From contig NZ_JACHMO010000001.1 of NCBI RefSeq assembly GCF_014205015.1, positions 3,720,001 through 3,784,000 on the forward strand: a stretch of 64,000 bases of DNA. The letters are read 5' to 3'. Of this stretch, positions 1 through 64,000 are shown piece by piece (the stretch's first letter is position 1; the number at the start of each line of letters is the position of its first letter). The notes beneath the pieces are model-generated. The model saw only the letters and a list, made by a program, of their open reading frames with translations. It had not been told where the DNA came from and made no database searches. The position numbers and the translations under genes were made by a program. This DNA is from Saccharothrix ecbatanensis (GTDB lineage: Bacteria; Actinomycetota; Actinomycetes; Mycobacteriales; Pseudonocardiaceae).

Positions 1-1416
1 TACGACGGGCTGCACCCGAACGTGCGCGGGGAGCACGTGATCGCCAAGGCGTTCAGCGACGTCCTGTCCACGCGCTTCTCCCTCGGCGGCGGCTACGGGG
101 CGATCCCGACGTCGCTGCCCGCGAACCTGACACCCGGCCCGCCCGCGACGATCAGCGCGACCCCGGTGGGCGACAAGGTGAAGGTGAGCTGGTCCCACGT
201 GTTCGGTGCGGGGGCCTACCAGTTCTTCCAGCGCGACGCGACGACCGGCCAGGCGTTCGCGCCGGCGATGTTGCCGATCGGCGCCGACAGCTGGATCTCC
301 GACCTGCTGCCCGCCGGTCACCGGATGGAGTTCTACGTCAGGACGATGCGCGGCGAGAGCCACATCAGCGCCGCGTCGCCGGTGGCGGGAACGACGGTCG
401 CGCCGTTGCCGGAGCTGAGGAACCTGGTGCTCACCACCGACCCGGCGCGGCCGTACTCGGTCACCCTGAAGTGGGATCCGGTGCCCGGCGCCGACGACTA
501 CCACGTCTACGCCGCCTCCGGGTGCGGTGACCTGCCCGCTCCTCTGGGCGACTACAAACTCCAGCAGTGGGGGTTGGGCACGAGGACCACGTGGACGCAG
601 GAGTACGTCTTCGGCGGCTGCGCCAACTACATCGTCGTCGGCTCGCGCTACGGCGGTGAGAGCAAGTGGCCCTGGGCGGGTGCCCGCGCCTGGCCCTACG
701 AGAATAACTACGGGCACCTGCTCGCCCGCAACCGCTACCTCGACACCGCGCCCGACGACGGCGACCGCCGGTCCGAGACCTCGGTGTCCCCGTCGACCGA
801 TCGCGGCATCGTGGTGGCGCGCGGCTTCATCAGGAACAAGGACTGGTTCACCGACCTGATCGGCGACCACCGCGGCTTCGACAACAACCCCTACGCATCC
901 AGCAAGATCGGCGTCGCCTGGGACACGAAGACCGGCGAGATCGGCGTGTACGTGCACCAGTCCTGCGTCATCGGCGGGTCCAACCTGCCCAGCCCGTGGG
1001 TTGCGGGCTGCCGCGACGCGCACCCGATCCAGTTCGTCGGCAACGCGCTCGCCTACGGCGACACCGACGCCACCCCGGTCAACTACGTGTCGGTGCTCAA
1101 ACTGTCCGACGGCTCGCTGGTGGTCTCGGTGTCCGCGGTCAACTCGTGGTCGAACTTCGTCGGCCGCATCCACGGCAAGCTCACCCTGCGGCCCTCCGGC
1201 GACACCTACGCGGCGACGCTCACGGCGGACAAGTTCCCCGCCTGGGAGATCTACCGCTACCCGCGCACCGCCGTGCTCGGCAGCATCATCCAAGAGTCGT
1301 ACACGATCGGCACCCGCGACCAGACCTCGATCGACGACCTCAAAGCCGGTTACTCGTTCTGCTCCAGCCCGGCGACAGAGAACAAGAGCGGCGAGGTGAA
1401 CCCGATGACCTGCTGA
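1..1416 (+). CDS. SGNH/GDSL hydrolase C-terminal part with FN3 domains (5' truncated by window)
   Basis: The frame is open from the first base. The first codons read Y-D-G-L-H-P-N, followed by G-E-H-V-I-A, which is SGNH block V with the catalytic Asp and His, so the catalytic domain lies mostly outside the window. Two fibronectin-III-like segments follow (about residues 45-125 and 135-215, the second with K-W-D-P-V-P-G-A). The last roughly 230 residues resemble a beta-rich module that I cannot name; it has paired cysteines, as expected of an exported protein. Known of the family: secreted esterase or lipase acting on lipids or polysaccharide esters. The substrate cannot be read here. A strong hairpin follows the stop codon. 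Confidence 0.85.
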   Translation, partial: YDGLHPNVRGEHVIAKAFSDVLSTRFSLGGGYGAIPTSLPANLTPGPPATISATPVGDKVKVSWSHVFGAGAYQFFQRDATTGQAFAPAMLPIGADSWISDLLPAGHRMEFYVRTMRGESHISAASPVAGTTVAPLPELRNLVLTTDPARPYSVTLKWDPVPGADDYHVYAASGCGDLPAPLGDYKLQQWGLGTRTTWTQEYVFGGCANYIVVGSRYGGESKWPWAGARAWPYENNYGHLLARNRYLDTAPDDGDRRSETSVSPSTDRGIVVARGFIRNKDWFTDLIGDHRGFDNNPYASSKIGVAWDTKTGEIGVYVHQSCVIGGSNLPSPWVAGCRDAHPIQFVGNALAYGDTDATPVNYVSVLKLSDGSLVVSVSAVNSWSNFVGRIHGKLTLRPSGDTYAATLTADKFPAWEIYRYPRTAVLGSIIQESYTIGTRDQTSIDDLKAGYSFCSSPATENKSGEVNPMTC

Positions 1417-1462
1417 CCACGCGGACACCCGAATTCGGTGATCACCTCGGCCCGTGTGCCAT

Positions 1463-1494
1463 CGGTGGCGACGGCGAACCTGCCGTCGCCACCG
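1463..1494 (+). terminator. Hairpin terminator after the SGNH hydrolase gene
   Basis: Perfect 13-bp inverted repeat (cggtggcgacggc and its complement) with a 6-nt loop, 47 bases after the stop. There is no U tract, which is usual for high-GC actinobacterial terminators. Confidence 0.7.
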
Positions 1495-1603
1495 GCGTCG
1501 GTGCAGACGGCGGCCCACGGTCTCGGCCGCCTACACCGACGCCGTATTCAGGGCCTTGCCCGAGGCTTCAGGCCCGGACGGGTCGTTGTCGAAGCCACCC
1601 CGC

Positions 1604-2029
1604 CTACGAGCACCAATCCCACCTGCTCACGGCCACCGCCGCGGCACTCCAGCCCGCGTAGCTGACGCACATCGGTGCGTACCCGTGGACCACGGCATAA
1701 TATTTGTAGTTGCCCTGGTCGATGAGGTTGCGGCTGTGGTCCTCGGAGTCCCTGTACAGCCCCGCCATCGTGTCCGTCGCGACGCCGATGGCTGTCCACT
1801 TGATCGTCGCCACGCAGTTGTACCCGCCTGCCTTGTGCAGCAGGTACACCCCAGCGTAGGCCTTGCCGTTCCAGGTCGCCGGCATAGAGTCGATCACCCG
1901 GTAACCTGCGCCGCACGCCTCTTCAGGCGTATAAGGGTTAGTGGCCGCGTGAGCCGGACTCACTCCAAGCCCCGCCAGCAATGCCAGCACCCCAACTGCG
2001 GTAGCCGCCCTCCGCGTTCTCCGCCGCAT
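1604..2029 (-). CDS. Small secreted protein of unknown function
   Basis: 141 residues. The ATG at 2029 is preceded by a GGAGGGGGAG ribosome-binding site, which favours it over upstream in-frame codons. The N-terminus is a classical signal peptide: five basic residues, a hydrophobic core (AVGVLALLAGLGV) and a cleavage-like S-P-A-H-A-A. The mature part is about 110 residues with four cysteines and many Tyr and Trp, as in small extracellular disulfide-bonded proteins. I do not recognise the family. The neighbour on the left converges with it; on the right the TIR-STAND gene is divergent, about 510 bp away. Confidence 0.75.
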   Translation of the reverse strand: MRRRTRRAATAVGVLALLAGLGVSPAHAATNPYTPEEACGAGYRVIDSMPATWNGKAYAGVYLLHKAGGYNCVATIKWTAIGVATDTMAGLYRDSEDHSRNLIDQGNYKYYAVVHGYAPMCVSYAGWSAAAVAVSRWDWCS

Positions 2030-2538
2030 GACTCCCCCTCCGATCGCGTCCAAGGCTTCGCCTCGGACTTCGATGAGTCTGCAGGCTCGGGCAGAGCTGT
2101 CGCCAGGCCATTCCGGACAAAGTCCGTTTGTGGCCACTCTCCAAGGTGCTCTGACGATCCGCGACACCACACCGTCACACTCACCCCGGTGACGGCACGT
2201 CCCGCCACGTCGCCCCGACGCCGACCAGGTCGCCACCCGCTTCGGCTCCCCCCGGCGCGATCCGCGTCCGACAACACCGCGCCCCTCCGCCAAGCCCGCG
2301 CCCTGCTATAGGGCTCAGCGGTATCGCAGCGGTGCGGGCAGCGTCGATCAGGGCCTCCTACGCGGCGTAGGTCTCGACGCCCGCAACGCTCTTGACGGTC
2401 CCGTCACCCACCCAGCTGGGGGATACCGGCCGAGTGGGTGACGAGCTGAAAACGCGCTGCGCCCCAAGGCCCCTCCCGTAGCATCGGTGCCCGGACCTGA
2501 GTGCTTGCCGGAGCTGAGTGGTGAGGGGAGGGGTCTTC
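2030..2538. other. Intergenic region between divergent genes
   Basis: About 510 bp with no convincing gene. It should hold promoters for the small secreted protein (leftward) and the TIR-STAND gene (rightward). A TAGCAT hexamer at 2479-2484 fits an actinobacterial -10 box for the rightward gene; I see no clear -35. Confidence 0.4.
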
Positions 2539-5500
2539 GTGGCCCGGGTCTTCATCAGCTACGCCACCGCCGACCTCGCCACCGCCGGAGAAGTCTCGAC
2601 CTGGCTGCTCGGCAAAGGCCACAAGACCTTCCTCGCCGCCGAACACCCCATCGGCATCAAGCCCGGCGAGGACTGGAAGCAGGTCCTGTACGACGAGTTG
2701 CGGCGGGTCGACGCCGTCGTCTGCGTGGTCACCCGGGCATTCGCCACGTCGAGTTGGTGCGCCGCCGAGGTCGGCATAGCCGACTCGCTGGGCTGCCTGC
2801 TGCTGCCGCTGCTCGCCGAACCCGACGTCGACCACCAACTGCTGCGCCACCTCCAGCACGTCGACCTGTCCGCGGGCCCCGCCGAGGCTCGCGCCAAGCT
2901 CCTCGAGCAGCTGCGCGCTCTCGACCGACGCGGTCGGCCCCGGTGGCGCGAGGGCGACAACCCCTATCCCGGTCTGGAGCCGTTCACCGCCGAGCTGAGC
3001 GCCATGTTCACCGGCCGGGACGATGACTCTGACAAACTGGACCGCTGGCTGCGCCGCCCCGCCGACAACGGTCTGCTTGCCATCGTGGGTCCCTCCGGCT
3101 CGGGCAAGTCCTCGTTGCTGCGCGCCGGCCTGCTGCCCCGTCTCGACCGAGGGCCCGGCCGACTCGTCCTCGATCCCTGGACACCCGGTGACGACCCGCT
3201 GGGCGAACTCACCGAGTCCCTCGCCGTTCACGCCCACCGCCTCGGCTTGACCCCGGAGGAGGTGCGCGCACCCCGGGGTCCGCGCCTGGCCACGAAGCGC
3301 CTGGCCAAGGTGCGCCGCCCGCTGATCGCCATCGACCAGGCCGAGGAGTTGTTCACCCGCAGTCCGGTCGACGCCCGCGCCGAACTGGCGGTGGTGCTGC
3401 TCGACGCCGTCGAGCACGGCGCCCGAGTGGTACTCACCCTGCGCTCGGAGTTCCTCGACGACCTCATCGCCCTGATCGGCACGCGCTTCGACACCCACAC
3501 CCTCGTCCCGCTGCGTCCCGGGGATTTGGAGGACGCCGTCACCAAACCTGCCCGCTTGGCCGGGCTCGAGGTGGAGCAGGGCCTGGCCGCTCGCCTGGTC
3601 GCCGACACCGGCCATGCACTGCCCCTGCTCGCCTACACCCTCAACCACCTGGCCGAAGGGCTCAAGCGTGGTGACACCCTGTCCCTGAAGCGCTACGACG
3701 GCGGCCGCAGCGTGCGGGAGTTCTTCACCCGCAAGGCCGGCGACGCGCTCGACCGCGCCACCACCCGCGCCGGTTTGACCGCCGACGAGGTGCTGAGCGG
3801 CCTGGTGAACCTGGTCGCCGACGACAACGGCCGGCTCGGACGCCGCCGGGTCCGGCTGGACACCCTTCCCGGTCCGCTGCGCGTCGCTTTGGGCGTGTTC
3901 GTCGACCAGCGACTGCTCACCGCCACCGACGACGGCTGGGTCGAACCCGCCCACGAAGCCCTGTTCACCGACTGGACACCGTTGCGTGACGCCCTCGAAC
4001 GCCGCGCCCGCACCCTGACGACCGCCCGCTCGGTCGAGCGCGCCGCCGACGAGTGGCACCGCGCCGGGCGTCCCGACAGCCACCTGTGGGACGCCGACCG
4101 GGCGCTGGCCACCCTGTCCGTCCTCGGCCTGCCCACCGATCGTCCGCTCGCCGACCCGCCGTCGGCCGGACGATTACCCGCCGGCCCGGCACCGCCTGCC
4201 GACCCGCCCACGGCAGACCCGGCGCCCGACGAGACCACCGACCTCGACAGGCACGGCCGGGAGTTCCTCGCCGCCGTTCTCGACCGGCTCCACCACACCC
4301 GTCGGCGCGTGCACCGTCGGCGCAGGCGAACCCTGGCGACGCTCTCCTTCCTGCTCGTCCTGGCGGTCGCCGCGACCGTCGTCGCCGCCGTCCAGTGGCG
4401 CACCGCCCGCGACCAGCGCGACAGCGCCACCGCTTACGCCCTGCTCAGCCAGGCTGAAGCCGCCCGCGGCAGTTCACCCCGGCTGGCCCTGCGGCTGGCC
4501 CTGGCCGCCCACCACCTCAGGCCCGACGCCGAGGCGATCGCGAACCTCGTCGACACCCTGACCACCACGCGCTACGGCGGCACCCTCGCCAACGACTCCG
4601 GCGGGGCCGCGTCCACCGCCATCTCCCCGGACGGCCGCATCCTGGCCACCGGCGGCGCCAACGGCGAGGTGGTCCTGTGGGACCGGACCGACCCCGACCG
4701 GCCCCGTCTTCGGGACCAGCCCATCACCTTGGACCACCCCGTCGCCGAAGTCGCCTTTCCGGCTCGCGGCGACCTCGTTCTCGCCGTCGGCGACTCCGAC
4801 GGTGGCGTGGGACTGTGGGACGTCTCCGGCACGCCAACGCTCCGGCACCGCATTCCCGGTGACCGGCCGGTCACCGCCCTGGCCCAAGACCCGGAGGGGC
4901 GCACCCTCGCCGTCGGGAGCCCGGACGGCGCCGTCGAACTGTGGGACACGACGGATCCACACCACCCAGCCGCCCGCGCCACTCTCCGCGGCCACACGAG
5001 CCGTGTCTCCTCACTGGCCTTCTCCCCCGGCGGGACCCTCGCCACCGGCAGCGACGACGGCACCGCCATCCTGTGGGACACCAGTGATCCCGCCGCGCCG
5101 GCGCGACGCGGCGACCCCCTCACCGACGGCACCCGCCGACCCATCACCTCCCTGGCGCTCTCACCCACCGGCGACCTGTTGCTCACCGGCCGTTCCGACG
5201 GCACCGTCGACCTGTGGGACACCGCCACCCTCCAGTCCCTCGGAACACCCCTGACCGGCCACAACGGCGTGGTCTCCGCCGTGGCGTTCACCTCCGGCAC
5301 CGCCGCGGCCACCGGTGGCGACGACGGCACAGCCATCCTGTGGGACCTCACCGACCGCACTCGACCCCGCCGGTCCGGACCGCCCCTGGTAGGTCACCTC
5401 GGCCCCGTCACCTCCCTGTCACCCGGTCCCGGCGGCGACCCCCTCGCCACCACGGGCGCCGCCGGCGAAATCGTCCTGTGGGACCTCGTCGAACGCCCCC

Positions 5501-6288
5501 GGAGACTCGGCGAGCCCCTGACCGCCCACGAGAAACTCGTCGACTCGGTGGTCTTCGACGGCACCGAGTTGATCACCACCGGTGCGGACGGCAAGCGGCT
5601 GCACTGGGACGTCACCGACCCCGTCAACCCCGACCTGCTCTCCCATGACCGCAGCGGCGACGACCTGAGGCGCCCGTTCGGCGTCCACGGCAACATCGAT
5701 GCCACGCTGGGGTCGGACAACACCGTGCTGCTGTGGGACATCACCGACCCCGTCCACCCCCGACGGCTCGGCCGGCCCCTGGAGGGCCACCGCGGCACGG
5801 TCACCGCCCTGGCCTTCAGCGCGGACGGCTGCACCGTCGCGGTCGGCGCCTCCGACGGGGTCACCATCCTGTGGGACATCAGCGACGTCACCGACCCGCA
5901 CCGCCTCGGCCAGCCGCTGCTGGTCCCCTCGGCCCAGGTCACCGCCCTCGCGTTCGCTCCGGACTCCACCACCATCGCCGTCGGCGACTCGCGCGGCGCC
6001 ATCACCCTGTGGGACCACGGTGACCCCAACCGGCCCCGACGCCTCGGCGAACCCCTGGCCGGGCACCGCATGGCGGTCAACGCGGTCGCGTTCTCCCCGG
6101 ACGGGGACGTGCTGGCCACGGGCGGTTCCGACGGCGCCGTGCTGCTGTGGGAGACCGATCCCGTCACCGACCCCGTCGGCCGGGCCTGCGCGGTCGCCGG
6201 CGGCGGGCTCGTACCGGACGAGTGGCAGCAGTACCTGCCCGACCTGCCGCACCAACAGACCTGCCCCGGCCAGGAGGCCCCACGATGA
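2539..6288 (+). CDS. TIR - STAND NTPase (nSTAND1) - WD40 repeat protein
   Basis: 1,249 residues from GTG 2539, chosen because AGGGGAGGGG sits just upstream; an in-frame GTG at 2518 would add seven residues. Residues 2-110 are a TIR domain (V-F-I-S-Y-A start; S-S-W-C-A-A-E carries the Glu that is catalytic in NAD-cleaving TIRs). Residues 140-600 are an nSTAND1 ATPase: N-P-Y-P-G-L-E-P-F lead-in, Walker A GPSGSGKSS near 184, Walker B ending D-Q-A-E-E near 263. A single transmembrane helix lies near 600-620, then twelve WD40 repeats (about 688-1205), each ending L-W-D or similar. Family knowledge: STAND proteins sense a ligand through repeats and oligomerise to fire an effector, here probably NAD+ hydrolysis. 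The stop overlaps the next gene (ATGA), so the two are probably translationally coupled. Role in defence is inference. Confidence 0.9.
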   Translation: MARVFISYATADLATAGEVSTWLLGKGHKTFLAAEHPIGIKPGEDWKQVLYDELRRVDAVVCVVTRAFATSSWCAAEVGIADSLGCLLLPLLAEPDVDHQLLRHLQHVDLSAGPAEARAKLLEQLRALDRRGRPRWREGDNPYPGLEPFTAELSAMFTGRDDDSDKLDRWLRRPADNGLLAIVGPSGSGKSSLLRAGLLPRLDRGPGRLVLDPWTPGDDPLGELTESLAVHAHRLGLTPEEVRAPRGPRLATKRLAKVRRPLIAIDQAEELFTRSPVDARAELAVVLLDAVEHGARVVLTLRSEFLDDLIALIGTRFDTHTLVPLRPGDLEDAVTKPARLAGLEVEQGLAARLVADTGHALPLLAYTLNHLAEGLKRGDTLSLKRYDGGRSVREFFTRKAGDALDRATTRAGLTADEVLSGLVNLVADDNGRLGRRRVRLDTLPGPLRVALGVFVDQRLLTATDDGWVEPAHEALFTDWTPLRDALERRARTLTTARSVERAADEWHRAGRPDSHLWDADRALATLSVLGLPTDRPLADPPSAGRLPAGPAPPADPPTADPAPDETTDLDRHGREFLAAVLDRLHHTRRRVHRRRRRTLATLSFLLVLAVAATVVAAVQWRTARDQRDSATAYALLSQAEAARGSSPRLALRLALAAHHLRPDAEAIANLVDTLTTTRYGGTLANDSGGAASTAISPDGRILATGGANGEVVLWDRTDPDRPRLRDQPITLDHPVAEVAFPARGDLVLAVGDSDGGVGLWDVSGTPTLRHRIPGDRPVTALAQDPEGRTLAVGSPDGAVELWDTTDPHHPAARATLRGHTSRVSSLAFSPGGTLATGSDDGTAILWDTSDPAAPARRGDPLTDGTRRPITSLALSPTGDLLLTGRSDGTVDLWDTATLQSLGTPLTGHNGVVSAVAFTSGTAAATGGDDGTAILWDLTDRTRPRRSGPPLVGHLGPVTSLSPGPGGDPLATTGAAGEIVLWDLVERPRRLGEPLTAHEKLVDSVVFDGTELITTGADGKRLHWDVTDPVNPDLLSHDRSGDDLRRPFGVHGNIDATLGSDNTVLLWDITDPVHPRRLGRPLEGHRGTVTALAFSADGCTVAVGASDGVTILWDISDVTDPHRLGQPLLVPSAQVTALAFAPDSTTIAVGDSRGAITLWDHGDPNRPRRLGEPLAGHRMAVNAVAFSPDGDVLATGGSDGAVLLWETDPVTDPVGRACAVAGGGLVPDEWQQYLPDLPHQQTCPGQEAPR

Positions 6289-7202
6289 CACGCCGCACCG
6301 CTATCGTGCCGACCATCCTGCTCGCGGTCGCCTGCACAGCGCCCACCACCCCGGCGCCGCCGCCACCGGACGCCGAGCCGTTGGTGTTCTCCGGCAACCC
6401 GGCGGGCGGGTCGGTCGCCCTGATCCAGTCGTTCGGCCCGCTCATCGCGATGCTGCGGAAGGAGACCGGCCGCGAGATCCGCATCGAGGAGTCCGGCACC
6501 TACCCCCGGTTCATCGAGGGCGTCCGTTCGGGAGAGATCGACTTCGCCGCGTTCGGCCCCCTCTCCTACCTACAGGCCAAGGACCGCGGCGCACGCATCG
6601 CCGTGGTCGGCGCGCAGGTCAAGGAAAAGGGCGACCAGCCCGCCTACCGCGCCTACGGCATCGTCCCCGCCGGTTCACCGGTCAAGTCCCTCGCCGACGC
6701 CCGCGGGCTGCGGACCTGCTTCGTCGACAAGGGCTCCACCTCCGGCTACCTCTACCCCGCAGCCGCCCTGATGGCTCTGGGCATCAACCCCGCCACCGAC
6801 GTGCAGGCCAAGTTCGCCGGGACCCACGAGGCCGCGGCGCTCGCCGTCGCCAACGGCCACTGCGACATCGGCTTCGCCTTCGACGCGATGGTCGACCGGC
6901 ACCTGATCGAGCGCGGCCAGATCACCGCCGACGACCTGGTCCGGGTCTGGCAGTCGGAGCCGATACCCGGCGCGCCCATCGTGGTGTCCGACCACCTGCC
7001 CCAAGACCTGCGCGACCGCATCGCCACCGCCATCACCGACAAGGGCAACGCCGACTACCTGCGCACCAACGGCTTCTGCCGCGCCGAATGCCCCCTCGGG
7101 GACGCGGGCTCCTACGGCTACGCCCAGGTCTCCGACGACTTCTACGACGAGATTCACCAGCTCTGCCAGGTGGTCGGGCCGGAAGCCTGCACCACCGGCT
7201 GA
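6285..7202 (+). CDS. PhnD-like phosphate/phosphonate solute-binding lipoprotein
   Basis: 305 residues; ATG 6285 overlaps the stop of the TIR-STAND gene by 4 bp. The N-terminus is a lipoprotein signal (MTRR, hydrophobic stretch, L-A-V-A-C with the lipidation Cys at 17). The body matches the PhnD/SsuA type-2 periplasmic-binding fold: F-S-G-N-P near the start, a segment reading G-E-I-D-F-A-A-F-G-P-L-S-Y near residue 90, a G-S-T-S-G-Y-L-Y-P ligand loop and C-D-I-G-F-A-F-D. No permease or ABC ATPase gene is adjacent, so import is unlikely to be its job here. Inference: it may act as an extracellular sensor or ligand scavenger for the membrane-spanning STAND partner. Confidence 0.85.
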   Translation: MTRRTAIVPTILLAVACTAPTTPAPPPPDAEPLVFSGNPAGGSVALIQSFGPLIAMLRKETGREIRIEESGTYPRFIEGVRSGEIDFAAFGPLSYLQAKDRGARIAVVGAQVKEKGDQPAYRAYGIVPAGSPVKSLADARGLRTCFVDKGSTSGYLYPAAALMALGINPATDVQAKFAGTHEAAALAVANGHCDIGFAFDAMVDRHLIERGQITADDLVRVWQSEPIPGAPIVVSDHLPQDLRDRIATAITDKGNADYLRTNGFCRAECPLGDAGSYGYAQVSDDFYDEIHQLCQVVGPEACTTG

Positions 7203-7339
7203 CGGCACACGATCCCGACCACGGTCACCACCATCGGGACCATCGGGCAGGCATGCTCCTGCATCCTCGCCCGCTACTACCCACGACGCCACCCTCGCCG
7301 CCAGACCGAACCCCGGCAGCCGTGGCGGCGGACCGGGCG

Positions 7340-7655
7340 GCGCCACGGCCTGAGCTCGATTGGGATGACCGGAATCCAGCCGTGGATGGTGTGGAGCCCT
7401 TCATACGCGATCGGGTGAGCATGCCCAGGGCGCTGTGGCGGCGCTGACGGGTGTGGAGGATCTCCAGGTACTCGAAGATCGCGTTGGCCGGTTCGATGCG
7501 TGTGCGCCAGCGCCGGCGGTCCGGCAGCTCGGCTTGCATCCGACCCCAGAACGACTCCATCATCGCATTGTCGGGGCAGTTCCCGATCGAGCCCATCGAC
7601 GGCAACAGGCCGGATTCCTTGGCACGCCTGGTAAAAGCCCACGACGTGAATTGGG
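7340..7655 (-). pseudogene. IS3-family transposase (OrfB) 3' remnant
   Basis: The minus strand reads Q-F-T-S-W-A-F-T-R-R-A-K-E-S-G, then N-A-M-M-E-S-F-W-G-R-M-Q-A-E-L and R-R-H-S-A-L-G-M-L-T, the C-terminal integrase core of IS3-type OrfB including the final acidic residue of the DDE triad. After G-M-L-T the match continues in another frame (P-I-A-Y-E), so there is a frameshift. The 5' two-thirds are missing; the fragment abuts the IS30 pseudogene. Confidence 0.75.
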
Positions 7656-7660
7656 CGAGT

Positions 7661-9093
7661 TCAATCGGTCGATGCAACACCGGGCTGTTGGAGCAACTGT
7701 AGTTGCTCGCTGAATACCTCGGCGGGGGTCTTCCAGCCGAGGACTTTGCGGGGCCGGTTGTCCAGGGCCAGGGCGACAGCTTCGAGGTCATCGACGGGCC
7801 ACCTCGACAGGCCGTGCCCTTGGGGAAGTACTGACGCAGCAGCCCGTTCGTGTTCTCGTTCGTCGGCCGTTGCCACGGTGAGTGGGGGTCGGCGAAGAAC
7901 ACTCTCGTGCCGGTATCGAGAGCGAACCGGGCGTGCGCGGACAGTTCCTTCCCTCGGTCCCGGGTGAGGGTCTTGAGGAGCTGCTCGGGCAGCTTCGTCA
8001 TCGAAACCATCAGGGCAGCGTTCATCGCGACGGCGCCGTAGCCGCCGAGCGACAGGCCGTTCTTCACGAGTGGTTTCTCGCCCCAGCCCTCCAACCGCGG
8101 CAGATGCACCAGGAGCGTGGAGCGGCTGCTGCGCTCGATGAGCGTGCCGATCGCCGAGCGGCCCGTCCCGATGATCAAGTCCCCTTCTCAGTGGCCGGGG
8201 ACGGCTCGGTCTTCAGCCTCGGCGGGGCGCTCGCTGAGGACGACATCGGCGGTGATGTGTCCCTGCGGCTTGTTCCGCGACCGGACCCTCGGCTCTCGCA
8301 GCGCTCGGCCCGTGCGCAGACACGTGACCAGCTCTCGCTTGAGTGCGCCACGCCCCTCGATGAACAGGCACTGGTAGATCGCCTCGTGGCTGATGCGCAT
8401 GAACTCGTCATCGGGGAAGTCGACCTTCAGACGATGCGCGATCTGCTCCGGACTCCACGCCGTCGACCAGCGCCTGTCTTGACGATGCGGCTTGTTCAAC
8501 CCCTTCCACGGCGGCGTCCTGGGGCCCGCGACGACCGTGCCGTCAGGGCGACGGACATTGCCGGCGAGCCGGTCCTGCACGTACTCACGCAACCGCTCGT
8601 CACTCGCCGGCTTCGCCGTTTTCGGGCGCTTCGCTGCCTGCTGCGCCTTCCACTGGGCCACCACGGCGCGATAGACCGGTTTGCCACCCCTGGTCGCGGC
8701 ATTGCGCCGCAGCTCACGAGACACGGTCCCAGGGTCGCGGCCGATCATGCGGGCGATCTCACGCACGCCCTTGTCCCGAGCCCTCAGCAGCGCGATCTCT
8801 TCCCTCTCAACGAACGACAAGTACCGGCCAGTGGGATCGTCGAAGTTCAGCGGCGTCATCCCGCCAGCGTGTCGAAACCAGCGGATCCCGACCGGTGACG
8901 ACACGCCGACTCCCTCCGCGGCTTGGACCGTGGTGACCCCGGAGGCGATCAGGCGCCAGAAGTCCCGCTGAACCGCCCGCGACGGCTCCGGCCGCCCGGG
9001 TGAGCGCATCGGCGCCCGCGTCGCCCTATCCGCAGCCGACTGACGTCGAGCCCCGCTCGGTGCCTGCGGCACCTGCTTCCTCCGCCATCCCAT
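7661..9093 (-). pseudogene. IS30-family transposase, inactivated by a nonsense and a 1-bp deletion
   Basis: The N-terminal part (down to 8188) holds the IS30 helix-turn-helix (E-R-E-E-I-A-L-L-R-A, then G-R-D-P-G-T-V-S-R-E-L-R-R-N) and the start of the core. At 8188-8190 the expected tryptophan of G-H-W-E-G-D is a TGA; the same frame then continues through T-R-D-R-G-K-E and the DPHSPWQRPTNENTNGLL segment. At about 7813-7815 one base is missing from the expected K-G-T-D-L-S, so the rest (R-P-R-K-V-L-G-W-K-T-P) is read in another frame down to the stop at 7661. Both lesions should kill the protein. The start at 9093 is uncertain. Confidence 0.85.
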
Positions 9094-9689
9094 CCAACAC
9101 CTCCGTCATCGAAGTGTTGCGACGACCAGTTGAATCCGCCCCTGGTGTTCGGTCAGGCGCGCTGCAACACCTCCGCCTGAGCACTGTGCCTGCCGAGAAC
9201 CGCAGCACTTCGGCTGACGAGCCTGCTGCCCACGATCGCCCGGGACCAGGACGCGCAGATTCCGGTGCTACGGCAGCAGAACACCGTCCTGAACGGCACT
9301 GAACACCGCCCGACCACGAATCGCCCAGGGCAACCGAGCGTTCCTCGCAGCACTGCTGCACCAACTCCCGGCCAACGCACCTCGGCAACCTGATCGACCT
9401 TCCTCCGCTCGCAGGCCGGCGCTCTACTGGCCTGCGAGCTCTTCGAGGCCCTCACCCTGGGCGATGTTCGCCTGTGCGCGCTCGCGGAGCCCGCTCCCGA
9501 CCGGCGACTGACGATCGCGCACCGGGCGGCCCGCCTCTGCGGCACGGTCCTGGACGTCCCCCGGCGAGTGGCCGCCGCGTTACACCCTTAACGATTAATT
9601 CTTCCGCTCGCACGAATAGCGGCGCACCATTTGCAGGCCCTGCGGGATCGCCCTCGCCGATTCCTTCCCTGCACAAAGGAGTGCGTCTC
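9094..9689. other. Intergenic region with a possible degraded transposase trace
   Basis: No intact gene. The plus strand around 9235-9290 reads R-D-Q-D-A-Q-I-P-V-L-R-Q-Q-N, followed out of frame by A-L-L-H-Q-L-P, which is reminiscent of the N-terminal leader of integrase-core transposases (compare V-E-L-L-V-L-R-H-E at 20292). This is weak evidence. The last 100 bases are AT-richer and probably hold the promoter of the protease gene. Confidence 0.3.
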
Positions 9690-11621
<1,932 letters not shown>

Positions 11622-11634
11622 CGCCCGATCGCCA

Positions 11635-11669
11635 CGCGCGGTGCCCCGCACCCGGCGGGGCACCGCGCG
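11635..11669 (+). terminator. Hairpin terminator after the protease gene
   Basis: Perfect 15-bp stem (cgcgcggtgccccgc and its complement) with a 5-nt loop, 14 bases after the protease stop codon. The stem would end transcription before the HTH gene. Confidence 0.85.
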
Positions 11670-11723
11670 CTCACCCTACGAGAGGACCTTTCCCTGTCGA
11701 ACCGCGCCGCTTACCGTGCGGGG

Positions 11724-12677
11724 GTGACGACCGGACAGGACGAGTTCTCCCGGGCACTCCGCGCCGCGATCGAGAAGCGCGGCATCACGCTGGAACGACT
11801 GTGCGACCGCCTGCGCCGGCTGGACACGCCGGTCAGCACCGCTACCCTGAGCTACTGGCAGTCCGGCCGCACCCGGCCGGAGCGCCCGGCGTCGCTGAAG
11901 GCCCTGAGCAACCTCGAAGCGATCGTGGGGGTGGCGCGCGGCGAGCTGGCGGCGCTGCTCGACCCGCCCAAGCCCCGCGGCCGGGTCGCCTCCCGACCAC
12001 GGCCGGCGGTGGTCGGCAGCGCGTTCTTCCCCGAGGCGGAGGCGGTCGAACACCTGCTGCGCGGCCTCGACCTCAGCCACGACGGCGGCCTCACCCGGCT
12101 CAGCGGCCACGACCGCGTCCACGTCGCCGCCGACCAGTCGCAGGACGTCCGGTGGACCCGGCAGGTGCTCCGCGCCGAGGAGGACGGGATCGACCGGATC
12201 GTCGTCATCCACGAGGCGGACCTCCCGTGCGGCGACGTGCCGGAGCTGCGGGCGGTGCGCAACTGCCGCGTCGGCCGGGTCCACACCGACAAGCGGCAGG
12301 GGCTGATGGCGGCGGAACTGGTGTTCCCCCGCGCGCTCGCCCGGCACGAGACGATCCTCATCGAGCACGAGGTCACCGAGCCCTCGCCGCGACCCTCGTT
12401 CGTCTACGAGCGCCGGTGCCGCACGCCGGTCCGCGAATTCCTGATGGAGGTCCGGTTCGACTCGCGGGCGCTGCCTTCGCGGTGCGTGCGGTACTCCGTG
12501 CTGGACGGCGTGGAGAAGTGCCGTCCGGTCGAGCTGGACGAGGATCGGGCCGCGCACCACGTCGTGCTCGATTTCGGTCCGGGACAGTTCGGCGTCCGCT
12601 GGGAGTGGCCGCCCGCTGGAGGCGGCACGGGTGAGCGGATCCCCGGTTCGGGGAGGGCGAAGGTTTCTCGGAACTGA
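11724..12677 (+). CDS. HTH (XRE-like) DNA-binding protein
   Basis: 317 residues. The N-terminal 75 residues form an XRE-like helix-turn-helix (F-S-R-A-L-R-A-A-I-E, then S-T-A-T-L-S-Y-W-Q-S-G-R-T-R-P). The remaining 240 residues have no motif that I recognise; they may bind a ligand or partner. The GTG start lies exactly 6 nt after a TACCGT -10 box (11712-11717), so the mRNA is probably leaderless. The gene stands alone: a terminator precedes it and the next gene converges. Targets cannot be read from the sequence. Confidence 0.8.
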   Translation: MTTGQDEFSRALRAAIEKRGITLERLCDRLRRLDTPVSTATLSYWQSGRTRPERPASLKALSNLEAIVGVARGELAALLDPPKPRGRVASRPRPAVVGSAFFPEAEAVEHLLRGLDLSHDGGLTRLSGHDRVHVAADQSQDVRWTRQVLRAEEDGIDRIVVIHEADLPCGDVPELRAVRNCRVGRVHTDKRQGLMAAELVFPRALARHETILIEHEVTEPSPRPSFVYERRCRTPVREFLMEVRFDSRALPSRCVRYSVLDGVEKCRPVELDEDRAAHHVVLDFGPGQFGVRWEWPPAGGGTGERIPGSGRAKVSRN

Positions 12678-12748
12678 CGAACCGGCGCACGCTGTCGCCG
12701 GCGACCGGGCCGTTGCGCACCGGTCCCCGGCTTCCCCGTTCGCCGACG

Positions 12749-13224
12749 TCACCCACCGCCTGTCCGCTGGAACGGTGCGATGCTCGTGGCCAGGGCACCG
12801 TTGTGCGCGATGCCGGCGACGCGGTCCTCCCGGCACGGCATGCCGACGCCGGCGTGCTCGTACAGGCCGAAGCCGGAACCGACGAACAGCAGCACGATGC
12901 CGTGCCCGCTCGCCGCCGTGATCCAAGCCGCAGACATGCCCATGAGCAGCTTCTTGAGCAAGGGCTGGAAGTGCGGCCACTGCACGGTCACCGCTCCGAG
13001 CCGGTCGATCCCAGTCCGCCATCCGGGCGTGGGGAGCAGAGAGAGGTGGTCCAGATCGGTGGTCAGCTTGAGCCCACGACGCAGTACCGCCTGGAACAGC
13101 GCGTCCCGCCGCACGATGTCGCCGTGCACGCGGTCGGTCGCCTCACCTTCCATGAGCAGCACCGCGAAACTCGATCGGTCGTGCACCCAGACGCGGGCTG
13201 GACGTGGAGTTCGACGGTGGCCAT
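12749..13224 (-). CDS. Hypothetical protein, possibly frameshifted near its start
   Basis: The frame ending at 12749 has strongly G/C-ending codons and reads like a real protein (V-W-V-H-D-R-S-S-F-A-V-L-L near the start, a hydrophobic stretch H-G-I-V-L-L-F-V-G-S-G-F-G later). An ATG at 13224 begins M-A-T-V-E-L-H-V-Q-P in the neighbouring frame and would join the main frame through a one-base shift near 13195. If no shift exists, the frame extends upstream to 13447 without a ribosome-binding site that I trust. Family not recognised. Confidence 0.4.
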
Positions 13225-13991
13225 TGCATGTGCCTGCTTCCCGACTTGACGGTGGCGGTGGAATACCGCGAGGGGCGTTCAGCCGACTTTCTTTGTTGTC
13301 TGCGATCCCGCCGGCCGAGGTGCCCGCGGTCATCGGCAATTGACGTGGCGCCTCAGCGAGCTTGACGAAGACCTGTCCGGCACGGGCGATCAACGAGTCG
13401 ACCGCGGTGAACACCGGGTCCACGTGCGGGATGAGCCCGTCGGCCACGGCGTCGACCGGAGTTCCGACACCACCGAGTTGATCAGCCGGCCCGACGCCGT
13501 TTTATCCACCACCTTTGAGGAACGCAGCTGCCGCCGCTGGATCTGTGTAGGCCGGACGCGCTCACGGCGGACTGTCGATTCCGCGCACGGACCCACGACG
13601 CATATGCATCATTCATCGCTGCGCGGATGGCGGTGAACACCCGCTGGGCGCGCACCGTCGACCCCATTGAACGCGACGTGCTCACCGACTTGGCCGCAGG
13701 TTGCCCGGACGAGCCGATCATTGTCGAACCCACCTGACCCACGGCCCCGATCGGTTGCCTGCGGTCTTCGCCAGTCAGGGACGTCGCTGCTCGCGGTTGC
13801 CGGGTGCGGCACAGCACCCCGGCGATCGGTGTGCACGCGCACCACGGGGCGGCAGGCGGCCCGCGCAGTGACATGGAGGCTCACCGCGGATTCCCTGCGG
13901 CGGGCCGGCGGGCGCGCTCCGGGGCGAAGCGGAGCGCTACGCCAGCTTCCGCGCCGTCGCCGCGAACTCGTGCGTCACGGCCTCCAGCGCG
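13225..13991. other. Stretch without a supported gene
   Basis: About 770 bp. Several short open frames occur on both strands, but none has a convincing start, ribosome-binding site or recognisable domain. It is probably decayed sequence within the debris zone. Confidence 0.4.
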
Positions 13992-14111
13992 TGCGTCGCG
14001 CCGAGAATCGCTTGGGGCGGCACGTCGGCGCTCGTGCTGTGGCTGTGCAGCCCCGGAACCGGCTTCGTCATCGGCGTCGCCCCCGTCGACGGCGGCTACG
14101 TCGCCCAGTAG
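13992..14111 (+). pseudogene. 3' remnant of a short-chain dehydrogenase (SDR) gene
   Basis: The plus strand reads V-L-W-L-C-S-P-G-T-G-F-V-I-G, then P-V-D-G-G-Y-V-A-Q and a TAG at 14109. This is the usual C-terminal end of classical SDR oxidoreductases (second glycine-rich turn and P-V-D-G-G). The Rossmann N-terminus and catalytic Tyr/Lys are absent. Confidence 0.5.
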
Positions 14112-14274
14112 CAGCCTGTGGCACACGACAAGTCAACCAAGGGGATCAACGACGAAGAACTGTTCCTGTGGGTCGCGCTCAGCGGCGACAACGACGTCAC
14201 TTGGATGACATCCCGATCAGCGACCGACGACGCCCTCACCGACGTCGCGGACGAATTCCTGGACAGCTCCCGGA

Positions 14275-14443
14275 TCGACTGGACATCGGTCCACCGGTCC
14301 GTCCCGGAGAGCAGCCCTAACACGTACCTCCGGGTCCGACGACGCGAGTCCGCCCGAGCGAAACGCCTCCGCCACCAGCGCGAACATGTCATCGAACCCA
14401 GCCCGCCACGCCCGTGATCGCGACACACCGACCGACATCGCAC
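14275..14443 (-). pseudogene. 5' remnant of an IS701/IS4-like transposase
   Basis: The minus strand reads S-R-A-W-R-A-G-F-D-D-M-F-A-L-V-A-E-A-F, then after a frameshift R-R-R-T-R-R-Y-V-L-G-L-L-S-G. This resembles the N-terminus of IS701-type DDE transposases. Nothing of the catalytic core remains. Confidence 0.5.
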
Positions 14444-14458
14444 ACTGCGGCTGCCGTA

Positions 14459-15172
14459 CTAGCGTTCCCATCCACGGCGGGGCGTGCGGTTGCCGAGCCG
14501 GTCGTCGCGGCTGCGGTAGACGATGTACGGGCGGGTCAGGTACCCGAGCGGCATGGAGAAGACGTGCACGAGCCGGCTGAACGGCCAGAACGCGAACAGC
14601 GCCCAGGCGGCGAGGGCGTGCAGCTTGAAACCGAGGGGCGCGGCCTCCATCAGGTCGGGTCGGGGTTGGAGGAAGAAGATCGAGCGGAACCACGGCGAGA
14701 CGGTCTGGCGGTAGTCGTGCGGCGCGTCGGTGAGGTTGCCCAGAACGGTGGTGCCCAGCCCCAGCACGATGGTGCCGACCAGGAGCACGTACATGACTTT
14801 GTCGTTGCGGGTCGTGGCGGAGAACACCGGGCCGACGGTGCGCCTGCGGTAGACCAGGATCGCGGCGCCGGCCAGGGTGCAGAACCCGGCCAGGACGCCG
14901 AGGCCGACGGCGACGACGTGGTAGGCGTCGTCGCTGATGCCCGCCGCCTCGGTCCACGATTCGGGGATGAGCAGGCCGCCGACGTGGCCGAGCGCGACGA
15001 GCAGGACGCCGAAGTGGAACATCGGGCTGCCGAGCCGCAGCAAGCGGTTCTCGTACAGCTGTGACGACCGCGTGGTCCAGCCGAACTTGTCGTAGCGGTA
15101 GCGCCACACGTGGCCGACGATGAACGTCGCGATCGCGGCATAGGGGACCGCCACCCAGAGCAGGACGCTCAC
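14459..15172 (-). CDS. narI: Respiratory nitrate reductase gamma subunit (cytochrome b) NarI
   Basis: 237 residues, the usual NarI length. It has about five transmembrane segments (starting V-L-L-W-V-A-V-P-Y) and conserved histidines for the two b-type haems (H-V-W-R-Y-R-Y-D-K-F-G-W early; H-F-G-V-L-L-V-A-L-G-H; K-L-H-A-L-A later). NarI takes electrons from menaquinol and passes them to NarH. The GTG start overlaps the narJ stop (GTGA), the normal narJ-narI coupling. Upstream, narJ is only a stub and no narG or narH is present, so this subunit is probably orphaned and non-functional in nitrate respiration unless the partners are elsewhere. Confidence 0.92.
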   Translation of the reverse strand: MSVLLWVAVPYAAIATFIVGHVWRYRYDKFGWTTRSSQLYENRLLRLGSPMFHFGVLLVALGHVGGLLIPESWTEAAGISDDAYHVVAVGLGVLAGFCTLAGAAILVYRRRTVGPVFSATTRNDKVMYVLLVGTIVLGLGTTVLGNLTDAPHDYRQTVSPWFRSIFFLQPRPDLMEAAPLGFKLHALAAWALFAFWPFSRLVHVFSMPLGYLTRPYIVYRSRDDRLGNRTPRRGWER

Positions 15173-15354
15173 CGGCCACCTCCGGGCGGCATGTGGTCGG
15201 GCGGTCCGAACGGCGCGAGCCCCACTTCTTCCTCCGGCGGGGTGACTGCGGCGAGGCGCGCGACCGCGTCGCGCTCGTGCCGGCCGAGTGGGGGCAGGGT
15301 GGCCGAGACCGAGTCCAGCAGGTGCGCCCACGGCGAGGACGTCTCGTGCAGGCC
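15169..15354 (-). pseudogene. narJ: narJ 3' remnant (nitrate reductase assembly chaperone)
   Basis: In the frame ending at 15169 the minus strand reads S-S-P-W-A-H-L-L-D-S-V-S-A-T-L, R-L-A-A-V-T-P-P-E-E-E and F-G-P-P-D-H-M-P-P-G-G, the C-terminal tail of actinobacterial NarJ. About 61 codons remain of roughly 200. The match stops abruptly at about 15354, suggesting a deletion junction that also removed narG and narH. Confidence 0.7.
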
Positions 15355-15781
15355 CAGCCGCGGGCACGGTGGAGATCGTCGCCCTGCTCACGCCCGACGA
15401 CGTGGTGTCGGCCAGGCCCGGAGGCGGTCAGGCCGACGTTCTGGTGGGCGCCACGAATATCACTGGGAACCGACGCCCGTCGCCGCCGAGGACAAGCACA
15501 TCGGCGTCGCGACCGACAGCGGCGTCACCGTATGGGCGCGGGGCGGTGGGGCACCCCGTCGCCAACTCGCCGGTGGCGTGCGCACGCCTCGGCGTCATCG
15601 GCTCTTCGGCGGGGCCGACAGCACCTGTCAGCGCCGCCGGCGTTCACCGCCGCCACCACCCTGATCCGCACGACGGCATCCCGAAACCTTCTCGATGAGC
15701 GCGCGCAGGCGCCAGATCGGGAACTGCACCACCGGTCACCGTGCCGAAACGCCCTGTCAGGGCGAGAACCCGGTGCGAACG
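15355..15781. other. Deletion scar, no gene recognised
   Basis: About 430 bp between the narJ stub and the DUF1876 gene. A plus-strand stretch near 15368-15415 reads T-V-E-I-V-A-L-L-T-P-D-D-V-V and may be a fragment of a lost gene, but I cannot assign it. A short GC-rich hairpin (15750-15764) could end the DUF1876 transcript. Confidence 0.35.
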
Positions 15782-16051
15782 TCAACCGGGCAGGTGGACC
15801 GGCTTGTGGGTGATGCCCTCGATGTCTGACGCCGTGGCGTCGAGGAGCTTGTGCGCCAGGTCGGACAGCGCCCGCGCGGCGGCGAGCTCGTCACCGATCT
15901 CCGGGACGTTCCTGTCGGCCGGGTTCAGCCTCGCGGTGCCGACACCGACCATGCGGGTGTCGTCCCCCGTGCGCAGTCGGGCCTTGGCCCTGGTCTTCTC
16001 CTCGTGCTCGTCGATGGTGATGTCGACGCGCCACTCCTTCATCGTGCTCAT
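15782..16051 (-). CDS. DUF1876 (dsRBD-like fold) stress-associated protein
   Basis: 89 residues, the normal family length. ATG 16051 has GGAGAA upstream. The family pattern is clear: [41 protein letters not shown] and [10 protein letters not shown]. Family knowledge: homologues in Mycobacterium (Rv1738, Rv2632c) are induced by hypoxia and nitric oxide, and Rv1738 lies next to narK2-narX. The proximity to narI fits that association. The molecular function is not settled. Confidence 0.88.
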
Positions 16052-16579
16052 CGGGTTCTCCAGTCGGTCGGGTACCTCATCCTCAGCGGTCGTCGGGGTG
16101 ACGTGGTGTTCGATCCAGAGGGCATGGTGAGCCTCTCCCCCGTCGGTACTTCGAGCATGCTCCTCGGACGCCATGCGGCACAGGGACCGTCGGTTCACAC
16201 GGGTCGAAAACGACTTCCTCGTCCGAGGTTTCACCGAGCAGGAGGTCGAGGGTGACGCGAGCCGGCTCTACGCTCGCGGACACGCTCCAGACGGCGGCAC
16301 CGCGGCCGTTGGCAAGGAACACCGTGCACGCACTCGCCGACCAACGGGGCGACAGCTCGCCGGCAAGGGAAAACACCTGGCGGAGGTGCACCGATTGATA
16401 ATCGAGGTCCACCGCGACGAACTGACCCGCCTGCGCACCGAATGCGCCACCCATGCCTCCGCGTTGCCGGACCGCGACCCGGCCGACGAATTACCACGTG
16501 CCGGCGGACAAGTCCTCACCGGGCACGGGCTCCTCAAATCGGTTGCGCCGTCCAAACGGGGCCGTACACCATCGGGTTC
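16052..16579. other. Intergenic, no firm gene
   Basis: About 530 bp. An open minus-strand frame at 16083-16454 has protein-like content (V-H-L-R-Q-V-F-S-L-A-G-E-L), but no ribosome-binding site and no recognised domain. Promoters for the DUF1876 gene (leftward) and DinB-like gene (rightward) should lie here. Confidence 0.35.
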
Positions 16580-17152
16580 ATGACGGACGGGAGTTCGGCT
16601 CTGCCCCGGCGTGCGTTCGGCTGGGAGGACGTGTGGGTCGGCCCGGAGGCAGACCCACGTGAGGCCGGTGGGCTGTACTCCGGCGAGCGCCAGACCCTCG
16701 TGCGCTACCTGCGTGACCGGCGGTTGACGCTGGAGATGAAGTGCGCCGGGCTGGACGCGGAGGGCATGGCACGCCGCTCGGTGCCGCCGTCAGACCTGTC
16801 GCTCCTCGGGCTGGTGCGGCACCTGGCGGAGGTCGAGCAGTACTGGTTCCGGCGGGTGCTGACCGGTGAGGACGTCCCACCGCACTACACGTCCGCGACC
16901 GTCGCGTTCGGCGAGACGACGGCCGATCCCGAGGAGGTCGAGGACGCCTGGGCCACCTGGCGGTCCGAGGTCGCCTTCGCCGAACGGTTCGTGGCCGAAG
17001 CGCCGGACCTGGACGTGCTGGGCGGCGGCAACCCCGAGTACGCCCCGGTCCCGCTGCGCGAGGTGCTGATCCACATGATCGAGGAGTACGCCCGGCACAA
17101 CGGCCACGCCGACCTCATCCGCGAGCGGATCGACGGCCGGGTCGGGCAATGA
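16580..17152 (+). CDS. DinB/DUF664 family protein (mycothiol-transferase-like)
   Basis: 190 residues from ATG 16580. The pattern is that of actinobacterial DUF664/DinB four-helix proteins: T-L-E-M-K-C-A-G-L-D, L-S-L-L-G-L-V-R-H-L-A-E-V-E-Q-Y-W-F near 80-95, and L-I-H-M-I-E-E-Y-A-R-H-N-G-H-A-D near the end. The three histidines typical of the metal site are present. Family knowledge: members are metal-dependent thiol transferases using mycothiol or bacillithiol in detoxification; this member's substrate is unknown. It converges with the debris block on its right. Confidence 0.88.
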   Translation: MTDGSSALPRRAFGWEDVWVGPEADPREAGGLYSGERQTLVRYLRDRRLTLEMKCAGLDAEGMARRSVPPSDLSLLGLVRHLAEVEQYWFRRVLTGEDVPPHYTSATVAFGETTADPEEVEDAWATWRSEVAFAERFVAEAPDLDVLGGGNPEYAPVPLREVLIHMIEEYARHNGHADLIRERIDGRVGQ

Positions 17153-17306
17153 GGGCCTACCGGGCCTTTGCCACGTAACGGTGCGCGGCGCGAGCGGTGA
17201 ACGCGATCGAGTCACCGTGGCGCGCAACAACGACACCTGCCGGCCGGTCCGCGTGTCCACCAGCAACGGCCACAGCGCCGTGAAGTAGGACCCGACCGCG
17301 TCGAGC

Positions 17307-18050
17307 GTGCTCCTGCGCCAGGTCCAGGAAACGCGGCAGGTCGAGACCGGCCTCCGCGTCGAGCACACCCCGCTGCGGCTCATGCAGGTTCCACGGGATG
17401 TAGGTGTCGATCGTGTTGAGTCCCATCCACTTCGCCTCGCGCATCCGGTCCGCCCACAACTCTGGATGCACGCGGAAGTAGTGCAACGCGCCGGAAATCA
17501 TCCGGAACGGGGCGCCGTCGAGGGTGAAGCCCTGCTCCTGGCCGTACTCGACGGACGCGTCCTGCCAGGCGCTGAGCCCGTCGTACAGCGGGGTGTCCGA
17601 CACGTAGGCCTTGCCGAGGGTGTCGTTGAAGACGCTGTTGGCGTAGACCTGGAACGGCGGGTAGGACCACCCGCTGATGACGTTGCGCCTCCTGGGCGAA
17701 GATCTCGTTCGCCTCCTGGCCACTGAGTTGGGGAACTCGGCACCCAGGAACTCGGGGGACGACAGCTCCGCAGTGGTCGCGGGGAACGCGCCGCCGGCGA
17801 CGCGCAGCTGCACGCCCTCCTCGGCGGTGGCGTACTTGAGGAACGCCTTGGCCAACGCCTTGTTGCCACCGGCGGCCGGTCCGGACAGCGCGCTGCCGCC
17901 GTTCTCCGCGCTCGCCTTGTCACCGGGGTTCCACTGGGGCAGCGGGGCGACCCGCCACTTGCCCGCGCCCGCCTCGACGCCCGACAGGAGGTTGGCGGGC
18001 ATCCAGAGCTTCCGCGATCCGGCCTTCCCCTTGCCGGACATCGCTTTCCC
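17307..18050 (-). pseudogene. Chimeric remnant: sugar ABC solute-binding protein 3' part fused to GH35 beta-galactosidase 5' part
   Basis: From 18050 down to about 17530 the minus strand encodes the C-terminal third of a family-1 extracellular sugar-binding protein (W-R-V-A-P-L-P-Q-W-N-P-G, G-N-K-A-L-A-K-A-F-L-K-Y-A, V-Y-A-N-S-V-F-N-D-T-L-G). At G-F-T-L-D-G it switches to the start of a GH35 beta-galactosidase (M-I-S-G-A-L-H-Y-F-R-V-H-P, G-L-N-T-I-D-T-Y-I-P-W-N-L-H-E-P), which breaks off near 17307. Between about 17680 and 17740 the match runs in a shifted frame (L-S-G-Q-E-A-N-E-I-F-A-Q-E-A), so there are two compensating indels. The head of the first gene and the catalytic rest of the second are missing. 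Confidence 0.75.
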
Positions 18051-18074
18051 GATCCGCCCGCCGGTCGGCCCGCC

Positions 18075-18614
18075 GGCCCGGTCGGACACACCCACCGTGT
18101 ACTTCACCCTGGGCACGGTGTTCAACACCGAATCCGGCGACTGCTCTCCCGGGTCCTGGTCGGGCTGCGCGACCTCCCGGTCACCGTGGTGGCCACGTCG
18201 GCCGGCACATCGACCCGGCCGAATTCGGCGAGCAGTCGGCCAACGTCCGCATCGCCCGCTACCTCCCGCAAGCCGAGGTGCTGCCAGGCTGCGATCTGGT
18301 GATCGCGCACGGCGGCTCGGGCAGCGTGATCGGCGCGCTGGCGCACGGCCTGCCCACCGTGCTGCTGCCCCTCGGCGCCGACCAGCCGCACAACGCCGGA
18401 CAGTGCGTGCGACTCGGCGTGGGCAGGGAACTGGACCCGATCGCCGTCACCCCGCTGGACGTGCGGGCCGCGGTGGCCGAGGTGTTGGCGGATTCGAGTT
18501 ACCGGCGTGCGGCCGAACAGGTGCGGGCGGAGATGCTCGAGTTGCCCGACCCCCGCACAGGCGGTGCCGCTGCTGGAGCGGTTGACCACTTCGGCGGCAG
18601 GTGTCCGAGGCTGA
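18075..18614 (+). pseudogene. MGT-type glycosyltransferase (GT1) remnant with several frameshifts
   Basis: The C-terminal half of a macroglycoside-type glycosyltransferase: P-T-V-Y-F-T-L-G-T-V-F-N, then in a second frame L-L-S-R-V-L-V-G-L-R-D-L-P-V-T-V-V-A-T, then in a third frame V-G-R-H-I-D-P, continuing through H-G-G-S-G-S-V-I-G-A-L and L-P-L-G-A-D-Q-P-H-N-A. A third shift near 18556 leads to V-P-L-L-E-R-L. The nucleotide-sugar site (HGGSGS, ADQ) is readable, but no single frame covers it, and the acceptor domain is missing. Confidence 0.8.
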
Positions 18615-18623
18615 CCACGGTGG

Positions 18624-19037
18624 TCACGCACCCGTCGTGGAACCGGGCCGGACGATCATCAGCACGACGACGACCGCCCACAGCAGGTTGAACACGCCGG
18701 TCGACATGGCGAGCCGGTTGCCCGTCTGCCCGGCCAGGACCCGGCGCTGAACAGGCAGGATGGCCAGCACCAGCAGACCCGCGGCGATCGCGGTCAACAC
18801 CACCGACGTCAGCAGCCACGCGTCACCGAGAACGCCCAGGCTGACGCCGGTGGCGACCCCGAAGACCGGCACGGCAATGCCAACACCCGCGTACGTGCGG
18901 CAGGTCCGGTGCAGGAACACCGCGACACCGGTCGGCGACTCCCGTGCGAACCGCGGGAACAGCGACGCGGCCACCGCGATCGGACCGATGGCGAGGATCG
19001 CGGCGAGGACGTGCACCGAGAGCAGCAGCTTGGTCAC
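18624..19037 (-). CDS. Four-helix integral membrane protein
   Basis: 137 residues; GTG 19037 follows AAGGAGA with 6-nt spacing. Four transmembrane helices are evident (V-L-A-A-I-L-A-I-G-P-I-A near the N-terminus, the last one L-W-A-V-V-V-V-L-M-I-V). It resembles the DUF2269/DUF2214 type of small membrane proteins, whose function is unknown. It is divergent from the PadR gene and shares the 87-bp intergenic region and its palindrome, so it may be a PadR target. Confidence 0.75.
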   Translation of the reverse strand: MTKLLLSVHVLAAILAIGPIAVAASLFPRFARESPTGVAVFLHRTCRTYAGVGIAVPVFGVATGVSLGVLGDAWLLTSVVLTAIAAGLLVLAILPVQRRVLAGQTGNRLAMSTGVFNLLWAVVVVLMIVRPGSTTGA

Positions 19038-19082
19038 CAGGTCTCCTTAGTAGGTAGGCAGCCAACATATGTCGACTGCCAA

Positions 19083-19101
19083 TAGGTACCACAGCTACCT
19101 A
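19083..19101. promoter_or_regulatory. Operator-like palindrome between divergent PadR and membrane genes
   Basis: TAGGTA, 7-nt spacer, TACCTA: perfect 6-bp arms, 19 bp in all. It overlaps the expected -35 zone of the PadR promoter, whose TAGGCT -10 box lies at 19111-19116, eight bases before the ATG. Its placement suggests autoregulation by PadR. Confidence 0.5.
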
Positions 19102-19124
19102 GCTCCTGTGTAGGCTGTCAACCT

Positions 19125-19466
19125 ATGAAGGCGGACGCGGTGCGCGGGCACCTGGACGCGATGCTGCTCGCGGTGCTCGAACCGGGGCCGCTGCACGGCT
19201 ATGCGGTCATCACCGCGGTTCAGCAGCGCAGCGGTGGCGTGCTGGAACTGCGCACCGGCACCGTGTACCCGGCGTTGAACCGGTTGGAGCGACTGGGATT
19301 GCTCCACAGCCGCTGGCAACCCGTGTCCGACCGCCCCCGACGCTGCTACGAACTCACCGACGCGGGCCGGCGCAGTCTGGCCGCCGAACGGTCGACGTGG
19401 CAGGACTTCACCACCGCGATCAGTGCCGTCCTCGACCTGGCCACGCCCGCCGGGCGCACCACGTGA
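19125..19466 (+). CDS. PadR-family transcriptional regulator
   Basis: 113 residues, the usual minimal PadR length. Winged-helix pattern: M-L-L-A-V-L-E-P-G-P-L-H-G-Y-A-V-I, G-T-V-Y-P-A-L-N-R-L-E-R-L-G-L-L, R-R-C-Y-E-L-T-D-A-G-R-R-S-L. The gene overlaps the next one by GTGA, a common actinobacterial pairing in which PadR represses a membrane protein operon. It probably has little or no 5' leader (see the -10 box at 19111). The effector is unknown. Confidence 0.93.
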   Translation: MKADAVRGHLDAMLLAVLEPGPLHGYAVITAVQQRSGGVLELRTGTVYPALNRLERLGLLHSRWQPVSDRPRRCYELTDAGRRSLAAERSTWQDFTTAISAVLDLATPAGRTT

Positions 19467-20116
19467 CCACCGCGGATCCCGTGGAGGACTACCTGGCGAC
19501 GCTGACCACATCCCTGCACGGCCCGGCCCGGGCCAAGGCCGCCATGATGCGTGAAGTCCGCGACGGCCTCGCCGATGCGGTCGAGGCACAGACCCGCTTC
19601 GGCGTGCCCCACGACCAGGCCGCCCACCGGGCCGTGCGGGACTTCGGCAGGGCAGACGAGATCGCCCCGTCGTTCCAACGCGAACTGACCATCGCCCAGA
19701 CCCGCCGCACCGCCCGCGCCGCCGCCGTGGCCGTGCCGGTCCTGGTCGTCTGCCAACTCCTCCTGCACACCGCCGCCCGCGACCCGGACTGGCGACTCGG
19801 CGCGCTCGCCGCGCATCTGGCCGCCCTGGCCACCGCCGCCGGCCTACTGGCCGTAACGGCCCTGACCGCCACCGGCCCCCTGACCCGCCTGCTGCCAACC
19901 CCGCACCGACTACCGGCAGCCGTAGCCTGGACCGCGACCGCCGCCGCGGTGGGCATGGCGCTCGCCGCGGTAGCCCTCGCCGTCACCTCGGCCCTGTCCG
20001 CGAACTGGCCGCTGACCGCACTCGCCGGCGTGCTCGCCACCGTCGCCCACGGCGTGGTCGCCGCATCGGCCCGCGCCTGCCGTCAGTGCGCCCGAGCCGT
20101 GCAGGAACACCGCTGA
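19463..20116 (+). CDS. PadR-associated membrane protein with permease-prefix domain
   Basis: 217 residues; GTG 19463 overlaps the PadR stop by 4 bp. Residues 8-80 match the 'permease prefix domain' (V-E-D-Y-L-A-T-L, R-A-K-A-A-M-M-R-E-V-R-D-G-L-A-D-A, H-R-A-V-R-D-F-G). Four transmembrane helices follow (from about residue 90, Ala/Val/Leu-rich). Partners of this kind are found next to PadR in many actinobacteria and may sense envelope stress; the role is not known. Confidence 0.85.
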   Translation: MTTADPVEDYLATLTTSLHGPARAKAAMMREVRDGLADAVEAQTRFGVPHDQAAHRAVRDFGRADEIAPSFQRELTIAQTRRTARAAAVAVPVLVVCQLLLHTAARDPDWRLGALAAHLAALATAAGLLAVTALTATGPLTRLLPTPHRLPAAVAWTATAAAVGMALAAVALAVTSALSANWPLTALAGVLATVAHGVVAASARACRQCARAVQEHR

Positions 20117-20210
20117 GGTCACCGGACGCATCGGCCGGCGTCCAGGTGAAGTCGAACTCGATGTCGACGAAAGGCCGGGATGATGGGCGTGCCGAATGCG
20201 CCGACCACCC
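20117..20210. other. Left flank of the IS insertion
   Basis: 94 bp between the PadR partner and the IS. It does not continue the glycosyltransferase gene cut on the other side, so a deletion accompanied or followed the insertion. Confidence 0.35.
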
Positions 20211-21403
20211 TGTGGGGTGCCAGAACTCTGCACTGAGGCGCTGAGCTGCGGCGATCGCGCACCACGTGCTTCAGGAGCATGATCGTGAGGCGTGGCGCTA
20301 CGACTGCTCTACCTGATCTTCGCCCAGGTCGTCGGCTGGTTGGTTCTGCTCGGTCGGTCATCGGCGGCCAAGGACGTGGAGTTGCTGGTACTGCGACACG
20401 AGGTCGCCGTGCTGCGCCGGGCCAGCCCTCGCCCGCGACTGGACTGGGCCGATCGTGCGGTGCTCGCCGCGTTGGCGCGATGCCTGTCCGACTGGTTACG
20501 ACACCACCGGCTGGTGACTCCGGGCACCGTCCTGCGGTGGCACCGACGACTGGTCGCACAGAAGTGGACCTACCCCAACCGCACCGGCCGACCACGGATC
20601 GACGATGCCACTGTGGCGTTGATCGAGCGGATGGCCCGGGAGAACACCGGATGGGGCTACCGCCGGATCCAGGGCGAGTTACTCAAACTCGGCCACCGAG
20701 TAGCCGCCTCAACAGTTCGCCGCGTGCTCAAGCGCCTGCGAGTCCCACCCGCGCCCCAGCGCGACACCGACACCTCCTGGCGACGATTCCTACGCGCGCA
20801 GGCCTCCGGCATGTTGGCCTGCGACTTCTTCCACGTCGACTGCGCGGTCACCCTCAAGCGGGTCTACGTGTTCTTCGTGATGGAGGTCGCCACCCGCTAC
20901 GTCCACATCCTCGGCACCACTACGAACCCCGAAGGGGCATGGACCACCCAACAAGCCCGCAACCTGCTCATGGACCTGGGTGACCGGGCAGACGACTTCC
21001 GGTTCCTCATCCGAGATCGAGCCGGTCAGTTCACTACCTCGTTCGACGCGGCCATCTCCGGCGCAGACATCCAGGTTGTAAAGATCCCACCACGGTGTCC
21101 GCGAGCCAACGCCTACGCCGAGCGGTTCATCGGGACCGTCAGACGCGAAATCACCGACCGACTGCTCATCCTCAACGAACACCACCTGCGGGTCGTGCTG
21201 GGCCGCTACGCGGTCCACTACAACCACCGCCGACCACACCAAGCCCTACAACTCATACCACCACGACCAGACCAGCCGATCGCTGAACCGGGCCGCGCCT
21301 CGATACGCCGTCGACCAGTCCTCGGCGGCCTGATCAACGAGTACGAACTCACAGCAGCATAACCGCAGCTCAGCGCGTACGGCCGACTTCTGGCACCCCC
21401 CAG
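20211..21403 (+). mobile_element. Intact integrase-core insertion sequence (IS3/IS481-like), 1,193 bp
   Basis: Terminal inverted repeats are visible: the left end (20211 onward) TGTGGGGTGCCAGAA and the right end read from 21403 leftward TGGGGGGTGCCAGAA match at 14 of 15, and a second block GCGCTGAGCTGCGG or close to it recurs about 25 bp in on both sides. The ends are TG...CA. One transposase gene fills the element. I see no clear target duplication. A partial second copy with the same left end starts at 53160. Confidence 0.85.
20292..21362 (+). CDS. Transposase, rve integrase core, single ORF
   Basis: 356 residues from GTG 20292. The N-terminal leader has L-L-V-L-R-H-E-V-A-V-L-R-R and an HTH-like section ([14 protein letters not shown]). 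The DDE core shows D in A-C-D-F-F-H-V-D, D in R-D-R-A-G-Q-F-T and E in N-A-Y-A-E-R-F-I-G-T. The frame is uninterrupted and of full length, so the element may still be active. Confidence 0.93.
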   Translation: MALRLLYLIFAQVVGWLVLLGRSSAAKDVELLVLRHEVAVLRRASPRPRLDWADRAVLAALARCLSDWLRHHRLVTPGTVLRWHRRLVAQKWTYPNRTGRPRIDDATVALIERMARENTGWGYRRIQGELLKLGHRVAASTVRRVLKRLRVPPAPQRDTDTSWRRFLRAQASGMLACDFFHVDCAVTLKRVYVFFVMEVATRYVHILGTTTNPEGAWTTQQARNLLMDLGDRADDFRFLIRDRAGQFTTSFDAAISGADIQVVKIPPRCPRANAYAERFIGTVRREITDRLLILNEHHLRVVLGRYAVHYNHRRPHQALQLIPPRPDQPIAEPGRASIRRRPVLGGLINEYELTAA

Positions 21404-21637
21404 GGAGATCGCGAGGCTGTAGGCCCGTCCGATCCCTCGTTCAGCCGCGCTCACCACCGTGATCCGCGACGTGGGGTCGGCGTACTTGCGCAGGGCGTCG
21501 AGGAACCACGCCGGCGAGCCGTTGGCTGACACGATCACCGGGCAGGACAGGTCGATGGACGCCAGGCAGCGGAAGATGAGCGGGTCGTCGCACACGGGGA
21601 TGACCACGGTGATCTCCGACTCGACAGCCGCGGTCAT
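21404..21637 (-). pseudogene. GT2 glycosyltransferase gene cut by the IS
   Basis: ATG 21637 overlaps the stop of the nucleoside hydrolase gene (ATGA). The N-terminal 75 residues are typical of GT2: E-I-T-V-V-I-P-V-C-D-D, then C-P-V-I-V-S-A-N-G-S and R-I-T-V-V-S-A-A-E-R-G-I-G-R-A. The frame runs into the right end of the IS at 21403; the catalytic D-x-D region is not found on the other side. Confidence 0.75.
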
Positions 21638-22602
21638 GAGGGCCGCCCCTGCGAGGTGACCGCGTCCTCGAACCGCTGGAGCACTGCGTCGGGGTCGACC
21701 GCGGTGACGACGTGGTGCGCCGCATCGCCTTCCGACAAGGTCGTCATACCTCGCCGGGCGATATCCGTGAACACCGTGAGGGTGCCTCCGGCAGAGGAGC
21801 ACGGCACCGCCTCGTCCATGAGCAGAACGGCGACCACCACGTCCCAGATCGGTTCGCGATCACGCCCGTCTTCCCGCGGGGACACGCGTTCCAGTTCGTC
21901 GAGCGCCCTGCCGAAGGGCGTCCGCGCCAGCCTGATCCGATCGACCCGCGTGATGTCCAGGCGAGGTGCTCCGGTCACTTCAAGCGGTACCACGGTGACC
22001 TTCTCCCAGGCTGCCGACAGGCACTCGCGGAGTGCGTGGGGGTCGGCAAAGGCGTTGAACTCGGCCGCCTCCGTCACGTTGCCCCGCGTCGTGGCGCCGC
22101 CGGACACCCACAGTCGGTGCCTGCTCAGCACCGAGGAGTCGAGCATCCGCACGGCGCGGGCGATGTTCGTGGTCGGCCCCAGCGCAAGCACGTCGCACCC
22201 CGGTGAACGCGCCAAGGCGGCGGCGAGTTCCGCCGCCGCCGGACCATCGTCGACCGCGTCCTCCCAGAACGAGTCGTCATCGGCCCTGAGCGAGGCGACA
22301 TAGGTGTCCGCCGGCAGCGACCCGACGACGGCACGCAGGTCTCGCTGTACCGAACCGTCCCAGTGCAGTGGCCGCTCGGCGCCCGCCCGCACCACGACGT
22401 CGACGCCGTGAGCCCGGGTCAGCGCCAGAGCCGCTCTCGCCGACGAGTGCGCCGTCAAGTTGCCGAACACCGTCGTGATGAGGTCCGGGACACGCCCCGA
22501 CGCGAAGAGGTAGTGGAGCGCGAAGGCATCGTCGTTGAGGTCCGAGGTGTCCGTGTCGACGATCAGATGACGAGGTGCCCTACGTGTCGATGTCATCCGC
22601 AT
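21634..22602 (-). CDS. Inosine-uridine-type nucleoside hydrolase
   Basis: 322 residues, normal length. The calcium-binding N-terminal signature is D-T-D-T-S-D-L-N-D-D-A-F-A-L, a variant of D-T-D-x-G-x-D-D-A; later V-T-E-A-A-E-F-N-A-F-A-D-P-H-A matches the second conserved block (N-x-x-x-D-P). The reaction is hydrolysis of an N-ribosyl bond in nucleosides or related substrates; next to a GT2 gene it might act in a biosynthetic pathway instead of salvage. The start ATG 22602 lies within the end of the upstream gene (23-bp overlap); ATG 22596 is an alternative. Confidence 0.85.
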   Translation of the reverse strand: MRMTSTRRAPRHLIVDTDTSDLNDDAFALHYLFASGRVPDLITTVFGNLTAHSSARAALALTRAHGVDVVVRAGAERPLHWDGSVQRDLRAVVGSLPADTYVASLRADDDSFWEDAVDDGPAAAELAAALARSPGCDVLALGPTTNIARAVRMLDSSVLSRHRLWVSGGATTRGNVTEAAEFNAFADPHALRECLSAAWEKVTVVPLEVTGAPRLDITRVDRIRLARTPFGRALDELERVSPREDGRDREPIWDVVVAVLLMDEAVPCSSAGGTLTVFTDIARRGMTTLSEGDAAHHVVTAVDPDAVLQRFEDAVTSQGRPS

Positions 22603-22906
22603 CCCTCATGTCCATCCAGTACCTGAGCACCTGCGCATAACCGCGGCCCACGGGCTCCAACACCTCGACCGCGACGGTTGGCGGCATCGCCGTCACCGCT
22701 ACCACCTCCTCGGCGCCCACGGGGTTCGTGGGAGCGCTCACGAGCTCGCCGTCCACCACCGCCCACAGCCACGACTTCAAGGGGAACGGGGAGGGGCCCT
22801 GACCAACACGATCCAGGGCGGACGACCACCCGGTTCGAAGAACCATGTTGTTGCGCAACGCTTCCACGTGCAGTAGTGACGATAGGGCCCGCTCCAGCGG
22901 GTTCAT
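22580..22906 (-). CDS. Hypothetical 108-residue protein in the nucleoside hydrolase operon
   Basis: ATG 22906 overlaps the stop of the membrane gene (ATGA), and its own stop overlaps the hydrolase start, so it is in a coupled operon. The sequence has a soluble character (W-L-W-A-V-V-D-G-E-L-V-S-A-P-T-N-P-V, V-L-R-Y-W-M-D-M-R-D-A) with no family that I recognise. Confidence 0.6.
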   Translation of the reverse strand: MNPLERALSSLLHVEALRNNMVLRTGWSSALDRVGQGPSPFPLKSWLWAVVDGELVSAPTNPVGAEEVVAVTAMPPTVAVEVLEPVGRGYAQVLRYWMDMRDADDIDT

Positions 22907-23296
22907 GTTCTGTTTGCGGTGTGGATTCCGGTGAAGAGGATCATGAGGCTGGTGAAGCTGGGTAGGGCGGTGAGTGCGGTGATCCAGAAAGCGGGATGCC
23001 TCCGGCGGAGGAAGAGCCAGGTGATGAGTGTGGCGAGGAGCCAGGGGAAGAGCATTCGCCCGAGCACTACCCCGAGTGTGTGGCCGGAGACCGGTGGGCC
23101 GACGGTGGCGATGATGAGCACGAGCGTCGCTCCGACCCAACGAGTGTGGCGAGCATGCAGCGCGCGAACGAGGTCGTCAACGAACGGGTGCGGGTTGCGG
23201 CAGTGAACCAGGGTAGGGCGGGTGTTGCGGAACGGGTTGAGGCTGTGCTCTGGGGGACGGCGGACGTCCGCCGTTGGGGGTGTGGTCGAAGTCCAT
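22903..23296 (-). CDS. Small membrane protein with proline-rich N-terminus, apparently frameshifted
   Basis: ATG 23296 has AAAGGCGAG upstream and begins M-D-F-D-H-T-P-N-G-G-R-P-P followed by a Pro/Gln-rich stretch, ending at a TGA at 23177. Removing one T from the C-G-T-T-G-A run at about 23180 would join it to D-D-L-V-R-A-L-H-A-R-H-T-R-W and three transmembrane helices down to 22903. A shorter intact product could begin at GTG 23121. I favour one 130-residue protein with a 1-bp insertion (mutation or sequencing error). Function unknown. Confidence 0.55.
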
Positions 23297-23689
23297 GGAG
23301 GCTCGCCTTTCTACGCGGTGCTGCGGACAGTAGCGGGTACGTATCGACGGATTTGGTGCCGGCGCGAATGTGACGGACGTGTTGCCAGGTGCTGGCCCGG
23401 CCGCCTGTGCGCCTTCGTGTGACAGCCGCTGTTGGCGCTTCTGATCACGGGATCGTGAACGCACGGTGGAGTCGATCTGAATGGTTGCCGGTCGGCTGCG
23501 ATGTGGTTCGTGATAGTTGGCGGCAGTTCGTTTGTATACCTTCGTTTGCGTCGGTCTGGGCGCTTCGGTTGCGCTGTTCGGTCCTGTGGCTGTGTGGTGA
23601 GCGTTGGTTAACGTCCCTAGTTGCGTACGCCGAGTAGCGACTCGGTCACCGTGTGGTGACGGCTCTCGGTGTCGATCCTTGGGGGGTTC
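23297..23689. other. Divergent intergenic region upstream of the RHS gene
   Basis: About 390 bp without a supported gene. It must hold promoters for the leftward nucleoside hydrolase operon and the rightward RHS gene; no clear -35/-10 pair is visible to me. Confidence 0.4.
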
Positions 23690-26600
23690 GTGCGTTCGCC
23701 ACGTGGCTTCAGCCTGCTCTCACGCTTGTTGATCTTGTCTTTGGTGGCCGTGTTGACGGTCGTCGGTGTGCCCGCGGGGCCGCCGTTGTCGGGTCCTGGT
23801 CAGTTGCCCGATCTGGGTTTGTCGGGGTTGTGGAGATCGGTGGCGGGGTGGTTGTCGCCGGGTGCGGCGCAGGCCGCGCCGGACGAACCGGCGGCTGGTC
23901 CGGCGCCGGACGCGCGGGTGGAGCCGCCGACGCGGGTTCGGGAGGTGGAGGATCGGCGGACGTCGTCGATGCGGGTGTTCCAGCTGTCGAACGGCGAGTT
24001 CGAGGCGGAGGTGTCGGCTCGGCCGGAGTCCTTCAAGGATGGTCAGGGCCGGTGGCGGCCGATCGACACGGCGGTACGTGAGTCCGGAAAGGACGGTTAC
24101 CGCTTCGGCAACGACAGCAATGTGTTCGGCAGTTTGTTCGGTGACCGCACGGACAGGTTGGTGCGGTTCCAGGCGGGTGACCGGCATGTCGCGATGGGTG
24201 TGGATGTCGAGGCGCGGAACGTGGAGCCGCGGGTCGAGGGCAGTCGGGTGGTGTATCCGGGTGTGTTCGACGGGGCGGATCTGGCGTATGTGGTGACGGG
24301 GGAGGCGTTGAAGGAGGAGATCGTCCTCCACAAGGCGCCCGCGGATGCGACGTACCGGTTCACGTTGCAGTTGGGTGGTGTGACGGCGACGGCCCTGCCG
24401 GATGGTGCGATCGGGTTCTTCCCGACGGGTGAGGGTGTGGCGGATGGTCCGCCGTTGTTCACGATGCCGAAGCCGTTCATGTTCGACGGCGCGGAGGACC
24501 GCAAGTCGCCGCATGGCCGGGTGTGGAGCGACAAGGTCACGCAGACGGTGGCGCAGCAGGGATCGAAGATCACGGTCACGGTGACGGCGGACCGGGAGTG
24601 GTTGGCCGAGCCGGGGCGGAAGTTCCCGGTGACGATCGACCCGACGGTGAAGCTGCAGCCGACCCCGACCACCGGTCAGGACGTGCAGATCTGGTCGGAC
24701 ACCCCGACCCGCAACGACGGGTCGAGCTACCAGTTGTCGGTGGGCACGGACCCGTACGGTGTCGCGCGCTCGCTGGTCAGGTTCGACACGTCGGTGGTGC
24801 CGGCGGGGACGAGCCTGTCGTCGGCGAAGCTGCGGTTGTACTACGACAGCGAGCTGGAGACCGGCGCGAACAACAATGTGCACGAGGTGCGTCGGGTCAC
24901 GGCCGGCTGGTCCGAGGACACCGCGACGTGGGCCTCGGTCAACGGTGCGTTCGCCGAGGCCGCGCTGTCCACGGCGACCAAGCAGGCGAACGTCGGCAAC
25001 GTGTGGCACGAGTGGGATGTCCGGAACATCGCGCAGTCGTGGGTGTCGGGTTCGGCGGTGAACCACGGGTTGATGGTGAAGTCGACCGACGAGACCCTGA
25101 GTCGCGGTGGTGCGATCTACCAGGCGGCGGAGTTCGCCTACAACGGCGAGAACGAGAACAACCCGAAGCTGGTGCTGACCTATGGTCGGCCGAGCGCGGA
25201 CCTGAAGTACCCCACGAAGATCTACTCCACGGGTGCGGAGCTGAACTGGGGTCCTTATGTGGACCCGGATCCGGCGAACCCGGCCGACGACGCGGTGGAG
25301 TACCAGGTGCACCGCACGGTGTTCCAGGCGTTCACGCCGTCGTCCTCGACGTTGATCGCACCGTTGGCACCGGCGGCGACGTCGTTCACGGACACGACGG
25401 CGCGTCCGACGCCGGCGGATTCGGCGGATCCGTTCGGCAACGCCTACTACTACATGGTCGCGGTGAAGACCCGTGACGGGCAGCTGATCCCGGGGCCGAC
25501 GCAGGTGGCGCGGCTGCCGAAGGCGGGTCTGATCACGCAGGTGTTCCACGGCGGCACGAGCGACACGACGTTGTCGTCGAACCGGCCGGACACCAACCTG
25601 GACAGCATCGGCGGGCAGCCGTGGTTGATGGTGGGCAACAGCTCCGCCACCTATGGCCGTACGCGTGCGGCGGTGAAGTGGAACGACCTGTCCGCGATCC
25701 CGGCGGGTGCGCGGATCGTGGACGCGGACATGATGCTGTGGGGGTTCTTCAGCGCCGGTGGTGGTGCGACGTTCGACGGCCATCCGCTGACGAGGTCGTT
25801 CACGGAGGGCCAGGCGACGTGGAACCGGGCGTCGACGGCGACGGCGTGGACGACGCCGGGCGGTGACCTCGGCGCGTTCGCCGACCAGGTGGTGGGGATC
25901 CCGAACGACCCGAACTGGCACATCTGGGAGAACGCCGGTGTGGTGCAGGGCTGGGTCGACGACCCGGCCTCGAACCACGGGTTCGAGGTGAAGCTGCGCG
26001 ACGAGGCCGGTGCGCAGCAGCGGGTGCTGTTCCTGTCCGACGAGGCCGCCGAGCCGCAGCTGCGCCCGAACCTTGTGGTGACGTACACGCAGCCGACGGC
26101 GGAGATGACCTACTACGCGCCGGACACCCCGTCGCTGCGCATGATCCCCGGCGACGAGTACACGGTCCCGGTCAGCGTCACCAACTCCACCACGAGCACG
26201 TGGCGTGCGGCGGATCAGGTGTTGTCGTACCGGTGGAACCTGCCGGACGGGACGGACGCGACCACGGGCGGGAACCGGTTGGAGACCGCGTTGCCGGGTG
26301 ATGTCCTGCCCGGTGGGACGGTCACGGTACAGGCGCGGGTGAAGACTCCGATCCAGAGCGACGCGGGCAACAAGCGCGAGCAGTTCGTGCTGAACTGGGA
26401 CCTGCGCAATAAGACCACCGGCACCTGGCTGTCCGCCACCGGCGGCATCCCCGCGCTGGCGCAGAACGTCACCGTCGAGGACCCGACTTCCGATCAGCTC
26501 GGGTTGGAGAAGTTCTACTCCTACGCCGGCAAGGCCACCGGCTCCGGTTCGAACGTGCTGGTCAACCAGTTCGCGGGCAACACGGTGTTCTCCTACGACG

Positions 26601-29600
26601 CGTTCACCAACCCCGGTCGCGGCCTGAACTCGTTCGTGCGCATGACGTACAACAGCATGGACACCTCCGCCACCTCGCTGGGCCAGGGCTGGTCACTGGC
26701 GGCGAGCGGCCTCACCCGATTGGGTACCTACCTGGAGTTGCATCCTAAGGGCCAGGACTACCCCAGCAGGATCACGCTGCCGGACGGTGACGGCACGTCG
26801 CACACGTTCGAGTTGAACAAGAACGGCAGCACCGACCCGGCGCGGTGGACCTACGACAAACCCGCCGGCGTGCACTACTTCGTGCAGCGCGACAGCGGCA
26901 CCGACGCCTCCCGCAGGTGGAAGTTGATCCGCCCGGACCGCTCCGAGTTCCTGTTCGACGACGAGGGTTGGCTGACCGCGGTCAAGGATCGCAACGGCAA
27001 CGAGCAGCGGTACACGTACACCGAGCGCAAGTCGAACAACCAGCCTCGCAAGTTCCTGGCGTACGTCAACGACCCGCACAACCGCCAGGTCCTCACGCTG
27101 GACTACTTCGAGAAGGGTGAGACGAGCAACCCGAAGATCATCGACAACGTCCAGTCGATCAAGGACGTGTCGGGGCGCACGATCACCTTCACCTACGACG
27201 ACAAGGGACTGCTGACCCAGTTCGTCGACGGCGCGGGCACCCCGCAGGCCAAGACGTTCGGGTTCACCTACGACGCCACCCAGGGCAACAAGAACGTCAA
27301 ACTGGTCAAGATCACCGACCCGCGCGGCAGCGCCACCGACCTCGCCTACTACACCGCGCCGGTGGACCCGAAGGACAAGTGGAAGCTCCAGACCATCACC
27401 GACCGCCTCGGCTTCGCCACCGGGTTCGCCTACAGCGACCCCGACGGCACCACCGGTTCCGAGGTCCAGTCGACGGTCATCGACGCGGAGACCCGCACCA
27501 GCACCTTCCGCATGGACGGCTACGGCCGACCCACCAAGACCACCAACGCCAAGAACCAGGCCACGCAGTTGGAATGGGACGCCGACAACAACGTGGTCAA
27601 GCTGGTCGAGGACAACGGCGCGGTCTCCACCTGGACCTACGACCCCAAGACCGGCTACCCGACCTCGATCCGCGACGCGGAGGCGGTGGCCAACAACTGG
27701 CCCGCCACCCAGCTGGGCTACCAGACCGGCCCGGACGGCTACACCGCCGAGCTGACCTCCAAGACCAGCCCCGAGGGTCGGGCGTGGGCGTTCGGATACG
27801 ACGCCAAGGGCAACCTGACCTCGGTCACCGACCCCAAGGGCGTGCCCACCGCCTCACCCGACGACTACAAGTCCGTCTACACCTACGACCAGTTCGGGCA
27901 GCTGACCACCTCCACGGACGCCAACGAAAACACCACCAAGTTCTCCGGGTACGACCCGACCGGCTTCCCAGGCACGACCACTGACCCGTACAACCACAGC
28001 ACCATCGCGGTCTACGACGTGCGCGGTAACGTCACCTCGGTCAAGGACGCGTTCGACAAGGTCACCACGGTGACCTACGACGTGTTCGGCCGTCCGCTGG
28101 AGACGCGGGTTCCGAAGAACCAGGACAAGGGCGAGTTCGTCGTCTCCCCGGCGCCAGTCTACGACGCCAACGACAACGCCGCTCGGTCCACCGCGCCCAA
28201 CGGCGCCGTCTCCACCGCGGTGTACGACAAGGCCGACCAGGTCACGTCGACGACGATGCCGAAAGACACCTCGACCGGCCCGGAGCGCAAGAGCAGCTTC
28301 GGTTACGACAAGGTCGGCAACCTGCTGACCGAAACCCAACCGCTGGGCAACCTCACGCCCACCGACCCGAACGACTACGTCACTCGGTACGGCTACGACG
28401 AGATCTACCAGCTGATCACGTCCACGAACGCCAAGAACGAGAAGGTCTCCTACACCTATGATCGGGTGGGCAACCTGGTCACGGTGGTGGATCCGCGTAA
28501 GAACGCCACGGCTGACACCGCCGACTTCACCACGAAGGTCACCTACGACCTCAACCACCGCCAGGTCACCACGACCGACGCCGAGGGCAAGACCGAACAC
28601 ACGGGCGTCGACAAGGACGGCAACGTCGTCTCCCAGCGGGACAAGGCCAACACCACCACCACGCTGATCTACGACCAGCGATCGTCGCTGGTCGAGGCAC
28701 GCGTGCCGCACAAGACCGGCGTGGAGCGCATCACCAGATTTGAGTACGACGAGGCGGGCAACCAGACCCGCGTCGTCACCCCACGCGGCGTGGAGACCAC
28801 CAACGACCCGGACGACTTCGTCGCCGCGACCGTCTACGACAAGCTCAACCGCCCGATCGAGAAGCTCACGCCGTTCGACGGCGACGACGTGCGCTACACG
28901 ACGCCGGACAAGACGACCTACGCCTACGACAGGGTCGGTCGGGTCAGCCAGGTCAGCTTGCCGCCATCGGCCGGGCAGACCGCGCGCAACACCACGAAGC
29001 ACACCTACTTCGACAACGGTTGGGTGAGCACGTCCACCGACCCGTGGGACATCGCCACCGCCTACGACTACACCGACCTGGGGCAGCAGAAGACCCGCAC
29101 GCTGACCAGCGCGGGTGGCTCGTCCAACCGCACGATGACCTGGACCTACTTCCCCGACGGCAAGTTGGCCTCCCGCTCCGATGACGGTGTGCCGGTCGGT
29201 AAGCACGTCGCGCTGGTCGACAACACCGACACCGGCTTCGTCGAGACAGCGGGCACTTGGACCGTCCGCACCGCCGGCAGCGGCTACCAGAACACCAACC
29301 ACCGCAGCGCCCCCGCAGGGACCGGCGCGGCGACGTTCACCTGGAAGCCGGTCATTCCGCAGGACGGCACCTACGAGGTGTTCGCCAAGTACGCCACGGG
29401 CCTGACAGGCGTGGCCACCAACACCCCGTACAAGGTCGACACCGGCACCGCGCAGACCACCGTGCCGGTCGACCAGACCCTCAACGGTGGCCAGTGGGTC
29501 AGCCTCGGCAGACACGCCTTCACGGCGGGCAACGCGGCCAAGATCAGCGTTTCCGACGCGGCCAACGGCATGGTCCTGGCCGACGCGGTGAAGCTGGTGC

Positions 29601-31849
29601 GCGACAACACCGGCGAGGTCGACCACGAGCGCAAGACCTTCAGCCACTCCTACGACGCCAACGGCAACCTGCTCACGCTGACCGACGCCTCGCCGGGGGC
29701 GAAGGTCGACGCCTACGCGATGACCTACAACGGCCTCAACCAGCTGGCCAAGGTCGAGGAGAAGCTCGCCGCGGTGGTCAGGGGCACCACGACGTTCACC
29801 TACAACGAGAACGGCACCGTACTCACCCGGGGCCACGACAAGCAGAACTCGGCGTTCCGCTACAACCCGCGTGACCTGGTCGACCAGGTCACCAACACCG
29901 AGACCGGCGGCCAACCCAAGATCACCGGCTACACCTACACCGACCGCGGCCAGGTGCTGCAGGAGACCAAACCCAACGGCAACGAGGTCGTCTACGGCTA
30001 CCACCTCGACGGCGCACTGGCTTCCCAGGTCGAGAGCAAGAGCGACACCGCCAAGACCTTGGTCGCCCAGCACCACATCGAGTACAACGCCAACGGCCAC
30101 CGGAACCGCGACGCGTCCAAGATCCAGAACGCGGACAACACCACCGCGTACCTGGACGAAGTGCGGGAGTACGACTTCGACCCGCTGGACCGGATCCGCA
30201 AGCTGACCAAGAAGTCCGCGGTGGGGGCGGTGCTGGAGACCGAGGACTACGTCCACGACGCCAACAGCAACGTCACCACACAAACGCTCGAAGGCAAGAC
30301 CACCACCTTCAGCTACTACTTCAACCGCCTGCTGACCGCCTCCAGTTCGGGGGCGACCGCGTCCTACAACTACGACCCGTTCGGCCGCCTGGACACCGTC
30401 GCCGGCGGCGGGCAGATCGTCGAGTCGTACTCCTACGACGGCTTCGACCGCACCACCCAACACGGCAAGCTCGACGGCGGGGCGCTGAAGACGACCACCT
30501 ACGCCTACGACCCGCTCGACCGCACCACCTCGAAGACCGCGGACGGCAAGACCACGGACTTCGCTTACCTCGGCCTGACCGACAAGGTCGTCTCCGAGGA
30601 GATCACCGGCCAACTCCAGCGCACCTACCAGTACGACTCCTTCGGCCAGCGCCTCACCCAGATCAAGAAGGACACCGACGGCACCGGCCCTGCGGCGGAG
30701 GAGGACTCCTACTACGGCTACAACCCGCACACCGACGTCGAAACGCTGACCAAGGACAACGGCGACACCCGGGCCACCTACGGCTACACCGCCTACGGCA
30801 AGGATGACACCGAGGCCTTCACCGGCATCGACAAGCCCGAAGCCCAACAACCCGGCAAGGAGCCGTACAACTTCTACCGCTACAACGGCAAGCGCTGGGA
30901 CCCGTCCTCCGGTTCCTACGACATGGGGTTCCGCGACTACAACCCCGGCCTCAACCGCTTCCTCACCCGCGACAACTACAATGGCGCCCTCTCCGACATG
31001 GGACTCGGCGCCGATCCGTTCACCGGCAATCGCTACGCCTTCGTCGGCGGCAACCCCATCAGTCGGGTCGAACTGGACGGTCACCGTCCCGAGGATGAGC
31101 CAGGCTACTGCCTGGGATCCCAGGGTGACTGCGGCATCGACCCGAACGCCGGCAACGCGGTGACCGGTCACTACAGCAACGAGCAGTTGAGTTCGATGGG
31201 CGTGCTGGAAGGGCAGTTCATCAGCAACACCCTGAACGGCAGTGACAGTCCGGAGACGCCGAACAGCAACGCTCCCTATAAGGAGATGACGGTGCTCGAC
31301 GCCGGAGACCCGGGCGTGCAGCAGCTCAACGAACAACTGAGTGCCACTATTGGCGGCGTCTGCGCGACCCTCAACAAACTCGCTTGCCAACTCTTCATGC
31401 ACTACGCGGACCGTTCGGGCACGGACTTCGAGGTCGACCTCGGTGAACTGGTGAAGGACAAGGACTTCACCACGAGGGTGAACGACGAGATGTCCACACT
31501 GGACGGCTTGGCGACGAACGCGTGCCAGGGAGCCGCAGGCACCACCTGTGTGTTCACGGTGGACAGTCGGTGGCAGGACGTCGCGTTCAAGGCGGACCGC
31601 AGCAACAAGCTCGGAATCGGCCACGCCAAGTTCCGCATCCAGGGCACGCTCTCTGTCACTGTCGGGCAGAACGGGAGTTCCGTGCAGAGTTCCTACACGC
31701 TCGGGGTCAACAAGAGGTGGGACTTCGATCCTGATGACGCTGTCGACTACGGGTTTATCTCCCTTGCGCCGTACGCCTCCATGCCGGCCGCCGGTTTGGC
31801 GCAGGAGTACGTGATGCGAGGCACCACCGGAATGACCTATAACCGGTAA
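23690..31849 (+). CDS. Secreted DNRLRE / RHS-repeat protein with cysteine-rich C-terminal tail (polymorphic toxin candidate)
   Basis: 2,719 residues from GTG 23690, close behind a GGGGGG run; an in-frame GTG at 23669 adds seven residues. The signal sequence (LLILSLVAVLTVVG) predicts export. In order: two DNRLRE domains (about 330-505 and 620-800); an Ig-like segment (about 806-930, V-P-V-S-V-T-N-S-T-T-S-T-W); RHS/YD repeats from about 937 to 2463, many with the form Y-D-x-x-G-N-L or T-Y-D-x-x-G-x; a golvesin-like beta domain within them (about 1842-1973). The RHS core closes with N-R-Y-A-F-V-G-G-N-P-I-S-R-V-E-L-D-G-H, the usual junction to a variable tail. The tail (about 255 residues) is unlike known toxins to my eye and holds all six cysteines that I can find in the protein. 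Family knowledge: RHS cages carry a C-terminal toxin; the lipoprotein gene that follows may give immunity. Confidence 0.93.
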   Translation: MRSPRGFSLLSRLLILSLVAVLTVVGVPAGPPLSGPGQLPDLGLSGLWRSVAGWLSPGAAQAAPDEPAAGPAPDARVEPPTRVREVEDRRTSSMRVFQLSNGEFEAEVSARPESFKDGQGRWRPIDTAVRESGKDGYRFGNDSNVFGSLFGDRTDRLVRFQAGDRHVAMGVDVEARNVEPRVEGSRVVYPGVFDGADLAYVVTGEALKEEIVLHKAPADATYRFTLQLGGVTATALPDGAIGFFPTGEGVADGPPLFTMPKPFMFDGAEDRKSPHGRVWSDKVTQTVAQQGSKITVTVTADREWLAEPGRKFPVTIDPTVKLQPTPTTGQDVQIWSDTPTRNDGSSYQLSVGTDPYGVARSLVRFDTSVVPAGTSLSSAKLRLYYDSELETGANNNVHEVRRVTAGWSEDTATWASVNGAFAEAALSTATKQANVGNVWHEWDVRNIAQSWVSGSAVNHGLMVKSTDETLSRGGAIYQAAEFAYNGENENNPKLVLTYGRPSADLKYPTKIYSTGAELNWGPYVDPDPANPADDAVEYQVHRTVFQAFTPSSSTLIAPLAPAATSFTDTTARPTPADSADPFGNAYYYMVAVKTRDGQLIPGPTQVARLPKAGLITQVFHGGTSDTTLSSNRPDTNLDSIGGQPWLMVGNSSATYGRTRAAVKWNDLSAIPAGARIVDADMMLWGFFSAGGGATFDGHPLTRSFTEGQATWNRASTATAWTTPGGDLGAFADQVVGIPNDPNWHIWENAGVVQGWVDDPASNHGFEVKLRDEAGAQQRVLFLSDEAAEPQLRPNLVVTYTQPTAEMTYYAPDTPSLRMIPGDEYTVPVSVTNSTTSTWRAADQVLSYRWNLPDGTDATTGGNRLETALPGDVLPGGTVTVQARVKTPIQSDAGNKREQFVLNWDLRNKTTGTWLSATGGIPALAQNVTVEDPTSDQLGLEKFYSYAGKATGSGSNVLVNQFAGNTVFSYDAFTNPGRGLNSFVRMTYNSMDTSATSLGQGWSLAASGLTRLGTYLELHPKGQDYPSRITLPDGDGTSHTFELNKNGSTDPARWTYDKPAGVHYFVQRDSGTDASRRWKLIRPDRSEFLFDDEGWLTAVKDRNGNEQRYTYTERKSNNQPRKFLAYVNDPHNRQVLTLDYFEKGETSNPKIIDNVQSIKDVSGRTITFTYDDKGLLTQFVDGAGTPQAKTFGFTYDATQGNKNVKLVKITDPRGSATDLAYYTAPVDPKDKWKLQTITDRLGFATGFAYSDPDGTTGSEVQSTVIDAETRTSTFRMDGYGRPTKTTNAKNQATQLEWDADNNVVKLVEDNGAVSTWTYDPKTGYPTSIRDAEAVANNWPATQLGYQTGPDGYTAELTSKTSPEGRAWAFGYDAKGNLTSVTDPKGVPTASPDDYKSVYTYDQFGQLTTSTDANENTTKFSGYDPTGFPGTTTDPYNHSTIAVYDVRGNVTSVKDAFDKVTTVTYDVFGRPLETRVPKNQDKGEFVVSPAPVYDANDNAARSTAPNGAVSTAVYDKADQVTSTTMPKDTSTGPERKSSFGYDKVGNLLTETQPLGNLTPTDPNDYVTRYGYDEIYQLITSTNAKNEKVSYTYDRVGNLVTVVDPRKNATADTADFTTKVTYDLNHRQVTTTDAEGKTEHTGVDKDGNVVSQRDKANTTTTLIYDQRSSLVEARVPHKTGVERITRFEYDEAGNQTRVVTPRGVETTNDPDDFVAATVYDKLNRPIEKLTPFDGDDVRYTTPDKTTYAYDRVGRVSQVSLPPSAGQTARNTTKHTYFDNGWVSTSTDPWDIATAYDYTDLGQQKTRTLTSAGGSSNRTMTWTYFPDGKLASRSDDGVPVGKHVALVDNTDTGFVETAGTWTVRTAGSGYQNTNHRSAPAGTGAATFTWKPVIPQDGTYEVFAKYATGLTGVATNTPYKVDTGTAQTTVPVDQTLNGGQWVSLGRHAFTAGNAAKISVSDAANGMVLADAVKLVRDNTGEVDHERKTFSHSYDANGNLLTLTDASPGAKVDAYAMTYNGLNQLAKVEEKLAAVVRGTTTFTYNENGTVLTRGHDKQNSAFRYNPRDLVDQVTNTETGGQPKITGYTYTDRGQVLQETKPNGNEVVYGYHLDGALASQVESKSDTAKTLVAQHHIEYNANGHRNRDASKIQNADNTTAYLDEVREYDFDPLDRIRKLTKKSAVGAVLETEDYVHDANSNVTTQTLEGKTTTFSYYFNRLLTASSSGATASYNYDPFGRLDTVAGGGQIVESYSYDGFDRTTQHGKLDGGALKTTTYAYDPLDRTTSKTADGKTTDFAYLGLTDKVVSEEITGQLQRTYQYDSFGQRLTQIKKDTDGTGPAAEEDSYYGYNPHTDVETLTKDNGDTRATYGYTAYGKDDTEAFTGIDKPEAQQPGKEPYNFYRYNGKRWDPSSGSYDMGFRDYNPGLNRFLTRDNYNGALSDMGLGADPFTGNRYAFVGGNPISRVELDGHRPEDEPGYCLGSQGDCGIDPNAGNAVTGHYSNEQLSSMGVLEGQFISNTLNGSDSPETPNSNAPYKEMTVLDAGDPGVQQLNEQLSATIGGVCATLNKLACQLFMHYADRSGTDFEVDLGELVKDKDFTTRVNDEMSTLDGLATNACQGAAGTTCVFTVDSRWQDVAFKADRSNKLGIGHAKFRIQGTLSVTVGQNGSSVQSSYTLGVNKRWDFDPDDAVDYGFISLAPYASMPAAGLAQEYVMRGTTGMTYNR

Positions 31850-31953
31850 GTCACGTCATTCTGACCCCAGGCAGTGCGGTAGGGTGACAAGGCATGACCC
31901 GATTCGTAATCGGGGTAGGTGCTGACGGAACCTCAGGGCAGGGAAGGGCGCGG

Positions 31954-32448
31954 ATGAGCTTCTGGTCGTTGGTGGCGCGACGCGACTGTCGTCGGAAGCT
32001 CTCCGCGTTCTCCCTGCTGTTGGTGGCAGTGCTGTTCGCGGGCGCCTGTGGCGGTGATCCTCGAGAATACCCGGACAGTGGTAGCACTTCGCTCGAGGAA
32101 TTGCTGCGGCACTTCGAGTTGGAATTGCCGCCTTGTGACGTTGCAGACCTGCGGTACGCGGACACGGGTGGGCCGAGGTCAACTGGCCTTTACCTGACGT
32201 ACACTTTCCCCGCCGACTGCATCGACGAATTCCTGGCGTCCGCTCGTGTCGACTCATCGGCAAAACGACCGCTGTTGGGTAAGAACGTGCCGTTCTCGCC
32301 ACAGTTGGTGCAAGACTACGACTGGCCGATCGACCCCGATAAGACTTATGACCGCTACGGGAAGAGCGCGCAGGCGTGGTCTGTCTTCATCGTGCTCGAC
32401 TCCTCCTCACCACGTCACACCGCCTTCATCGAAGGCCTGGGTGACTGA
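31954..32448 (+). CDS. Lipoprotein, possible immunity partner of the RHS protein
   Basis: 164 residues from ATG 31954; an in-frame ATG at 31894 would put 20 residues before the signal peptide. The signal has basic residues, then SLLLVAVLF and the lipobox F-A-G-A-C with the lipidated Cys at 32. The mature domain, about 130 residues, contains two further cysteines. I do not recognise a domain. It starts 104 bp after the RHS stop on the same strand; surface-anchored immunity proteins would suit a toxin acting outside the membrane. That pairing is inference from position. Confidence 0.7.
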   Translation: MSFWSLVARRDCRRKLSAFSLLLVAVLFAGACGGDPREYPDSGSTSLEELLRHFELELPPCDVADLRYADTGGPRSTGLYLTYTFPADCIDEFLASARVDSSAKRPLLGKNVPFSPQLVQDYDWPIDPDKTYDRYGKSAQAWSVFIVLDSSSPRHTAFIEGLGD

Positions 32449-32517
32449 GGCTCCGAGGGCAGGTTGAGACGGTCGTAGCATGTGATCTTGGTGTTCGGTG
32501 GGGAAGGATCACCCGCC

Positions 32518-32857
32518 GTGCGTCGGATGTTGACTTTGGTTGATCCGGAGATCTCCCAGGATGCGTTGGGGCTGGAGATCACCGTCGAGCTGGAGCGGTC
32601 GGGCTTCCACGTGCTGGTGTCGTGCCATCCCGCGCACGGTGAGCTGGTCGTCGGAGACCCGACCGAAGGGTGGGACGACGGGAGCCTGCCGCCGCTGATC
32701 CCGCTCGATGAGGATCTCGTGATCGATCTGTCCGGTGTGAAATCGCACGCTGTTCGCTCCGAGACCGCACATCGGGTGTTCGCGGCTGCCGGGCTGCTGG
32801 ATGCCACCGGGATCCGATTGCGGCAGGAGGCCACCTCCTTGCGTCCCGATCTGGTCC
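32518..32857 (+). pseudogene. 5' part of an unrecognised gene, cut by recombinase fragment
   Basis: GTG 32518 follows GGGGAAGG. The reading is protein-like: M-L-T-L-V-D-P-E-I-S-Q-D-A-L-G-L-E, H-V-L-V-S-C-H-P-A-H-G, I-P-L-D-E-D-L-V-I-D-L-S-G. At about 32858 it meets the serine-recombinase fragment, in a different frame, so the 3' end is lost. Could be another surface or RHS-associated protein; unknown. Confidence 0.4.
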
Positions 32858-33418
32858 TTGCGCAACCCCCGCTACACCGGGCGCCAGGTGTGGAACCGCA
32901 CCAGCACCGACCGCGCACAACGCTCCCCCTCGGGACGGCGCGCCAGCGTCCGCAACGACCACCACGACTGGGCAGTCTCCACCGACATCGCCCACACCCC
33001 AATGGTGTCCGAACACGACTTCCTCACCGCCCAGGCCGTCGACACCGAGCACCGCGACACCGAGCACGGAAAACACGTCTACGCCTTATCCGGCAGGCTT
33101 CGGTGCGGGTTATGCGGCCGACGGTTGGACTCCCACCGCGTCCACGACCGACCCGCCTACCGCTGCCGCCACGGACACACCAGCACCCACACCCGCTCCG
33201 AGAACACGCCGCGCAACCTCTACCTGCGCGAGGACCACCTGCTCACCCGCATCGGACAACACCTCACCGCCGCGGGTATCGCCACCGAACCCACACCCGA
33301 GCAGACCATCCGGCTCGTCCGCGACCTCTGTCGTCCCGCTGCCACGCACGCTCCAAGTCCGGTCCACGTCCGACAACGGCCCATCGCCCAGACCAGGTCA
33401 CGCGTTTCACGTTCATAG
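32858..33418 (+). pseudogene. 3' part of a large serine recombinase gene
   Basis: The fragment begins L-R-N-P-R-Y-T-G-R-Q-V-W-N-R-T and continues R-I-G-Q-H-L, with a zinc-ribbon L-R-C-G-L-C-G-R-R-L-D-S-H and Y-R-C-R-H-G-H. It corresponds to residues of about 290-450 of the intact recombinase at 58791-60674, at clear amino-acid similarity but not identity. The catalytic N-terminal half is missing here; a 5' part of the same family lies at 48376. Confidence 0.75.
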
Positions 33419-33670
33419 AACGGCGATAAATCATTTCCCACAGTTCGGTCGACGACATCGTCCCGAGGTACGTGACGAGCTAGTAGACTGTCGCGGCTAA
33501 CTCTCGGGGTATAAGTGGCGGGGTTCTGTCGCTGGTTGCGTGATCAAGTTGTTGGGGTAGTCGTTGCTGCGCATCGTCGGCCTGTGATCATGGTCGGGGT
33601 GTGATCGCGATTGGCTGGACGTTTGCTTCCGCACCTCGCCGGTGTGGTGGTCGAGCGAGTCGAACGGACT

Positions 33671-36600
33671 CTAGTCCCGTGAGAGCTGCGGGTCGTCGCT
33701 CGTGGCGAGGGCGCGCAACGTCGCCGCTACCTCCAGCACGCCGGGAGCCCGCAGGAACGAGTAGTGGTCGCCGGGGACGACCACCGAGCGGACCACGTTC
33801 GGCAGGGCCTGCGACCACGCCTCCGCGTCCGCAGCCGACTCCTCCGCGTTGACGACCACCGTCTCCACGTCGATCACCGACGGCGTGTAGTTCGCGATCG
33901 CGCGCAGGTGCGCCTTGTAGACATCGAACCGCCGGTTCATGTCCGCCAGCACGTCGGCGTCGTCGCTGCCCCTCGCCAGCTGCTCAGCCAGCCACCGCAG
34001 CTGCTCGGCCGAGCTCGCGGTCGCCGGGTCGGGCGCGGCGGCGGCGTTCGGACCGAGGGTTCGCGCGGCGTCGGCGACGTAGTAGCCGGCCAGTTCGGCC
34101 TCGGTCTGCGTCACCTCTTCGTGCACCTGGAACGGGGCGTCCATCAGCGCGACGAACGAGACCTGCTCGCCCGCCTCACGCAACCGCTCGGCGACCTTCA
34201 GCGCCACCAAACCGCCGAACGACCACCCTCCCAGCCGGTACGGTCCCGCCGGCTGAGCCGCCCTGATCACCTCGGTGTAGCGGGTGACCATGGCGTCCAG
34301 CGACGCCACCGGTGTGCCGTCCGCGCGCAGGCCCTGGGCCTCGATGCCCCACACCTCGTAGACGTCTGCGAGTTCGCGGGCCAACGACACGTAGCCGTAC
34401 ACCGTGCCGCCGATGGCGTGGATCAGGTACAGCGGGCGGGCGCCCGCGCCGTCGGAGAGCCGGACCAGCGGACCCGAGCCCGCTGCGGCCGACGCCAGCC
34501 GGTCCACGTCCACGTCCACGACCAGCTCGCCGTCTTCCTCGTCCAGCGGCGCGTCCTCCAGGCCGTGCTTCTCCCGCAGGACCGACGCGAGCTGCGCGGT
34601 CGTGGGCGCCAGGAAGATCGCCGTGACGTCGGTGTCGACCGCCAGCTCGGAGCGCAGCCTGGTGACCAGCTGCATCGCCTGCAACGAGTTGCCGCCCAGG
34701 TCGAAGAAGCTGTCGTCGACGCCGACCCGGGGCAGCTTCAGCAGGTCGCCGAACGTGTCGGTCAGCACCGCCTCGATGATGGTGCGCGGCGGAGCGTAGT
34801 TCGCCGAGCCGTCACCGGCTTCGGGCGCGGGCAGCTTGCCGCGGTCCACCTTGCCGTTGGCGTTGAGCGGGAACTTGTCGAGCACCAGCACGTACTGCGG
34901 CACCATGAAGCCCGGCAGCCGGTCTGCCATGTGCAGCCGCAGGTCTGCCGGGGTGGGCGCGGTGCGGTCCGGGTCGACCCGGGCGTAGCCGACGAGCTGC
35001 TTCTGGCCCGCCTGGTCCTCGCGGACCACGATCGCGGCCTGCAACACGTCCGGGTGCAGCGCGAGCACCGCCTCGATCTCGCCGAGTTCCACGCGCAGGC
35101 CGCGGATCTTGACCTGGTCGTCGAACCGGCCGAGGAACTGGATGTTGCCGTCCGCCATGCGCCGCGCCACGTCGCCGGTCTTGTACAGCCGCGCGCCGGG
35201 CACGTCGCTGAACGGGTCCGGGATGAACTTCTCCTCGGTCAGCTCCGGCCGGTTGAGGTAGCCGCGGGCCACGCCGGCGCCACCGAGGTGCAGCTCGCCC
35301 GCCACGCCGATCGGCAGCGGTTCGAGGTTGCGGTCCAGCACGTAGGCGGTGTAATTGGGCAGCGGCAGGCCGATGGGCGGCGGGTCGATGCCGTTGTCGG
35401 TGCACTCCAGCATGGTCGCGCCGACCGTGGTCTCGGTGGGGCCGTACCCGTTGATGAACCGCATCCCCGGCCGCGCCCACTTCTGCACCAGGGCGGAGGA
35501 GAACGCCTCACCGCCCGCGATGACCACGCGCAGGTCCGGGAACTGCTCGTCGGCCAGCAGGTTGAGCACCGCGGGCGGCAGGCACATGAAGGTGATGTGC
35601 TCGTCGCGGATCAGCTCGGCCAGCCGCGGCGGCGACAGCAGCGTCTCGCTGCGGCCCAGCACCAGCGTGGCACCCGACAGCAGCGCGCCGAACATGTCCA
35701 GCACGGACACGTCGAAGTTCAACGACGCGAACTGGAGCACCCGGTCGCCGGGGCCCAGCGGCCAGTGCTCGATCTCGCCGGTGGCGAAGTTGACCGCCTG
35801 CCGGTGCTCGATCACCACCCCCTTGGGCCGGCCGGTCGAACCGGACGTGTAGATCACGTATGCCACGTTGGCCGGGTCGACCAGGTACTCCGGGTTGCTG
35901 TCGTCGAGGGCCGCCAGCTCCTCCCCCAGCCCGTCCACGTCCAGGACGTGCTCGGCGGCGGGTGCGGCGGCGGCGCTCAGCTCGTCGGTGACCACGATCG
36001 GCATGTGCGCGTCCTCGACCATGAACGCGAGCCGGTCGGCCGGGTACTCGGGGTCCAGCGGCACGTAACCGCTGCCCGCCTTGAGGATGCCCATCAACGC
36101 GACCATGCGGTCCACCGAGCGTTGCATGCAGACGCCGACCAGGACCTCGGGGCCGGCGCCCAGCTCGCGCAGCCGCCGTGCGAGTTGGTTGGCCCGAGCA
36201 TTCAGCTCGGTGTAGGTGAGGCCCTCACCGGCCAGCTCCACTGCCTTGCCGTCGGGTGTGGCGGCGACCTGCGCCTGGAACTTCTCGTGCAGCGCCCAGG
36301 ACGGGTACTCGGCGGCGGAGTCGTTCCACTCGACGATCTCGCGCCTGCGGTCGGCCTCGGACAGCAGCGGCAGCCTGGACAGGGGCCGCTGCACGTCGGC
36401 CACGATGCCCTCGAGCAGCACGCCGAAGTGGCCGAGCAGCCGGCGCACCGTCTCGCCGTCGAACAGCGCCGAGGCGTAGGACGCGCCGATGGCGAGGTGG
36501 TCGCCGTAGTCCACTGCGGACAGCAGTAGGTCGAACTTGGCGGCCGTGCCCTCGATCGCCTCCTGCCGCACCACCAGGTCGTGCGCCCGCAGCTCGGTGT

Positions 36601-37768
36601 CGTAGCTCTCGGCCAGGGTGAACCCGACCTGGAAGATCGGGTGCCTGCTGGGGTCGCGGTGCACCCGCAGCGCGTCCACCAACTTGGCGAACGGCAGGTC
36701 CTGGTGCGCGTAGGCGTCCAGCACCGTGGTGCGCACCTGGTCCAGCAGGTCCGGAAACGTCGGGTCGCCGGACAGGTCGGAGCGGATGGCCAGGGTGTTG
36801 ACCAGGTAGCCGATCAACGGGGCCAACTCGCTGCGGCTGCGGTTGGCGCTCACCGTGCCGACCACGACGTCGTCCTGGCCGCTGAAGCGGTGCAGCAGCA
36901 CCTGGAAGGCCGCCATCAGGGCGACGAACAGCGTGGTGTTGCCGGTGCGGCTGATGGCCTTGAGGCCGTCGAGCAGCTCCTTGTCGAAGGTGATGGCCTC
37001 GACCCCGCCGTCGTAGGTCTGCACCAGGGGTCGCGGCCGGTCGGTGGGCAGCTGGAGGCCGGCCACCCCGGCCAGCTTCTTCTGCCAGTAGCCGACCAGG
37101 TCGTCGAGCACGGTCCCCTGGAGGCGTTCCTGCTCCCACACCGCGTAGTCGGCGAACTGGATCGCCAGCTCCTCCACTGCGGCCTCGGCGCCGGTGATCT
37201 CGGCCTCGTAGAGGGCGACCAGCTCGTTGGTCAGCACGCCGAAGGACCACCCGTCGAAGACGGTGTGGTGCACGACGATCACCAGCGCGTGGGTGTCCTC
37301 GGCGGTGCGCACCAGGGTCGTGCGCACCAGCGGGCCTTCGGCCAGCGAGAACGTGCGGCCACCCTCCTCGGCGAACAACCGCTTCACCTCGGCGTCCCGC
37401 GCCTGCTGGTCCAGGCAGGTCAGGTCGACCACCGCCAGACCGCGCGGCGCGGCCTGGTCGATCACCTGGCGGGGCAGGCCGTCCACCGCGACCAGCCTGG
37501 TGCGCAGGATCTCGTGCCGGGCCGGCAGCCGGTCCACGGCGCGGCCGAGCGCGTCGACGTCCAACGCGCCCTCCAGCCACAGGGCGCCCGCGATGTTGTA
37601 GGTGGACTGGTCGGGCGCGAGGTGGTCGATGAACCACAACTGCTGCTGGCCGTACGACAACGGGATGTGCGTCAGGCCCTCGGGCCGCCGAGGGATCCCC
37701 ACCGCCGCGTCCGCCCTGCCCTTGCGGAGCCGCGCGACCAGGGATGCGCGCTGCGAATCAGACAACAT
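33671..37768 (-). CDS. Single-module NRPS: condensation - adenylation - thiolation - thioesterase
   Basis: 1,365 residues. C domain with H-H-T-V-F-D-G at 167-173 intact; A domain with A3 Y-T-S-G-S-T-G-R-P-K-G near 640, N-G-Y-G-P-T-E, Y-K-T-G-D and N-A-N-G-K-V-D-R; T domain with L-G-G-N-S-L near 1025; thioesterase with G-W-S-F-G-G near 1181. No epimerase. By hand alignment to PheA the specificity residues read D-V-L-C-V-A-G-V-G; I know no standard match. ATG 37768 lies inside the end of the MFS gene (11-bp overlap), last in the operon. A stand-alone module with both C and TE needs either a donor from elsewhere or iterative use. Inference: the substrate is a diaminobutyrate-derived hydroxamate made by the upstream enzymes. 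Confidence 0.93.
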   Translation of the reverse strand: MLSDSQRASLVARLRKGRADAAVGIPRRPEGLTHIPLSYGQQQLWFIDHLAPDQSTYNIAGALWLEGALDVDALGRAVDRLPARHEILRTRLVAVDGLPRQVIDQAAPRGLAVVDLTCLDQQARDAEVKRLFAEEGGRTFSLAEGPLVRTTLVRTAEDTHALVIVVHHTVFDGWSFGVLTNELVALYEAEITGAEAAVEELAIQFADYAVWEQERLQGTVLDDLVGYWQKKLAGVAGLQLPTDRPRPLVQTYDGGVEAITFDKELLDGLKAISRTGNTTLFVALMAAFQVLLHRFSGQDDVVVGTVSANRSRSELAPLIGYLVNTLAIRSDLSGDPTFPDLLDQVRTTVLDAYAHQDLPFAKLVDALRVHRDPSRHPIFQVGFTLAESYDTELRAHDLVVRQEAIEGTAAKFDLLLSAVDYGDHLAIGASYASALFDGETVRRLLGHFGVLLEGIVADVQRPLSRLPLLSEADRRREIVEWNDSAAEYPSWALHEKFQAQVAATPDGKAVELAGEGLTYTELNARANQLARRLRELGAGPEVLVGVCMQRSVDRMVALMGILKAGSGYVPLDPEYPADRLAFMVEDAHMPIVVTDELSAAAAPAAEHVLDVDGLGEELAALDDSNPEYLVDPANVAYVIYTSGSTGRPKGVVIEHRQAVNFATGEIEHWPLGPGDRVLQFASLNFDVSVLDMFGALLSGATLVLGRSETLLSPPRLAELIRDEHITFMCLPPAVLNLLADEQFPDLRVVIAGGEAFSSALVQKWARPGMRFINGYGPTETTVGATMLECTDNGIDPPPIGLPLPNYTAYVLDRNLEPLPIGVAGELHLGGAGVARGYLNRPELTEEKFIPDPFSDVPGARLYKTGDVARRMADGNIQFLGRFDDQVKIRGLRVELGEIEAVLALHPDVLQAAIVVREDQAGQKQLVGYARVDPDRTAPTPADLRLHMADRLPGFMVPQYVLVLDKFPLNANGKVDRGKLPAPEAGDGSANYAPPRTIIEAVLTDTFGDLLKLPRVGVDDSFFDLGGNSLQAMQLVTRLRSELAVDTDVTAIFLAPTTAQLASVLREKHGLEDAPLDEEDGELVVDVDVDRLASAAAGSGPLVRLSDGAGARPLYLIHAIGGTVYGYVSLARELADVYEVWGIEAQGLRADGTPVASLDAMVTRYTEVIRAAQPAGPYRLGGWSFGGLVALKVAERLREAGEQVSFVALMDAPFQVHEEVTQTEAELAGYYVADAARTLGPNAAAAPDPATASSAEQLRWLAEQLARGSDDADVLADMNRRFDVYKAHLRAIANYTPSVIDVETVVVNAEESAADAEAWSQALPNVVRSVVVPGDHYSFLRAPGVLEVAATLRALATSDDPQLSRD

Positions 37769-39113
37769 GACCGTCTTCCCGATCCTTCCGTACCGTTCCG
37801 TCGGGCTCGCTGTCCCGGACCGGGGGTTGTTTGTCGATGGGGTTTTCGTCTTCTGGTGGCGAGTCCGGGATCGCGGGGAGCGCGAACACCGGGGAGAACA
37901 GCAGCCAGATGGTGGGCAGGGCGAGGCCGACCACGCCGATGGTGAGGCCGAGCCGGAGCCCGAAGGCGGACGCCAGCACGCCGCCCAGCAGCGCGCCGAG
38001 CGGGATGGTGCCGAACAGCAGGAGCCGGTAGCTGGCGTTCATCCGGCCCAGCAGGCCGCTCGGCGTGACCGACTGGCGCAGGGTCAGCGCGTTGACGTTG
38101 AACATCGCCAGTGTCGCGCCGTGCAGGCCCAGCCCCACTGCGAGCACCGCGAGCGACCACGGCTGCGTGCCGGTCGCGATGAGCAGGAGGAACGGCGAGG
38201 TGCAGGCGACGAGCGTGGTGACGGCCAGGGTGCGGCCAAGGCGGAGCCGGCGGGTCACGCGCGGCGTGAGCACCGCGCCGATCAGGGCTCCGATCGCGCC
38301 CGCGCCGATGACGAGGCCGAGCTGGGCGGAGTTCAGGCCCAGCTCCCGCACGGCGTAGATGGCGAACAGCGTGACGACCACGTTCTCGAACAGGTTGAAC
38401 GTGGCCGACTGAGTGGCGAGGTTGCGCAGGATGCGGTTGCCGAACACCGCGCGCAGGCCTTCGCCGATCGAAGTGAGGACCGGGGTCTTCTCGGCGGGCA
38501 CGGCGGGCGGCGGTTCCGGTTTGCGGATCGACACCAGCGTGACCGCGGAGACGAGGTACGAGAACGTGGTGATCACCAGCGCGATCGGCGCGGTGAGCAC
38601 CCCGATCAGCAACCCTGCCAGGCCGGGGCCGCCGATCCCGGCGATGGAGTAACTGATCTGGATCTTGCTGTTCGCCTCGGCCAGGTGGCGTCGTTCCACC
38701 AGGCCCGGGACGTAGGACAGCGAGCCCACGTCGAACATCACCGTCAGCAGCCCCAGCAGCAGGGCCACGACGTAGATCAGCTCCATGGTCAGGATTCCGC
38801 CGACCGCGGCCAGCGGCACAACCGCGATCAGCGCGGCGCGGCACAGGTTGCTGGCGACCAGCACCGGCTTGCGCCGGTGTCGGTCGAACCACACGCCCAC
38901 GAACAGCGACAACGCCGCGTACGGGGTGAAGCGCGCGACGTTGAACAACCCGATCTCGAACGCGCTGGCCTGCAAGGTCACCACGGCCACGAGCATCAAG
39001 CTCAGTTCGCTGACCTGGGCGCCGACCAGCGACACGGTCTCACCGCTCCAGAACTTCACGAAGTCCCGGTCGCGCAGCAGACCGCTCGGTGCCGCGGTGG
39101 GTGCGTCAGGCAT
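37758..39113 (-). CDS. MFS transporter, probable exporter of the operon product
   Basis: 451 residues, about twelve transmembrane helices, with the early loop G-V-W-F-D-R-H-R-R-K-P-V between helices 2 and 3 typical of MFS drug/siderophore exporters (MFS_3/EntS type: start L-R-D-R-D-F-V-K-F-W-S-G-E-T-V-S). It overlaps aspartate kinase by 8 bp and the NRPS by 11 bp. EntS-like members export siderophores; this fits the enzymes around it. Confidence 0.9.
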   Translation of the reverse strand: MPDAPTAAPSGLLRDRDFVKFWSGETVSLVGAQVSELSLMLVAVVTLQASAFEIGLFNVARFTPYAALSLFVGVWFDRHRRKPVLVASNLCRAALIAVVPLAAVGGILTMELIYVVALLLGLLTVMFDVGSLSYVPGLVERRHLAEANSKIQISYSIAGIGGPGLAGLLIGVLTAPIALVITTFSYLVSAVTLVSIRKPEPPPAVPAEKTPVLTSIGEGLRAVFGNRILRNLATQSATFNLFENVVVTLFAIYAVRELGLNSAQLGLVIGAGAIGALIGAVLTPRVTRRLRLGRTLAVTTLVACTSPFLLLIATGTQPWSLAVLAVGLGLHGATLAMFNVNALTLRQSVTPSGLLGRMNASYRLLLFGTIPLGALLGGVLASAFGLRLGLTIGVVGLALPTIWLLFSPVFALPAIPDSPPEDENPIDKQPPVRDSEPDGTVRKDREDGHVV

Positions 39114-40428
39114 GGGTCGGTGCCGTCACGGCACTCGTCACCTCCTCGTTGTGTTCGAACTCGTGCAGGGTGAACGCGTCGTGCAGCGCCTGCGCCGCGC
39201 GGTCCACGTTGGTGGCCAGCACGTGGCAGGTGACCCGATTCGGTGTGCGGGCGAGCAGGTGCACGTCGATCCCGTTGCGCTCCAGGGCGGTGAGCGCGGT
39301 GGCGATGACCTCGGAGCGGTTGGCCCCCATCGCGCTCACGACGCTCACGCTGCCCAGCTCCGCGCGCACCGCGACCTCTCCGCCCACTTCGGCCAGCGCG
39401 GACACCAGCTGCGGTGCGGGCGTGTCGGGTGCGGTGAACCGCACCGCGTCGGCGTCGCGGAAGATCGAGCCGATCGCCACCTCCCGCTGCGCCAACGCGG
39501 CCGACACCGCGGCGGGGGAAACGCCCGTGACGGTGTAGATCGGGTCGTGGTGGATGTGCGCCACGCCGCACACGTGCGGCTCCTCCAGCATCGGCGACCC
39601 GCGACGCACCCACGTGCCCGGGTCGAACGTGAAGCTCGACCGCACGTGGATGTCGATGCCGTGCGCCGCCGCCAGTGCGACGGCCCGCGTCTGGAGCACC
39701 TTCGCGCCCGCGTCGGCGAGTTGCAGCATCTCGTCGTGGCTGACCGAGGGGAGCATCCGCGCCCCGGCCACCACCCTCGGGTCGGCGGTGAACACGCCGG
39801 AGACGTCGGTGAAGATGTCGCACTCCCGCACGCCCAGCGCTGCCGCCAGCGCCACGGCCGAGGCGTCGGAGCCGCCCCGGCCGAGGGTGGTGACGTCGCC
39901 CCGGTCGGACACGCCCTGGAACCCGGTCACCAGGACGATCGCGTCCTGCTCCAGCGCCTCGACGATCCGCCGCGGGTCGATCTGGAGCAGACGGGCGCTG
40001 CCGTGCGCGTCATCGGTGCACACGCCCGCCTGCGGACCCGACAGTGACACGGCACGCTCGCCCAGTTCCCGCACCGCGATGGCGGCCAGCGCGCAGGAGA
40101 TCGACTCGCCGACCGACAGCAGCGCGTCCAGCTCACGGGGGTCGGGTTCGGCGGAGAGTTCCATGGCCAACCCGACCAGGTCGTCGGTGGAGCCGCCCAT
40201 CGCGGACAGCACGGCCACCACCTGCTTGCCCTCACGCTTGGCCGCGACCAGTCGGGCCGCGACGGCGCGCAGCCGGTCGACGTCGCCGACCGACGTGCCG
40301 CCGAACTTCCACACCACGCGCTGCGGCGGCGAACCGCCCCCGTCGACCGGGCCGACCAGTCGACGGGCGGGCGGCAACGGCAGTTCGGCGCGCAGCACCG
40401 CGTCGTCGACCACGGACACCGCGTTCAC
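39106..40428 (-). CDS. Aspartate kinase (pathway-dedicated copy)
   Basis: 440 residues from GTG 40428, overlapping the previous stop by GTGA. Kinase motifs: V-V-W-K-F-G-G-T-S-V-G near 37-47, L-S-V-G-E-S-I-S and L-G-R-G-G-S-D-A-S-A-V-A-L; two ACT domains occupy the last 140 residues (I-Y-T-V-T-G-V-S; V-S-V-V-S-A-M-G-A-N). It makes aspartyl-4-phosphate, the first step to aspartate semialdehyde and, with the aminotransferase here, 2,4-diaminobutyrate. No semialdehyde dehydrogenase gene is in the operon; the housekeeping one would have to serve. A dedicated kinase suggests relief from feedback control. Confidence 0.93.
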   Translation of the reverse strand: MNAVSVVDDAVLRAELPLPPARRLVGPVDGGGSPPQRVVWKFGGTSVGDVDRLRAVAARLVAAKREGKQVVAVLSAMGGSTDDLVGLAMELSAEPDPRELDALLSVGESISCALAAIAVRELGERAVSLSGPQAGVCTDDAHGSARLLQIDPRRIVEALEQDAIVLVTGFQGVSDRGDVTTLGRGGSDASAVALAAALGVRECDIFTDVSGVFTADPRVVAGARMLPSVSHDEMLQLADAGAKVLQTRAVALAAAHGIDIHVRSSFTFDPGTWVRRGSPMLEEPHVCGVAHIHHDPIYTVTGVSPAAVSAALAQREVAIGSIFRDADAVRFTAPDTPAPQLVSALAEVGGEVAVRAELGSVSVVSAMGANRSEVIATALTALERNGIDVHLLARTPNRVTCHVLATNVDRAAQALHDAFTLHEFEHNEEVTSAVTAPTHA

Positions 40429-41303
40429 CCGCCGACCGCGGCCGAGGCGTGGGACTGCCGGGCGATCGCGCGCTCGTAGACCAACTCCACCCAGTTGGCG
40501 AAGAAGACCCGGCTGGCGCTGCGCCACTGGCACACCGGCTGGCCGAGGTCGACGTTGGCCGGCGGCAGCACGTTGGGCAGGCCCTTGCCGACGTCGCGCT
40601 TGTACTCGTCGGCCAGCCGGGAACCCTCGTACTCCGGGTGCCCGATGTGCATCAACGCGGTGTGGTCCACCGACTCGGCGATCACCGTATCCGCCGGGCT
40701 GCCCGCCCGGGCGAGGACCCGCAGCCGCCCCTCGACGACTGCGGTATCCACAGTGGACTCGTCGAAGCCCGCGTAACGGCTGTGCGCGGTCCAAAACCGG
40801 TCGTCCAGGCCTTTGCCGATCACGTGGTCGCCGACCAGCAGGTCGGTCTCGTAGGCGCCGGACACCTTCTGCTCGTAGATCGCCGAGGACAGGCCCAGCA
40901 GCAGGTGCCCGACCGCCAGGGCGCCCCAGCACAGGCCGAGCACCGGAACGTCGCGCTCCGCGAGCGGGCGGATCATGTCCGCGATCTCGTCCAGGTAGCG
41001 CACCTCGGAGAACGGCAGGTGCTCGACCGCGGCACCGGTGATGATGATCGCGTCGAGTTCGCCCGCGTCCTCGATCGGCACGTAGAGCCGCTCGATGTAC
41101 TGGGGGGAGTCCAGCGAGTACCGCCGGTCGCGCATCCTGATCATCACCGGTTCGAACGGCGCCGCCGCAGCGAACTGCGGCAGCAACATCCCGGCGAACT
41201 GCTCGGCGTGCGGCATCAGGTTGGCGATCCCGATGCGCGGTGGCTGGTGCAGGGCGGCCGGGCGCACGTGGGGCAGGTGTGGCCTGGGCAGGTGCGAGGT
41301 CAT
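40425..41303 (-). CDS. MetA-like acyltransferase (homoserine O-acyltransferase family)
   Basis: 292 residues; ATG 41303 overlaps the aminotransferase stop, and its own stop overlaps aspartate kinase. MetA hallmarks: I-A-N-L-M-P early, nucleophile Cys in G-L-C-W-G-A-L-A, His and Glu in G-H-P-E-Y-E. At the acyl-donor position it reads T-G-A-A-V-E-H-L-P-F; in MetA proteins Glu at this site goes with acetyl-CoA and Gly with succinyl-CoA, so acetyl transfer is predicted. In this operon the acceptor may be the hydroxylamino group of N4-hydroxy-diaminobutyrate and not homoserine. That is inference; a methionine role is the alternative. Confidence 0.85.
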   Translation of the reverse strand: MTSHLPRPHLPHVRPAALHQPPRIGIANLMPHAEQFAGMLLPQFAAAAPFEPVMIRMRDRRYSLDSPQYIERLYVPIEDAGELDAIIITGAAVEHLPFSEVRYLDEIADMIRPLAERDVPVLGLCWGALAVGHLLLGLSSAIYEQKVSGAYETDLLVGDHVIGKGLDDRFWTAHSRYAGFDESTVDTAVVEGRLRVLARAGSPADTVIAESVDHTALMHIGHPEYEGSRLADEYKRDVGKGLPNVLPPANVDLGQPVCQWRSASRVFFANWVELVYERAIARQSHASAAVGG

Positions 41304-42682
41304 TGCGCGACAACCTCCGTCAGGTCTTCCTCCACAGAGCGCAGGGCGGCCGTGATGACGGCCAACGCCTCGCCCGCGGTGTGCTCGGTGATGTTCAACG
41401 GCGGCAGCAGCCGGACGACGCAGTCCTCGCGCCCGCCGATCTCCAGGATCAGACCGCGGCGCAGCGCGGCCCGCTGCAACCGCAGCGCCACCTCCGACGA
41501 GGTCGCGCCGCCGAAGCCGCGCATCTCGACGCCGATCATCAGCCCGAGCCCGCGCACGTCGTCGACGATGCTCGACCCCAGTGCCGCGGCCCGCAGCCCG
41601 TCCAGCAGCTGTTCGCCCCTGGTCCGGACGTTGTCCAGCAGGTGCTCCCGCTCCAGCACGTCCAGGTAGGTCACGCCGCTGGCGAACGCGAGGTTGTTGC
41701 CGCGGAAGGTGCCGATGTGGCTGCCCGGCGTCCAGGTGTCCAGCCGCTTGTTGTAAAGGATGATCGACACCGGCAGGCCCATGCCCGACAGGCCCTTGGA
41801 GGCGATGATCACGTCGGGCTCGATCCCGTACTGCTCGAACGCGAACCAGGTGCCGGTGCGACCGCAGCCGGTCTGCACCTCGTCCACGATCAGCGGGATG
41901 TCCTGCGCCTTGGCCTCGCGGGCGATCTCGCGCACGAACTCGACCGGCGCCGGGATCGAGCCGCCCTCGCCCTGGACCAGCTCCAGGATGATCGCGGCGG
42001 GCTTGGGCACACCGCCGTGGGTGTCCCGCAGGGTGTTGGTCAGCAGCTGCCCGCAACGGGTGCCGCAGCTGTCCGGCTTGAGGTTCAGTGGGCAGCGGTG
42101 GCAGTAGGCGAACGGCGCGAAATGCACGCCGGGCAGTAGGTTGTGCAGCCCTTCCTTGGGCTGGGTCTCCGACGTGAGCGACATCGCGGCGTGCGAGGAC
42201 CCGTGGTAGGAGCCCTGGAAGGCGATCACGCCGCCGCGGCCGGTGGCCTTCTTGCACAGCTTGACCGCGGCCTCCACGCCGTCGCCGCCGGTCGGCCCGC
42301 AGAAGTGGATCTTCATGTCGTCCCTGATGCTCTCCGGGAGCATCGAGAGCTGGCGGCGCTTGAACTCCTCGCGCACCGGCGTCGGGAAGTCCAGGCCGTG
42401 GGTCAGTCTGGTCAGCTGCTCCTGCACGGTGGCGATCAGCTCGGGGTGGTTGTGGCCCAGGGCCAGCACACCCGCGCCGGACAGGAAGTCGATGTAGACC
42501 CGGCCGTCCACGTCGGTGATGTACGAGCCGGAGGCCCGGTCGATCGCCACCGGCAGTTTGCGCGGGTAGGTGCGCGCGTTGGACTCGTTCGCCGCCTGGC
42601 TCTCCAGCAGCACGCGGCCCAGCGGGCCGGGGACGGACAGGTCCTGCTCGACGGCGGACTCGGAAACGTCGATCGTGGTCAT
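41300..42682 (-). CDS. Diaminobutyrate-2-oxoglutarate aminotransferase (class III, PLP)
   Basis: 460 residues from ATG 42682, with GAGGGAGG upstream. Class-III aminotransferase with D-F-L-S-G-A-G-V-L-A-L-G-H-N-H-P near the start, F-Q-G-S-Y-H-G-S-S-H-A, I-V-D-E-V-Q-T-G-C-G-R-T-G and the PLP lysine in A-S-K-G-L-S-G-M-G. This is the pattern of DABA aminotransferases of siderophore and NRPS pathways and of EctB. It converts aspartate semialdehyde plus glutamate to L-2,4-diaminobutyrate. No ectA or ectC is adjacent, so ectoine is not the product. Confidence 0.9.
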   Translation of the reverse strand: MTTIDVSESAVEQDLSVPGPLGRVLLESQAANESNARTYPRKLPVAIDRASGSYITDVDGRVYIDFLSGAGVLALGHNHPELIATVQEQLTRLTHGLDFPTPVREEFKRRQLSMLPESIRDDMKIHFCGPTGGDGVEAAVKLCKKATGRGGVIAFQGSYHGSSHAAMSLTSETQPKEGLHNLLPGVHFAPFAYCHRCPLNLKPDSCGTRCGQLLTNTLRDTHGGVPKPAAIILELVQGEGGSIPAPVEFVREIAREAKAQDIPLIVDEVQTGCGRTGTWFAFEQYGIEPDVIIASKGLSGMGLPVSIILYNKRLDTWTPGSHIGTFRGNNLAFASGVTYLDVLEREHLLDNVRTRGEQLLDGLRAAALGSSIVDDVRGLGLMIGVEMRGFGGATSSEVALRLQRAALRRGLILEIGGREDCVVRLLPPLNITEHTAGEALAVITAALRSVEEDLTEVVAQ

Positions 42683-42696
42683 CGTCCTGCCCTCCC

Positions 42697-44106
42697 TCAG
42701 CGCGTCGAGCCCGCGGGGACCGCGAGCGCGTAGGAGTGGTCGACGAGGGTGCCGGCATCGGCGGTGAGTGCGCGGCGCACGCTCTGCACGATCTCCTTGG
42801 ACCGCAGCGCGAGCAGGCTGAACGAACCGGCGTCGCCGAGGCCGTGCGTGGTCTCGCACAGCCCGTTGATGTAGATCGGCGGGATGCCGCGGGCGCTGGA
42901 GGCGGCCTCGACGCGGTAGTCGAACGCGACCGACAGGCCGAGCTGGTCGTCCACCCGCAGGATGCCCGCGAGGTCGGCCAGCAGCGGCGGCAGCTGCTCC
43001 TCCCGCTCGTGCACACCCAGGTCGCGGTAGCCGGTGGCGAGAATGAGCCGGTCCACGGGCAGCGCGTCGTGCTCACCGGTGATCTGCTCGACCATCTCCA
43101 GCACGACGCGGTCGCCGTCGACGCGCGCGCCGTCGATGCGGCGGTTGGTCCGCATGGTCAGCCGGCTGCGGCCATCCAGCTCGTCCTCGTGGATGCGCAT
43201 GTAGAGCGCGTCGATGACGTCGCGATCCGCGGAAGAGTAGTTCGTCGGCCGGAGCTGGTCGCGCAGCCGCTGCTTGCCCTCGGGCGAAGCGTTGAAGTAG
43301 TACGAGACGAACTCCGGGAAGTACACCTCCTCAGAGAACGGGCTGGTGTCCTTGAGGCGGTAGCCGTAGCCGGACATCACGTTGACGATCTTGGCCTTGG
43401 GCAGCCGGCCCACCAGGTCCAGCACCACCTCGGCCGAACTCTGGCTGGCGCCGACCACCGCGATCGTGCCGGTGTAGTCGTGGTCCAGACCGGCGATGCC
43501 GTTGAGGTAGGTGGAGGTGTGGAACACCGAGGGCGTGTCCAGGTGCCGGAACACGGGCGGGATGTTGGCCGTGCGGCCGGGCGCCACGACGATCGAGCGG
43601 GCGTGGCAGACCCGGCCGTCGGCCGTACGGGACTCGACCAGGCGCTGCCCGCCGGAGGTCCGGACCACGCTGACGCCGTCGACGTCGCGGTCGTACTCCA
43701 CATCGGCGGGCACCTGCTCGGCGACCCACTGGATGTAGCGGGCGAACTCCTTGCGCAGCGGGAAGTGGCTGGGCAGGTTCAGGTGCTTGAACAGTCTGCC
43801 GTTCTCGTGCAGGTAATTGGTGAAGGTGTAGCGGCTGCGCGGGTTGCGCGGCGTCACCAGGTCCCGGATCGGGCTGTTCTGGATGTCCGCGCCATCCAGC
43901 AGCATCCCCGGCTGCCAGTGGGTGACCGACGACCGCTCTAAGAATTTGACCCTGGCTGCGGGCCACAGCTCGTCCAGGGCCACCGCAAGCGCGATGTTCG
44001 CCGGTCCGAACCCGACGCAGACCAGGTCAAGAACATCGGATGGATCAACGTCCACGAGTCGGACCCCCAGAACGTCCGCACCGGGACCGCTCCCCTCGTT
44101 CGACAT
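42697..44106 (-). CDS. FAD/NADPH-dependent amine N-hydroxylase (lysine N6 / ornithine N5 type)
   Basis: 469 residues, ATG 44106. FAD site V-G-F-G-P-A-N-I-A-L-A near 34, NADPH site V-V-G-A-S-Q-S-S-A-E near 220, and the late L-I-L-A-T-G-Y-R-D signature of siderophore N-monooxygenases. Reaction: NADPH + O2 hydroxylation of a terminal amine to a hydroxylamine, the step before hydroxamate formation. With a diaminobutyrate aminotransferase 14 bp downstream, the likely substrate is L-2,4-diaminobutyrate, which is shorter than the usual lysine or ornithine. First gene of the six-gene operon; a palindrome lies about 56 bp upstream. Confidence 0.92.
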   Translation of the reverse strand: MSNEGSGPGADVLGVRLVDVDPSDVLDLVCVGFGPANIALAVALDELWPAARVKFLERSSVTHWQPGMLLDGADIQNSPIRDLVTPRNPRSRYTFTNYLHENGRLFKHLNLPSHFPLRKEFARYIQWVAEQVPADVEYDRDVDGVSVVRTSGGQRLVESRTADGRVCHARSIVVAPGRTANIPPVFRHLDTPSVFHTSTYLNGIAGLDHDYTGTIAVVGASQSSAEVVLDLVGRLPKAKIVNVMSGYGYRLKDTSPFSEEVYFPEFVSYYFNASPEGKQRLRDQLRPTNYSSADRDVIDALYMRIHEDELDGRSRLTMRTNRRIDGARVDGDRVVLEMVEQITGEHDALPVDRLILATGYRDLGVHEREEQLPPLLADLAGILRVDDQLGLSVAFDYRVEAASSARGIPPIYINGLCETTHGLGDAGSFSLLALRSKEIVQSVRRALTADAGTLVDHSYALAVPAGSTR

Positions 44107-44161
44107 AACTTTCCGTCAACACCCTTCATTGTGAGTTTCCGAATGGCGACCATCGGGCTTG

Positions 44162-44180
44162 GCTGTGAGTGATTCACAGC
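44162..44180. promoter_or_regulatory. 19-bp palindrome upstream of the NRPS/N-hydroxylase operon
   Basis: GCTGTGA, GTGAT spacer, TCACAGC: perfect 7-bp arms. It lies 56-74 bp upstream of the operon's first ATG, where an operator is expected. It does not match the iron-box consensus of IdeR/DmdR (TTAGGTTAG-type). The rest of the 44107-44520 intergenic region is AT-richer around 44230-44300 and holds no gene. Confidence 0.5.
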
Positions 44181-44520
44181 TATCGGAGACGAGGCATCGG
44201 CACACGCGTATACGGCCCGTCTCTCGACTCCTCTGCCGGGCGAATCACGAATAACATCCGCAGATTTTCTGGCGATGTCGACTAGAATTTCGCTTCCCAG
44301 TTGATGGGCGAGATCCCGGTCTGCCCCGCACCCCTACCGCCGACGCGAACCCCACCGCGGTCCGCATCCACCGGCCGATCACGCCTTAGGAACCGACCGT
44401 GACCAGCGCATACTCAATTGGGGAACAGAGTCCTGCGAGGTGCCCATAACACCCCGTCAGCAGCGCACTCGCTCGTCGGAGCGCAGACCGACCGGACGGC
44501 GTCCCCATGTCCGCTCTCGC
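44181..44520. other. Intergenic, operon promoter region
   Basis: 340 bp, no gene. The AT-rich part 44250-44300 is the most likely promoter zone for the leftward operon, but I cannot fix -10 and -35 boxes. Confidence 0.35.
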
Positions 44521-44970
44521 CTAGCGCCACCGGTCGCCGCGTCTGACCAGGAAGTTCGAGAAGACGTACCGCCAAGGAACCACGGCCAGGATGACGACGA
44601 CCCAGAGGATCTCCATGGCCGACGCCCAGGTGTCCGGGTCCATCTGCTGGTTCAGCCACAGCGGCAGCGCGACGGCTACGAGCCAGGTCAATTTCCAGGC
44701 CACCTCGAACAGCAGGACCGGCAGCATCTGTACCGGATACCGCAGTCCGAAGAAGGCGAGGATGGACATCGCCACCAGCATGCAGGTGACCACACTGCTC
44801 ATCAACGGCCATGGTCGGTCGTGGTTGAAGAGGTCGGGCCACCTGTACACCGCCAGGCCGCCGCCGAGTACCAGGTACCCCAGCCGCAGCAGGTGCAGGC
44901 GCCACAGCGGCAACTCACCGCGCGGTGGAGGGCTGAGCTCTGGGGACGGGTTGGTCGTTGCAGGTTTCAT
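44521..44970 (-). CDS. Four-helix integral membrane protein
   Basis: 149 residues; ATG 44970 has ACGGAGAC upstream. Four hydrophobic helices after a Pro-rich cytoplasmic start (L-V-L-G-G-G-L-A-V, S-S-V-V-T-C-M-L-V-A-M, L-P-V-L-L-F-E-V-A-W-K, I-L-W-V-V-V-I-L-A-V-V-P-W-R-Y). Possibly DoxX-like; no firm family. A remnant of an ABC ATPase lies upstream on the same strand. Confidence 0.75.
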   Translation of the reverse strand: MKPATTNPSPELSPPPRGELPLWRLHLLRLGYLVLGGGLAVYRWPDLFNHDRPWPLMSSVVTCMLVAMSILAFFGLRYPVQMLPVLLFEVAWKLTWLVAVALPLWLNQQMDPDTWASAMEILWVVVILAVVPWRYVFSNFLVRRGDRWR

Positions 44971-45011
44971 CGGATGTCTCCGTCGAGTTGTGGTGGTGCG
45001 GCGGCTGGCGG

Positions 45012-45051
45012 CGTCGATCGCAGGGTGACCACGTCGATCGCAGGGTGACCA
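45012..45051. repeat. 20-bp tandem duplication
   Basis: The unit cgtcgatcgcagggtgacca occurs twice in direct succession (45012-45031, 45032-45051), at the ragged end of the ABC ATPase remnant. A small slippage or end-joining scar. Confidence 0.75.
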
Positions 45052-45226
45052 CTTCGTGGCCGCGCAGCGCCTCGAGGAACGGCTGAAAGCTGCCAGCGAC
45101 CAGGCAGCGCACGATCGAACCGTCCCGCTCGACCTTGCTGACGCCCGACGCCCGCTCGATCCGCGCCACCGGTGGTGCGCCGACGAAGCTGACCTCGACC
45201 CGCTGGACAGGGAGTTGCGCTGGCAT
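45052..45226 (-). pseudogene. C-terminal remnant of a DrrA-type ABC transporter ATPase
   Basis: The minus strand from 45226 reads R-V-E-V-S-F-V-G-A-P-P, G-V-S-K-V-E-R-D-G-S-I-V-R-C and L-E-A-L-R-G-H-E-V-V-T-L-R-S, the usual C-terminal accessory domain of drug-export ABC ATPases; the last conserved S-L-E-E-x-F-L is missing and so is the whole nucleotide-binding domain. Confidence 0.5.
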
Positions 45227-45337
45227 GTCCGCCACGGTAGGGACGGTGCAGGGTGCGGCCATCGGTGGCAGTACTGAGTCAGTACCGAACCTGACCAGGC
45301 AAGATCAAATCAGTGGCGGCCGTAGTACCTTCGGAAC

Positions 45338-47623
45338 ATGGCCAAGCGCGCCCAGCGGTTCGGTAACCTGCCTGCCGAGGCGCCGAGTTTCGTCGGCCGC
45401 CGTGACGAGTTGGCCGAGGTCAGGAGGAAGCTGACCGCCGCGCGTCTGGTCAGCCTGGTCGGTCCGGGTGGTGTGGGCAAGACCCGCCTGGCGGTCCGTA
45501 TCGCCACCGATCTCGGGCGAGGATTCCCCGGGGGCGCCTGGCTGGTGGAGCTGGCCAACGTGCGTGACCCGGCGCTGGTCACCAATGCGGTGATGGCAGC
45601 GCTCGACCTGCGTGACCAGGCCGCGACCGAGCCGGTGAATCTGCTGCGGTCGTACCTGCGGGACAAGGAACTGTTGCTGGTGCTCGACAACTGCGAGCAT
45701 CTGCTCGACGCGACAGCGCGGATGGTCGATGACGTGCTCCGAGCGGCGCCCGGCGTACGCGTGGTCGCGACCAGCCGGGAACCGCTGTCCGTGGCGGGTG
45801 AGCACGTGCTGCCGGTGCCGCCGCTGGATCTCCCGTCGCCACACGCCGAATCGCTCGCCCGGACGAGCTTGAACGACGCGGTCCGGCTGTTCGTCGAGCG
45901 GGCTGCCGAGGCGACGGGTCGCTTCGAGCTGACCGAGGCGAACCGGGCCGCCGTGGTCGACGTGTGCCGGCGGCTGGACGGGCTGCCGCTGGCCATCGAA
46001 CTGGCGGCGGTGCGGACCCGTGCGCTGAGCCCGGACCAGATCCGGGACCGGTTGAGCGACCGGTTCGAGCTGCTCACCGGCGGCAACCGGGCGGCGCTCC
46101 CGCGCCACCAGACGCTGCACACCGCGATCGATTGGAGCTACAACCTGCTCACGCCGGCCGAGCAGACGTTGTTGATGCGGCTGTGCGTGTTCGCCGGCCG
46201 ATACACGGTCGACGACGTGGAGGCCGTCTGCTGCTCCGACGACCTGCCGGCGGCGCGAGCGCTGGACCTGCTGTCGGCGTTGCTCGACAAGTCGTTGCTG
46301 GTCAAGGAGGACGCCGCCGGGCTTGCCTGCTACCGGCTGCCCGAAACGATGCGGGAGTACGCGCGGCGCAAGCTGCGCGAGTCCGGCGACGCGGACGCCG
46401 TGGAGCTGCGCTGCGCCGACTACTACCTGTCCCGGTGTCGGCAGCTCGCCGCGACCGGTCGGTACCGGCTGCTGCCGTCGCTGGCGTGGGTGGACCTGGA
46501 GATCGACAACATCCGGGCCGTCTTGCGAACGAGCATCGACCGCGACGACCTCCGCCGCGCGGTCGGCGTGGCGACGGACCTGATCTGGTACTGGATCACC
46601 CGGGCGACCACCGAGGGCGTGCGCTGGCTCGACGAGTTGCTGGCCAGGCCGGTCGCCGATCCCTGGACGTATTTCGCGCGGGGCTTCCTGGGCGTGGTCC
46701 AGAACGATCCGAACGCGGCGACACGCGCGCTCGATCGTGGCGTGACCGCTGCCCGCGTGGCCGGACTGCCGGACGCGCTGTCGCAAACCCTTGCCATGGC
46801 GTCGATCGCGGCGACCGGGCGTGGCGACCGGGCGTCCGCACAACGACTTCTCGATGAGTCCCGGACCGTCGCCGGCACGCTGGACGATTTGGGTGCCACC
46901 CTCATGACGTATCAGGCTCAGGCACTGAAAAGCCTCGCCGATGGCGACTTCGCCGCGGCCACGGCAGCGGCCGCCGAAGGCGTCCGGCTCAGCCGCGAGG
47001 CAGGCGACCTCTACAGCCTCGGCATGATGTTGATGAACCAGGGCTACGCGGCGCTCCGGTCGGGTGCCCTGCGGGATGCCGAGGTGTGGCTCGCCGAAGG
47101 GTTGCGGATCGCCCACCAGATCGACGACCGGGTGGCGCAGTGCTACCTCCTCGGTGCGCTCGGGTGCTGCGCCGCAGCCGAACGCAGGCCGCAGCCGGCC
47201 GCGGAACTTCTCGGTGCGATGGAGAACCTGCGTGCCGAGATCGGGGCCACTGTCCTCCCGAGCATGGCGCCGGCGCTGGCCCAGGCCACCCGGTCAGCCA
47301 CCGCAGCGCTCGGTGCGGCGGCGTTCGACTCGGCCTACCAGACCGGCCGGCAACTGAGCCGGGACGCTGCGGTACGGCTCGCGCTGCGCGCGCCCGCTGC
47401 CACAGCACCAGTGGCCGAATCGAGCTCTGGCATCCTCAGCCGACGTGAACTCGATGTCGCGCGGCTTGTGCCCGAAGGTCTGAGCAACAAGGAGATCGGC
47501 GCCCGGCTGTTCATCTCCGAGCGCACGGTCGAGAGTCATGTCCGCAACATCCTGACCAAGCTCGGCTTCACCTCGCGAACCCAGGTCGCCATCTGGATGG
47601 CGGCGCAGAGCGCGCTGGGGTGA
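45338..47623 (+). CDS. LuxR-family transcriptional regulator with AAA/NB-ARC-like ATPase and TPR region
   Basis: 761 residues. Residues 15-300: F-V-G-R-R-D-E-L, Walker A G-P-G-G-V-G-K-T-R near 44, Walker B L-L-L-V-L-D-N-C-E-H near 112, then G-L-P-L-A-I-E-L-A-A and the winged-helix linker. Residues 430-680 are helical, TPR-like. A LuxR HTH ends the protein (L-S-R-R-E-L-D-V-A-R-L, T-V-E-S-H-V-R-N-I-L-T-K-L-G). Family knowledge: ATP- and ligand-dependent activators, often of secondary metabolism. ATG 45338 lies exactly 6 nt after TACCTT (45326-45331), so the mRNA is probably leaderless. Divergent from the membrane gene; targets unknown. Confidence 0.92.
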   Translation: MAKRAQRFGNLPAEAPSFVGRRDELAEVRRKLTAARLVSLVGPGGVGKTRLAVRIATDLGRGFPGGAWLVELANVRDPALVTNAVMAALDLRDQAATEPVNLLRSYLRDKELLLVLDNCEHLLDATARMVDDVLRAAPGVRVVATSREPLSVAGEHVLPVPPLDLPSPHAESLARTSLNDAVRLFVERAAEATGRFELTEANRAAVVDVCRRLDGLPLAIELAAVRTRALSPDQIRDRLSDRFELLTGGNRAALPRHQTLHTAIDWSYNLLTPAEQTLLMRLCVFAGRYTVDDVEAVCCSDDLPAARALDLLSALLDKSLLVKEDAAGLACYRLPETMREYARRKLRESGDADAVELRCADYYLSRCRQLAATGRYRLLPSLAWVDLEIDNIRAVLRTSIDRDDLRRAVGVATDLIWYWITRATTEGVRWLDELLARPVADPWTYFARGFLGVVQNDPNAATRALDRGVTAARVAGLPDALSQTLAMASIAATGRGDRASAQRLLDESRTVAGTLDDLGATLMTYQAQALKSLADGDFAAATAAAAEGVRLSREAGDLYSLGMMLMNQGYAALRSGALRDAEVWLAEGLRIAHQIDDRVAQCYLLGALGCCAAAERRPQPAAELLGAMENLRAEIGATVLPSMAPALAQATRSATAALGAAAFDSAYQTGRQLSRDAAVRLALRAPAATAPVAESSSGILSRRELDVARLVPEGLSNKEIGARLFISERTVESHVRNILTKLGFTSRTQVAIWMAAQSALG

Positions 47624-47733
47624 CCGCTCGCAGGCCGCGGCTGTGCATCCCCGGGCGACCGCGACGCTGTGCGCGTCGACCTGTCCGCTCGCAGGCCGGC
47701 GCCTTGCCTGTGGGACTCTGACGCCCAAATCGG

Positions 47734-47868
47734 CTATGCGGTGAGGTGGAGTCTGGCGAGGTGGCTGGTGCTCCGCTGTCTGGGTGATGAGCCGTTCCAC
47801 CATGCGTCCAGGCGGATCAGGTTGAGGGCGGTGGCGGCGAAGGGCTGGCGCTGCCCCAGGGTCGGCCC
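47734..47868 (-). pseudogene. C-terminal remnant of a DDE transposase
   Basis: The minus strand reads F-A-A-T-A-L-N-L-I-R-L-D-A-W-W-N-G, then S-H-L-A-R-L, the C-terminal block of a common actinobacterial IS1182/IS1380-like transposase. The preceding residues are scrambled by a small internal repeat (a motif Q-R-Q-P-F occurs twice). Confidence 0.45.
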
Positions 47869-48375
47869 GTAGACCTGGCCACCCTTGGCGTTGCGATCCT
47901 CGCCAGCCCCGAAGGGCTGGCGCTGCGCCGGTGTCTTCCAACGTGGCTGCCACGTGTTCTCCCCGTTGCGATCCTCGGTGACCTGGAAGTAACCCTCGAT
48001 GTGGCTGGGCTGCGTCCTTCGCCGCGTCAACCCATTCGCTACTCCCTGTATGCATTTGGTGCGTATCGGTAAACAGAGTCAGGCCTCTTTTTGAGTCAAG
48101 TCGGGTCAACCCAGTCGAGTGATGTCCCGTCCGTGCGCACACGAAGGGGCCCTTCTTCTTCCCTATGGAAGATGAAGGAGTGCGGAGCGGGCGGAAGGAG
48201 TGCGGACTGGGCGGGCCGTCGCAGCGTGTTGCCCGAATGGCGGACGATGCCTACGGGTACCGCTGTCGCCAACTGCTCTCTGCGGGTGAATCCAGCATGA
48301 GGCGCCGTCACCACGGTGGTGGTGCCGCGTCACCTCGACACACATCACCTCTCCGACGCCGAGGACCGACCGCAC
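47869..48375. other. Stretch without a supported gene
   Basis: About 500 bp. A 20-bp unit occurs twice in tandem with two mismatches (48174-48193 and 48194-48213, both starting gaaggagtgcgga). No reading frame of interest. Confidence 0.4.
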
Positions 48376-48963
48376 ATGACCGTGTCCACCCCTTCACGCC
48401 CCGCGACGCTGGCCGAGTGGATCGCCGCCACCGTCCCACCGGGCATTCCCGCCCTGGATGCCGCCCCGACTGGGGTGTTGAAGTTCCTGTTCTACGGTCG
48501 GGCCTCCACCGCCGAGCACCAGGATCCGCGCACCTCCAGGGCGTGGCAGTTCGACGTCGCCCACGGCTCGTCGACGGGCACGGCACGATCGTCGGCGAGT
48601 ACTTCGAGACCGCCTGCTCCCGCCAGGTGCCCTGGCCCCAACGTCCCCAGGCAGCGGCCTTGCTCCGCGCCATCGCCCCAACTCGACACCCTGCGTGTCG
48701 TGCTCGAACAGCACGGTGTGCAGTTGTGGCTGCCGGAGGCTGGTGGTGTCGTGCGGTTCGGCAGTTCTCTGCACGAGGCGCTGCTGACCGTCCTCGCGGC
48801 CCGCTCGCAGGGGCCGAGATCGTGCGATCCCGACATCGGGTCACGATTGCCATGCGCACGCAGACTGTCGAGCAGGGCCGTTACCTCGGTGGCCGGCCAC
48901 CGTACGGCTACCGACTCGTCGACGCCGGAGCACACCCCAACCGCGCCCTCGCACGCCGGGCCC
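48376..48963 (+). pseudogene. 5' part of a large serine recombinase gene with frameshifts and an internal deletion
   Basis: From ATG 48376: T-L-A-E-W-I-A-A-T-V-P-P-G-I-P-A-L-D, then F-L-F-Y-G-R-A-S-T-A-E-H-Q-D-P-R-T with the catalytic Ser of the resolvase domain. After D-V-A the match switches frame (R-L-V-D-G-H-G-T-I-V-G-E-Y-F-E), loses about 25 residues (compare the intact copy), returns to the first frame for L-E-Q-H-G-V-Q-L-W-L-P-E-A and shifts again for T-V-E-Q-G-R-Y-L-G-G-R-P-P-Y-G. It ends near 48963; the zinc-ribbon half is missing. Confidence 0.8.
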
Positions 48964-49191
48964 GGTCGACGGGGAGGACGACCGGTGGCAGCTCGGGGGC
49001 GGGCGGCAGGACCACCACGGGGCCGATCCGCAGCTGGGCCGTGGTCTCGCCGCCGAACAGGTGATCCGCACGAACGCGGACGCCTGCGGCCCAACCAACG
49101 CCGGACCGATCCCACAAGGCCGGTGCCAGTGCCCATAAGTCGGGTGCCGCCCGAGGTGGCTGCGTGGTAGCGGCCCGGATAGGAGCGAGGA

Positions 49192-49371
49192 CGGGTCGAC
49201 CTGCACGATCTGGCCCTCGGAGCGTTACAGCTCAAAGGCGCTGACCTTCGTGGAACCGATTTCCACAGCGCCTACCTCTCAGATTCCGATCTTGTAGAGG
49301 CTCGCCTCGAAGAGGCGGAACTGGGGTCGACGCTCCTGTATCGCGCGTTGCTGGAAGGGGCACACCGGTAG
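49192..49371 (+). pseudogene. Pentapeptide-repeat protein 3' remnant
   Basis: Read to the TAG at 49369: A-L-Q-L-K-G-A-D-L-R-G-T-D-F-H-S-A-Y-L, then D-L-V-E-A-R-L-E-E-A-E-L, with the A-(D/N)-L-x-x periodicity of pentapeptide repeats. The frame is closed upstream by a stop at 49180 and has no start codon in between, so the 5' part is lost. Confidence 0.5.
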
Positions 49372-49700
49372 CCGCACGTTGGTCTCCCGGTGAGTGGCCA
49401 CACCACATGATCGCGTGTCCAGGGCAAGACGACGCGCTGGGTCCGTCGTGCGGGCCGTACCCGAGTCGGCCCATCTGCCTCCGACAACAACGACACCGAC
49501 CACACCTCGGTCAGCCTCGCCCGGTGTTCGCCGTCGTCGTCGCGAGGACCAGCTCCAATCCCGCGGACGCCAGCGGGCGCGTCCTGGTAGCACACCCGAC
49601 TCCGGTCCGCGTCGCCTTTCCAGGCCCTGACAGTTACCGACCGCAGCGACCTGAAGCCGATCCTGGTGGGAATGGTGGACAAGGGCGGGATCATCATGAG

Positions 49701-52412
49701 ATGAGTTCGGATGGTGCGGCACGGCCGCGTAGGGTCTCGCCGCCTGTGGTGGTGCCGGGACCGTTGGCGGAGCTGAAGGGTGCCCTGTACGGGCTGTACT
49801 TATCAGCGTTCCCGATCACGCTGGACCGCATCCGGGCGCGAATCGGGGAGTTGGCGGAAGGCGAGGAGGTCTCGGATCCGACGGCGACCGAAATGTCGGT
49901 GGAGACCATCCGCTCCATTCTGAGTGATCCGGTCGTTCCCGCTGATGTACGGAAGGTGACTGCGGTGGCCGCCGCTCTGCTGCACGCGCATCCGGTGCCG
50001 GAGGTGGTGCCGGTGGTGCGAGGGCATCCGGAGATCGAGCGGATGCGCCGTCTGTGGGAAACCGCCGCCATCCATCGTCCGCCCGGTCGGGTGATCACCG
50101 AGGTAGGTGCGGGTGAGCTGGAAGTTCACCGGGCGCTTCCGGCGGCCGGTGAGAATCCGGACGCGCTGCCCCATTACATCGCACGGCCCCACGATCGCGA
50201 GCTTGACGACCTGGTCGAGGCGGCCCTGGGTGTACCGGCGCGGTCGGGGATCGTGGTGCTGGTCAGCGACTCGTCCTCGGGTAAGACCCGGGCTCTGTTC
50301 GAGGCCCTGCACCGTCCTGTTCCGCGTACCGGCCGGCCTGGTGGCATCTCGGGGCGGCGGGACACCGAGCGCAGCCTTGCCAAGACGGGGTGGCGGGTGT
50401 GGCCGCCATTGACCCCACAGCTCCCGCGCCGGTTCCTCGACGAACTGGCCCAAGTGGAGCCGGGCACAGTGGTATGGCTCAACGAAGCCCAGCGGTACCT
50501 GATCGAACCGGACCGGGACACCGCCCAGGCCATCGCCGCCGGACTGCGTACCCTGCTGACGGACCCGGCGCAGACCCCGGTGCTGGTGCTCGGCACGCTG
50601 TGGCCGTCCTACCTCGACCAGATCATGCGCCGCCCGGCAGCAGGCCAGGCCGACCTGTTCGCCGACGCCCGTGCGCTGCTGACCGGACACACGATCCGGG
50701 TTCCCGAGGCATTCACCAGCCAGGAGTTGGACGCCGCGCGTGCCAGCGAAGACCCGCGGCTGCGAAACGCAGCCCAAGCCGCAGACATCGACACGATCAC
50801 CTTGTCGACGCGATCCGGCGCCGCAGGACGGCAGCGCGTGCCGGTGACGCAGTTCCTGGCCGGTGTACCTGGGTTGCTGGACTACTACGCCACCGCCTCC
50901 ACCACGGCGTTGGCGGTGCTGAGCGCGGCGATGGACGCCCGGCGCCTGGGCCACAGCGAGTGGCTGCCACTGGACCTGCTCCATCACGCCGCACCCGACT
51001 ATCTCGACCCCTACGAGCAACAGCGGCATCTTGCCGATCAGGACTGGTTCACCACCGCCCTGGACGAGCTCACCGCACCTCGCATCGCCGCAGCGCGTGC
51101 GCTACACCGGCCACCGGTGACTCCCGGACAGCCGATCGTCGACCATGTTCGTCTGGAGGACTACCTCGACCAGCACGGTCGACGCACCCGCGACGACCTG
51201 TGCCCGCCACAGGGCTTCTGGGACGCTGTCCACCAACACGCCGCCACTGCCGAGGACCATGCCCGACTCGCAAAGACAGCCCATGTGCGGCACCGTCTGC
51301 ACATCGCCGACATGCTCTGGCGTCGAGCCGCGGACAGAGACAGGACCACGGCGCTGATCCTCGCGGCAGACGCACGTGAACGGGCCGGAGACCGTGCTGG
51401 CGCCGAGAGACATTTCCGCCACGCTGCCGCCGCAGGTGACGCCTACGCGTTGACGCGATTGGCCCGAATACGGGAACAGGCAGGCGACCACGCCGGGGCC
51501 GAAGTGCTGCTCCGTCGTGCCGTTGATGCGGGCCATCCACCGGCTCGGGTCGAGTTGGCGCAGATGCGCGTTCAGGCTGGTGATCGTGCCGAGGCCGAGC
51601 AACTGCTTCGCGCCGGCGCCGACAGCGGCCACTACTGGGCGATGTCCGAATTGGGGGCGATGCTCATTCAGGCTGGTGATCGTGCCGAGGCCGAGCAACT
51701 GCTTCGTACTGTCGCCGACACCGGCAACGGCTGGGCGATGATGGAGTTGGCGGACATGTGTATTCAGGCCGGTGATCGCACTGAGGCCGAGCGGCTTCTC
51801 CATCGCGCGGCCGACGCGGATCACCCGATGGCCCTGCCCCGACTGGTCGAGATGCGACTCGAAGCCGGTGACCGAGCAGGGGCCGAGGAACTCCTTCGCC
51901 AGGCCGCCGACACAGGCACCCCCTACGCGTTGACGCACCTGGCGAGACTCCGTGGGCAGATCGGCGGTCGTGCCGAAGCGGAGGCCGTCTACCTGCGCGC
52001 CGCTGACAGTGGTGACGTCCACGCCCTGGTCCTGCTGGCCGGGACGCGGGAGCAGACCGGTGACCGGGCCGAAGCCGAGCTGCTACTTCGTCGTGCTGCC
52101 GATGCCGGCCATCCGGGAGCGCCCTCACTGCTGGCGGAGATGCGCGTCCAGGCCGGTGATCGTGCCGGAGCCGAGGAGCTTCTGCTTCAGGCTGGCGACA
52201 AGGGTTATTACCAGGCGTTGATCCAGCTGGCCGAGATGCGCGAACAGGACGGGGACCGCATCGCTGCCATGGAACTTCTTCGTCGCGTCGCGGACAGCGG
52301 CAACGCTTACGGCGTGATCGACTTCGCGGAGAGGAACAGCGGACACGAGACATGGGATCGGCTCGTGCGGTTCGGGCTGGAACCGGACGGCTCGGTATCG
52401 GCACCTTGGTGA
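49701..52412 (+). CDS. STAND-like P-loop ATPase with N-terminal HTH-like region and ten 32-residue helical repeats
   Basis: 903 residues; ATG 49701 is the first start without an immediate stop and has GGGCGGGA upstream. Residues 12-90 (L-A-E-L-K-G-A-L-Y-G-L-Y, T-I-R-S-I-L-S) match the small helical leader seen at the start of many actinobacterial STAND proteins, probably an HTH. P-loop V-L-V-S-D-S-S-S-G-K-T-R near 190; V-V-W-L-N-E-A-Q-R-Y-L takes the Walker-B position. Residues 560-880 are ten repeats of the form A-G-D-R-A-x-A-E-x-L-L-R-x-A-A-D-x-G, TPR/Sel1-like. Family knowledge: repeats sense, ATPase oligomerises. No effector domain is attached, so a partner is expected. A hairpin follows the gene. 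Confidence 0.88.
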   Translation: MSSDGAARPRRVSPPVVVPGPLAELKGALYGLYLSAFPITLDRIRARIGELAEGEEVSDPTATEMSVETIRSILSDPVVPADVRKVTAVAAALLHAHPVPEVVPVVRGHPEIERMRRLWETAAIHRPPGRVITEVGAGELEVHRALPAAGENPDALPHYIARPHDRELDDLVEAALGVPARSGIVVLVSDSSSGKTRALFEALHRPVPRTGRPGGISGRRDTERSLAKTGWRVWPPLTPQLPRRFLDELAQVEPGTVVWLNEAQRYLIEPDRDTAQAIAAGLRTLLTDPAQTPVLVLGTLWPSYLDQIMRRPAAGQADLFADARALLTGHTIRVPEAFTSQELDAARASEDPRLRNAAQAADIDTITLSTRSGAAGRQRVPVTQFLAGVPGLLDYYATASTTALAVLSAAMDARRLGHSEWLPLDLLHHAAPDYLDPYEQQRHLADQDWFTTALDELTAPRIAAARALHRPPVTPGQPIVDHVRLEDYLDQHGRRTRDDLCPPQGFWDAVHQHAATAEDHARLAKTAHVRHRLHIADMLWRRAADRDRTTALILAADARERAGDRAGAERHFRHAAAAGDAYALTRLARIREQAGDHAGAEVLLRRAVDAGHPPARVELAQMRVQAGDRAEAEQLLRAGADSGHYWAMSELGAMLIQAGDRAEAEQLLRTVADTGNGWAMMELADMCIQAGDRTEAERLLHRAADADHPMALPRLVEMRLEAGDRAGAEELLRQAADTGTPYALTHLARLRGQIGGRAEAEAVYLRAADSGDVHALVLLAGTREQTGDRAEAELLLRRAADAGHPGAPSLLAEMRVQAGDRAGAEELLLQAGDKGYYQALIQLAEMREQDGDRIAAMELLRRVADSGNAYGVIDFAERNSGHETWDRLVRFGLEPDGSVSAPW
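51378..52337 (+). repeat. Ten tandem 96-bp coding repeats
   Basis: Each unit encodes 32 residues starting E/V/I-Q-A-G-D. At DNA level two units share a stretch of about 40 identical bases (from 51571 and from 51667, exactly 96 bp apart), which points to recent unit duplication; the other units have diverged. Confidence 0.85.
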
Positions 52413-52449
52413 GGACCACGCAGCGCACGCTGTTCCGATGCCTGCCGGA

Positions 52450-52478
52450 TGTCGCCTGCCCTTGGCGGACAGGCGACA
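52450..52478 (+). terminator. Hairpin after the STAND gene
   Basis: TGTCGCCTG and its exact complement with an 11-nt loop, 37 bases after the stop codon. Moderate stem length. Confidence 0.5.
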
Positions 52479-52565
52479 CCCAGCGTCGCATCTCTCGGCG
52501 CCCGAGGTGTCGAGCAGAGCCCGGTCCGGCCCGCCGGGGCGAAAAACATCCTGATCGGTGACGGG

Positions 52566-52697
52566 TCAGAGCAGTTCGAGGAGTCGGTCGAGCAACGAGC
52601 GGGCGGCTCCGGCGCAGGCACCGCGCACTGCTGCGGCGATCAGAACGAGCCGGGTCCAGCGGCCGCGGCGCGGACGGGGTGCGGGGGTGGCGGACAT
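52566..52697 (-). CDS. 43-residue basic, amphipathic small protein
   Basis: ATG 52697 is preceded by GGGAGA. Starts M-S-A-T-P-A-P-R-P-R-R-G-R-W, followed by an Ala/Leu-rich helix (L-V-L-I-A-A-A-V-R-G-A) and S-L-L-D-R-L-L-E-L-L. Too short for the usual gene callers; the codons and ribosome-binding site support it. It may be membrane-active. It converges with the STAND gene. Confidence 0.5.
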   Translation of the reverse strand: MSATPAPRPRRGRWTRLVLIAAAVRGACAGAARSLLDRLLELL

Positions 52698-53159
52698 GGT
52701 GGTCTCCCGGTGTGGTGGACGAACGGGGGTGAGCCGGCTCATGTCCACCGTGCAGGAAGTGAGATCAGGCAAGGACGAGTCCGGACGAGCCGGACCGGGC
52801 GTTGCTCGAGCGTGAGGGTGTCGGGCCTGGTCGGCAGATGTGGCGGGGTCGGCGAGTTGGGGTGGTTGTCGGATGAGTCCGGATGGCGGGATGGACAGCC
52901 AACGGCTGGTGGACACCTAGGCCCCTGATGCCACGGAGTCCAAACGGTGTCCTCATCGGCCATTCCTGAAAGTCGAGATGGAATGGACGGACTTCCCCCC
53001 GGGGATGCGGACTCGTCCGCTAGGTAGACGAAGTGGTCCCGCCCTTGCGATCGTCATCGACTCGACTTTGTTCCGGCAGGGCATCCTCTGTCGGGTCCCG
53101 CCGTGGACAGTGACGGTGAACACGGGTAGTGGGACGGGCACGTATCGCCTGAGTGAACC
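52698..53159. other. Intergenic, no gene seen
   Basis: About 460 bp between the small protein gene and the IS remnant. I see no convincing start, domain or hairpin. Confidence 0.4.
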
Positions 53160-53985
<826 letters not shown>

Positions 53986-54061
53986 CCGCACCTCCCAATG
54001 GCGTGGACGAGACCGTACCGGCGCAATCTCCAGACCTCACCGCCTCACCCTGGCCCTGGCG

Positions 54062-54067
54062 TACGTT
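54062..54067 (+). promoter_or_regulatory. Leaderless -10 box (TACGTT)
   Basis: TACGTT ends exactly 6 nt before ATG 54074, so transcription should begin at the start codon. The same TANNNT-N6-start spacing is seen at 11712, 45326 and 56835 (minus). Confidence 0.45.
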
Positions 54068-54073
54068 CTGCTT

Positions 54074-54640
54074 ATGTCTGCGGTCTTGGAGTGGGTCAAG
54101 GCGGTCGGCCTCGGCTCGATCATCGGCGTCATCGTCGGCGCACGGCTCACCCGCCGGTCGCAGGACCACCAGTTCCAACGTCAAGCGGTCGCGCAACGGG
54201 TCGATCGAGCACGAACGGTCTACCAGGATGCGAAGGTCCTCGGGCACCGCCTAAGCAGCACGCTCACTGCCCCACGAGGAGGAGAGTCGGAACTGCCGAC
54301 CCGGGAGAAAGCCGACCAGGCCCGAGAGCTGCATCGCGAGTTGTTCGAGGCGACCGTGAGACTTAGCAGCGAAGGTGCCATTGCGATCGCCCACCAGTAC
54401 TCCCGCGCGATGAGTCAGAGCCAGTGGCTCTGCGCGATGATCAACGGTGAGATGGAAGTACGCCCTCCGCTAGGTCTCGACGACTACTGGAAGACCTGGC
54501 ACAACTTCGCCCTGGAGCTGGACGCCGCCGACATGCTGTGGGAGAGGTGGCAGGATGAGCAGTTGTCGCCCAGCAGTAGGGGCATGTGGCCCTTCCGTCG
54601 CAAGCAAGCGACGCAGACCACGCAGGCGATCATCCCGTAG
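54074..54640 (+). CDS. Single-pass membrane protein of unknown function
   Basis: 188 residues. One N-terminal helix (V-G-L-G-S-I-I-G-V-I-V-G-A) followed by a basic stop-transfer and a helical cytoplasmic domain rich in charged residues (Q-R-V-D-R-A-R-T-V-Y-Q-D-A, A-D-Q-A-R-E-L-H-R-E-L-F-E-A). Ends in a Pro/basic tail. Family not recognised; such proteins often accompany defence or stress genes in actinobacteria, which is only suggestive. Likely leaderless (see 54062). It converges with the DUF6236 operon. Confidence 0.65.
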   Translation: MSAVLEWVKAVGLGSIIGVIVGARLTRRSQDHQFQRQAVAQRVDRARTVYQDAKVLGHRLSSTLTAPRGGESELPTREKADQARELHRELFEATVRLSSEGAIAIAHQYSRAMSQSQWLCAMINGEMEVRPPLGLDDYWKTWHNFALELDAADMLWERWQDEQLSPSSRGMWPFRRKQATQTTQAIIP

Positions 54641-54710
54641 TTCGCCTACAGCCCCGGGCGAACGTTAGGACAGCACCCTGCTTCCGCGCCGCTCGACATG
54701 CGCAGACGTC

Positions 54711-54971
54711 TCAGGTGAACTGACCCAGCTTCGGTAGGGACTGAACCTGGTCGTTCAGGCCGTCGTACAGGGCGCTCAGGTCTGCGGGGTCGACGTCGAG
54801 CGCCGCCGCCGCGGAGTCGGCACCGCCGGTCGATATGAGGAACGGCGCTCAGAACACCGGATCGCCGACCAGATCGGTTCGATCCACCAGGATGTCGTCC
54901 GGAACAACGGGTGTGATCCGGTCCACGTAACCGGAATCCGCAGCACCGCAGTATTCCACGAGCTTTCCCAC
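54711..54971 (-). pseudogene. Small gene downstream of DUF6236, interrupted by an in-frame TGA
   Basis: GTG 54971, nine bases after the DUF6236 stop and preceded by AGGGCGAG, encodes V-G-K-L-V-E-Y-C-G-A-A-D-S-G-Y and D-I-L-V-D-R-T-D-L-V-G-D-P-V-F, then TGA (54849-54851). The same frame continues A-P-F-L-I-S-T-G-G-A-D-S-A-A-A-A-L and Y-D-G-L-N-D-Q-V-Q-S-L to a second TGA at 54711. Both halves look coding, so a Trp codon (TGG) probably became TGA. The intact product would have about 86 residues; it was likely the partner of the DUF6236 protein. Confidence 0.5.
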
Positions 54972-54980
54972 GCGCTCGCC

Positions 54981-56003
54981 CTACCGGTTGACCGCTCGAT
55001 TCAGCCGGTGCAGGTAGGCGACGTCGATCGACGGGGCGACAGATGCGGACGCGGGTGCGGTGGCGAGGTTGACACCCACTGAGGCCAAGAGGTTCGTCAG
55101 CCACGCCCATTCCGGGAGTGCCGCGCCCGCGGTGGCGGTGGCGGTGGCGACCACCGCCGAGATCTGGCGCCGGGTTTTCGACAGCAGACCGCGTCCGGCT
55201 CCACGCCAGTCTTCCAGCGCCTCCTTCAGTTCGGGCCTGAGCCGGTCCACTGCGGCTTCACGATCGGGCGTTGTGAGGCGCAGTGAGGCGAGCAGCTTTT
55301 CGATGCTGTCGACCAGGCGTTGCCGTTCGTCGGCGTGCCTCAGCCGAAACTCGATGATCTGGGGCAACGGGATGTCGTCGCCGGGTACCGGCAGCATGTC
55401 GGCGAGGTCGAGCAGCACGCCGTGACCGCGTTCGCCGTAGACGGGAGTGGTGGCCAGTTCGTGGGCGCTGCGCCGGTCGGTGTAGGGGCGCAAGTCGGGT
55501 CGTATGGAGCCGATGTAGCGGGCCATGGTCGCCAGGACCAAGTGCTGTACGACGGGAGCGACTCTGAGCACGAACGCGTCCTGCCGGGCCAGGTTGCGCT
55601 CAAGGAGCCAGTCTCTGAGGCGGGGACCGACCTTGTCGGTCACCAGCCAGGAGTCGGTCCGTGACCGGGCAGCCGCATGGTGCGGAACGACCAGGTCATC
55701 GGCCGGCACCTGGTCGATGACCTGGGTGAGGTGATCCAGCATCGTGTATATCGACACTCCCGGCAGCGCCGGACTCGGCAGCTTGGATTCCCACGGGTCG
55801 CGGTAATCGTCATGACGCAGGAACGGCACCGGGGTGTAGAAGTGCGGCAACTGCTCGTCCGCGGTCTTCGGCCACCAACGCGACGACACGTCGTGGTCGT
55901 ACTCGGGAGGCACGATCGGGGCCAACTCATCACTGTAGAGCAACGCCTGCACCAACACGTGCCGCGGCGGCTCGATGAACGGGTAGTACAAGATCCCTGC
56001 CAT
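54981..56003 (-). CDS. DUF6236 family protein
   Basis: About 340 residues from ATG 56003; GTG 56009 is two codons upstream. The start M-A-G-I-L-Y-Y-P-F-I-E-P-P is the DUF6236 signature. Other features: H-F-Y-T-P-V-P-F-L, R-S-A-H-E-L-A, a helical segment (E-F-R-L-R-H-A-D-E-R-Q-R-L-V) and a hydrophobic end (A-T-A-T-A-G-A-A-L-P-E-W-A-W-L). Function unknown for the family. A TACACT -10 box (56013-56018) lies nine bases before the ATG, so the leader is very short or absent. Followed 9 bp later by the small interrupted gene. Confidence 0.8.
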   Translation of the reverse strand: MAGILYYPFIEPPRHVLVQALLYSDELAPIVPPEYDHDVSSRWWPKTADEQLPHFYTPVPFLRHDDYRDPWESKLPSPALPGVSIYTMLDHLTQVIDQVPADDLVVPHHAAARSRTDSWLVTDKVGPRLRDWLLERNLARQDAFVLRVAPVVQHLVLATMARYIGSIRPDLRPYTDRRSAHELATTPVYGERGHGVLLDLADMLPVPGDDIPLPQIIEFRLRHADERQRLVDSIEKLLASLRLTTPDREAAVDRLRPELKEALEDWRGAGRGLLSKTRRQISAVVATATATAGAALPEWAWLTNLLASVGVNLATAPASASVAPSIDVAYLHRLNRAVNR

Positions 56004-56009
56004 GGGCAC

Positions 56010-56579
56010 GCGAGTGTAGCCAACGCCACGCCGTCCTGCGCGGAGTTCCCGTACGTCCGCCTCCCTACCCGGGATGGATCACTCGGATGGGTCGTTGAAG
56101 AACTTCGCCGATGGGCCTTCGGCGGAACGTGTGGTTGTGGTGAAGCCCGCCGACCGGGTAACCGATGCGCCGTGCGATCGTGCAGGCTGGTTGGTTCACG
56201 GTGCTTGTCACGTGAGCCTCCAACGGCTGTTCAGCACTCGGCCTCACCGCCCGGCGGAGTTCACGGGGCACGAAGTCCGGTGCGGTGGGGGCACCGGGCG
56301 ACGACCCGGTGCCCCCACGAGTTGCGACTCCTGCAGCAGCTGTCCAATCGGCCGAGCCACGTCGAAGGTGCGACTGGCAGCGCCTCTACCTCGGCAAACT
56401 CCGCGAGGTTCGATTGATAGCTAAACCTACCCGGTTTGGATATGACCACCAGTACGCGGGCCATGGCCGCGCCGCTGCCCATGCCGATGCTCGACTCCCG
56501 GCATGCCGCCGGGCCGTCGGATCTGGTGTAGGACAGGTGGCGTTGGCGCGCAGGGTGGCGAACTGGGCGCGTAGGTCGC
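56010..56579. other. Stretch without a supported gene
   Basis: About 570 bp apart from the hairpin at 56285-56318. A minus-strand frame 56261-56470 starts with a plausible M-A-R-V-L-V-V-I but runs through the hairpin, so I do not call it. Confidence 0.35.
56285..56318 (-). terminator. Strong hairpin terminator
   Basis: Perfect 14-bp stem (gtgggggcaccggg and its complement) with a 6-nt loop. It probably ends the leftward transcript of the 82-residue gene (56580-56828), 260 bp downstream of its stop; it could work in either direction. Confidence 0.65.
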
Positions 56580-56828
56580 TCAGGTCGCGGTGCCGTCGAA
56601 TCGGAAGTCATCGTCGACAAGGTCGAGAAGTGCGAACGCTCGGCGCGGTATTGCAGTTTCGGTTTCCTCCGTCACCCTGGTCCAGTCGACGTCGACCGAC
56701 GTGATCGCCTCGATCAGCGCCGCTTCCGGGCGGCCGCCTGCCACTGCAAGGGAACGCACTGCGGCGTCCAAGTCGTGGCAGTCGAGCAGGATCGGCCCGT
56801 GCATGGTGGCTGTTCGACTCGGCGGCAT
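56580..56828 (-). CDS. Small acidic hypothetical protein
   Basis: 82 residues from ATG 56828, exactly 6 nt after a TAGGAT -10 box (56835-56840), so leaderless. Reads L-L-D-C-H-D-L-D-A-A-V-R-S-L, A-L-I-E-A-I-T-S-V-D-V-D-W-T and L-L-D-L-V-D-D-D-F-R-F. No family recognised. Confidence 0.6.
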   Translation of the reverse strand: MPPSRTATMHGPILLDCHDLDAAVRSLAVAGGRPEAALIEAITSVDVDWTRVTEETETAIPRRAFALLDLVDDDFRFDGTAT

Positions 56829-57096
56829 CCGACAATCCTAGAGCGGCCGTCTGCCCTGTCAGAGGTGTATATGGGCGGTAGGTGCCCGCGCTGGAGTTGG
56901 GGTCGAGGGGATGCGAGGCGCTGCTCGAACGCTGCGCTCAGTCCGTGTCGACCACCGTTGACCGCACCTGCTGAGCCGCCTCCACAGCCTCCGGACGCGA
57001 GTGCCCGTCTCGGGAGACTGCTGATGGTCGGGCGGGTTGTCGGTGGTGGTCGGTAGATTCCGACGTCTTCAACAGTGCGTTCGAGGTGGGTGGGTC

Positions 57097-58452
57097 ATGG
57101 ACTTCTCGGTGCTGCCGCGTGGGCAGATCGAATGGATGGCGCTGATCGACGCCCTCGGCAAGACCGACGACCGGGTCGAGCGGCACTTCCTGGAGCTGAA
57201 GTCCGATGTCGATCTCACCGGGACGGCGGGCCGGGCGAAGGTGGTCAAGTTCATCCTCGGAGCGGCCAACCGGGACCCGGACACCGCGGCCCGCTACTTC
57301 CAGGGGCACGCCCTGATGGTCCTCGGGGTCGCTTCCGGCGCGGTCACCGGCATCGCGCCGTTCGAGGCCATGGAACTGGCCCGGTTCGTCGCCCGCTACA
57401 CCGGCACGCCCGGCCCCCGGTGGGACTTCGAGCGCATCCCCGCAGGCGAGGGCAGGGACGTAATCGTCATCGTCGTCGATCCGCCGACCGGCAGTCTATG
57501 GACGTGCCTGAGCGACGGGCCCGAGAAACTCACCGACGGGGCCATCTTCGTCCGGGCCGACGGGGAGACCCGACTGGCCAAGGGCGCGGAGATCCGCGCG
57601 ATGGTCGACCGGAGCCGACAGCACACCGTCACCGCCGAGCTGGACGTGGCCGTCGTCGGTCGCGCGGTGCGGCACCCGCACGGCTACGACGAGGTGCTGG
57701 AGCACTACCTCCAGGCGCATCGCGAGCGGCTCGGTGAAGCATCGGCCCGCGTCAGGATCCGTGCCGGTGCCATCGGCCGGGTCGCCTGGCCCACCGCGTT
57801 CGCGTTCGCCGACCGCCGCGATCCGGAGCAGTTCCTGGCGGAGGTCGAGTCCTGGGAACAGGAGGTACGGCAAGCCTGGCCAGCCGTTCTGGACCACCTC
57901 GCGGGCTACGCCGGACACGGCACTGTGCTGCGCATCCACAACAGCAGTGACGCGTTCCTGGAGAACGTGCAGGTGCAGATCCACATCGAGGGCGAGGTCA
58001 CCGCCGTCGACCCGGTCGAGCCCGATCAGGTCGACCTGGCCTCACCGCTGCCGGCCCTTCCCGTCCGGTGGGGCGCCACCACGCTGCTGCCCCCGTCGGC
58101 AATGTTCCCCAGCCTCCTGGGCGGCGACGTGATCCGACCAGCCGCCACAAGGACCGGGGTGCTGTACCGCAACGACGGGTCGACGACGCTCACCGTGACG
58201 CTGGAGGCACTGCGCCCCCGAAGCGTGCACGACACCGACCCCGACGAGTTCGCCCTGGTCGTCCACGCGCCCGACATCACCGAACTGCGCGGCGCCTGGC
58301 GGATCACCGCACGAGGACACCACCGCGTCTACGAAGGCGAACTCACCGTTCCCGTCGCGCAGTTGAACGACGTGGGAGAGGCGATCCGCGCCGTGCTCAT
58401 CCCCGAGGAGGACACCGACGACGACTCGGACATCGAGGAAGACGAGGACTGA
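57097..58452 (+). CDS. AlbA_2 / Schlafen-like domain protein with acidic tail
   Basis: 451 residues; ATG 57097 after GAGGTGGGTGG. The N-terminal 150 residues show the AlbA_2 pattern: H-F-L-E-L-K-S-D near 31-38 (conserved Glu and Lys), V-V-K-F-I-L-G-A-A-N-R, then A-L-M-V-L-G-V-A-S-G-A-V-T-G and V-I-V-I-V-V-D-P-P. The middle and C-terminal parts (about 190-430) are beta-rich with an ordered F-V-R-A-D-G-E-T-R; the end is a strongly acidic tail (D-T-D-D-D-S-D-I-E-E-D-E-D). Family knowledge: AlbA_2/SLFN proteins bind or cut nucleic acids and recur in antiphage loci. Defence role inferred from the island around it. Confidence 0.8.
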   Translation: MDFSVLPRGQIEWMALIDALGKTDDRVERHFLELKSDVDLTGTAGRAKVVKFILGAANRDPDTAARYFQGHALMVLGVASGAVTGIAPFEAMELARFVARYTGTPGPRWDFERIPAGEGRDVIVIVVDPPTGSLWTCLSDGPEKLTDGAIFVRADGETRLAKGAEIRAMVDRSRQHTVTAELDVAVVGRAVRHPHGYDEVLEHYLQAHRERLGEASARVRIRAGAIGRVAWPTAFAFADRRDPEQFLAEVESWEQEVRQAWPAVLDHLAGYAGHGTVLRIHNSSDAFLENVQVQIHIEGEVTAVDPVEPDQVDLASPLPALPVRWGATTLLPPSAMFPSLLGGDVIRPAATRTGVLYRNDGSTTLTVTLEALRPRSVHDTDPDEFALVVHAPDITELRGAWRITARGHHRVYEGELTVPVAQLNDVGEAIRAVLIPEEDTDDDSDIEEDED

Positions 58453-58790
58453 ATTCGGCGCCGATGCTGCTTCGACGCCGGTTGGTCCCGCCCACTGTCG
58501 TCGCGAGGTCGGCTCAGGTTGGCACGCTCATGGTGCTGTTGGCCGCCGGGATCTTCGGGCGTGCCGCGCGTGGATCCGATCGGTGTCCCTCGGCACGGCG
58601 ATCCACGAGTACCTCCCGATAACCGTTGGGGGACCAGCCTGCCAACCAGCCCATCGGAACGGTTCCCGGGTCAACGACCCGAGATCGCGGCACTAGCCCA
58701 TCCGGGCGTATCTCCGAAATCCTTCGTCATCGCGGCGTGGATGCCTCGTCACCTCGGCATCCAACTCCCGTTCCGAGTCAAGGACCGCGC
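58453..58790. other. Region upstream of the recombinase gene
   Basis: 338 bp, no gene. An attachment site could lie here, since many large serine recombinases act next to their own gene; I see no convincing core repeat. Confidence 0.35.
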
Positions 58791-60674
58791 ATGATGGTGT
58801 CCGCCCTGCCGCTCCCGACCACCCTCGCCGAGTGGATCGCCGCCACCATCCCGCCGGGCATCCCGGCCATGGACGCCGCGCCGGTCGGAAGTCTGCGATT
58901 CCTGTTCTACGGCCGCGCTTCCACCCATGAGCACCAGGACCCCCGCACCTCACGGGCATGGCAACTGGATGTCTCCCGCAGACTCACCGATGGGCACGGC
59001 CTGATCACGGGCGAGTACTTCGAGGTCGGTTGCTCTCGTCAAGTGCCCTGGCACTTGCGGCCTCGGGCTGCGGCAATGCTGCGCTACATCGCCGCCAACG
59101 CGGACCTGGTCGATGCGGTCGTGGTCGGCGAGTACGAGCGCGCCTTCCTCGACGGCGCCCAAGTGCGAGAACTGAGGGCGGTGCTGGAGCAGTACGGGGT
59201 GCAACTGTGGCTGCCCGAGGCCGAGGGACCGGTGGACTTCGCCAACCCCGCCCATGAGGCGTTGCTGTCGCTGCTCTCGGCACGCTCACAGACAGAGGTG
59301 CTGCGCTCCCGCCACCGGGTCGTCACTGCCATGCGCATGCAGACCGTCGAGCAGGGACGCTATCTCGGCGGCAGACCGCCCTACGGCTACCGCCTCGTCG
59401 ACGCCGGACCGCACCCGAACCGGGCACTGGCGCGGCGCGGGGTACGGCAGCAGCGGCTCGTGCCGAACCCGGCCACAGCACCCGTCGTGAAGCTGATCTT
59501 CTCCTTGCGTCTGGCCGGGCACAGCGCCGCGCATATCGCCCGCCACCTCAACGAGCAGGCCGTGCCCAGCCCGTCGGGGGTGGACGCGGAACGCGAAAGG
59601 GCCCAAGTCGATCACGCCAGCTGGTCGCTTCGCACGGTGGTGGAGATCCTGGGCAATCCCCGCTACACCGGCCACCAGGTATGGAACCGCACCAGCGCCG
59701 ACCGCACCACCCGCTCCCCCACCGGCCGACGGACCAGCATCCGCAACCAGCAACACGACTGGGCCATCTCGACCCGCATCGCCCACACACCGCTCGTAAC
59801 CGGACAGGACTTCGTCACCGCCCAGACCATCCAGGCCACCAGACAAAGCTCCAGCCAGGCCGACGCCGATGACGGCGAGACCGTCTATCTGCTGGCGGGC
59901 CGACTCCAGTGCGGGTTGTGCGGGCGAAAGATGGACTCCCACCGCTCCCACGGACGCGCCGCCTATCGCTGCCGCCACGGCCACACCACCGCCCGGACCC
60001 GACCAGCGGGCGCACCGGGCAACCTCTATCTCCGCGAGGACCACCTACTCCCCCGCATCGCCGCACACCTCGCCACCGCGGGCATCGCCGACAACCCCGA
60101 CCCCGAACAGACCGCACGACTAATCGACGAACTCGGACTCGCCTTCCGCTGCGACGCCGGCAGCGTCACACTCCTCGACCGCAGCACCACCACACAAGCA
60201 CGCGCACCACGCAGACGCCCCACACCGCAGCCTGTCCACGGCATGCCCGGGAACGAAGACTGTGGACGGACAGGGGGACAGCTCCTGCTGGCCTTGAGCT
60301 ACACGACCACCTCGGAGGCGGACCAGCCCGACACACCCGCGAGCCAGGTCGACGCACCGGCTCGCGGAACCCGCCCCGCACGGCGGCCTCTCCGCTCGAA
60401 ACGTCCCGCAGTGCCACAGCGGCGGTACCAGCGCCCCCGGCTTCACGTCGTGTTCGGTGCCACCCGGCCGCGGGACGCCTTCCGGGTCGGGCGAGCCGAG
60501 CACCCACCGCCGAGCGAACTCGGCCACGACCCCGGTCGACAGGGCTGGGCACGAAGTACCGGACGCCGCCCACTGCTCCTGCCCTCACGCCGACAGGCGC
60601 CCCACCAGCAACGCCCATCAGGTAGGCTTGGAACGACGTCGGGAAACACAATGCCCCACGAAGCTTCCAGATGA
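58791..60674 (+). CDS. Large serine recombinase (integrase/resolvase type), intact copy
   Basis: 627 residues, ATG 58791. A leader (T-L-A-E-W-I-A-A-T-I-P-P-G-I-P-A-M-D) shared with the broken copy at 48376 precedes the resolvase domain with R-F-L-F-Y-G-R-A-S-T (catalytic Ser), S-R-A-W-Q-L-D and R-S-R-H-R-V. Then the recombinase domain (Y-L-G-G-R-P-P-Y-G-Y-R-L-V-D-A-G; H-I-A-R-H-L-N; L-G-N-P-R-Y-T-G-H-Q-V-W) and a zinc ribbon (L-Q-C-G-L-C-G-R-K; Y-R-C-R-H-G-H). The last 150 residues are Pro/Arg-rich without a domain. Family knowledge: site-specific integration or excision of mobile elements. Confidence 0.92.
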   Translation: MMVSALPLPTTLAEWIAATIPPGIPAMDAAPVGSLRFLFYGRASTHEHQDPRTSRAWQLDVSRRLTDGHGLITGEYFEVGCSRQVPWHLRPRAAAMLRYIAANADLVDAVVVGEYERAFLDGAQVRELRAVLEQYGVQLWLPEAEGPVDFANPAHEALLSLLSARSQTEVLRSRHRVVTAMRMQTVEQGRYLGGRPPYGYRLVDAGPHPNRALARRGVRQQRLVPNPATAPVVKLIFSLRLAGHSAAHIARHLNEQAVPSPSGVDAERERAQVDHASWSLRTVVEILGNPRYTGHQVWNRTSADRTTRSPTGRRTSIRNQQHDWAISTRIAHTPLVTGQDFVTAQTIQATRQSSSQADADDGETVYLLAGRLQCGLCGRKMDSHRSHGRAAYRCRHGHTTARTRPAGAPGNLYLREDHLLPRIAAHLATAGIADNPDPEQTARLIDELGLAFRCDAGSVTLLDRSTTTQARAPRRRPTPQPVHGMPGNEDCGRTGGQLLLALSYTTTSEADQPDTPASQVDAPARGTRPARRPLRSKRPAVPQRRYQRPRLHVVFGATRPRDAFRVGRAEHPPPSELGHDPGRQGWARSTGRRPLLLPSRRQAPHQQRPSGRLGTTSGNTMPHEASR

Positions 60675-61254
60675 CCTGGAATTACCTCGCGGGGCGAATT
60701 ATGTGTCCGAAGATGATCTTGTGTGCTCCCCGTCCGCCGTGGGGACGTGTCACACGAAGAACGTAGCACAGACGAACTTCCGATGTCACACCGTCCACAG
60801 TGGGCTGGGCCTGACATAGTGGTGTTACTGGCCACCGCCTTCTTGGTGCGATGGACTTCTGCTGCAACGCCGCGCCGGACGAAATGCCGTTCGGTCAACG
60901 TAATCGTTGCCCGCCCGGTAATCGGGGGGTCAGCGCTTCGTCCAGTTCCGAGATGGCCGCCGGTCCGCCACGTGGTTCACGACACGGTGGTACGTGCCGG
61001 TGAAGTCCATGTCGTGAAACATGTTCACCGGTACGATCACAGCTACGTGAAGCGCCGACTACCTGACCCCTCACTTCATCGTCCTGTCCGCCCGGCGTCG
61101 ACCTGCTGCACACGGGCACGTCCCCACGATCGCGGACCGGTGTCTGCGCGCGGCTGCGACTGCTGGCTTGCTCGGACACCGATACGCTCGGCCGCGGTTG
61201 CAGGGACCGCGGAGCCCGTGACCTGATCGAAGTCGCATCGCTCGGACCGCGCTC
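60675..61254. other. Stretch without a supported gene
   Basis: About 580 bp of short, out-of-frame openings. Possibly the flank of an integrated element; no repeat or RNA gene is visible to me. Confidence 0.4.
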
Positions 61255-61690
61255 TCGCCGGTGTGCAGTCCCCTTGATGATTCGAACACTTCTGGGGTCG
61301 GATCGCCGTTGCTGTCCAGCGCCGTCATGATCGCGGCGACCAGCTTCCCGCCCATCCGAGGCGCGTGGGCCGGTGGCGATCGCGCTGAGCTTGCGGCGGC
61401 CGGCCTTGGCGATGCCGGTCGGGCCGCCGCAGCGGGACAGGATCTCCAGCACCGCCGGTGGGCGATCTTCGACCCGATGGCGCGTTCGAGTGCGGGATGG
61501 ACGCCGTTGAGCAGACTGCGGATGCGGTTGCCGATCCGGGTGGCCTCGCCGGCCAGGTCGTCGTCGAACCCGACCAGGACGTCCAGCTCGGCCAGGGCCT
61601 CGTCGCCGACGTCGACCGGGCGAGCCTGTCCGTTCCCTCGACGATCGTCGCGAAGGCCTCGTGGTCGAAGCCGTCTGAACAGGTATACAG
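61255..61690 (-). pseudogene. IS110-family transposase remnant with frameshifts
   Basis: Read on the minus strand in three successive frames: D-V-L-V-G-F-D-D-D-L-A-G-E-A-T-R, R-I-R-S-L-L-N-G-V-H-P-A-L-E-R-A-I-G; then L-S-R-C-G-G-P-T-G-I-A-K-A-G-R-R-K-L; then K-L-V-A-A-I-M-T-A-L-D. This is the middle of IS110 (DEDD) transposases. The N-terminal catalytic block and C-terminal Ser region are not recognisable. Confidence 0.7.
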
Positions 61691-61767
61691 GCTGCGGAAA
61701 CGATCCGAACGGTTCGCCACAATGACGACCACGGTCTTACCACCGCAGGCGAAATCAGGGCTGGGCG

Positions 61768-62125
61768 GGTCCACTTCCTACTCGCTGAAGGACCTGTGGT
61801 CCAAACCCAGTCGACCATGTCAGGGGCGATCAGCGCGTCGGTGCCGGGCACAGCGTGGTCATGTACTGGTGTCGTGCCACGGAACCGCAGTCGCCCCGCC
61901 TGTTGCCGGCGTTTACCGGGTCAGCGACATGGCCTGGCTCGCCCCGTCCAGCGGATGGGGGCCCCGGTCGAGCGGGACACCAACAACGGTGGCACCGGCG
62001 ACGGTGACTGTTCCACGACCTACACCAAGGGACTCGGCCCGCACGCCGACGCTGCGGTGCAGGTCTACCTCGGACGCGGTTGCCGGCGGTTCAAGACCTG
62101 GATCGGTGTAGGCCAGGTCTTGGCC
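61768..62125 (+). pseudogene. 3' remnant of a second GH27 alpha-galactosidase with NPCBM domain
   Basis: The plus strand reads S-Y-S-L-K-D-L-W-S-K, then in the next frame S-G-A-I-S-A-S-V-P-G (compare Y-S-L-T-D-L-W-T-G and N-T-I-S-A-S-V-P in the intact enzyme), and further S-N-G-W/W-G-P-like with V-E-R-D-T-N-N-G-G, T-T-Y-T-K-G-L-G-P-H-A-D-A-A-V-Q-V-Y-L-G, the NPCBM galactose-binding module. Several frameshifts; no catalytic part remains. It converges tail-to-tail on the intact gene. Confidence 0.65.
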
Positions 62126-62161
62126 TACACCGATGTTCCGCATCCGACCGGGGCGCCAGGG

Positions 62162-63814
62162 TTACACTTGGGCCCACTTCTGGTTGCTCTGGCCGTTACA
62201 GGTCCACAGGACCAACTTGGTGAGGTTGGCGGTACCCGCCTTCTCGGCGTCGAGGCAGAGCTTGGAGCCGACGTTGCGGATCGTGCCGTCGGACTCGAAC
62301 GTCCACCGCTGGTTGTCCTGCCCGTTGCACGGCCACGTGATGACACGGGTGCCGTTGGTGGTGCCCCGGTTCTCGGCGTCCACACACATGTTCCCGAACA
62401 CCCGGATCTCACCACCGGCCCAGGCGGTCCACAGCTGGTTGGCGGCGGTGTGGCAGTCCCACAGCAGGGTGGCCGCTCCGGCAGCGGTGGAGGCGCCCTC
62501 CACGTCCACGCACCGGCCCGAGCCCTCGCCGCGCAGGCGCGAGGTCGTGGAGGCGATCGGCTCGCCGTCGCTGACCCGGAACGCGGCGACGCCGTGCGCG
62601 GGCACGCTCGCCGAGATGGTGTTGGAGGTGCTCGAAGTGCCGCCGGTCCACAGGTCGGTCAGGGAGTACGGTCCCCCGGACAGACCGATTTGCGCCGCGG
62701 TGGTGGAGATGGTGGCCGTGCTGTCACCGCGGTTGAACAGGCCGACCGCCACCGAGCCGTCGGACAGCGGCTTGGCGAAGACCTCGGTGTTGCCGTTGTC
62801 GCGCACGCGCCGTCCGCCCGCGCCGAGGCTGTCCTGGTTGACCGCGATCAGGCGCGGGTTGCGCAGGACCGCGCTGATGTCGTCCGACATGGTGCGGATG
62901 TCGTTGCCCGCGATGAGCGGCGCGGCCATGAGGGCCCACAGCGCGAAGTGCGACTGCGACTCGGTGAGGGTGAGCCGCGGCCGGCCGACGACGAGCATGT
63001 CGGGGTCGTTCCAGTGTCCCGGGCCGGCCTGTGCGGCGAGGGGGGCGTTGACGTCGACGACGTTGCCCACCCCCATGGGGTAGCTGTTGGTGTTGTCGTT
63101 CTGCCAGATGTCGAGCAGGTCCTCGGTGGTGCGCCACAGGTCGGCGATCTCGCCCCAGTTGTACTTGTCGCCGGTGACGGCGTGGAAACTGTTGGGGTTG
63201 ATGCTGTAGACGATCGGGCGCTTGGTGTCGCGCAGGGCGTCGCGCATCGTGGTGAACCGGGCGATCTGCTCGTCGCGGGTGCCCCAGCTGCTGCACCAGT
63301 CGTACTTGAGGTAGTCGACCCCCCAAGAGGCGAACGTGCGGGCATCCTCGACCTCGTGCCCACCGCTGCCGGTGTCACCGGGGTAGGCGTCTGTCCGCTG
63401 CGCGCAAGTGCTGTCGGTCGGCGACATGTAGATGCCGAACTTCAAGCCCCGGTCGTGGATGTAGTCGCCCAGTGCCTTCATGCCGCTGGGGAACCGGTCG
63501 GGGTTGCCGCGCAGGTTGCCGTCGCCGTCGCGGTTCGGGTCGAACCAGCAGTCGTCGACCACGACGTACTGGTAGCCCGCGTCGCGCATCCCGGAGTCCA
63601 CCATGGCATCGGCGGCCTCGCGGATCTTGTCCTCGTCGATGTCACAGCCGAAGGAGTTCCACGAGTTCCACCCCATCGGGGGCGTGAGCGCGGGACTGTC
63701 AGGAGCCGCGACGGCTTCGTCCGGGGTGTAGGGCGCAGCGGTCACCACCGCGGCGAGCGCGACGGCGGCGGCGACCAGGTGCAAGGGTCGCTTCCACGAT
63801 CGAGTGGGCGTCAT
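62162..63814 (-). CDS. Secreted GH27 alpha-galactosidase with C-terminal CBM13 (ricin B-type) domain
   Basis: 550 residues; ATG 63814 after AAGGAGAGG. A signal peptide (H-L-V-A-A-A-V-A-L-A-A-V-V-T-A) is followed by the GH27 barrel (P-P-M-G-W-N-S-W-N-S-F-G-C; V-V-D-D-C-W-F; nucleophile Asp in Y-L-K-Y-D-W-C; G-H-W-N-D-P-D-M-L; acid/base region W-R-T-T-E-D-L). A beta-domain ends Y-S-L-T-D-L-W-T-G. The last 130 residues are a CBM13 with repeated C-V-D-V, C-V-D-A, C-L-D-A and Q-x-W motifs. Predicted: extracellular release of galactose from galactomannan or raffinose-type substrates. Confidence 0.95.
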   Translation of the reverse strand: MTPTRSWKRPLHLVAAAVALAAVVTAAPYTPDEAVAAPDSPALTPPMGWNSWNSFGCDIDEDKIREAADAMVDSGMRDAGYQYVVVDDCWFDPNRDGDGNLRGNPDRFPSGMKALGDYIHDRGLKFGIYMSPTDSTCAQRTDAYPGDTGSGGHEVEDARTFASWGVDYLKYDWCSSWGTRDEQIARFTTMRDALRDTKRPIVYSINPNSFHAVTGDKYNWGEIADLWRTTEDLLDIWQNDNTNSYPMGVGNVVDVNAPLAAQAGPGHWNDPDMLVVGRPRLTLTESQSHFALWALMAAPLIAGNDIRTMSDDISAVLRNPRLIAVNQDSLGAGGRRVRDNGNTEVFAKPLSDGSVAVGLFNRGDSTATISTTAAQIGLSGGPYSLTDLWTGGTSSTSNTISASVPAHGVAAFRVSDGEPIASTTSRLRGEGSGRCVDVEGASTAAGAATLLWDCHTAANQLWTAWAGGEIRVFGNMCVDAENRGTTNGTRVITWPCNGQDNQRWTFESDGTIRNVGSKLCLDAEKAGTANLTKLVLWTCNGQSNQKWAQV

Positions 63815-63948
63815 TGCCTCTCCTTGGTTTCGTTTCCTGCTGGGGACAGAAGGTTTGCGGTTGTCGGAGTTCCTCCGAGGACGGCCGGCCGGCGTTGTAG
63901 GTGGTCAGCGTCGGAACCCGGTTGATCTCCATGCACGCAGGGGCCGGC

Positions 63949-64000
63949 CTACCGGGCGATGTCCCCGGTGGCGGTGGAGGTCGTGCGCTTGACGGTGACG
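63949..64000 (-). CDS. C-terminal end of an upstream gene (truncated by the window)
   Basis: The minus-strand frame enters from the window edge and reads V-T-V-K-R-T-T-S-T-A-T-G-D-I-A-R, then TAG at 63949-63951. Position upstream of the alpha-galactosidase on the same strand would suit a LacI-type regulator or sugar transporter gene, but 16 residues cannot decide. Confidence 0.35.
   Translation of the reverse strand, partial: VTVKRTTSTATGDIAR

Follow-up and report, generated by a model that had tools for sequence, protein, structure and literature searches.

A conserved six-gene actinobacterial operon predicted to make a small peptide of N-hydroxylated diaminobutyrate

What is the likely product of an operon that combines an amine N-hydroxylase, a MetA-like protein and a nonribosomal peptide synthetase (NRPS) of a single module? 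Such an operon lies in a 64,000-nucleotide stretch of the Saccharothrix ecbatanensis genome, the whole of which is called the window here. Our analysis of this locus and of its relatives suggests that the product is probably a small peptide of N4-acetyl-N4-hydroxy-2,4-diaminobutyrate.

Gene content and conservation of the operon

The operon consists of six minus-strand genes, and its gene set, NRPS domain order, intact motifs and conservation can be read directly from the sequences:

42697..44106, minus strand: FAD/NADPH amine N-hydroxylase of the Lys/Orn monooxygenase family (469 aa; PF13434, 289.8 bits; present in 8/8 clusters)
41300..42682, minus strand: class-III aminotransferase, diaminobutyrate--2-oxoglutarate type (dat) (460 aa; TIGR00709)
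40425..41303, minus strand: MetA-like (homoserine O-acyltransferase, HTS) protein (292 aa; PF04204)
39106..40428, minus strand: monofunctional aspartate kinase, GTG start (440 aa; NF005154 and TIGR00657 over cut-off)
37758..39113, minus strand: predicted MFS exporter (451 aa; matched by the TIGR00900 and EntS models with scores under their cut-offs)
33671..37768, minus strand: single-module NRPS, C-A-T-TE (1365 aa; Condensation, AMP-binding, PP-binding and Thioesterase profiles)

The computed junctions, in this order, are +14, -4, -4, -8 and -11 bp, which confirms the 14-bp spacing and the 4-11 bp overlaps of the original prediction. Its gene identities hold as well, since Pfam and NCBIfam profiles match all six families, the MFS-specific and MetA equivalog models doing so below their cut-offs.

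The same six genes in identical order were found in seven further actinobacterial genomes, for a total of eight clusters. Proteins of four of these loci (L002-L005) show 53-79% identity to those of the window, and those of the other three (L104-L106) show 58-74%. The hosts span at least two named families, Streptomycetaceae and Micromonosporaceae, besides the family of the window, and the main groupings of the hydroxylase and MetA-like trees are concordant. A chance arrangement of open reading frames is ruled out by the eight conserved copies. A larger NRPS including the adjacent 2726-aa gene was also rejected, this neighbour being an RHS-repeat/Golvesin protein. The earlier statement that no cluster with this exact set had been described agrees with the parts consulted of the open-licence literature searched, MIBiG and most subscription papers lying outside that scope; as a gene neighbourhood, the set is recurrent.

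Supply and N-hydroxylation of diaminobutyrate

In the pathway proposed here, whose substrates, acyl group, unit number, export step and metal binding are all inferences, the conversion of aspartate to aspartyl phosphate would be driven by an aspartate kinase whose feedback site is weakened. A host aspartate-semialdehyde dehydrogenase, encoded outside the operon, and the dat-type aminotransferase would then give L-2,4-diaminobutyrate, which the flavin hydroxylase would convert to N4-hydroxy-diaminobutyrate. The aminotransferase scores 417.5 bits against TIGR00709 (cut-off 401.6), which places it in the dat family; its best-scoring model, NF005393, gives 499.6 bits, below a cut-off of 671. Among five aligned clusters, the regulatory loop of the kinase is shorter by seven residues in four and by four residues in one (L004), and the aspartate kinase paralogue at 7.72 Mb has a full-length loop. 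The shortened loop is the site of the difference between the solved wild type 3aaw and the mutant 3ab4. The line drawn earlier from aspartate to diaminobutyrate is thus supported, at the level of sequence, as far as a dedicated supply is concerned.

The hydroxylase is proposed to be a diaminobutyrate N4-hydroxylase, on the basis of two residues of its predicted substrate site:

43864..43866, minus strand: codon for Arg81, aligned with Lys107 of SidA, which anchors the substrate carboxylate
43330..43332, minus strand: codon for Glu259, aligned with the substrate-binding residue Asn293 of SidA

Mutation of Lys107 or Asn293 of SidA affects substrate handling, according to the portions consulted of two studies (PMC7347517, PMC10696468). 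In all eight clusters the SidA anchor Lys107/Asn293/Asn323/Ser469 reads Arg/Glu/Asn/Ser, a change at two of four positions, and the operon hydroxylase therefore lacks the four-residue anchor used to recognise ornithine and lysine hydroxylases. Outside the operon, the first position is Lys in 25 of 29 relatives and Arg in four, and the second is Asp or Glu in three sister-clade relatives and Asn in the other 26. These 29 sequences, drawn from 56 listed matches (that of the window included), comprise three taken from longer regions (L076-L078), a second gene of L077 and 25 of the 26 at L050-L075, L058 having been removed by a length filter and matches without a locus left aside. The side chains of Arg and Glu are longer, which a substrate of reduced length may require.

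The cluster could instead make an ordinary hydroxamate of the ornithine or lysine type, with diaminobutyrate only as a second building block that stays unmodified. The hydroxylase does belong to the Lys/Orn family, the best of its relatives with solved structures bear the names of lysine and ornithine hydroxylases, and two supply genes alone do not prove which substrate is hydroxylated. Two different residues are, however, hard to place with a single A domain, and the anchor residues are unlike those of the 25 relatives with Lys; we consider this explanation unlikely.

A different alternative is a pathway of N-N bond formation, in which the MetA-like enzyme would acylate the hydroxylamine oxygen, oxygen being the normal target of MetA-family enzymes, and turn the N-OH into a leaving group. 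The alpha-amine, perhaps carrier-bound, would displace it to form pyrazolidine-3-carboxylate, a five-membered relative of piperazate, for use by the NRPS. The nearest hydroxylase kin outside the operon (46-48% identity) are located in hydrazine-type gene sets, and the operon clade is sister in the tree to hydroxylases adjoining MetRS-like and FAD-oxidoreductase genes at 3/3 loci (L076, L077 and L078). MetRS-like genes are linked with hydrazines in the sections consulted of PMC12971057, and their position beside the sister hydroxylases favours such a route. On the other hand, none of the six operon genes encodes a MetRS-like protein, a cupin or any further enzyme recognised for N-N chemistry, and we consider N-N bond formation unlikely. 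Its fullest form would be a long shot: the MetA-like protein as a new catalyst of N-O activation and N-N formation, and a single-module NRPS building pyrazolidine-3-carboxylate peptides without KtzT or MetRS-like enzymes.

Acyl transfer and peptide assembly

In the hydroxamate pathway that we favour, the MetA-like protein is the proposed N4-hydroxy-diaminobutyrate N4-acetyltransferase and would transfer an acetyl group from acetyl-CoA, via its catalytic cysteine, onto N4. An enzyme of the MetA type may have been recruited because N4 of N4-hydroxy-diaminobutyrate occupies the chain position of the homoserine oxygen, so that a homoserine-acyltransferase fold could acylate N4 with little change. 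On chemical grounds the same correspondence speaks against the N-N route, since it is N4, and not the hydroxyl, that would take the place of the homoserine oxygen.

Membership of the HTS family is clear (PF04204, 160.4 bits against a cut-off of 27). Cys125, His222, Glu224 and Glu94 are kept in all eight MetA-like proteins, and the Cys, His and Glu are presumably catalytic, by analogy with the family. Glu233 and Arg236 are also conserved. All eight proteins carry Glu at E. coli position 111, which in work of Zubieta from 2008 reportedly goes with acetyl-CoA use by MetA. The equivalog models stay below their cut-offs (MetA_acetyl 132.9 against 460.5 bits, MetA_succinyl 130.5 against 495), as also happens, at 236 bits, to the L006 protein encoded next to MetY. 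In the tree, the operon proteins form their own clade with support of 100/100; the order of the three groups is unsure owing to a long-branch warning, and L021, L022 and L023 (distant, split or cut matches) were left out of alignment and tree. Clade-specific positions were compared in five clusters. The protein of the window shows about 26-41% identity to full-length members of other clades, and a plasmid search with it gave 46 records, every one below 60% identity.

Could this protein simply be the methionine-pathway homoserine acetyltransferase of the strain, or have a dual role? The hydroxylamine would then be acylated otherwise or never, for example cyclising with its own carboxyl group into 3-amino-1-hydroxypyrrolidin-2-one. 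The genome has no full MetX match (two fragments, 20-23 bits) and no second HTS was found in it, whereas MetX scores above 350 bits in 10 of the 11 further congeners that were searched (below the model cut-off, like all control genomes); full MetX is likewise missing from the four cluster relatives checked of seven. Yet HTS is present in only 1/25 genomes of the host genus, namely this one, and neither MetX nor HTS shows up in congener G783, whose genome is 98% complete in about 270 contigs. A long MetX match occurs in only 9/31 genomes of the genus of L002, and relatives of the MetA-like protein are rare (3/396 in the phylum sample at E 1e-30, window included), so the absence of MetX is common there and another route may exist. 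Moreover, all eight members found of the clade lie within the operon, between the aminotransferase and kinase genes, and none of the six operon genes is a sulfhydrylase or methionine gene. In the nearest other MetA-like clade, MetY is immediately upstream at 4/4 loci inspected of 15 (three from Chloroflexota and one in a record titled Prochlorococcus). A role in methionine synthesis, which had been named as grounds for dropping the hydroxamate reading, is accordingly improbable, even though this genome lacks a full MetX match.

The NRPS carries the following domains:

36344..37672, minus strand: condensation domain (Pfam, 323 bits; the best relatives of known structure are Txo2, Txo1, tyrocidine synthetase 3 and entry 5u89)
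34814..36295, minus strand: adenylation domain, ten-residue code DVLCIGGVGK (code extraction)
34583..34768, minus strand: thiolation (carrier) domain (Pfam)
33734..34438, minus strand: thioesterase domain (Pfam; solved relatives include ABBFA_003403 (best), NocB, Vlm2 and EntF)

The motifs HHTVFDG, LGGNSLQ and GWSxGG are intact in 8/8 clusters, and the code DVLCIGGVGK is identical in all of them. Hydroxylase and NRPS stand in one operon, the combination by which hydroxamate NRPS clusters are recognised. The A domain would load N4-acetyl-N4-hydroxy-diaminobutyrate, the C domain would couple copies of it, the thioesterase would free a dimer or trimer, either linear or cyclic, and the MFS protein would export the peptide. 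The [M+H]+ values calculated for such products are 317.146 for the cyclic dimer, 493.225 for the linear trimer and 475.215 for the cyclic trimer. That a single module has no partner carrier for chain growth counts against this scheme.

The glycines Gly301, Gly322 and Gly331 occur together in two of 35 A-domain matches flanking nine other hydroxylase genes, both with the code DINYWGGIGK, which we take to be that of an acyl-hydroxyornithine A domain, and in 0/15 matches from background NRPS regions. In this comparison matches of fewer than 250 profile positions were dropped, domains cut at region ends may be lost, and four of the 35 matches start without Asp and are probably other ligases. As the other 33 lack it, the triple glycine does not mark hydroxamate modules in general; its presence in two hydroxylase-linked A domains nevertheless argues against the N-N route. 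Together with the changed hydroxylase anchor and the acetyl-type residues of the MetA-like protein, it strengthens the hydroxamate part of the original prediction.

Association with iron fared less well. No IdeR/DmdR-type box, by a consensus that we assume for this family, was found in the 500 bases upstream of any of the eight clusters (best 9-10 of 19 positions), and scores were not above shuffled means in the five clusters tested. No ferric-siderophore uptake or release gene was recognised among the flanking open reading frames scanned in five of the eight clusters (window and L002-L005), and with neither box nor uptake genes the term siderophore is unproven. The flank of L003 carries a PF01547 solute-binding protein and a PF00528 permease, taken as sugar-type.

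Relation to known systems

In coelichelin, erythrochelin and vicibactin-type clusters the acyltransferase is of the GNAT or formyltransferase kind, in contrast to the MetA fold of the operon. The operon also differs in its supply of diaminobutyrate rather than ornithine or lysine, its one module, and the lack of an iron box found or uptake genes recognised. Common to all are a flavin N-hydroxylase, acyl transfer, an NRPS with terminal thioesterase and an exporter (general knowledge and the parts consulted of PMC12971057). If the favoured reading is true, the operon encodes a hydroxamate pathway based on diaminobutyrate instead of the usual ornithine or lysine, in which a primary-metabolism MetA fold was recruited as hydroxamate-forming acyltransferase for a substrate that looks like homoserine, so that substrate isosterism would underlie the recruitment of the enzyme. 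Genome mining detects most peptide hydroxamates through ornithine and lysine hydroxylase models, according to the same parts of PMC12971057, and such models could therefore overlook or misname clusters like this one. Further examples could be located with the help of the Arg/Glu signature, the code of the A domain and the eight loci.

With the MetA/HTS family, the operon protein shares the profile, the Cys-His-Glu triad, the acetyl-type Glu and Glu233/Arg236; it differs in forming a clade found only in this operon, without a MetY neighbour. Hydrazine-forming clusters, which join an N-hydroxylase to MetRS-like, often cupin, and FAD oxidoreductase genes, have in common with the operon the sister hydroxylase and its signature of Arg with Asp or Glu. 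The operon lacks the MetRS-like, cupin and FAD-dependent DAO-type oxidoreductase genes, and has an NRPS and a MetA-like gene.

Imaqobactin, a lipopeptide siderophore of Variovorax, probably bears an iron-binding group derived from diaminobutyrate, and a diaminobutyrate hydroxamate may accordingly be known chemically already. It is described as an amphiphilic mixed hydroxamate/alpha-hydroxycarboxylate siderophore in the portions consulted of PMC6836290, and the excerpts examined on imaqobactin do not state the diaminobutyrate origin of that group. A small single-module operon would not be expected to make such a lipopeptide. A two-unit acetyl-hydroxamate ring, one of several possible products of the operon, is known in rhodotorulic acid, the cyclic dimer of N5-acetyl-N5-hydroxyornithine (PMC9854754, consulted in part). 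Rhodotorulic acid is fungal and ornithine-based, and the side chains of the operon product would be one carbon shorter.

Organisation, occurrence and descent of the operon

The coordinates and gene order of the original prediction are correct: six minus-strand genes occupy 33671..44106, and the claimed 14-bp spacing and overlaps of 4-11 bp were measured as +14, -4, -4, -8 and -11 bp from the hydroxylase to the NRPS. The window's genome comprises 9.69 Mb in one contig; its G+C of 68.8% and the relatives of the operon point to an actinobacterium.

Genes of the operon in the window
42697-44106, minus strand: hydroxylase (PF13434)
41300-42682, minus strand: class-III aminotransferase, dat-type (above the TIGR00709 cut-off)
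40425-41303, minus strand: MetA-like protein (PF04204)
39106-40428, minus strand: aspartate kinase (above cut-off; GTG start)
37758-39113, minus strand: MFS protein (EntS model match below cut-off)
33671-37768, minus strand: NRPS (Condensation, AMP-binding, PP-binding, Thioesterase)

Just past the NRPS, on the opposite strand, lies a gene for an RHS-repeat protein of 2726 aa with a Golvesin C-terminal domain (23669-31849).

A pattern scan that used the MetA-like protein as query and covered 84,980 species, one genome each, returned 22 loci; in four of them the six genes recur complete and in unchanged order (identity 53-79%).

Loci of the scan with the complete operon
L002, Streptomyces ochraceiscleroticus: six-gene cluster
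L003, Paractinoplanes rishiriensis: six-gene cluster
L004, Streptomyces sp. DvalAA-14: six-gene cluster
L005, Nucisporomicrobium flavum: six-gene cluster

A search of the family of L003 at E 1e-40 gave matches in 5 of 354 genomes. L003 and L005 account for two of these, and the three further genomes (loci L104, L105 and L106) hold the six genes complete and in order, which brings the clusters known here to eight. Besides its own, the window's order yielded five matches at E 1e-20 in 397 genomes, all of them MetA-type proteins of 29-34% identity, and any protein of the PF04204 (HTS) family occurs in only one of 25 genomes of the genus, the window's own, where the operon copy is the sole one. 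The six-gene operon is rare. The window copy pairs with that of S. ochraceiscleroticus in the MetA-like and the hydroxylase trees, the other Streptomyces copy being placed elsewhere in both, which suggests that the operon moved between genomes as a unit.

The hydroxylase and its nearest relatives

In the reference hydroxylase SidA, the substrate carboxylate is bound by Lys107, and Asn293, Asn323 and Ser469 contribute to substrate binding (PMC7347517, PMC10696468). These four places hold Arg, Glu, Asn and Ser in all eight clusters. A class-wide search of 394 genomes found 48 matching the hydroxylase at E 1e-60 or better, the window's genome counted. Among 29 aligned relatives from outside the operon, Arg with Asp/Glu was found in three (L076, L077 and L078; identity 46-48%), and the remaining 26 have Lys (25) or Arg (1) at the Lys107 place and, without exception, Asn at the Asn293 place. 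The hydroxylases of all eight operons fall into a single clade (97/99), which joins those of L076-L078 (100/99). On the strength of the Arg/Glu signature and this grouping, the operon hydroxylase belongs to a separate subfamily and, judged by its residues, is not a plain lysine/ornithine enzyme. Arg and Glu, longer than Lys and Asn, might be expected for a shorter substrate.

The three sister loci are small operons (L076:9012-16475, L077:7767-15840, L078:9976-17401) in which the Arg plus Asp/Glu hydroxylase is accompanied in every case by genes for a DAO-type FAD oxidoreductase and for a MetRS-like protein, which in two of the three has a cupin part. In L077 the hydroxylase gene is present as a tandem pair; the other two loci each include an ATP-grasp ligase. 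The products of these operons are likely of hydrazine type; MetRS-like genes are associated with hydrazines (PMC12971057). About 5 kb from the hydroxylase pair of L077, on the opposite strand, an EctB, the ectoine-type diaminobutyrate aminotransferase (L077:2683-3969, above cut-off), is probably an unrelated ectoine gene.

The window's genome (G000) has three more hydroxylase genes of lysine/ornithine type (G000:C1:3560470, 1617629 and 5583828), and its 1.618-1.638 Mb region encodes an NRPS with the code DMENLGLINK, which we take to be a hydroxyornithine code.

Proposed diaminobutyrate supply and the MetA-like protein

By profile match the operon aminotransferase is a diaminobutyrate-type enzyme. 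The genome encodes another aspartate kinase at 7.72 Mb, taken for the housekeeping enzyme. It and C. glutamicum LysC possess all 15 residues of a stretch in the first ACT repeat that is 7 residues shorter in the operon kinases of four of five aligned clusters and 4 residues shorter in that of L004; additional gaps affect both ACT repeats. The C. glutamicum structures 3aaw (wild type) and 3ab4 (a mutant, presumably relieved of feedback) differ in the very loop that is shortened, and this points to a likely weakened feedback of the operon kinase. Aspartate-semialdehyde dehydrogenase would be supplied by the host from outside the operon.

The MetA-like protein ACYLTRANSFERASE keeps the triad residues and the glutamate at E. 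coli position 111, which we assume to be acetyl-type, in all eight clusters, and the eight operon copies group together as a separate clade (100/100). Of the 15 loci in the clade closest to it, which is mainly from Chloroflexota, four were inspected, and all four have MetY directly upstream; judged by these neighbours, the proteins of that clade probably serve methionine synthesis. The operon copies adjoin aminotransferase and kinase genes, not MetY. Nine positions, among them Ala33, Ala92 (next to Glu94) and Leu129 (near Cys125), show no variation among the five clusters compared and differ from both other clades. In the proposed reaction, N4 of N4-hydroxy-diaminobutyrate would occupy the place of the homoserine oxygen.

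Possibly the protein also serves the methionine pathway and is not purely dedicated to the operon, as the window's genome lacks a full MetX match, whereas one is present in 10 of 11 other congeners searched, and MetX was not found in four cluster relatives checked. However, neither MetX nor HTS was found in the congener G783, and in the genus of L002 a long MetX match is limited to 9 of 31 genomes (a count of MetX alone); a methionine role of the operon protein may not be required.

The NRPS and the predicted product

C, A, T and TE motifs are intact, and the ten-residue A-domain code is DVLCIGGVGK, in all eight clusters. Codes were also read out of the surroundings of nine other hydroxylase genes and of background NRPS regions. 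The combination of Gly at 301, 322 and 331 occurs in the five cluster A domains tested, in 2/35 hydroxylase-flanking matches (both DINYWGGIGK, presumably an acyl-hydroxyornithine code) and in none of 15 background matches. The nearest C domains are those of Txo2, Txo1, tyrocidine synthetase 3 and entry 5u89; the TE is closest to that of ABBFA_003403, with NocB, Vlm2 and EntF also among its relatives. Four Micromonosporaceae-group clusters (L003:17305-18120, L005, L104 and L105) have a thioesterase-like stretch downstream of the NRPS.

The operon is most likely a conserved variant of the hydroxamate-type NRPS cluster, with N4-acetyl-N4-hydroxy-diaminobutyrate as the putative building block; no described cluster matching it was found in the literature searched. 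Formation of an N-N bond after O-acylation by the MetA-like enzyme seems quite improbable. Independent features of the sequence agree with most of the chemistry originally proposed, except for iteration and siderophore function. Self-condensation would be the simplest use of one C and one A domain. No IdeR/DmdR-type box was detected in the 500 bases upstream of any of the eight clusters, and flank scans of five of them (the window's and L002-L005) recognised no gene for ferric-siderophore uptake. A divergent LuxR/NB-ARC regulator (45338-47623) lies upstream of the window operon, and SARP/NB-ARC regulators are found downstream of the NRPS in L003 and L005. A standard iron-starvation siderophore would be no better a fit than a secreted peptide, metal-binding or bioactive, that is under pathway-specific control.
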